From positions 1,327,821 to 1,349,626 of the forward strand of contig MU646321.1 in NCBI GenBank assembly GCA_026770585.1: a stretch of 21,806 nucleotides of DNA, written 5' to 3'. The translations under genes and the position numbers were made by a program. The notes beneath the pieces are model-generated. The model saw nothing but the letters and a program-made list of their open reading frames with translations, ran no database searches and was not told the origin of the DNA. This document shows, piece after piece, positions 1 through 21,806 of this stretch. Source of the stretch: Baffinella frigidus. Taxonomy: Eukaryota > Cryptophyceae > Cryptomonadales > Baffinellaceae. Within the stretch, counting starts at the first letter, position 1. Every line of letters begins with the position of its first letter.

Positions 1-133
1 AGGTTCCCCCGCCACCACCGAGGCGCTATCCTCCGCGGGTGCCCCCCGAGTCCCGAGTACGGATTCGGACGCGGGGGGCTTGACGAAGGCGGCGTTGTCA
101 TGCAGTGCGCGGATTGTCAGCCCGAGGAGGGAC
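1..133 (-). CDS. Gene 1 exon Y (partial, runs off left edge)
   Basis: This minus-strand exon is open to the window edge. It follows the acceptor CAACCCAG at 134-141, which is itself telomere-like repeat. Only one frame is open (44 codons after one split base). It begins SLLGLTIRALHDNAAFVKPP and continues into a Ser/Ala/Gly-rich stretch ending AGEP at the edge. The required phase (one base completing a codon) is what exon X supplies at 476: the split codon is GA|G, Glu. I do not recognise the family. The first 20 residues look like an amphipathic helix, and the remainder looks like a low-complexity linker. The other two frames have early stops. Confidence 0.6.
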
Positions 134-136
134 CTG

Positions 137-469
137 GGTTGGGGTTTGGGGGTTTGGGGCTAGGTTTGGGGTCTACGGTTTAGGATTTGGGGTTTGGGGT
201 TTGGGGTTTGGGGTTTGGGGTTTGGGGTTTGGGGTTTTGGGTTTGGGGTTTGGGGTTTGGGATTTGGGGTTTGGGGTTTGGGGTTTGGGGTTTAGGGTTT
301 AGGGTTTGAGGTTTGGGGTTTGGGGTTGAGGGTTTCGGGGTTAGGGTTGAAGGTCGGGAGTTCGGGTTTGCGTTCAGAGTTTGGGGTTGAGGGGTTGGGG
401 TTCAGGGTCTAGGGTTTAAGGTCCAGGGTTCAGGGTTCAGGGTTCAGCGTCTAGCGTTCAGGGGCAAGG
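137..469 (-). repeat. Telomere-like repeat filling the intron between exons X and Y
   Basis: On the plus strand this is about 330 bases of TTTGGGG and TTTAGGG with GTTCAGGG variants, the purest part at 180-300. On the transcribed sense (minus) strand it reads C-rich, CCCCAAA. It reaches almost to the splice sites at both ends: the donor GTAAGC of exon X at 470-475 and the acceptor of exon Y. The short reading frame over it encodes only GVWGLGF repeats and is not a gene. Confidence 0.9.
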
Positions 470-475
470 GCTTAC

Positions 476-705
476 TCGCGCGGCGCCATAACCCTCGCAG
501 AAGCACCCCCGCCCCCCGACCGCACGCCCCCGCCTCCTGAACCCACGGGCCCGCCTCGCGACTGGGTTCCGGAGGATGCGGGCCCGCCTCGGGACTGCCC
601 TATCGGGGCGCCGGGTGGCGCGCGGCAGAAGTGTCTCAGGTCGGAGTTCTCCCATTCGACGGAGAGGATTGCGGTGAGGAGGCGCCGGAGCGAGAGCTTG
701 CCCTC
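476..705 (-). CDS. Gene 1 exon X, unrecognised protein
   Basis: This 230-base exon follows the acceptor ATCACAG at 706-712 and ends at a strong donor GTAAGC (470-475). It starts in phase 0 and ends in phase 2, so it joins exon Z upstream and exon Y downstream without breaking frame. The first 28 residues contain GKLSLRRLLTAIL and SVEWENSDLRHFC. The rest is Gly/Arg/Pro-rich, with the repeat SRGGP twice and GGGG twice. If the donor were not used, a stop follows at 472-474. A second copy of its first 28 codons lies at 914-1000. That the shared part is conserved as protein argues this is the true frame. The family is not recognised; the helical start plus Gly-rich tail suggests a folded segment followed by a flexible linker. 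Confidence 0.65.
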
Positions 706-711
706 CTGTGA

Positions 712-912
712 TGTACAGGTGTACAGTCAGGTGTACAGTTAGTTGTACAGTTGAACAGTTAGTTGTACAGTTGTACAGGTGGTTATATAGTCGTACAGTT
801 AGTTGTACAGTTATAAAGTTGTGAAGATAGTCGTACAGTTGTACAGTTGTACAGTTGTACAGTTGTACAGTTGTACAGTTGTACAGTTAGGTGTACAGTT
901 GTACAGTTGTCA
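712..912. repeat. GTACAGTT tandem repeat
   Basis: A roughly 8-base unit, TGTACAGT, repeats about 20 times with indels (TAGTTGTACA, TAAAGTTGTG). It separates exon X from its partial copy at 914-1000. The core GTAC is palindromic. The reading frames over it are low-complexity (VQLYSC) and were not called as genes. Confidence 0.9.
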
Positions 913-913
913 G

Positions 914-1000
914 TTAGCGGCAGAAGTGTGTGAGGTCGGAGTTCTCCCATTCGACGGAGAGGATTGCGGAGAGGAGGCGCCGGAGCGAGAGCTTGCCCTC
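914..1000 (-). pseudogene. Partial second copy of exon X
   Basis: The copy has its own acceptor, CCCAAAACAG (1001-1010), made from the adjoining telomere-like repeat. It encodes the same first 28 residues as exon X, from EGKLSLRRLL to HFCR, with T-to-S, L-R-H to L-T-H and a few silent changes. It then reaches a stop, TAA at 914-916, exactly where homology ends and the GTACAGTT repeat begins. No donor is present. Used in place of exon X, it would end the protein here; skipped, it is intron. It looks like a 5' exon fragment broken at the repeat junction. Confidence 0.7.
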
Positions 1001-1003
1001 CTG

Positions 1004-1062
1004 TTTTGGGGGATTGGGTTTGGGGGTTGGGGGATGGGGGTTGGGGATTAAGGCTGAGTGGT
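1004..1062 (-). repeat. Telomere-like block upstream of exon X copy
   Basis: A short TTGGGGG/TTTGGGGG stretch on the plus strand, so C-rich in the sense of gene 1. It supplies the acceptor region of the 914-1000 copy. Confidence 0.8.
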
Positions 1063-1119
1063 TGGGGATTAGCACCGGTACAAACTGGTACTTCCCAAAC
1101 CAAAATTGGTGAGCCCGGG

Positions 1120-1213
1120 CTCTTTTTCACTCAGAATTTGACGGGGTTTTTTCACGAACCCAGGACGTCAACTTGAGAATAGTCGGTCAGTCCGAGTGAA
1201 GCAGAGCGAGAAA
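1120..1213 (+). repeat. Member of the TTGACGGGTT dispersed repeat family
   Basis: It has the family's order of blocks: a TTTTTCACTC start, a TTGACGGGGTT core, then ACCCAGGACGTCAACTTGAG, AATAGTCGGTCAGTCCGAG and an AGCAGAGCGAGAA end. Other members lie at 4405-4465, 5150-5200 (reverse), 5580-5640 (reverse), 7255-7325 and 7437-7505. No coding potential. Confidence 0.6.
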
Positions 1214-1307
1214 GTCCGGAACTGCCTTTAGTGAACTGGGTTCGTGCGAAATGATGGATTCGGAGACCGAATCGACTCTTGTGACATTCTCGGCCCCGGG
1301 GGGGCAC

Positions 1308-1337
1308 CTCGCAGCGATCAGCACTGCCCCCATCCAC
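1308..1337 (-). pseudogene. Fragment copy of gene 1 exon Z (3' half)
   Basis: It encodes DGGSADRCE in the sense of gene 1, ending at a usable donor GTGCCC (1302-1307). It matches the last ten codons of exon Z (1960-2023) with one A/D change. It has no acceptor or 5' half. Confidence 0.55.
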
Positions 1338-1357
1338 TGACTGCCTAACTGCCTAAC

Positions 1358-1520
1358 TTCTAGATCTGTCCGAGTAAAGTTGGGCACGTAGATATTTCGC
1401 CCCCCCCCGAAATTGTACAGGTGAATTTCATGGGAGGGGGGGTCAAACTTCACCTGTGAAATTTCGGGGGGGGGGGGGCGAAATATCTACGTGCCCAACT
1501 TTACTGGGACAGAGCTAGAA
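1358..1520. mobile_element. MITE-like inverted repeat, 163 bp
   Basis: The arms start TTCTAGATCTGTCC and read inward through AGTAAAGTTGGGCACGTAG and ATATTTCGCCCCCCCC; the right arm is the reverse complement, ending GACAGAGCTAGAA. They are nearly perfect over about 60 bases, with a C/G homopolymer in each arm. Single-sided copies of the end motif (CAGAGCTAGAA) occur at 5235-5250 and 8702-8714, so this is a family terminus. No protein-coding capacity, so a non-autonomous DNA element is likely. Confidence 0.8.
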
Positions 1521-1524
1521 CTTA

Positions 1525-1738
1525 CTGACAGACTGACTGACTGTCTGAATGAATGAATGAATGACTTGACTGACTGACTTGACTGACTGACTTGACTGAC
1601 TGACTGACGGACGGACTTGCTTGACTGACTGACTGACTGGCTGACTGGCTGACTGACTGACTGCCTGACTGGCTTGACTGACTGACTTGTCTGTCTTGAC
1701 TGACTGGCTGACTGACTTGACTGACTTGACTGACGGGG
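1525..1738. repeat. GACT/CTTGACTGACTGA tandem repeat
   Basis: A four-base GACT microsatellite with interspersed CTTGACTGACT units. It restarts at 1877-1950. Reading frames over it encode SQSVSQSSQ runs; they follow from the repeat and are not evidence of a gene. Confidence 0.92.
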
Positions 1739-1744
1739 GCGCAC

Positions 1745-1765
1745 CTCGCAGCGGTCAGCACTGTG
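1745..1765 (-). pseudogene. Short copy of exon Z end
   Basis: It matches the last seven codons of exon Z (SADRCE) and keeps the donor GTGCGCCC. It is the minimal copy in a set of four sharing the CTCGCAGCGGTCAGCACT block, and has no acceptor. Confidence 0.45.
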
Positions 1766-1843
1766 CTGGGTTCGGGATTTGGGATTGGGGTTTTGGGTTT
1801 GCCCTCCTGGGGTTGGGGTTTGGTGTTTGGGGGGTGGGGGGAT

Positions 1844-1874
1844 CTCGCAGCGGTCAGCACTCCCCCCATCCATC
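1844..1874 (-). pseudogene. Copy of exon Z end with broken donor
   Basis: It encodes DGGSADRCE in the gene 1 sense. The base after the exon reads AT instead of GT (GAG|ATCCCC), so the donor is lost. It sits between telomere-like repeat (1765-1840) and GACT repeat. Confidence 0.5.
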
Positions 1875-1876
1875 TA

Positions 1877-1950
1877 CTGACTGACTGACTGACTGACTGG
1901 CTTGACTGACTGACTGACTGGCTTGACTGACTTGACTGACTTGACTGACG
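1877..1950. repeat. GACT tandem repeat, second block
   Basis: Same CTGACTGACTTGACTGA repeat as 1525-1738, separated from it by two copies of the exon Z end. Confidence 0.9.
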
Positions 1951-1959
1951 GGGGCGCAC

Positions 1960-2023
1960 CTCGCAGCGGTCATCACTCCCCCCATCCAGCGCCCACTCCA
2001 CGCTCCTGAGCTCCAGCACGAGC
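1960..2023 (-). CDS. Gene 1 exon Z, unrecognised protein
   Basis: A 64-base exon between the acceptor CGACGACAG (2024-2032) and the donor GTGCGC (1954-1959). After one split base it encodes LVLELRSVEWALDGG followed by SDDRCE, 21 codons. It starts in phase 2 and ends in phase 0: exon W ends in phase 2 and exon X starts in phase 0, so the three join cleanly. It shares the string SVEW with exon X (SVEWALDGGSDDRC against SVEWENSDLRHFC), which hints that Z and X are old duplicates of one unit. Three fragments of its 3' half lie downstream at 1844, 1745 and 1308. Function unknown. Confidence 0.6.
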
Positions 2024-2400
2024 CTGTCGTCGGAAAGCGTAGGTTAGAGGAGGACGCATCTGCACGCGACTCGGTACAAGCGTGTGCGATCAGAACGTTG
2101 CGTATACAGGCTCGAGCCTGTACACCAACGTGTAGTGTGTGAGAGAACTTAAGATCCTTGTGGTGCCAAAAAAAACGTAGGGGGTCTTAGAATGTGGTGA
2201 TGCTGGTCTTGTAATCAATACATTCTCTCTCTGTAGTGCGGAATGCGTACGTTAGAGGAGGACCCATTTGCACGCGGCTCAGAACAAAAGTTAACCATCG
2301 GATCTTGAACAAGCCTTTACAAACGTTTTCAGTCAGAAGTTTGCATACTCATCGAGGTGTCCGCACAGCGGACTTCGAGGAGATTTTGAATAACCCCTAA
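2024..2400. repeat. Duplicated segment upstream of exon Z; no other gene seen
   Basis: The 50 bases just upstream of exon Z (about 2032-2082, GTTAGAGGAGGACGCATCTG then CACGCGACTCGGTAC) recur at 2240-2290 (GTTAGAGGAGGACCCATTTG then CACGCGGCTCAGAAC), so the intron end was duplicated without the exon. The remainder is unique-looking DNA with no open frame of note. Confidence 0.5.
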
Positions 2401-2403
2401 GCG

Positions 2404-2470
2404 ATAAGACCTAGGACCCTACGGTAGGTAACCCGTAGGGACATAGGGCCTACGGATACGGTGATGGATG
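2404..2470. repeat. CCTACGGTAGG palindromic element
   Basis: It contains CCTAGGACCCTACGGTAGG and then CCGTAGGGACATAGGGCCTACGG. This is the palindromic core seen in the MITE at 7931-8130 and, in shorter form, in the elements at 13577 and 16426. Probably a truncated MITE. Confidence 0.45.
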
Positions 2471-2514
2471 GCCCCTTTTGGGCCGAAACTCCCTTCGTAG
2501 GAAGATGTGTGGGG

Positions 2515-2770
2515 TGGAGAAGAATGACCTGTCGGAGATGAGCGCGCAAAGGCCATTTGCGGAATCAGGTAAAAGCTGGGACGTGGAAAGAACGTGGCGT
2601 TGTGTTTCACCGGGGAGCGCACACTCGTTGAGTACCACGAAACGAAACGTCGTGTTCTGAAATTGCCACGTGTGATCTGGCGTGGACCTGTCGGCGATGC
2701 GCGCGCACAGCCCGTTGCCACTTCCGAGGATCCGCAGGAGGTCTGCGCGCCTGCGAACCCCAGGGAGGAA
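2515..2770. repeat. Dispersed repeat with an inverted copy at 6300-6405
   Basis: The segment from ACACTCGTTGAGTACCACGA through CGTCGTGTTCTGAAATTGCC to GTGATCTGGCGTGGACC (2620-2695) matches the reverse complement of 6300-6405 at most positions. An internal direct repeat, CCTGTCGG-GATG-GCGCGCA, occurs at 2528 and 2686. A 65-codon plus-strand frame crosses it but follows the repeat, so I did not call it a gene. Confidence 0.5.
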
Positions 2771-2834
2771 AAGCGAGCTTTGTTCAGTTGATAAACAGAC
2801 GGCACACGCTAGGGGGAGAGATGATCGAGACGCA

Positions 2835-3041
2835 GGGCGCTAACGCCCGGAACCACCCCTAAAGGGGTGGATCGTTCACTGGAACGCATCGCCCACTAGG
2901 ACAAGCTACCTAGGAGTGAGGGCACGAACCATCCGCCGGGGTTGCTTTACAACAACGCCTTCTCACGCTTGGCGGGAAGAGTTGGCAAGATAAGGGTCTC
3001 TCTTTCACTCGCCTGCGAACGCCCCCGTACAAAACGGGGGT
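2835..3041. other. Cluster of short stable hairpins, possible structured RNA
   Basis: Four potential stems lie within about 200 bases: GGGCG/CGCCC (2835-2848), CCACCCC/GGGGTGG with loop TAAA (2853-2870), bulged CACTAGG/CCTAG-GTG (2894-2918) and CCCCCGT/ACGGGGG with loop ACAAA (3022-3040). The tight loops resemble a folded RNA more than a MITE. I recognise no known ribozyme, tRNA or rRNA motif here. A plus-strand frame at 2942-3433 overlaps but lacks a convincing start. Confidence 0.3.
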
Positions 3042-3315
3042 GCGTCTTCGATGCTACCGCTCTCGAGCGGGACGGGAACAAGTTGAAGAGAGTAAAAGAT
3101 TTGTACCTGAACTCAGGTCCAGATTCTGGAATTGGACTACTAAAATGTTCCGAGCTCGCTGGAGAGTGGCATGCGACATCAGTGTGGGTGGTGCAGACAC
3201 GCTCTCAATTGTTTGACCGCGTCGGTGCCAGGAATGTGTGGGGGGTGCTCGGAGATGGGGTGGAGCGGTCGGCGCTAAGCTCTTGCTATGTCTCAGTGCT
3301 CAGAGGGCTTCGCAC

Positions 3316-3626
3316 CCTCGGCCTGGCAGGTGCGACGCGACGTCTTGCAACGCATCGAGGACAGCGAGGAGACGCGTCTCCCGCTCCGGGTGCGCCTCAG
3401 ACATCGCCGAGTAACGCCCCCACGCCTCTTTGAATACCCGCACCGCGTCCCTCTGCCCAGACACTCCTCCGGTGCCGACGGAGCCGCCAGCGCCATCACC
3501 ATGGGCAGGCGGGGGGCTGGGATCATCTGGCTCCTCGTCGCCCACATCCTTGGCCTGGCGACCCGAACGGAGCCCGGAGGCGACGACGCTTTTCATCGAG
3601 GAAACAGCTTTGAAAATTCCCCGCAT
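3316..3626 (-). CDS. Gene 1 exon W (5' boundary uncertain)
   Basis: A minus-strand frame is open across this region. The last 45 codons look most like protein: RDAVRVFKEAWGRYS, then AMSEAHPERETRLLAVLDAL and QDVASHLPGRG, an alpha-helical pattern with high G/C at third positions. Before it lies an acidic, Pro/Gly-rich linker (DEEPDDPSPPP). A donor GTGCGA at 3310-3315 ends the exon in phase 2, matching exon Z. Without splicing the frame stops at 3300. The start is uncertain: there is an ATG at 3626, but acceptors such as GTCTGGGCAG near 3464 would make it shorter. The opposite strand also has open frames here, with poorer-looking composition. No family recognised. Confidence 0.45.
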
Positions 3627-4075
3627 CGCACCTCACTTCGATTTTCAACACGGATCAACTTGGGACGAGATCTCTGGGAGTTCAGTCCCGAGCCGTGGCC
3701 AGGGCGCCGCTGATCTCCTGCCGCTGCCGCTGCACACTGCTAGCAGCGAAAATCTTCCCCATCCACACCAGAGATGTCACTTCCGAGCCCTTCTCCTCTG
3801 ATTTCGGGGGAACGAAAAGAGGTCATTCCACACCGGGCAGAAACCGAAATGGGAAGCCACGAACAAGAGCTCATAACCTGAACCTCATAAAAAGTAACGT
3901 GACCCCCCACCCAAGGGAATGGGTCTTGGCCTCCGCGTCTCGTTGGTGGCTGTGCTGCTCCCCAGGTACGGCGGTGTTCGCAGAAGGGTGGGTGCGCTGG
4001 AGGCTCTCGCACTCGTCCTCTCCCGATGTGTGCTGTCTTTTTTTCTCTCGCGTCGGACCTTGCTCTCCCCACACC

Positions 4076-4115
4076 AGATTGTTCCAGAGGATCAGAGGAT
4101 CCTCTGGAACAATCT
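4076..4115. repeat. 18-bp inverted repeat
   Basis: AGATTGTTCCAGAGGATC and its exact complement are separated by four bases (AGAG). It lies just before the pyrimidine-rich tract TCTCTCTTTTTCAG (4146-4159). Confidence 0.85.
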
Positions 4116-4159
4116 GTACAGCTATCTGACAGACAGCTAGCGGTGTCTCTCTTTTTCAG

Positions 4160-4347
4160 GTGCAACGACCTCGGGCGACGGAAATCGACGCATAGCCTTG
4201 ATTCCCGGCGCGGACTTGGGCGCTTCGTGATGCAATCGCTGGGCGCAGGCCTGGCCAACGATAACCCCATCTGAATCCGCGCGCCCTCCCCAGCTTCGCG
4301 TCTGCCTTCGTTGCGCCCGCGCTGTCTCGACTTGCGCTCGGGCAGCA
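4160..4347. other. Possible exon, strand undecided
   Basis: Two incompatible readings are both plausible. Plus strand: a good acceptor, TCTTTTTCAG at 4150-4159, followed by an open frame ending LGRFVMQSLGAGLANDNPI and a stop at 4272-4274. Minus strand: a frame open from about 4347 containing SDGVIVGQACAQRLHHEAPK and ending SPE before a donor GTCGTT; it has the direction of gene 1 and gene-like composition. I lean slightly to the minus reading as an upstream exon of gene 1. The 224-codon minus-strand frame over 3740-4414 has repeat-like composition and is less convincing than either. Confidence 0.3.
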
Positions 4348-4404
4348 CCTCACGTGCGGAGTCCGGCCACGCAGGTCTGTTCTCATTCGTCCCGTTGCCC
4401 TGGA

Positions 4405-4465
4405 TCTTTCCCACTCAAAGTTGACGGGTTCGTACCGCAAACCCAGAGTGTCAACTGGAGAAAGG
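4405..4465 (+). repeat. TTGACGGGTT family member
   Basis: It reads CACTCAAAGTTGACGGGTTC, GTACCGCAAACCCAGAGTG, TCAACTGGAG: an imperfect inverted repeat of about 60 bases with CTTTC/GAAAG ends. Reverse-strand copies lie at 5150 and 5580. Confidence 0.65.
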
Positions 4466-5036
4466 TCCGGCAACCCGACCGAGCAAAGAACCCCTGCGAT
4501 GAGAGGGGTGCTGTGCATTGGGTGCATTGTGGGCGGTGTTCCTCCTAGCACCGCAAAGCTTCCCGAAGACACAGCTTCCTCGTAGTGGATGCCCCCAAAA
4601 GTCTGTTGCAGGGTTCGAACGCAGCACCAATCTGAAGCTAGCATATCCAGGTGGGACCGGACAGGAGCCAACCCAAATGGTCAAATCGCCAATAGTCCTC
4701 GATCAAAAACGTTGACACGTTTTGTACCACTACATTTCCCCCCACTTTTCTGTACCAGAATCCATTCCGCTCAAAAGGTTACGGGTCACCGTCGTCCCCG
4801 GATATCCGGGGATACCGTCACCATATCCAATACAAATTGAAAAAAAGGATCCAATTCCCGTTCAAACGTGTTCCGTGTAGCCTTGTGAATGGCTCGCGGA
4901 TTCTCAATTCTGAACGTCCTCCCTACGAATTGACTTTCATTTCCTTGCATTTGCCCCATAGCCAGCTCTTATCCGGTCCATCCCTTGATGGTAGAATTGG
5001 ATCCCGGCAAGGTCTAGTGCTGCCACAATCGGGTTG
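4466..5036. other. No gene seen; contains a 16-bp perfect palindrome
   Basis: CCCCGGATATCCGGGG lies at 4796-4811. GTACCA/TGTACCAG motifs at 4725 and 4752 resemble ends of the TTTGTACCAGG inverted repeats found elsewhere (5320, 6620, 7098, 10825). No open frame is persuasive. Confidence 0.5.
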
Positions 5037-5145
5037 GCCAACTATCCTCAACTTTCCTCAACGCCATACTCGGGCGTTGAGCAACTATCCTCAACGCCAC
5101 ACAACAACTATCCTCAACGCCACACTCGGGTTGGCCAACGGTCAT
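5037..5145. repeat. CAACTATCCTCAACGCCACA minisatellite
   Basis: Units of about 30 bases with CAACTATCCTCAACGCCAC and ACTCGGGTTGGCCAA repeat three to four times. A TTGACGGGTT-family copy follows in reverse at 5150-5200. Confidence 0.7.
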
Positions 5146-5285
5146 CAACTTGACAATCTGGGTTCGTCGTACAAACCCTCAACTTTGGAGCGATAACGCA
5201 CCCGGTCTCACAAAATTGGTGGGACCAAATCAGACTGAGACAGAGCTAGAAGGTGGAAACTGCAGAAGCGCCGTGGATATGCGAT

Positions 5286-5504
5286 GAGAAGTTGACTAAT
5301 CAGAGCGTTTGCTGGTACTAATCCTGCCCAGTTGAGGTATCGTCCTGGTACAAAACCTGCCACTTTAGTCGAATTCGAGTGAGGGTTGGGTCTGGGGTCG
5401 CCACCGAAACCACGCAGTTGACTTAACTTGGCAGGCTTGTATCAGGACGATACCTAAACTGGGGATAATTAGTACCAGGAAACGTTTTGATTACTCAACT
5501 GCTC
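5286..5504. mobile_element. MITE-like element with about 77-bp inverted repeats
   Basis: The left arm runs from GAGAAGTTGACTAATCAGAG through TGGTACTAATCCTGCCCAGT to CGTCCTGGTACAAAACCTGC. The right arm is its complement with about 15 percent mismatch, ending at GCTC 5504. The middle (5363-5428) is unique. No transposase-like frame, so this would be non-autonomous. The GGTACNA/TTTGTACC core is shared with the element at 10778-10964. Confidence 0.75.
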
Positions 5505-5508
5505 GTGA

Positions 5509-5815
5509 GCAGGGTCGGGATTTGGATGGCGTCGCGCGCGTGTGAGACGGGCGAGGCAAACGCCCAGGAGGCCTATTCTTAAGTTGACATGCTGGGTGCG
5601 CGGTACGAATCCGTCAACTTTGAGCGGGAAAGAGCCCGGGCCCACCAAATTTGTGAGACCAAATAGACTGAGGTAGAGGTACATAACCTGTGCAGGGCTG
5701 GATCCAAATCCCGGCTTTTCGGGATTCGTAGTAACGCGCTTTTCTCTCTCAGGGTCGGGGTGTGGGTGGCGCCACGGGCGAGTGAGTCGGGGGAGGCAGA
5801 CCAGGAGACAAGACG
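5509..5815. repeat. Direct repeats of a 60-bp unit plus a TTGACGGGTT copy
   Basis: GCAGGGTCGGGATTTGGATG and CGTGTGAGACGGGCGAGGC at 5508-5575 recur at 5746-5815 as CAGGGTCGGGGTGTGGGTGG and GAGTGAGTCGGGGGAGGC, and partly at 5930-5960. Between them (5580-5640) is a reverse TTGACGGGTT-family member. The 170-codon minus-strand frame across this region repeats the same peptide (LARLTRARRHPNPDP, LPRLTRPWRHPHPDP) because of the DNA repeat, so I treat it as a shadow. Confidence 0.6.
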
Positions 5816-5965
5816 GCTCAAGTACGAGCGACTCTTCAAGGTCTTGTCGCCACCCAGTTTGTACCAGCAGGGGGGCTGATTCGGTACCCCCCCTGAAACA
5901 AATTAGCGTTGCCCAAAAGACCGGTGAGGAAGTGTGAGACGGGGGAGACAACAGGAGGCGTACGA

Positions 5966-6127
5966 GAGACTCTTCAACCACTAACCCTCACAACTTGGGC
6001 AAATCGAAAAAGTCAAAAACACCAAATCCCCTTGGAGGCCGTCGGAATCCGACGGCCTTCAAGGGGATTTTTGGAGCCATTTCCCCCCGATTTGCCCAGA
6101 CTGTGAGGGTTGGTGGAAGGTCTTCTC
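5966..6127. mobile_element. MITE-like element with long palindromic core
   Basis: The outer arms read GAGACTCTTCAACCACTAAC, CCTCAC-ACTTGGGCAAATCG and return in complement with a few mismatches. The inner core 6024-6070 is almost perfectly palindromic (AAATCCCCTTGGAGGCCGTC to the matching complement, with a one-base centre). The whole can fold as one long hairpin. Confidence 0.8.
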
Positions 6128-6267
6128 CCAAACCATTGTTTCTGGCGCGCCCGCATTTACGCGTGATATCCTGTATTTTAAGCGTGATGTCATGTACGGC
6201 CTTACTTGAAGCGTGAACGTATCCGTGAATTTTTGTGAGACGCCCGGTGTGAACGTATCCGTGAAGT

Positions 6268-6440
6268 TATGTCCCGGTGGCAGGAGCTTGTGATGAAGGG
6301 CTCGAAGCTGCCCCCGGGTCCACGCCAGATCACAAGCGGGAATTTCAGAACGCGACGTTTCGTGGTGTGGTACTAAACGAGTGTTCGTGTGACCCGGTGA
6401 TAGGAGCTTGTGATGAAGGGCTCGAAGCTCCCTCCAGGGA
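6268..6440. repeat. Direct repeat plus inverted copy of the 2620-2695 repeat
   Basis: GGAGCTTGTGATGAAGGGCT followed by CGAAGCTCCC appears at 6282 and 6406. The segment between them, 6300-6405, is the reverse complement of the dispersed repeat at 2620-2695. This looks like a repeat element bounded by duplicated ends. Confidence 0.55.
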
Positions 6441-6517
6441 TTTCGAAGACGCAATATATGGCGAAGGCCAGAAACGCACGCGCGATGGCAGGTAACGAGC
6501 CCCGCGATTAATTGGTG

Positions 6518-6650
6518 GAGCCTCAGTGAGAGTGACCAGTTCGCTTTGTGCAATTAGTCACGTGTACTAGGAAACGTTGAGCAGTTCACTCTCGCTGAGC
6601 TTTGTGCAATTGGTCACTTGTGTACCAGGAAAATCGTTTCCTGGTACCCG
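6518..6650. repeat. Inverted repeats with TTTGTGCAATTRGTCAC motifs
   Basis: CTCAGTGAGAGTGACC (6523) pairs with TTCACTCTCGCTGAG (6585). TTTGTGCAATTAGTCAC occurs at 6545 and again at 6601 as a direct repeat. TACCAGGAAA/TTTCCTGGTA forms a palindrome at 6622-6645. Likely remnants of MITEs sharing the GTACCAGG terminus. Confidence 0.5.
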
Positions 6651-6659
6651 ACTCTTTGG

Positions 6660-7090
6660 TCGTTAATCTTAGAGCGGTTGCAGGAAAACAAGGCCGATTT
6701 CTGAGAGAAACTTTTCCAGAAATCGGCTGGGTTAGGCAGAGCCCCGCGACTCATTCTCACCCGCGCCTTAGGGTTCTGGGTTTTGGGTGTCGGGTTTCGG
6801 TTTGGGGCTCCAGGTGTGGGGCTTTCATTTTTGGCTCTGCCTGAAGACGATTCGGATGTGCACCGCAGACTCAGGACGTCAAGTGGAGAGTCTTTTAACC
6901 CGACACCCGAAAGTGTAGAGCTCTGGCGATGCTTAGCGCTGGCCCTGACGATGCTTAGCTCTGGGCAGGGCGTGTGGCGCGTTGGGGGTGGTCACGCCTT
7001 GCTCCGCCCCGTCATCCGACCCCAACCCCCACCCACTGGGGCGGCGAGCTTAGCACGGCCCGTGGTGCTGGAGGATCCTATTTACATGTG
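6660..7090. other. No gene recognised
   Basis: A short G-rich telomere-like patch (6765-6820) and an inverted pair, CCGATTTCTGAGAGAAA/TTTTCCAGAAATCGG (6691-6726). A plus-strand frame, 6783-7157, crosses repeats and shows no motif I recognise. Confidence 0.4.
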
Positions 7091-7204
7091 GGGTTTTAAA
7101 TATTTGTACCAGGATAACGTTACCAACCTCATGACTGGACTAATTTCACCTGCCTGACGGCATGTGACGAGATACCTAGCTTGGCAGGATTCACAGGCCG
7201 AAGC

Positions 7205-7600
7205 TGAAAGGGCGTGGACATCCAGAATGTCAACTTGAGAATAGTCCGTGATCCCGGGTGCGTTTTCGCTCCTAAATCGACGGGTGTTGTACCACAGACC
7301 CAGATCGTCAACTTGATAATAGTCCGTAATCCCGGGGGGGCGCTCGTTTCCAGAATACTCGTAAGTTGACATTATGGGCTCTCGTTTGCAGACTATTCTC
7401 AAGTTGACAACCTGGGCTTTGGTTTGCACACGCGCTGGGCGTTGCCACTCAAAAGTTGACGGATTTGCCCTGCACACCCACCACGTCCACTTTAGAGTAG
7501 TCCGTAATGCCCTCGTGCGCAGACTATTCGCGAGTTGACATTCATTCTCAAGTTGACATTATGGGCTCTCGTGCGCAGAGGCGCTGGGCTACAAAAACAC
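7205..7600 (+). repeat. Tandem cluster of TTGACGGGTT-family fragments
   Basis: The block TCAACTTGAGAATAGTCCG or a close form occurs at 7228, 7308 (TTGATAATAGTCCG) and 7486 (CCACTTTAGAGTAGTCCG). TTCTCAAGTTGACATTATGG occurs at 7390 (diverged) and 7547. GGGCTCTCGTNNGCAGA occurs three times. Successive partial copies point in both directions, suggesting local duplication of a short dispersed element. Confidence 0.6.
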
Positions 7601-7765
7601 CGACAAGATCGGGGAGGGCGAAATAGAAGGTGGCGCGGGTGACGAGGGCGAGGGGGGGGCGGGGGGCGGGGGGGGTGCGCCCGCGAGACCAAGCCAATAC
7701 GAAGGTCTGCATTTTATTTTGTGTTATTGTGGGTGTAGATTGCAGGTTATGAGTGTTGAGAACCC

Positions 7766-7818
7766 TAACCCCCAACCCCTGAACCCTGAACCCTGAACCC
7801 TGAACCCTGAACCCTAAA
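7766..7818 (+). repeat. CCCTGAA telomere-like block
   Basis: AACCCTGAACCCTGAACCCT on the plus strand, C-rich in the sense of the GNAT gene, directly upstream of exon 1 copy a. Confidence 0.85.
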
Positions 7819-7827
7819 ACCCAGCAG

Positions 7828-7862
7828 CGGCGAAGATCGATATCATAGAGGCAACCCCCCGA
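7828..7862 (+). pseudogene. GNAT exon 1, copy a (truncated)
   Basis: After an acceptor CCCAGCAG it encodes AKIDIIEATP, matching AEIDIMEATP of the intact copy at 8194. It then diverges and has no donor. Its acceptor phase equals that of the other copies. Confidence 0.6.
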
Positions 7863-7930
7863 AATCTGAAAACCTAAACCCTTGTTTGGCAACGAGCCCT
7901 AACTCAAAGGGATTTCTCCGTGACCTATTC

Positions 7931-8130
7931 CACAAGTGGATACACCCCAAGAACCTACGGTAGGCCGTCCGTAGGGACATGGGGGTGTTCCTACGGATAT
8001 CCTAAATGATTTTTATCCTAACTGGAACCTCTCGGCAGAGGCGGAGATTGATGTTATGGAGGCGACGCCTTACATAGTGTTGTTCCTACGGACGGCCTAC
8101 CGTAGGGTCCTAGCGTTTATCCACGTGTGG
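7931..8130. mobile_element. MITE-like inverted repeat enclosing GNAT exon 1 copy b
   Basis: The left arm (7931-7977) reads CACAAGTGGATACACC...CCTACGGTAGGCCGTCCGTAG. The right arm (8081-8130) is its complement, with the inner 25 bases nearly exact. Inside lies the intron-like sequence CCTAACTGGAACCTC plus the start of GNAT exon 1. Either the element captured an exon fragment, or two elements inserted on either side of it. Confidence 0.65.
8039..8073 (+). pseudogene. GNAT exon 1, copy b (cut by the MITE)
   Basis: It encodes AEIDVMEATP after the acceptor CTCGGCAG, then runs into MITE arm sequence (TACATAGTG) and loses the second half and donor. Its upstream 25 bases (CCTAACTGGAACCTCTCGG) are nearly identical to those before copy c, so exon and intron end were duplicated together. 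Confidence 0.65.
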
Positions 8131-8193
8131 GCTGTTCACGAAATCCCATCGAGTTGTTCATGCGGAGATCCTAACTGGAACCTCCCTCGGCAG

Positions 8194-8249
8194 TGGCGGA
8201 GATTGATATTATGGAGGCGACGCCAGCGTTCGGCGACGAGCTCACTCAA
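8194..8249 (+). CDS. GNAT N-acetyltransferase, exon 1 (intact copy c)
   Basis: This is the first recognisable exon of an acetyl-CoA-dependent N-acetyltransferase. The acceptor is CCCTCGGCAG (8184-8193) and the donor GTAACT (8250). After two bases completing a codon it reads AEIDIMEATPAFGDELTQ, the first beta strand and start of helix 1 typical of the GNAT fold (pattern: I-R-A-T-P then an acidic stretch before L-V-N). It ends in phase 0 and joins exon 2 to give ELTQ|VVNWAYRG. The two leading bases are TG, so an upstream exon ending in A would create a start codon at this junction; alternatively the internal Met is used. Three other copies (a, b, d) are truncated or lack a donor. Together with exons 2-8 it encodes about 178 residues, the usual size for a single-domain GNAT. 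Substrate unknown. Confidence 0.85.
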
Positions 8250-8274
8250 GTAACTCCCCCCCCCGCCCTCCGTT

Positions 8275-8400
8275 CATTCAATTGGTTGATTTAATCTATC
8301 GATTTGATTAATTCATAACGAATTGATTTGGTTATAATTTAATTTGTTGATTTGATCGATAATTTGAATAATTGGTTGATTAACAATTTGATTTATGGAT
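8275..8400. repeat. A/T-rich TTGATTTAAT patch
   Basis: TTGATTTGATTAATT-type degenerate repeats, unlike the G/C-rich surroundings, within GNAT intron 1. Confidence 0.6.
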
Positions 8401-8434
8401 TGGATCAAGGCAGTCGGCTATTTAGTTTGTCTAG

Positions 8435-8496
8435 TGCCGGAGATTGACTCCATGGAGGCGACACCCGCGGTTGGCGACTTGAGTGAGCTCACTCAA
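8435..8496 (+). pseudogene. GNAT exon 1, copy d (donor lost)
   Basis: It encodes PEIDSMEATPAVGDLSELTQ, with a two-codon insertion relative to copy c. The exon end CTCACTCAA is followed by CTAACC where copy c has GTAACT, so the donor is destroyed by a G-to-C change. The flanking AAGGCAGTCGGCTATTTAG (8408) recurs at 8752 without the exon. Confidence 0.65.
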
Positions 8497-8601
8497 CTAA
8501 CCTCCCGCCGTCCGGTGCGAAAAATTAATTTTCCTTTTAATTGATTGATTTTTTACATTAAGTGCATCTATAATTTCGAATCGCTCTGCATCACAGGATT
8601 T

Positions 8602-8628
8602 GGTCTCGTCAAATAATTTGACGAGACC
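8602..8628. repeat. Perfect 13-bp inverted repeat
   Basis: GGTCTCGTCAAAT, one base, then its exact complement. Near a copy of the CAGAGCTAGAA terminus (8702-8714), so possibly the core of a decayed MITE. Confidence 0.8.
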
Positions 8629-8857
8629 GGAAGTCAATTCCCCGGGGGGGTGGTGCAAATCTGTCGACGTTTGGAGTGAAAACGATCAGTCAATCCGAGT
8701 CAGGCAGAGCTAGAATTCAATTAATTCATTTGATCAATTGTGTCGACGAAGGCAGTCGTCTGGTTAATTTGCCTAGTGCACTGACGTTTGTATCGCTATT
8801 TTATTCAACTTATTCAGGAACTTTTGTACCACTGAAGAGAACACGACTGTATCCTAG

Positions 8858-8956
8858 AGTAGGGTAGGGTTGGTTGGTAGGGTAGGGTAGGGCAGGGTAG
8901 GGTCGGTCCTGGGTAGGGTAGGGTGGGGTAGGGTAGGGTAGGATTGGGTAGGGTAA
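8858..8956. repeat. GGGTA tandem repeat
   Basis: A five-base repeat TAGGG with a few GGTTGG/GGTCGG interruptions in GNAT intron 1. Unlike most blocks in this gene it is G-rich on the sense strand. Confidence 0.9.
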
Positions 8957-9011
8957 TGAAGAGTTACAATCAGTCAATTGCTTCTGAGTCTGGGCTCGTT
9001 CTGTGGGTTTT

Positions 9012-9145
9012 GGGGTGTGGGGTCTAAACCCTAAACCCCAGACCGTAAACTCTAAACCCTAAACCCTTAACCCTAAACCCTAAACCCTAAACCCCAAACC
9101 CTAAACCCCAAACACCAAGCCCTAAATCCTAAACCCTAAACTCAG
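9012..9145 (+). repeat. CCCTAAA telomere-like block ending in the exon 2 acceptor
   Basis: About 15 units of CCCTAAA/CCCCAAA; the last reads CCCTAAACTCAG and is the acceptor of exon 2. A short head-to-head junction (GGGGTCTAAACCC) marks its left end. Confidence 0.9.
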
Positions 9146-9202
9146 GTAGTGAACTGGGCGTACCGGGGGAACCGGGGGGTGCAGGGCTGGACGGGCGAGA
9201 TG
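9146..9202 (+). CDS. GNAT N-acetyltransferase, exon 2
   Basis: A 57-base exon, 19 codons, phase 0 at both ends, with donor GTCCGA (9203). It reads VVNWAYRGNRGVQGWTGEM. The pattern NxAYRG...GWT-E is characteristic of a broad group of single-domain GNAT acetyltransferases, where helix 1 leads into the loop before helix 2; this was the clue that identified the gene. It is the only exon apart from exon 4 for which I found no second copy. Confidence 0.85.
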
Positions 9203-9204
9203 GT

Positions 9205-9550
9205 CCGACCTCCAATGCCTCCAATGCCTCCAATAGCTCCAACAGCTCGGATATCTCCAGTTGATTTACTAATTGCTCCAATTACTCCAATAGCTCCAAT
9301 AGCACCAATAGCCCTGATAGCTCTGATAGCTCGTGAATCTCTGTTTTTTTATCAAGTCCAATGGTTCGAATGGCTCTGATTGTTTTACTACCTCCAATAG
9401 CTCACACAGCTCCAGTAGCTCCAATAGCTCCAATGGCCCTGATAGCGCTGATAGCTCTGATAGCTCTAATTGTTTTACTACGTCCAATGGTTCCAATGTC
9501 TTTTATTATTTTACTTACTCCAATAGCTCCAACAGCTCCAGAAGCTTCTC
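9205..9550 (+). repeat. TCCAATAGC 9-base repeat in GNAT intron 2
   Basis: Degenerate units GCTCCAATA / GCTCTGATA / CCTCCAATG. The complementary form (GGAGCTGTTGG) fills part of intron 5 at 12040-12170, so one repeat family sits in opposite orientations in two introns of the same gene. The frames of 64 to 98 codons over it are low-complexity. Confidence 0.85.
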
Positions 9551-9979
9551 CATAGCTCTCCGAAAGTGGAGGACTCCTCAACTTTTGAAAACAAATGTCA
9601 AACGTTGGGTAGTTGGCTTATACGCTTAGTAGTTGGCCTATACGTTGAGTAGTTGGCTTATATTCTTAACAAGTAAGTCAAATGGGGGGTGCGCTTGACC
9701 TAGCCCCCCCGCCGAACACCAAACCATGAACCCAAACCCCTTATCCCCAAACCCCATAACCCAAACCCCAAACCCTAAACCCTGAACCCTGAACCCTGAA
9801 CCCTGAACCCTGAACCCAAAACCCAAATCCCCATACCCTAAACCCCAAACCCTAAACACCAAACCCCAAACCCCAAACCCTAGACCCTCAACCCTAAACC
9901 CCAATCCCTGACCCCTAAAACTCAAACCCTAAACCCTAAACCACAAACCACAAACCACAAACCACAAACCCGAAAACAG

Positions 9980-10002
9980 GAGCTACTAGTCGGGATCCGC
10001 AT
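9980..10002 (+). pseudogene. GNAT exon 3 fragment i
   Basis: After CGAAAACAG it matches the first 23 bases of exon 3 (GAGCTACTAGTCGGGATCCG), then switches abruptly to CCCTAAACCCC repeat. A few substitutions from the intact exon. Confidence 0.7.
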
Positions 10003-10104
10003 CCCTAAACCCCAAACCCTAGATAGCAAACCCCAAACACTAAACACCAAACGCTAAACACTAAACGCTAAACCTTTGGAATTCAACCGCAAACCCGAAA
10101 ACAG

Positions 10105-10127
10105 GAGCTGCTAGACGGGATCCGCAT
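10105..10127 (+). pseudogene. GNAT exon 3 fragment ii
   Basis: Same first 23 bases of exon 3 and the same breakpoint into CCCTAAACCCC as fragment i, 125 bases further on. The pair is therefore a later tandem duplication of one fragment plus repeat. Confidence 0.7.
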
Positions 10128-10187
10128 CCCTAAACCCCAAACCCTGACCCCCAAACCCCAACCCCTAAACTCCAAAGCCTGGAGCAG

Positions 10188-10250
10188 GAGCTGCTAGATG
10201 GGATCCGCATTGCGCCGTACGACATGCTGATGCTCCTCGAAAAGTCCCAG
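10188..10250 (+). CDS. GNAT N-acetyltransferase, exon 3
   Basis: A 63-base exon, phase 0 at both ends, acceptor CTGGAGCAG and donor GTCAAA. It reads ELLDGIRIAPYDMLMLLEKS and Q. In the related GNAT group this is the segment LLDG-R-, followed by a helix ending LLE, between the GWT-E motif and beta strand 2. Joined to exon 2 it gives GWTGEM|ELLDGIR, continuous with the family pattern. Confidence 0.85.
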
Positions 10251-10261
10251 GTCAAAGGCCC

Positions 10262-10441
10262 CCTACACACCTGAAACCCTAAACCCTGAACACATAAACA
10301 CATAAACACAGAGACACCTAAACACCCAAACACCCGAACACCTAACCGCGGGACCCCAGATCCGGAACCCTTAACCGCAGATCCTGAACCCCGAACCCGA
10401 ACTCCGAAACTTGGAACCTGAAACCTGAAACCTGAAACCAG
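10262..10441 (+). repeat. Telomere-like repeat forming GNAT intron 3
   Basis: Shortest intron (191 bases), mostly CCCTAAA, ACACCTAAAC and CCTGAAA units, ending CTGAAACCAG, the exon 4 acceptor. Confidence 0.85.
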
Positions 10442-10483
10442 TTGGAGCAAGACGGCTTGAAGGTGTTCGTGGCCTACATGGAG
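10442..10483 (+). CDS. GNAT N-acetyltransferase, exon 4
   Basis: A 42-base exon, phase 0 at both ends, donor GTCTGT. It encodes LEQDGLKVFVAYME, beta strand 2 of the GNAT fold (the VFVA-E strand that precedes the G-V-G-C strand in exon 5). The spliced product reads across it as KSQ|LEQDG...YME|GEG. Confidence 0.85.
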
Positions 10484-10777
10484 GTCTGTGTCCCCCCTCT
10501 CTCCTCTCGCTCTGAGACCTCTGATAATCTGAGGCTGCATTCCTACCAACACGTCCCGCTCCCCAAATTCAAATCAATAAAAAAGGTTGTCAAGGTTGTC
10601 AACCATTTTTCAACGCACCGTTTTTCGGTCTCCAAGTTTCTGCACGGTGGACTACGGACCTTTCATCAAAAGTCAACTTGCCCCGAGGCATTGAACGTTA
10701 AGGCTTTTCTGGTGCAAATTTGGTCACGTCCCACCCTAGAATATGGAGGTCCCGAAACCCTCGTACCACACGAGATC

Positions 10778-10964
10778 GCTAGAGGGGCCAATTTAAATGT
10801 GTGAAAAAAAATTGTAAATGTTGGTACCAGGATAAGGTAAAGTAACCTCGTGCCCGGTAAACAATATACCAGGCGCGAGGTTACTTTTATCTTTTCCTGG
10901 TACAAATTTGAGCATTTGTGTCGTAACGACTTTATATGTTCGGTTTGAAATAGGCCCCTCTAGC
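10778..10964. mobile_element. MITE-like element in GNAT intron 4
   Basis: The ends read GCTAGAGGGGCC and GGCCCCTCTAGC. Inner arms TTGGTACCAGGATAAGGTAA plus AGTAACCTCG return as complement on the other side. 187 bases, no coding capacity. It shares the GTACCAGGA core with elements at 5286 and 6622. Confidence 0.75.
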
Positions 10965-11205
10965 ATTCTCCAGTGGTAGTCCACTGAGTGGTTTCGTGTA
11001 TTTGTCAAGAACGTGTGTTGAATGTTTTAAGCAAGGACCGTGCGTGATACCAACACGTCAGACTACCGGTTTAGGGTTGAGGGTTGAGGGTTTGGAGTTT
11101 AGGGTTCAGGAATGCATTTCCCAGAAGGTCTTCCACCTAACAAAACAAGTGAAGACTAAGCCCTAAATCCAAAACCCGAAACCCTGATCCCAAACCCGAA
11201 TCCAG

Positions 11206-11259
11206 GGTGAGGGTGTGCTCGGATGCGTCAAGGTGGAGAGGGTCAGCGCCGAGGAGGCT
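11206..11259 (+). pseudogene. GNAT exon 5, copy a (3' truncated)
   Basis: Acceptor CCGAATCCAG, then GEGVLGCVKVERVSAEEA in frame, after which the sequence leaves the exon and meets a stop (TGTTTGTAA). No donor. The encoded part is a good match to copy b, so the truncation looks recent or the copy constrained. Confidence 0.65.
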
Positions 11260-11404
11260 TGTTTGTAAAGAACTTTGGAGTATTCGTTAAGAATATGAGT
11301 CCATCACAAATACAACATGTCTGTTGAACAAATACATCATGCTTCTATAACATACAAATGGAAGATACGCTTTTTTATAACCCATCCGTAGAAGATGCGA
11401 TCTT

Positions 11405-11460
11405 TCATAACAAATCCGAAACCCCAAACCCCAAACCCCAAACCCCAAACCCCAAATCAG
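11405..11460 (+). repeat. CCCCAAA block forming the exon 5 acceptor
   Basis: Six units of CCCCAAA, the last reading CCCCAAATCAG directly before exon 5 copy b. Confidence 0.9.
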
Positions 11461-11550
11461 GGGGAGGGGGTGATCGGGTGTGTCAAGGTGGAGAGGGTGA
11501 GCGCCGATGAGGCTGAGATCGGCATGTTCTCCGTCGACCCGTCCAACCAG
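11461..11550 (+). CDS. GNAT N-acetyltransferase, exon 5 (copy b, in frame)
   Basis: A 90-base exon, phase 0 at both ends, acceptor CCCCAAATCAG, donor GTCCTT. It encodes GEGVIGCVKVERVSADEA then EIGMFSVDPSNQ. These are beta strands 3 and 4, with the last residue Q beginning the acetyl-CoA-binding motif A (Q-x-x-G-x-G), which continues in exon 6 as SRGVG. Residues EIGMFSVDP correspond to the conserved E-IGMLAV-P strand of GNATs. Four copies of this exon lie in tandem: a is truncated, c is frameshifted, and d is in frame from an ill-defined start. Only b has both splice sites. Confidence 0.88.
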
Positions 11551-11682
11551 GTCCTTGGAGCCATTCGAGTTTTTGGAGCCATTGGTGATTGCACCCGGGT
11601 GTTTTTTCGATGGTTCTACGTTCCTGGTGTTGGCTTTTGCTGGCGGTGGCCTTTGTGACTGGGTTTTGTTGGAGATATTGGA

Positions 11683-11756
11683 GTGTGTCAAAGTCCGAGA
11701 GGGTGAGCGCCGATGAGGCGGAGATCGGCATGTTCTCCGTCGACCCTTCCAACCAG
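11683..11756 (+). pseudogene. GNAT exon 5, copy c (frameshifted)
   Basis: The 3' part and donor (CAG|GTACTT) are intact and identical to copy b over SADEAEIGMFSVDPSNQ at base level. Upstream, one extra base (GTCCGAG for GTGGAG) shifts the frame. The acceptor side is replaced by the GGAGATATTGGAG repeat. Confidence 0.65.
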
Positions 11757-11900
11757 GTACTTTCAATTGTGAGAGTAGTGAAGGCGACTAGCCTGCTGGC
11801 AGCGTTGAGGAGTGGGCTCCTTCTTCATGCGCGCGCAGTCAGGTTCGAGCGCTCCGCGCGCGCTAGGATTCTAGCTCTAGTGCGCGAGAGAGAGGGGGGG

Positions 11901-11971
11901 GGGGCAAGGTCAAGAGGGTCAGCGCCGAAGAGGCGGAAATTGGGATGTTCTCGGTAGACCCTGCCAACCAG
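11901..11971 (+). pseudogene. GNAT exon 5, copy d (in frame, 5' end eroded)
   Basis: It encodes GKVKRVSAEEAEIGMFSVDP then ANQ, with donor GTATTT. The reading frame is kept through many silent changes (GAAATTGGG for GAGATCGGC), which suggests past selection on protein. The start runs into a G homopolymer and purine-rich tract with no clear acceptor. Possibly an alternative exon. Confidence 0.55.
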
Positions 11972-12039
11972 GTATTTTGACCTTGGTGTTTTTCGAATGG
12001 TCGAGGTGTTAACTTTTGCTGGCGGCAACATTTGGGACT

Positions 12040-12170
12040 GGATTTTGCTGGAGCTGTTGGGGCTATTTGAGCTGTGGAGCTTTAGGAGCTGTTGGAGATG
12101 TTGGAGATGTTGGAGATATTGGAGCTGTTGGGGCTGTTGTGGCTGTTGGAGCTGTTGGAGACTTCTGGAC
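12040..12170 (+). repeat. GGAGCTGTTGG 9-base repeat in GNAT intron 5
   Basis: Units TTGGAGATG, TTGGAGCTG, TTGGGGCTG. The reverse complement is the TCCAATAGC repeat of intron 2. Confidence 0.85.
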
Positions 12171-12320
12171 CTAAGCCATTTGTTGATTGGGGCTGTCGGC
12201 ATTATCGTGGAAGAATCCACCATTCTCTCATGTGGCAGTCGCGAGGTGCCCGGGCCAAGAATGCAAAATATATTGAAAGTTGACGGATTTGCGCCTTAAA
12301 AGTTGACAGTCATGCGGCAG

Positions 12321-12386
12321 TCGCGAGGAGTCGGGAAGCTTCTCCTGAACCAGGCGGAGGTCTACTCGAAGAAGTCACTCAAAGTT
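12321..12386 (+). pseudogene. GNAT exon 6, copy b (interrupted)
   Basis: Acceptor GCGGCAG, then SRGVGKLLLNQAEVYSKKSL and K in frame. The exon then stops at an inverted-repeat element (12381-12520) and its last seven codons and donor are missing. A still shorter copy a begins at 12239 (SRGARAKN). Confidence 0.7.
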
Positions 12387-12520
12387 AGAGTTGACGGGTT
12401 TGTACCGGGGCCGTCAACTTTGGCCGTCAACTTTGGCCGTCAGCTTTGGCCGTCAACTTTGGCCGTCAACTTTTGTGTAAATTTTTGACGGTTCCGGTAC
12501 AAACCCGTCGACTTTTAACG
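12381..12520. mobile_element. TTGACGGGTT-family element with CCGTCAACTTTGG repeats, interrupting exon 6 copy b
   Basis: The ends are inverted: TTGACGGGTTTGTACCGG and CCGGTACAAACCCGTCGAC. The middle holds five units of CCGTCAACTTTGG. It starts within the SLKA codons of exon 6 copy b. Confidence 0.7.
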
Positions 12521-12543
12521 TATTTTTGCATCTTGTGTGGCAG

Positions 12544-12627
12544 TCGCGAGGGGTCGGCAAGCTGTTGCTGAACCAGGCCGAGAACTACGCCAAGAAGTCT
12601 CTCAAAGCTAAGACCGCCTCGATGATG
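12544..12627 (+). CDS. GNAT N-acetyltransferase, exon 6 (copy c, intact)
   Basis: An 84-base exon, phase 0 at both ends, acceptor TGTGTGGCAG, donor GTGCTC. It encodes SRGVGKLLLNQAENYAKKSL followed by KAKTASMM. With the Q from exon 5 it forms Q-S-R-G-V-G-K, the Q-x-x-G-x-G acetyl-CoA pyrophosphate-binding loop of GNAT motif A, followed by helix 3 and beta strand 5. I place the exon end at ATGATG because the join ASMM|VLDVREDLIAWY reproduces the family pattern, and because copies d and e keep GT at that point. If read through, the frame stops shortly after (VLAHLTT). Confidence 0.88.
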
Positions 12628-12754
12628 GTGCTCGCCCACCTTACGACTTGATCAGTAGAGTATTCACAAGTCAAGACTTCATGAGTTAACCTCGCAGGGA
12701 TACTGGTTTGTTGCCCTGATGTATTAGAGCGCTTGTAGTTAGGGGCCGTGGTTA

Positions 12755-12805
12755 GCGGAAGTCTACGCCAAGAAATCTCTCAAGGCTAAGACCGCCTCGA
12801 TGATG
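12755..12805 (+). pseudogene. GNAT exon 6, copy d (3' half)
   Basis: It encodes EVYAKKSLKAKTASMM and keeps the donor GTGCAA; the motif A half is missing. It is preceded by GTGGTTAG, which could act as an acceptor. It sits at the end of a 110-base unit (TTAACCTCGCAGGGATACTG...) that recurs at 13100-13180 without the exon. Confidence 0.65.
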
Positions 12806-12919
12806 GTGCAAGGGTTTAGGGTTTAGGGTTGAGGCGTGCCCCTACCTTAGGCTTATCCTCAGGTGGATACGAGATTAGTGCCCTCGTGTGTTTGGGTGCT
12901 TGTCCCTGGGGGGTGATTG

Positions 12920-12970
12920 GCGGAGGGATACGCCAAGAAATCTCTCAAGGCCAAGACCGCCTCGATGATG
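12920..12970 (+). pseudogene. GNAT exon 6, copy e (3' half)
   Basis: It encodes AEGYAKKSLKAKTASMM, donor GTGCTC kept, 5' half missing. Differs from copy c mainly at silent positions. Confidence 0.65.
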
Positions 12971-13436
12971 GTGCTCGCCCACCCCACACGGTGCCGAGGG
13001 TTTCATTTTAAAAGTACTCTCGTTGAATTGCACTTATTTTAGACCTTTCCAGGTCGCGGTACGCCCAGATGCTGAGTGCTGTGAAACATCCGTAGTCCAC
13101 TTTGGACTTAACCTCACGGGGGTACTGGTTCGGTGCCCTAATATCTTAGAGCGCTTTTAATTAGGGGTTGTAATCAGTGGAGGCAAGGTCGCCTGGATCA
13201 AGGCTTTGCCCCCCGGCAAAGCCCGCGTGCTCGCGTTCGCCGCACGCAGCACAAATGTCCTCGTTTGTACTGGGCGTGACCGCTCGGGCCTGGTAGCAAA
13301 TACATACATCAAAAATCTAAAAGATCGAAATCAGCACACGAGACGCGTCCTTCCTGGGCACTCGTGTCGCGTCATCATTTGTACCGGGCGTGTCCTTCAT
13401 CGTACTGAGCACACGTGTCACGTCCCGCTCGCGCAG

Positions 13437-13480
13437 GGTTCTGGACGTGTGGGAGGACCTCCTTGCGTGGTGCCTGGGAG
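13437..13480 (+). pseudogene. GNAT exon 7, copy a
   Basis: After GCGCAG and one extra G it reads VLDVWEDLLAWC, then diverges (LGGPPKS). The extra base puts it out of frame with exon 6. The following 130 bases (CAAACCGAGGATGGGGCG...GGCCAGAGTCC) are duplicated at 13715-13795 before the intact exon 7, so the whole block was tandemly copied. Confidence 0.65.
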
Positions 13481-13576
13481 GCCCTCCGAAGTCGATCAAA
13501 CCGAGGATGGGGCGCGAGCCATTTCCTTCGGCCAGAGTCCTGAATTCGAAGTCTGGGAGGAGAAAATGGCTCACTA

Positions 13577-13696
13577 TACGGGGGTACCTCGCTCACAAGA
13601 AAACGCACACCCCCGAGGACTACCATATGGCCCTAGGCATAGGCCTACTGTAGGGTCCTAGGGGGAGGGGCTTTGTTTTGAGCGAGGTGCCCCTGG
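13577..13696. mobile_element. TACAGGGGTACCTCGCTC MITE, copy 1
   Basis: About 120 bases. The ends read TACGGGGGTACCTCGCTCAC and GAGCGAGGTGCCCCTGG, with a palindromic middle built on CCTAGG and AGGCC. First of five copies (13577, 16426, 17218, 17510, 17730), here inside GNAT intron 6 between the two exon 7 copies. Confidence 0.8.
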
Positions 13697-13840
13697 AAAG
13701 ACTCGATTTGATCAATCAAACCGAGGATTGAGCGTGAGTCATTTCCTTCGGCCAGAGGGGGCCAGAGTCCCGAATTCGAGGCATGGGAGGAGGAAATAGC
13801 GCGCGAGAAAGGCTCGATTTGATGGGCTTGGATTGCGCAG

Positions 13841-13887
13841 GTTCTGGACGTGCGGGAGGACCTGATCGCGTGGTACGTCAAGCGCGG
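13841..13887 (+). CDS. GNAT N-acetyltransferase, exon 7 (copy b, intact)
   Basis: A 47-base exon, acceptor GATTGCGCAG, donor GTGCGT, phase 0 to phase 2. It encodes VLDVREDLIAWYVKR plus two bases that make Gly with exon 8. It matches the GNAT motif B helix, where V-R-ELI-WYE-RGY is the usual pattern. The Tyr in WY is the position often acting as general acid in this fold; that is family knowledge, not shown here. Spliced to exon 8 it reads KRG|YVGTGEK. Confidence 0.88.
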
Positions 13888-14165
13888 GTGCGTCCTCCCT
13901 CCTTTTGGTGCTTTGCTGCTTTGTATTACACTCACATCGAAGACCATGCCCACCTCACTCTTGAGGGGATGGGAACAATCTACGGATGAGCTCCCCGATC
14001 CTCTGTATAAAGTGTCAAAAGTTAACATCTTAGACGAACGTCACTTGAGACTCAAAAGTTGACGGTTTAGACTAAACGTCAGTTTAGACTCACAATTTGA
14101 CTAAACTAACTCTATCAACTTTGGGCACGCTAAACTAATGTCAACTTTGGCGTTGTTCGGCAGAG

Positions 14166-14288
14166 CAGCCACGATTCGTGAGGTTCAAACTCCCCTGTAT
14201 GGCCTCCGCTCTAAATGTACGTGTGTGGTGAAGACACACCCCACGTACTTGCCATACAGGTTAGGAGGGGGAGCTTGAATCGTGGCTG
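14166..14288. mobile_element. MITE-like inverted repeat in GNAT intron 7
   Basis: Ends CAGCCACGATTC and GAATCGTGGCTG. Inner arms ACTCCCCTGTATGGC and GCCATACAGGTTAGGAGG; the centre GTACGTGTGTGG/CCCCACGTAC also pairs. Confidence 0.8.
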
Positions 14289-14290
14289 TA

Positions 14291-14390
14291 TCCCTTAAGT
14301 GGCGGACGGGTGGATATTCGCCCTAACTCGCCCTAGGCAGGTCCTAGGGCCCTACCGTAGGGCGTATGAGCCTACTCGCCACTTAGGGGA
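14291..14390. mobile_element. CCCTTAAGTGGC MITE, copy 1
   Basis: 100 bases with ends TCCCTTAAGTGGCGG and CGCCACTTAGGGGA and an inner palindrome CCTAGGGCCCTACCGTAGGG. It abuts the previous element by two bases. Confidence 0.85.
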
Positions 14391-14395
14391 TAAGA

Positions 14396-14438
14396 CGTCC
14401 TTCGGGAATTCCATCTTCTGCCCGGTCCCGACGTACCG
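14396..14438 (-). pseudogene. Inverted copy of the start of GNAT exon 8
   Basis: CGTCCTTCGGGAATTCCATC and TTCT are an exact 24-base complement of 14535-14558 in exon 8; the match continues with mismatches to the exon's first bases (ACGTAC). It is the only exon copy here found in reverse orientation, and the arm spacing would let the pre-mRNA fold exon 8 and its acceptor into a hairpin. Confidence 0.75.
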
Positions 14439-14517
14439 GGTGCATCTTACGGGGAACTCCCCACAAAATTAAAACCAGAATTGTATCTGAAATTTCCACG
14501 TGTGGCCTCTCTGGCAG

Positions 14518-14617
14518 GTACGTGGGCACCGGCGAGAAGATGGAATTCCCGAAGGACGCCAACGTTGGCAAGCCCAAGCGGGAGCTTCAGTTTGAGAAGT
14601 ACGAACGCGCCCTCTGA
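14518..14617 (+). CDS. GNAT N-acetyltransferase, exon 8 (C-terminus)
   Basis: A 100-base last exon: acceptor TCTCTGGCAG, one base completing a Gly codon, then YVGTGEKMEFPKDANVGKPK followed by RELQFEKYERAL and TGA at 14615-14617. The pattern GY-xTGE-x-PFP...G-PK-x-L-F is the standard C-terminal end of small GNAT acetyltransferases (beta strands 6 and 7). Total spliced length from exon 1 is about 178 residues, normal for the family. The neighbouring downstream gene is convergent (stop at 15670). A degenerate second copy lies at 14694. Confidence 0.9.
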
Positions 14618-14690
14618 ATCCGCGGCTCTTCCATCCTTTAGGTCCTTCAGGTTCTTGGAGCTCCCAACATAGGCGAACACCGGAACTGGT
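14618..14690 (+). other. Presumed 3' untranslated segment, present in several copies
   Basis: TCCGCGGCTCTTCCATCC directly after the stop recurs at 15217 and 15443. The following part, TTTAGGTCCTTCAGGTTCTT then GGAGCTCCCAACATAGGCG, recurs at 14819 (interrupted by a MITE) and at 17938-17990. No polyadenylation signal could be picked out with confidence. Confidence 0.5.
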
Positions 14691-14693
14691 TCT

Positions 14694-14795
14694 CTAGAAT
14701 TCCCTTCTGTGAAGGCCGTGTAAGACTAAGACCGAAACGCCAAAAGAAGCCCAAGCGAGAGTTTCAGTTTGAGAAGTACGAGCTTCGCCCTGTGA
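14694..14795 (+). pseudogene. Degenerate second copy of GNAT exon 8
   Basis: AGAATTCCCTTCTGTGAAGG corresponds to GGAATTCCCGAAGGAC of exon 8, then AAGCCCAAGCGAGAGTTTCA and GTTTGAGAAGTACGAG encode KPKREFQFEKYE. The stop codon is shifted out of frame (CTGTGAGG). Confidence 0.7.
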
Positions 14796-14839
14796 GGACC
14801 GGGTCCAGGGAGAATCTACTTTAGGTCCTTTAGTACATA

Positions 14840-14939
14840 CCCGTTAAGTGGCCATGCCGTCCAATTTGACGGCCAAGAGGTCCTAGGCAGGTCCTAGGGC
14901 CCTACGGTAGGGCGTATGGGCCTACTGGCCACTTAAGGG
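14840..14939. mobile_element. CCCTTAAGTGGC MITE, copy 2
   Basis: 100 bases, ends CCCGTTAAGTGGCC and GGCCACTTAAGGG, internal CCTAGGCAGGTCCTAGGGCC shared with copy 1. It lies within a copy of the 3' segment: TTTAGGTCCTTTAG on its left and CATAGGCGGACACTGGAACTGG on its right are contiguous parts of 14631-14690, apart from about 17 bases. Confidence 0.85.
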
Positions 14940-15051
14940 CTATCATAGGCGGACACTGGAACTGGTTCTGCAGAAACATGCTTCCTTTCCGGGTCCAGGA
15001 CGAGCCCGCCTCGGGGCATTAGGTCGACTGTATCTGGGGTGAGCCCTACAG

Positions 15052-15150
15052 CCCTTAAGTGGCGAGTAGGCTCATACGCCCAACTGTAGGGCCCTAGGAC
15101 CTACCTAGGACCTCGTGGCGGTTAATTTTGACCGCCTCGCCACTCAAGGG
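15052..15150. mobile_element. CCCTTAAGTGGC MITE, copy 3 (reverse orientation)
   Basis: 99 bases, ends CCCTTAAGTGGCGAG and CGCCACTCAAGGG. Internally the GCCCTACCGTAGGGC block is in the opposite order to copies 1 and 2. Confidence 0.85.
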
Positions 15151-15199
15151 ATAAGTATTGTAACCTCGCATGAGTGAAGGTATCAGCGTTCCAAGGATG

Positions 15200-15485
15200 G
15201 TCGCACATGCCCTCTCAATCCGCGGCTCTTCCATTCCGCCTGGTGTGCACCGCTGCCGAGCGAGGACGTGATTCAATTTTCAAGGACTTGAAAAAATTCA
15301 CCTGAATCCTAAGGCAAATGGACTTTTAAAATGAAAAAGCTAGGACCGGATTTCCGGACCATCAGAGGTGGATGGGGACGTGGATGGACCATCCTTGAGA
15401 GGGCGTGGCTGGTCGGGGCTGGCTGGTCGCACACGCCCTCTGAATCCGTGGCTCTTCCATTCCGCCTGGTGCGCACCTCGATGCT
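15200..15485 (+). repeat. Two copies of the post-GNAT segment
   Basis: GGTCGCACATGCCCTCTCAA plus TCCGCGGCTCTTCCATTCCG (15200) and GGTCGCACACGCCCTCTGAA plus TCCGTGGCTCTTCCATTCCG (15426) match each other. Both match the GCCCTCTGAATCCGCGGCTC end of exon 8. They carry an extension CCTGGTGYGCACC not seen at 14640. Short frames on both strands read through them; I call none. Confidence 0.6.
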
Positions 15486-15669
15486 GTCTCGCGTCATACA
15501 GGGTTACCATACGAAATCATGAAATGTCGCGACATTCCCGGAGTTGCGCACGGGAAGGCCTTCCCGTCAGAGACAGTTTCTTGGTTACAAGACCAGCCTG
15601 ACCACGTTCCAAGACCCCCTTGCGGGGTGTTGGGCAATTAGGAGCACTCTCGCCGAGGCTGAGTCTGAG

Positions 15670-15751
15670 CTACTGTCCCGGACATTTCTCGTAGAAGACA
15701 AAGTGGGGCTGCATCCCTTCGCTCGCGCACTTGTTCTCTACGTCCGCCCAC
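15670..15751 (-). CDS. Gene 3 last exon, unrecognised protein C-terminus
   Basis: Minus-strand exon with acceptor CTGAAGCAG (15752-15760). One base completes a codon, then WADVENKCASEGMQPHFVFY and EKCPGQ, stop TAG at 15670-15672. Third positions are strongly G/C. The upstream exon (15999-16111) ends in phase 2 at GTGAAC, exactly the phase needed. The paired aromatic-hydrophobic run HFVFYEK looks like a final beta strand. I do not recognise the domain. The gene is tail-to-tail with the GNAT gene, 1.05 kb apart. Confidence 0.7.
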
Positions 15752-15764
15752 CTGCTTCAGGGTT

Positions 15765-15992
15765 GCGGGTTTGGGGTTTGGGGTTTGGGGTTTAGGGTTT
15801 AGGGTTTAGGGTTTAGGGTGTAGGGTGTAGGGTGTAGTGTGTGGGGTTTAGGGTTTAGGGGTTAGGGTTTAGGGTGTAGGGTGTAGGGTGTAGTGTGTGT
15901 GGTTTAAGGTTTAGGGTTTAGGGTTTAGGGTTTGGGGGTTGGGGTTTGGGGTTTAGGGTTTAGGGTTTAGGGTTTAGGGTTTAGGGTTTTGG
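15765..15992 (-). repeat. TTTAGGG/TGTAGGG telomere-like block forming the last intron of gene 3
   Basis: About 30 units of TTTAGGG, TGTAGGG and TTTGGGG on the plus strand, so CCCTAAA on the sense strand of gene 3. It occupies essentially the whole intron between 15999 and 15751. Confidence 0.95.
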
Positions 15993-15998
15993 GTTCAC

Positions 15999-16111
15999 CC
16001 CCCACCGATCGCCCGCACACTCTGGGGAAAAGTCGCATAGTCGAAGAGCACGAATTGCCGGATGCGCGGGTTGTACACGATCAGGACGATGTGCGTGTCG
16101 TGCCAGCACCA
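15999..16111 (-). CDS. Gene 3 penultimate exon, unrecognised protein
   Basis: A 113-base minus-strand exon: acceptor CGGTGGCAG (16112-16120), donor GTGAAC (15993-15998), phase 0 to phase 2. It encodes WCWHDTHIVLIVYNPRIRQF, then VLFDYATFPQSVRAIGG. The IVLIVYNP and FVLFDY stretches look like paired beta strands. Joined to the last exon it gives 64 residues of C-terminus. A partial copy with the same acceptor point lies at 16321-16365. Upstream of the acceptor is CTAAC, a good branch-point match, about 20 bases away, preceded by a long CT repeat. No confident family; whether it belongs to the PDZ gene further upstream is open. Confidence 0.7.
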
Positions 16112-16134
16112 CTGCCACCGAGCCGGTGCAGGTT

Positions 16135-16169
<35 letters not shown>

Positions 16170-16243
16170 CCGAGAGAGAGAGAGAGAGAGGGGGGGAGAG
16201 AGGGAGAGAGAGAGAGAGAGAGGGAGAGAGGGAGAGAGGGAGA

Positions 16244-16275
<32 letters not shown>
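16135..16275. repeat. GA/CT microsatellite
   Basis: About 140 bases of GAGAGA with GGGAGA variants on the plus strand, so pure pyrimidine on the sense strand of gene 3, just upstream of its acceptor. The RERERE/SLSLSL frames over it are artefacts of the repeat. Confidence 0.95.
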
Positions 16276-16279
<4 letters not shown>

Positions 16280-16320
16280 TGTGACGCGGTCCTGCGGATC
16301 CTTGACACGGAATGGCAAGG

Positions 16321-16365
16321 TGTCCGCGGGTTGTACACAATCAGGTCGATGTCGTGCCAGCACCA
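16321..16365 (-). pseudogene. Partial copy of gene 3 penultimate exon
   Basis: After CTCAACCAG it reads WCWHDIDLIVYNPR, two residues shorter than the intact exon (THIVLIVYNPR), then diverges. Acceptor built from the telomere-like CCCTCAACC repeat at 16366-16420. No matching donor. Confidence 0.7.
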
Positions 16366-16425
16366 CTGGTTGAGGGTTGAGGGTTTAGGATTGAGGGTTG
16401 AGGGTTGAGGGTTGAGGCTCCTCCC

Positions 16426-16546
16426 TACAGGGGTACCTCGCTCATAAAAAAACGCACACTCCCTAGGACCACCACAAGGCCCTAGGCATAGGGCTCCTGT
16501 AGGGTTCTAGGGGGGGGCGTTTTCTTCTGAGCGAGGCACCCCTGTA
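16426..16546. mobile_element. TACAGGGGTACCTCGCTC MITE, copy 2
   Basis: Ends TACAGGGGTACCTCGCTCAT and GAGCGAGGCACCCCTGTA, internal CCTAGGACC/GGGTTCTAGG. Flanked on the left by GTTGAGG telomere-like repeat. Confidence 0.85.
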
Positions 16547-16710
16547 TCGAGGTCACACGCCTTCACGGGACAGTCTTGGTGGGTTTAGGGTTGAGGGTTT
16601 CGAGCTTGGAGCAGCAATCCGTGTGATTGCTCACTGAAAAGAAAAATAACGGTCTCTGTCTGTAGAGTGCACATGACCTCACTCAGCGCCCTTACGCAGA
16701 AACAGCCCCG

Positions 16711-17199
16711 GTCGGGGTGCATACATGGCGGCCTTGCTGGTAGTAATCAATGTGAGCCTCGGTCGGACAGGTGACGAGCCTCGGCAGCCAAAGCCTCTCT
16801 CTGATGGCTCGTTGTTGGTTCGTGGTTCGGGGAACTCCTCAAGGGAGAGGCCTTTATCAATACAGGGGTTACTCGCGAATAAGGGCATGCACCGCCCCTA
16901 CAGGGGTTACTCGAAATTAGGGTCTCACACAAATTAAGATCACACACCACAAATTGAGATAGATTGAGATCCGCAGTGACTTTTTCTGTGCACCTTTTCA
17001 GGTCCGCACACACCATGTAGTCCGTAGACCTTAATTGTTTATGGTGCACACACAAGAGTCATCAAAATGGTGTCACCTTAATTTCGAGTAACCCCTGTAG
17101 GGTGTTCCTACTCTCTTAGGAGGCAGGGCCCTAAGCCGGTGAGTGTTCTTAGTCTCGCGTAGCCCCTGCACCAACACGGCCGCCATTTATGCACCGACC
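16711..17199. mobile_element. Nested inverted-repeat elements
   Basis: Three concentric inverted pairs. Outermost GGTCGGGGTGCATACATGGC (16710) with GCCATTTATGCACCGACC (17182). Middle TACAGGGGTTACTCGCGAAT (16861) with CTCGCGTAGCCCCTG (17154). Innermost CCCTACAGGGGTTACTCGAA (16896) with TTCGAGTAACCCCTGTAGGG (17083-17102). The inner ends resemble the TACAGGGGTACCTCGC family, suggesting related elements inserted inside one another. Reading frames here are short and unconvincing. Confidence 0.7.
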
Positions 17200-17217
17200 T
17201 ATCCCTGAAGGTTCGAG

Positions 17218-17337
17218 TACAGGGGTACCTCGCTCATAAGAAAGCGCGCCCCCCTAGGACCCTTCAGTGGGCCTATGCCTAGGGCCTTATGGTGGTCCTA
17301 GGGGAGGGGCTTTTCTTTATGAGCGAGGTGCCCCTGT
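17218..17337. mobile_element. TACAGGGGTACCTCGCTC MITE, copy 3
   Basis: 120 bases, ends TACAGGGGTACCTCGCTCAT and GAGCGAGGTGCCCCTG, internal CCTAGGACCCTTCAGTGGGCC; starts 19 bases after the nested element. Confidence 0.85.
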
Positions 17338-17509
17338 TGTAGCCTCGTACGCTCCTACCTCGGCCTGTAAGGTCCCAGTCAACCCATGCCTCCCTGGGTG
17401 GGAATTCATTCCGGCCATGTTGCGTGTGGTCCACATAAACGCGTTTACTTTCCGCGCCGAGTTTACTTTCCGCGAACCCACGTGGGGCGCGGGTTCTTGA
17501 ATTCGAGGC
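17338..17509. other. Spacer between MITEs, possible exon remnant
   Basis: A minus-strand frame (RKVNSARKVNAFMWTTRNMA then GMNSHPGRHGLTGT) is open, but it continues into MITE sequence on both sides and has no matched splice sites. TTTACTTTCCGCG is a direct repeat at 17444 and 17462. Not enough to call a gene. Confidence 0.25.
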
Positions 17510-17613
17510 ACAGGAGTACCTCGCTCATAAGAAAGCGCCCACCCCCCAGGACGACCACAAGGCCTTAGGCATAGGCCTACTGAAGGGTCCTCCCCAGGGA
17601 CGGAGCGAGTCCT
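17510..17613. mobile_element. TACAGGGGTACCTCGCTC MITE, copy 4 (decayed right end)
   Basis: Left end CACAGGAGTACCTCGCTCAT intact. The right end has lost the CCTAGGGGG block and reads GGAGCGAGTCCTG. Confidence 0.7.
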
Positions 17614-17729
17614 GAGAGAGACCTCCCGCGTACGGGGTACCACCCTTACTCGGTTTGCCACGGGGCAAACCCCTATTAAAATAAACTGTAGGGCCGGGTG
17701 CGGGTCCTTAGATTCGAGGTACCTCTATC

Positions 17730-17851
17730 ATAGGGGCACCTCGCTCATAAGAAACGCCCACCCCCCTAGGACCACCATAGGGCCCTAGGAATAGGCCTGC
17801 GGTAGGGTCCTAGGGGGGGGGGCGTTTTTTTATGAGCGAGGTGCCCCTGTA
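17730..17851. mobile_element. TACAGGGGTACCTCGCTC MITE, copy 5
   Basis: Ends ATAGGGGCACCTCGCTCATA and TATGAGCGAGGTGCCCCTGT, nearly perfect hairpin with CCTAGGACCACCATAGGGCC core. The most symmetrical of the five. Confidence 0.85.
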
Positions 17852-17889
17852 GACACCAAACACAGTCGGGCTTAACATCTTCCACGCCG

Positions 17890-18215
17890 GGCCACTCGTC
17901 CCGCGGCGGGCCCGGCCTAGGCCTCCGTCACTTTAGGTCCTTAAAGTCCTTTTGGTTCTTCGAGCTCCCAACATAGGCGGGCACTGGAACTGAGGCGGGC
18001 CCGTCTTACATGTAGGACTCCTTCCGGAGGCGGGCCCGTCCTAGGACTCAGTGGCCCCGAGGCGGGCCCGTCCTAGGTTTCCATCCCGAGGCGGGTCTGT
18101 AAAAAGAATTCGTCCCGAGGCGGGCCCGTCCCAGGGTTCCATCCCGAGGCGGGCCCATCCTGGGACTCGATACCGAGGCGGGCCATTTCGTCCTGAGGCG
18201 GGCCCGTCCCACTTC
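17890..18215. repeat. GAGGCGGGCCCGTCC tandem array
   Basis: About nine units of 25-40 bases with the core CCGAGGCGGGCCCGTCCTAGG or variants. A copy of the GNAT 3' segment (CTTTAGGTCCTT...CCCAACATAGGCGGGCACTGG, 17938-17990) is embedded near its start. The same core occurs twice inside gene 1 exon X (about 550-600), where it encodes SRGGP. Confidence 0.8.
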
Positions 18216-18226
18216 TGAGGGAGAGG

Positions 18227-18261
18227 CTAGCGGACGCCGATTGCCACGGGAGGAGAGGCTC
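18227..18261 (-). CDS. PDZ gene, possible last exon F
   Basis: Acceptor CCCTAAACCAG (18262-18272) from telomere-like repeat. Two bases complete the Gly left by exon E, then ASPPVAIGVR and stop TAG (18227-18229). Phase fits exon E. It is short, so the assignment rests on phase and acceptor alone; other frames stay open into the GGCGGGCCCG array and could encode a longer repetitive tail. Confidence 0.4.
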
Positions 18262-18267
18262 CTGGTT

Positions 18268-18400
18268 TAGGGTGCGGGGTTTAGGGTTTGGGGCGTAGGA
18301 TTTGGAGTTCAGGGTTTGGGGTTTGGGGTGCAGGGTGCAGAGTGTAGAGTTGAAGGTAAAGGGTTCTGGGTTTAGGGTTTAGGCTTCAGGAAACCCTCTG
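18268..18400 (-). repeat. Telomere-like block
   Basis: TTTAGGG/TTTGGGG with GTGCAGGG variants on the plus strand, C-rich in PDZ gene sense. Confidence 0.85.
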
Positions 18401-18424
18401 GCGCAGGACCCGATACCTAGGTAC

Positions 18425-18477
18425 GGTGCGGGGACGCTGGGCGGGGAGAGGAGGGAGTGCCGCGAGGCCATGCCCTT
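18425..18477 (-). pseudogene. PDZ gene exon E, fragment copy 2
   Basis: In the PDZ gene sense it reads MASRHSLLSPPSVPAP before GTACCT. It corresponds to ITSRHSLLAVARVV of exon E, with a small deletion. Confidence 0.55.
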
Positions 18478-18484
18478 CACCCTT

Positions 18485-18607
18485 CACCCTTCACCCCCAC
18501 ACCCGAAACCCGAAACCCGAATCCCGAAACCCGAAACCCGAAACCCTGCCCCCCGATACCCGAAACCCGAAACCCGAAACCCTGAACCCGAAACCCGATA
18601 CCCGAAA
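18485..18607 (+). repeat. CCCGAAA telomere-like block
   Basis: CCCGAAA/CCCGATA units. A second block lies at 18690-18765. These two are C-rich on the plus strand, the opposite of the other blocks in this gene, and both lie between exon E copies. Confidence 0.9.
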
Positions 18608-18613
18608 CGGTAC

Positions 18614-18668
18614 CTGGGGCGACCAGCACGACGCGGGACACGGCAAGGAGGGAGTGCCGCGACGTCAC
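18614..18668 (-). pseudogene. PDZ gene exon E, fragment copy 1
   Basis: It encodes VTSRHSLLAVSRVVLVAP in the exon E frame with donor GTACCG in the same phase (1). The 5' half of the exon is replaced by GGGTGAAGGGTGAAGGG repeat. If an acceptor existed it could substitute for the 3' half of exon E. Confidence 0.65.
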
Positions 18669-18791
18669 ACCCTTCACCCTTCACCCTTCACCCCCACACC
18701 CAAAACCTGAAACCCGGATCCCGAAACCCGAAACCCGATACCCGAAACCCGGATCCCGGGGGTGTCGAGACAGTACCCGATGACGATGCAC

Positions 18792-18912
18792 CAGCGAGCA
18801 TGACGACGCGGGCCACGGCAAGAAGAGAGTGGCGCGAGGTGATGTCGGCCACGTACGCGCGCTTCAGGGTGAGGGGGACGGGGCGGGCTGTGGGGGCGCA
18901 GAGCACCACGAC
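18792..18912 (-). CDS. PDZ-domain protein, exon E
   Basis: A 121-base exon, acceptor CCCTGAACAG (18913-18922), donor GTGCAT, phase 0 to phase 1. It encodes VVVLCAPTARPVPLTLKR, then AYVADITSRHSLLAVARVVM and LA. The opening supplies the final beta strand of the PDZ domain: exon D ends LESSE, and SSE|VVVLCAP matches the usual G-S-x-V-x-L ending. The rest lies after the domain. Two partial copies of its second half lie downstream. The same DNA read on the plus strand gives an attractive but false frame (REWREVMSATYARF), rejected because the minus reading completes the domain. Confidence 0.8.
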
Positions 18913-18929
18913 CTGTTCAGGGGTTGATT

Positions 18930-18979
18930 CTTTATTTTTTATTTTTTATTTTTTTTATTTTTTATTTTTTATCTTTTAG
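18930..18979. repeat. T-rich TTTTTATTTTT tract
   Basis: About 45 bases of TTTTTTATTTTT units on the plus strand in the intron before exon E; on the sense strand it is A-rich, unusual just upstream of an acceptor. Confidence 0.85.
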
Positions 18980-19098
18980 GGTTGAGGGGTTGGGGTTCAG
19001 GATTTGGGGTTGAGGTTTGAGGGGTTAGGGGTTAGGGGTTAGGGGTCAAGGCTTGAGGATGAGGGGGACGGGGTTGAGGTTTGGCGTCGAGGGGTTAC
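18980..19098 (-). repeat. GGGTTAGGGG telomere-like block
   Basis: TTGAGGGG/TTAGGGG units, C-rich in gene sense. Further block at 19155-19205. Confidence 0.85.
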
Positions 19099-19110
19099 GG
19101 ATCTGCTGAC

Positions 19111-19152
19111 CTCGGAAGCTTTCAAGGCCGGTGATGAGGGGTTGGATCGCGT
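19111..19152 (-). pseudogene. PDZ gene exon D, fragment copy
   Basis: It encodes NAIQPLITGLES in line with DTIQALITGLES of exon D, then an extra T shifts the frame before the donor GTCAGC. The 5' two-thirds of the exon is missing and replaced by GAACCCCGAAACGCG repeat. Confidence 0.65.
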
Positions 19153-19206
19153 TTCGGGGTTCGGGTCTGGGCCTAGGGTTTGGGGTTCAGGGGTGAGGGT
19201 TTAGAC

Positions 19207-19302
19207 CTCGGAGCTCTCTAGGCCCGTGATGAGGGCTTGAATCGTGTCGAGACGCAAGCCTTTCACGGAAGTGCCGCCCACGCTTAGGACCTCGTCACCC
19301 TC
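19207..19302 (-). CDS. PDZ-domain protein, exon D
   Basis: A 96-base exon, phase 0 at both ends, acceptor CCCTAAACCAG (19303-19313) and donor GTCTAA, both merging into telomere-like repeat. It encodes EGDEVLSVGGTSVKGLRLDT then IQALITGLESSE. GDEVLSVGGTSVKGL is the hallmark strand-turn of PDZ domains (L-x-x-GD-x-I/V-L-x-V-N/G-G), followed by the peptide-groove helix (LDTIQALI). This is one of the clearest protein-domain matches in the window. Confidence 0.9.
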
Positions 19303-19305
19303 CTG

Positions 19306-19510
19306 GTTTAGGGTTTGGGGTTTGGGGTTTGGGGTTTGGGGCTTGGGGTTCAGGGTTCAGGGGTTAGGGTTTAGGGTTTAGGGGTTAGGGTTTAGGGGTT
19401 ATGGGTTGGGATTTCGGATTCAGGGCAATGGTTTAGGGTTCAGGGTCAGGTTTCCGGGTTTAGGGGTTTGCGTTGAGGGTCGGCGTTGAGGGTTAGGGTT
19501 CAGGATTTTA
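19306..19510 (-). repeat. Telomere-like block before exon D
   Basis: TTTGGGG/TTTAGGG/TTCAGGG units on the plus strand; C-rich in sense. Confidence 0.9.
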
Positions 19511-19516
19511 AGTTCT

Positions 19517-19552
19517 GGAGGCAGCCGTCTAGGGCGGCAGGACCCCCTTTGG
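19517..19552 (-). pseudogene. PDZ gene exon C, copy 1 (deleted, donor lost)
   Basis: GGGGGTCCTGCCGCCCTAGA in gene sense: the CCGGGCGGT bases of the intact exon are missing, a stop (TAG) appears in one frame, and the donor is lost (CAG|AACTTA). Confidence 0.6.
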
Positions 19553-19675
19553 GTTTCGTGTTTCGTGTTTCGTGTTGTGTGTTTCGGGTTTCGGGTAGTA
19601 ACCCATCTCGGGTTTATGGTTTAGGCTTCAGACAGTAACCATTCTTTAGCTTTAGGGCCTAGCGTTTAGGTTACC

Positions 19676-19731
19676 GAGAGACGGCCGTCCAGGGCGGAAG
19701 GACCCCCTTGACCAACACCACCCCGCCCATC
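19676..19731 (-). pseudogene. PDZ gene exon C, copy 2 (diverged, donor kept)
   Basis: GGPSALDGRLS in gene sense matches GGPAALDARLQ, with donor GTAACC. A deletion just before it shifts the upstream half out of frame. Confidence 0.55.
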
Positions 19732-19863
19732 GAAAACCACCACAAAATTCTTTAGTATTACTAGTATGGCCCAATTGTGAAGCAATTTTCCTTGACAGAA
19801 ACAGATATTGTTATTCGTTTCTGCAGTGTAAACCCCTAGGGTTAGGGGCTAGGTCTGAGGACC

Positions 19864-19927
19864 TGGAGACGTTCGTCGAGTGCGGCAGGGCCACCCGGAA
19901 GGACCCCCATGACAAACACCCCCCCGG
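19864..19927 (-). pseudogene. PDZ gene exon C, copy 3 (3' part in frame)
   Basis: It encodes AGGVFVMGVLPGGPAALDER then LQ with donor GTCCTC, differing from the intact copy only by I-R to V-M and A to E. The acceptor and first eight codons are replaced by unrelated A/T-rich sequence, including an in-frame stop. Confidence 0.65.
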
Positions 19928-19998
19928 CCAAAACAATTTACCACACAAATGGTTTACTATTAGTTTATACGATTTCGCAATTTAAAACGTTTTTGTAC

Positions 19999-20086
19999 CT
20001 GAAGGCGGGCGTCGAGGGCGGCAGGACCGCCCGGCAGGACCCCCCTGATGAACACCCCCCCGCCCAGATCTTCCGACTTGCCGTGC
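19999..20086 (-). CDS. PDZ-domain protein, exon C (copy 4, intact)
   Basis: An 88-base exon, acceptor TCGCAAGCAG (20087-20096), donor GTACAA, phase 2 to phase 0. After the base completing Arg it encodes HGKSEDLGGGVFIRGVLPGG then PAALDARLQ. G-V-F-I-x-x-V-x-P-G-G-P-A is the second and third strand of the PDZ fold, lining the carboxylate pocket entrance. The split codon with exon B (CG|G) and the phase-0 join to exon D (RLQ|EGDEV) both work. It is the only one of six copies with both splice sites and an open frame. Confidence 0.9.
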
Positions 20087-20099
20087 CTGCTTGCGAGTT

Positions 20100-20190
20100 T
20101 CGTGTTGCGGGTTTAGGGCTTGGTGTTTAGAGGTTATGGTTTAGGGTTTAGGGTTTAGTACTGAAATAAGCCCTACGCCCTAAGCCCTTA
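20100..20190 (-). repeat. Telomere-like spacer between exon C copies
   Basis: TTTAGGG units ending in an inverted patch (TAAGCCCTACGCCCTAAGCC). Confidence 0.8.
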
Positions 20191-20248
20191 GCTCGGCAGG
20201 AAACCCCTGATGAACACCCCCCCGGCCAGATCTTCCGACTTGCCGAGC
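20191..20248 (-). pseudogene. PDZ gene exon C, copy 5 (5' part)
   Basis: Acceptor CGCAACCAG, then LGKSEDLAGGVFIRGFLPS and a stop TAA where the match ends. The acceptor phase is correct, so inclusion would truncate the protein. Confidence 0.7.
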
Positions 20249-20354
20249 CTGGTTGCGAGTTTCTTGGGTTTAGGGCTGAAGATATAGAGCTTAGTGTTTA
20301 GGGTTTGGGGGTTTAGGGGTTTGGTGTTGAGGGTTCAGGGTTAACCCTAAACCC

Positions 20355-20374
20355 GTTTAGGGTTAACCCTAAAC
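20355..20374. repeat. Perfect 20-bp palindrome of telomere-like repeat
   Basis: GTTTAGGGTTAACCCTAAAC is its own reverse complement: two units of the TTTAGGG repeat meeting head to head. A second imperfect head-to-head junction lies just to the left (GGGTTAACCC at 20340). Confidence 0.9.
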
Positions 20375-20507
20375 AGGTAACCGGTGTAGGGTTTAGGGCC
20401 ATAACCCTACACCTTAATCTAAACATAGCAGGGTTTGTAAGTCGCCCGACAAGACACCGAAACCCTACACCCTGAGCCCCGAACCATCAACCCGAAACCC
20501 CAAACCC

Positions 20508-20549
20508 TAAACACCCCTCCGGCCAGGTCTTCAGACGCGCCATGCCTGC
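20508..20549 (-). pseudogene. PDZ gene exon C, copy 6 (5' part)
   Basis: Acceptor CCCCAACGCAG, then HGASEDLAGGVF, after which the gene-sense sequence becomes AGGGTTTGGGG repeat. No donor. Confidence 0.65.
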
Positions 20550-20559
20550 GTTGGGGTTG

Positions 20560-20936
20560 AGGGTTTGGTGTTCACGATGTAGGGTTTAGGGTTTAGGGGC
20601 TGGGGATTTAGGGGTTAGGGTTTAGGGGTTAGGTATTTAGGGGTTAGGGGTTTAGCGGTGTAGGGGTTAGGGGTTAGGGGTTAGGGGTTAGGGGTTTAGG
20701 GGTTTAGGGGTTTGGGGTTCAGGGTTCAATATTTTTTGTGTTTTTGTTTAGGGTTCAGGGTGAACCCCAAACCAACCCAAAAACTAGCGGGGTGTGTCCT
20801 GTACACGAACGGCAACTAACCCGCGAACCAAGCCGTTGGGGTTCAGGGTTTGGGATTCAGGGTTTTGGGTTTTGGGTTTTGGGTTTTGGGTTTAGGGTTT
20901 AGGGTTCGGGTTTCGGGTTTCGGGTGTTGGGGTTAC
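20560..20936 (-). repeat. Telomere-like block between exons B and C
   Basis: TTTAGGG, GTTAGGG, TTTTGGG and TTCGGG units; interrupted at 20730-20835 by ATATTTTTTGTGTTTTTG and a short stretch of non-repeat sequence. Confidence 0.9.
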
Positions 20937-20991
20937 CGTTCGAGCAGCATCCCGAGGCCGCAGTTTTCCTTCGGAGCCGGCGGGGGCGTGC
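20937..20991 (-). CDS. PDZ-domain protein, exon B (carboxylate-binding loop)
   Basis: A 55-base exon, acceptor CCCGAAACCAG (20992-21002), donor GTAACC, phase 1 to phase 2. Two bases complete Gly, then TPPPAPKENCGLGMLLE and two bases of Arg. CGLGM is the GLGF-type loop that binds the C-terminal carboxylate of the target peptide in PDZ domains. Both split codons match their neighbours. Confidence 0.85.
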
Positions 20992-21224
20992 CTGGTTTCG
21001 GGTTTTGGGTGTATGGTTTAGGGCTTTGGGTTTGGGGTTTCCGTAGGGTTTGGGGTTTTGGGTTTAGGGTTTGGCATTTTGGGGTTAGGTCGCTAGTGAT
21101 GGCGGGCCTGGTTGAGGGTATAGGGGTTAGGGTTTTGGGTTTTGGGTTTTGGGTTCAGGGTACATGATCTGGGTTTTGGGGTTTGGGTCTTCGGGGTTTC
21201 GTTTCGGGTTTAGGGTTTAGGGTT

Positions 21225-21250
21225 TAGGTTTTGACCCTTGCCGAAAAGGT
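21225..21250 (-). pseudogene. Fragment resembling the end of PDZ exon A
   Basis: CCTTTTCGGCAAGGGTCAAA in gene sense resembles AGCTTCAGCAAGGGTCTAAC at the exon A donor. Too short to be certain. Confidence 0.35.
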
Positions 21251-21298
21251 TTTTCGGGTTTAGGGGTTCGGGATTAGGGTGTAGGGTTAGGGTTAGAC

Positions 21299-21337
21299 CC
21301 TTGCTGAAGCTGATGGAGACGGTTCCGCTCGTCGCGC
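21299..21337 (-). CDS. PDZ-domain protein, exon A (first strand)
   Basis: A 39-base exon, acceptor CCTAAACCAG (21338-21347), donor GTCTAA, phase 1 to phase 1. After two bases it encodes ATSGTVSISFSK plus one base of Gly. TVSISFSK is the first beta strand of the PDZ domain (usual pattern V-x-L-x-K), immediately before the GLGF loop in exon B. Such a small exon is supported mainly by the exact phase match and domain order. The earlier part of the protein was not found to its right and probably lies outside the window. Confidence 0.75.
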
Positions 21338-21344
21338 CTGGTTT

Positions 21345-21535
21345 AGGATTTAGGGTCTATTATTAGGGGTTTGGGGTTTGGGGTCCAGGTTTGGAGGTTT
21401 GGGGGTTGGGGTTTAGGGTGTAGGTTGTAGGTTCTAGGGTTTAGCGTTTAGCGTTCAGTATTTATGGTGTATGGTTATGGTTTATGGTTTATGGTTGATG
21501 GTTTATGGTTGAGGGTTTAGGATTTAGGGTTGAGC
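21345..21535 (-). repeat. Degenerate telomere-like block
   Basis: TTTGGGG, TTTAGGG, then GGTTTATGGT variants at 21465-21515. Confidence 0.85.
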
Positions 21536-21554
21536 GTTTCAGGGTTTGGGGTTA

Positions 21555-21738
21555 GGGTGTTGGGGGTATGGGGTTCGGGGTTCGGGGTATGGGGGCAGGG
21601 TGTTTGAGGTTCGGGGTTCGGGGTATGGGGGCAGGGTGTTTGAGGTTCGGGGTTCGGGGTATGGGGTCAGGGTGTTTGAGGTTCGGGGTTCGGGGGATGG
21701 GGTCAGGGTGTTTGAGGTTCGGGGTTCGGGGTTTGGTT
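21555..21738. repeat. 36-bp minisatellite derived from telomere-like units
   Basis: GGTTCGGGGTTCGGGGTATG then GGGGCAGGGTGTTTGA repeats about four and a half times with very few differences. A higher-order repeat built from TTCGGGG units; the minus-strand EPRTSNTL frame is an artefact of it. Confidence 0.9.
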
Positions 21739-21773
21739 TGCCAGACTCATCGACCGTCATGGCGCGCTCTCTC

Positions 21774-21774
<1 letters not shown>

Positions 21775-21806
<32 letters not shown>
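21775..21806. other. 32-base C homopolymer at the window end
   Basis: An unbroken C run to the last base. It may be genuine low-complexity sequence but is more likely a sequencing or assembly artefact at a contig end. Just before it, minus-strand MTVDESGK could be part of an upstream PDZ gene exon, without support. Confidence 0.7.

Follow-up and report, generated by a model that had tools for sequence, protein, structure and literature searches.

How pieces of a gene's own exons come to lie in its introns, and why they are tolerated there, is the question raised by a nuclear gene of the Arctic cryptophyte alga Baffinella frigidus that encodes a GNAT acetyltransferase. The gene lies in a stretch of 21,806 nt (positions 1327821-1349626 of its contig), referred to here as the window. 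An earlier note, made from the letters of the DNA alone, had described eight exons surrounded by several diverged partial copies of six of them, either 5' parts with an acceptor or 3' parts with a donor. Alignment confirms such partial copies, hereafter shards.

The gene itself is an ordinary spliced nuclear gene, and its product is probably plastid-targeted. Its corrected model covers positions 3919-14617 on the forward strand with 13 exons and 322 codons, and all 12 acceptors are CAG or TAG; the deposited protein T484DRAFT_1765686 agrees with the locus exon for exon. Exon 1 (3919..3965, the signal/transit region) is identical to the deposited protein, and exons 2 (4294..4374), 3 (5753..5840), 5 (7579..7704) and 6 (8194..8249) are placed by this protein together with the 13-exon model. 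Exon 4 (6404..6491; ELVMKGSKLPPGISKTQYMAKARNARAMA) is conserved in three homologues and belongs to the 13-exon model, from which exons 7 (9146..9202), 8 (10188..10250), 9 (10442..10483), 10 (11461..11550), 11 (12544..12627), 12 (13841..13887) and 13, with the stop (14518..14617), are also taken. Exons 6 to 13 correspond to exons 1 to 8 of the earlier note, whose eight starts are all acceptors in the GNAT-encoding frame; its proposal of one intact GNAT gene stands, with five further exons upstream and one exon end, that of the exon at 12544, corrected to 12627. The database search of the joined exons which it had suggested returned a homologue with 75% identity across all 178 query residues (the whole GNAT part), and domain matches exceed the curated cut-offs (PF00583, 43.7 bits against 20.7; PF13508, 42.5 against 27). 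No Rfam family or tRNA was found when the window was scanned for them.

Extra copies could be aligned for eight of the 13 exons. A BLAST comparison of the eight originally described exons with the window gave 12 non-self matches at E < 1e-3, one of them inverted, and chance is excluded by these values. All shards were placed by alignment, those of exons 8 and 13 and the 5' shard of exon 10 also by BLAST, save that the last two exon 13 copies given below rest on alignment; all but one lie on the forward strand. Exon 3 has a 5' shard with AG retained (5510..5561, 42/52 identical) and a 3' shard that stops one base before the end of the exon and lacks GT (5944..5977). The 5' shard of exon 4 (6270..6318) is separated from its exon by a 70-nt repeat (6318-6387). 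Three further copies of exon 6 comprise two 5' shards (7824..7858 and 8015..8069, the latter including 26 nt of intron) and a whole copy in which the donor GT has become CT (8433..8509). The two copies of exon 8 are 5' shards (9980..10002 and 10105..10127), each followed by a CCCTAAA-like array. Exon 10 has three, a 5' shard (11206..11259) and two 3' shards with GT retained (11683..11762 and 11897..11980). Exon 11 has four: a 5' shard with only 8 exon bases (12226..12246), a longer one followed by a palindromic element at 12388-12520 (12313..12387), and two 3' shards with GT retained (12763..12809 and 12919..12983). The single copy of exon 12 is a 5' shard with one base inserted after AG (13431..13471). 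For exon 13, an inverted 5' shard without AG (14396..14437, reverse strand) and a direct 3' shard (14747..14795) are joined by two short copies of the exon's 3' end plus UTR (15202..15234 and 15428..15460). Apart from these last two, which are additions, the numbers for exons 6, 8 and 10 to 13 are those of the earlier note.

The arrangement of the copies follows a simple rule. In the window, 31 copies were picked from BLAST or repeat matches and by eye, and were labelled 5' or 3' before alignment. All 14 of the 5' parts begin at exon base 1 and sit upstream of the intact exon, with AG directly before the exon start in 13 and one base between in the 14th; all 15 of the 3' parts sit downstream. 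The remaining two are the whole copy with the dead donor (GT to CT) and the inverted one. In direct orientation, overlap polarity and the presence of one intact exon, 29/31 fit tandem duplication across exon edges. A duplication spanning a whole intron was considered and rejected, as it predicts exon-start before exon-end shards; both kinds occur together in three introns, those following exons 3, 10 and 11, and in each the exon-end shards come first. Tandem exon duplication with mutually exclusive exons also places repeated exon copies in neighbouring introns; unlike such systems, nearly all copies here are only parts of an exon and lack one splice site, and the sole whole GNAT copy, having CT as donor, does not carry both. 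Nor do the shards form a processed pseudogene, as had been recognized from the sequence: no aligned shard continues into the next exon, and most start after AG or end before GT.

The copies are not peculiar to the GNAT gene, as the earlier description implied, since similar ones lie beside a PDZ exon, exons of the proteasome gene PSMD3 and some chaperonin exons. The PDZ exon of a neighbouring gene (19999..20086, reverse strand; domain match and alignment) has two aligned 5' shards (20191-20266 and 20510-20565) and three 3' shards (19861-19930, 19682-19729 and 19515-19547). The PSMD3 gene comes from a blindly chosen stretch, within which the copy stretches were picked by eye; 12/12 of its copies obey the position rule, although one alignment extends over the whole exon and matches poorly in its first part, and one copy begins at exon base 5. 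Among nine chaperonin exons tested, four have copies and five have none, telomere-like or other G-rich arrays aside. At one chaperonin exon, the exon end plus about 45 nt of intron is repeated directly adjacent (83% identity over 53 nt), a tandem duplication in which the intron flank was clearly duplicated along with the exon edge; at one other chaperonin locus the upstream piece begins within the exon.

Elsewhere, similarity mostly ends with the exon. For 21 pairs picked by hand from 43 copies in the window and PSMD3, mean identity was 0.90 in the exon parts versus 0.37 in the next 30 intron bases, and the ten youngest pairs (exon identity 0.93 or more) had a flanking-intron identity of 0.31. 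The intron flank aligned better than shuffled sequence in 7/21 pairs and in 2/10 young pairs, and similarity stops at the splice site in 8/10 young copies. Two shards of GNAT exon 11 share 45/46 exon bases versus 51/78 adjacent-intron columns (manual count).

We consider it probable that the shards are pseudo-exons: relics left when short duplications or insertions recurrently crossed exon edges, and then shaped by selection, drift and local gene conversion. Most likely they do no harm and remain from small duplications that took place locally and repeatedly. Many such events, roughly 20-90 nt long, would overlap an exon edge: at an acceptor, an event would leave the acceptor and exon start upstream of the complete exon, and at a donor, the exon end and donor downstream of it. 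The observed polarity would follow because events leaving no complete exon are removed by selection. Since most shards carry a single splice site rather than both, they should be passed over in exon definition and would then drift. Telomere-like minisatellites and palindromic elements appear to bring about rapid turnover of the introns, and shard flanks would soon diverge. Gene conversion acting locally between a shard and the intact exon could re-homogenise only the exon part and so produce the abrupt end of similarity at the splice site. In support of the duplication or insertion events, 3/16 palindromic or repeated elements directly adjoin the duplicated pieces, compared with 69 of 3000 random placements when arrays were masked; with arrays unmasked (220 of 3000) this control is weak. 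The earlier view that ordinary tandem exon duplication would not give this pattern is not supported: short duplications overlapping an edge predict the polarity and the intact exon, but they do not predict the abrupt end of similarity. For four of 26 tested pairs (exon 4, exon 10 with two shards, and exon 11) it is uncertain which part is unused, because splicing from donor to acceptor across both copies would keep the frame.

Parts of this picture have precedents. In a potato RdRp gene, an intron was gained by a tandem duplication crossing an intron-exon boundary (PMC4974935); there too the duplicated piece spans the boundary and a formerly exonic segment ends inside an intron. Unlike that single case, Baffinella has many copies per gene in several genes, including donor-side copies, and similarity mostly ends at the splice site. 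Neo-introns with internal direct repeats in Daphnia were attributed to staggered double-strand breaks (PMC4202315), and share with the shards the direct repeats left in introns by repair and the repetition of events; however, the exon-shared repeats there are 4-12 bp rather than about 20-90 nt, and some Baffinella repeats are separated by elements or telomere-like arrays. Within the partial literature coverage, no paper was found that, judged by title and opening abstract, reports fragments of exons inside the introns of Baffinella or cryptophytes, and the consulted text of the Baffinella genome paper (PMC9756366) has no word beginning with intron.

From random-edged duplication one would not expect similarity to stop mostly at the splice site, even in near-identical copies. 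As a tentative, rather unlikely alternative, we consider a process in Baffinella by which DNA is copied or rewritten in exon-sized register. Stretches with one end fixed at a splice site and the other falling randomly within the exon would be placed in the adjacent introns and would keep pace with the exon, for example through conversion that uses spliced RNA as its template or that is confined by exon homology. If it operated, whole introns would be built from the exon's own edges.

Somewhat less likely still, the shards could be long target-site duplications left by intron-forming mobile elements, introner-like and palindromic, which inserted at exon edges, the new intron sometimes being spliced between the copies. 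Direct repeats of 49-89 nt immediately border the elements at 6318-6387, 12388-12520 and 13574-13700, the last in a purely intronic setting (pieces 13492-13570 and 13712-13800). One element family of two copies and one of five lie in the window. The repeat common to 2618-2695 and 6310-6387 starts at GT, which could serve as a donor in both places, and the four frame-keeping seams would suit spliced insertions. The 75% identical homologue, a predicted protein of 252 residues from metagenome contigs of up to 78 kb, is presumably encoded in one uninterrupted frame; if so, introns were gained in Baffinella or lost in the homologue; no relative of this homologue was confirmed among viral contigs. 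Against this reading, only 3/16 palindromic or repeated elements have such flanking repeats, other inserts between copies are telomere-like arrays or unclassified, and seams occur in only 4/26 pairs. Introners as described in PMC9860276 resemble these elements in their inverted repeats, duplicated target sequence and partly element-supplied splice sites; their target duplications, however, are 3-9 bp, not 49-89 nt, and most Baffinella shards lack a seam that would splice. The main text of that paper does not mention Baffinella, cryptophytes or cryptomonads.

The substitutions bear on the relic reading and on two further ones. In the GNAT gene, silent changes exceed replacements (60.3 versus 38.7 in 17 pairs, a count superseding a narrower one of 52.3 to 26.7 in 15 pairs), and the silent fraction over all 27 pairs is 0.552 versus means of 0.37-0.46 for simulated neutral shards; depending on the setting, 0 to 3 of 400 neutral runs reached this value, and with one shard per exon the fraction is 0.565. 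This excess is not predicted by neutral relics. Outside the GNAT gene, substitutions are close to the neutral expectation, with silent:replacement ratios of 33:37 in the window's other genes and 14:18 in PSMD3. Codon periodicity of direct repeats, scored independently of annotation, placed 201/406 mismatches in the commonest phase in the window (versus 181.5 +/- 5.1) and 365/730 in random stretches (versus 350.5 +/- 7.7).

The first of the two further readings, which we consider improbable, traces the shards to functional copies (alleles, hybrid parents or lost paralogues) that had diverged under coding constraint and were then joined by unequal exchange. It would explain the GNAT excess and the shard residues that agree with the 75% identical homologue against the exon (E instead of D in exon 10 and L instead of I in exon 12), but the excess is absent from the window's other genes and PSMD3, and near-identical copies are mostly without intron similarity. 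A paralogue as donor was rejected, since the readable assembly yielded no second copy: 17/18 whole-genome protein matches fall at this locus and the other has an E-value of 1.75.

No more probable is the other reading, that the shards are in use, as alternative or redundant exon parts or as decoy splice sites under selection. The deposited model appears to count some shards as exons: its protein contains readings of 11683..11762 and 12919..12983, and the model probably uses the exon 4 shard at 6270..6318, because GT follows only there. AG is retained at all 14 direct 5' shards, in one case with a base between, and the silent excess points the same way. Yet the two extra exons require the acceptors AAG and GAG, at odds with those of the 13-exon model, the second half of conserved exon 4 is absent from the deposited model, and against three GNAT models the deposited protein scores 35.7, 35.0 and 28.5 bits versus 41.1, 41.6 and 37.9 for the corrected one. 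As a main answer, function was set aside in view of the excess being confined to GNAT among the counted genes and of the single splice site on most shards.

An assembly artefact, with overlapping ends of diverged contigs laid side by side, is highly improbable: the published genome (PMC9756366) is in draft form, with 10,880 scaffolds, and contig-end overlap would yield the same polarity, but the window contains no N, specific elements and arrays lie among the pieces between copies, and similar copies occur next to exons on other contigs. The claim that the copies are not assembly duplicates holds so far as their differing substitutions and the absence of N speak against simple duplication, which does not replace raw reads.

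As probable relics of recurrent short duplications, the shards have practical and biological consequences. Where they abound, automatic annotation can take up shards as exons, as the deposited protein of this locus appears to do, so protein sets from the genome need care. Splice-site edges in near-identical copies make RNA-templated or exon-limited conversion testable. The polarity of the shards shows what splicing tolerates, and each shard would mark one event at the edge of an exon, all of them together forming a readable record of intron expansion in a bloated genome.

The protein translated from the joined exons was identified as a GNAT acetyltransferase by its domain match. A first search with this protein returned P0001, which has 252 residues and is 75% identical, and a profile search returned P0006, the deposited Baffinella frigidus protein T484DRAFT_1765686 of 340 residues, the pieces of which match the window exon by exon at 100% or close to it (the comparison covers up to residue 198). 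The window was placed on contig C19 of the 382-Mb assembly. The corrected gene comprises 13 exons in 3919-14617, with 969 joined bases (322 codons and a stop), and each of its 12 introns begins with GT and ends in CAG or TAG. The eight exon starts of the earlier note are correct, these exons being the last eight (exons 6-13) of a longer gene that starts at 3919. The N-terminus resembles a signal peptide followed by ASAF, an arrangement reminiscent of cryptophyte plastid targeting. P0001, a close homologue, is itself a predicted protein, found on metagenome contigs that reach 78 kb; if, as we infer, its coding frame is uninterrupted, nine Baffinella GNAT introns were gained in Baffinella or lost in the P0001 lineage.

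The same note had set this gene amid copies of its own exons, and these shards, i.e. partial diverged exon copies in introns, are real. In total, 31 copies, from stretches picked by BLAST or repeat matches and by eye, were aligned with 14 intact exons: 20 belong to eight GNAT exons (3, 4, 6, 8, 10, 11, 12, and 13) and 11 to six exons of minus-strand genes, among which G1, V, and L have provisional boundaries, and either member of the pairs G1 and L may be the used exon. The repeat 7395-7440/7544-7589, which takes in about 10 bases of exon 5, was excluded from the counts. All 14 copies of 5' parts are found upstream of the intact exon and begin with its first base; AG immediately precedes 13 of them, and one base intervenes in the exon 12 copy. 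All 15 copies of 3' parts lie downstream. Eleven of these reach the last exon base, seven with GT next; the other four are three copies of the terminal exon, which has no donor, and one without GT. Of the remaining two, one spans exon 6 completely but has CT in place of the donor GT, and the other is an inverted 42-base copy of exon 13.

Exon shards are present in several unrelated Baffinella genes. Joining the minus-strand PDZ exons to the next exon yields a PDZ domain (44.3 bits, cut-off 23.2). Among 20 ten-kilobase stretches chosen blindly elsewhere in the genome, 13 were all N and one nearly so; the six usable ones (~44 kb) contain 114 direct-repeat pairs, 25-150 nt long and 30-2000 nt apart. 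One of them carries the proteasome gene PSMD3, four joined exons of which align without gaps to subunit 3 of a solved 26S proteasome (5vfp_V, E 2.5e-33). Eight copies lie upstream of its exon at 2824, and seven of these begin at the acceptor; downstream of the exon at 3751 there are three copies, each ending with GT, and upstream of the exon at 4791 there is a single copy. The chaperonin family (PF00118) gave ten exon matches genome-wide, and nine were tested for copies (L033 has no assigned exon range). Four have copies, namely L035, L037, L042, and, weakly, L041 (E 0.005). The copy test found none for L034 and L040, and for L036, L038, and L039 only matches to telomere-like or G-rich arrays, save a short inverted match within the L038 exon.

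In 21 hand-picked pairs from the window and PSMD3, mean identity is 0.90 in the exon part and 0.37 in the adjoining 30 intron bases; in the ten most similar pairs the latter value is 0.31, with two of ten above shuffled sequence. The similarity therefore mostly ends at the splice site, and its opposite end may fall anywhere within the exon. Chaperonin L037 is a counterexample, its intron being duplicated too. Two exon 11 shards have 45 of 46 exon bases in common and 51 of 78 columns of adjacent intron, as counted manually on the alignment. We read this pattern as a sign of older duplications, the flanks of which would have decayed while homogenisation acted on the exon part only.

Across 27 shard-exon pairs, 93.3 silent and 75.7 replacement differences were counted, a silent fraction of 0.552. 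Across five mutation settings, neutral shards simulated beside a conserved exon had mean fractions between 0.37 and 0.46, and the observed value was attained in none of 400 runs under four settings and in 3 of 400 under the fifth. When each exon contributes a single shard, the silent fraction becomes 0.565, attained on average by 0.5% of simulations. Among the genes counted, the silent excess is located in the GNAT gene (60.3 silent vs 38.7 replacement; other window genes, 33 vs 37; PSMD3, 14 vs 18). This unexplained signal is the best support for rival readings of the shards.

The introns also hold degenerate telomere-like arrays of CCCTAAA and variants (139-463, 7760-7822, 9024-9141, 9731-10180, 10262-10439, 11411-11456, 15759-15995, 18501-18608, and 20554-20726), mostly sense-C and often immediately 5' of acceptors. 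Their C-rich heptads follow the sense direction of the gene, with 59 vs 7 in the GNAT gene and 115 vs 23 and 29 vs 0 in minus-strand regions. A mostly palindromic five-copy family (13577-13695, 16426-16544, 17218-17336, 17509-17627, and 17729-17847) is presumably MITE-like. An introner-like repeat at 2618-2695 (-) and 6310-6387 (+) starts with GT, a possible donor at both sites, and a short dispersed repeat with the core AAGTTGACGGGTT or near variants occurs in both orientations (1101-1195, 4397-4478, 5126-5217, 5573-5653, 7248-7334, and 7446-7505). Of 16 palindromic or repeated elements, three have direct repeats of 49-89 nt at their immediate borders, two of these repeat pairs being exon shards and one lying wholly within intron. 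Since random placements matched this number in 69 of 3000 trials when arrays were masked and in 220 of 3000 when they were not, support for the association is moderate.

The shards also bear on annotation. Compared with the corrected model, P0006 contains the extra segments ERVSADEAEIGMFSVDPSNQ and GYAKKSLKAKTASMM, which are readings of shards 11683-11762 and 12919-12983. It passes from KLPP directly to exon 5, lacking the second half of exon 4, which is conserved in P0001 and two further homologues (P0002 and P0003). The residues through KLPP are compatible with both shard 6270-6318 and exon 4; because GT at the end of this stretch is present in the shard only, P0006 probably uses the shard in place of exon 4. 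The corrected protein outscores P0006 with all three GNAT models, and further deposited Baffinella gene models may share this type of fault.

The published Baffinella genome measures 534.5 Mb with 41.1% repeats, compared with 87.2 Mb for Guillardia theta (PMC9756366). What is out of the ordinary here is how dense the shards are, how long the duplicated pieces are, and that their edges mostly coincide sharply with exon limits; the shards are probably a by-product of fast intron turnover, filtered by splicing.
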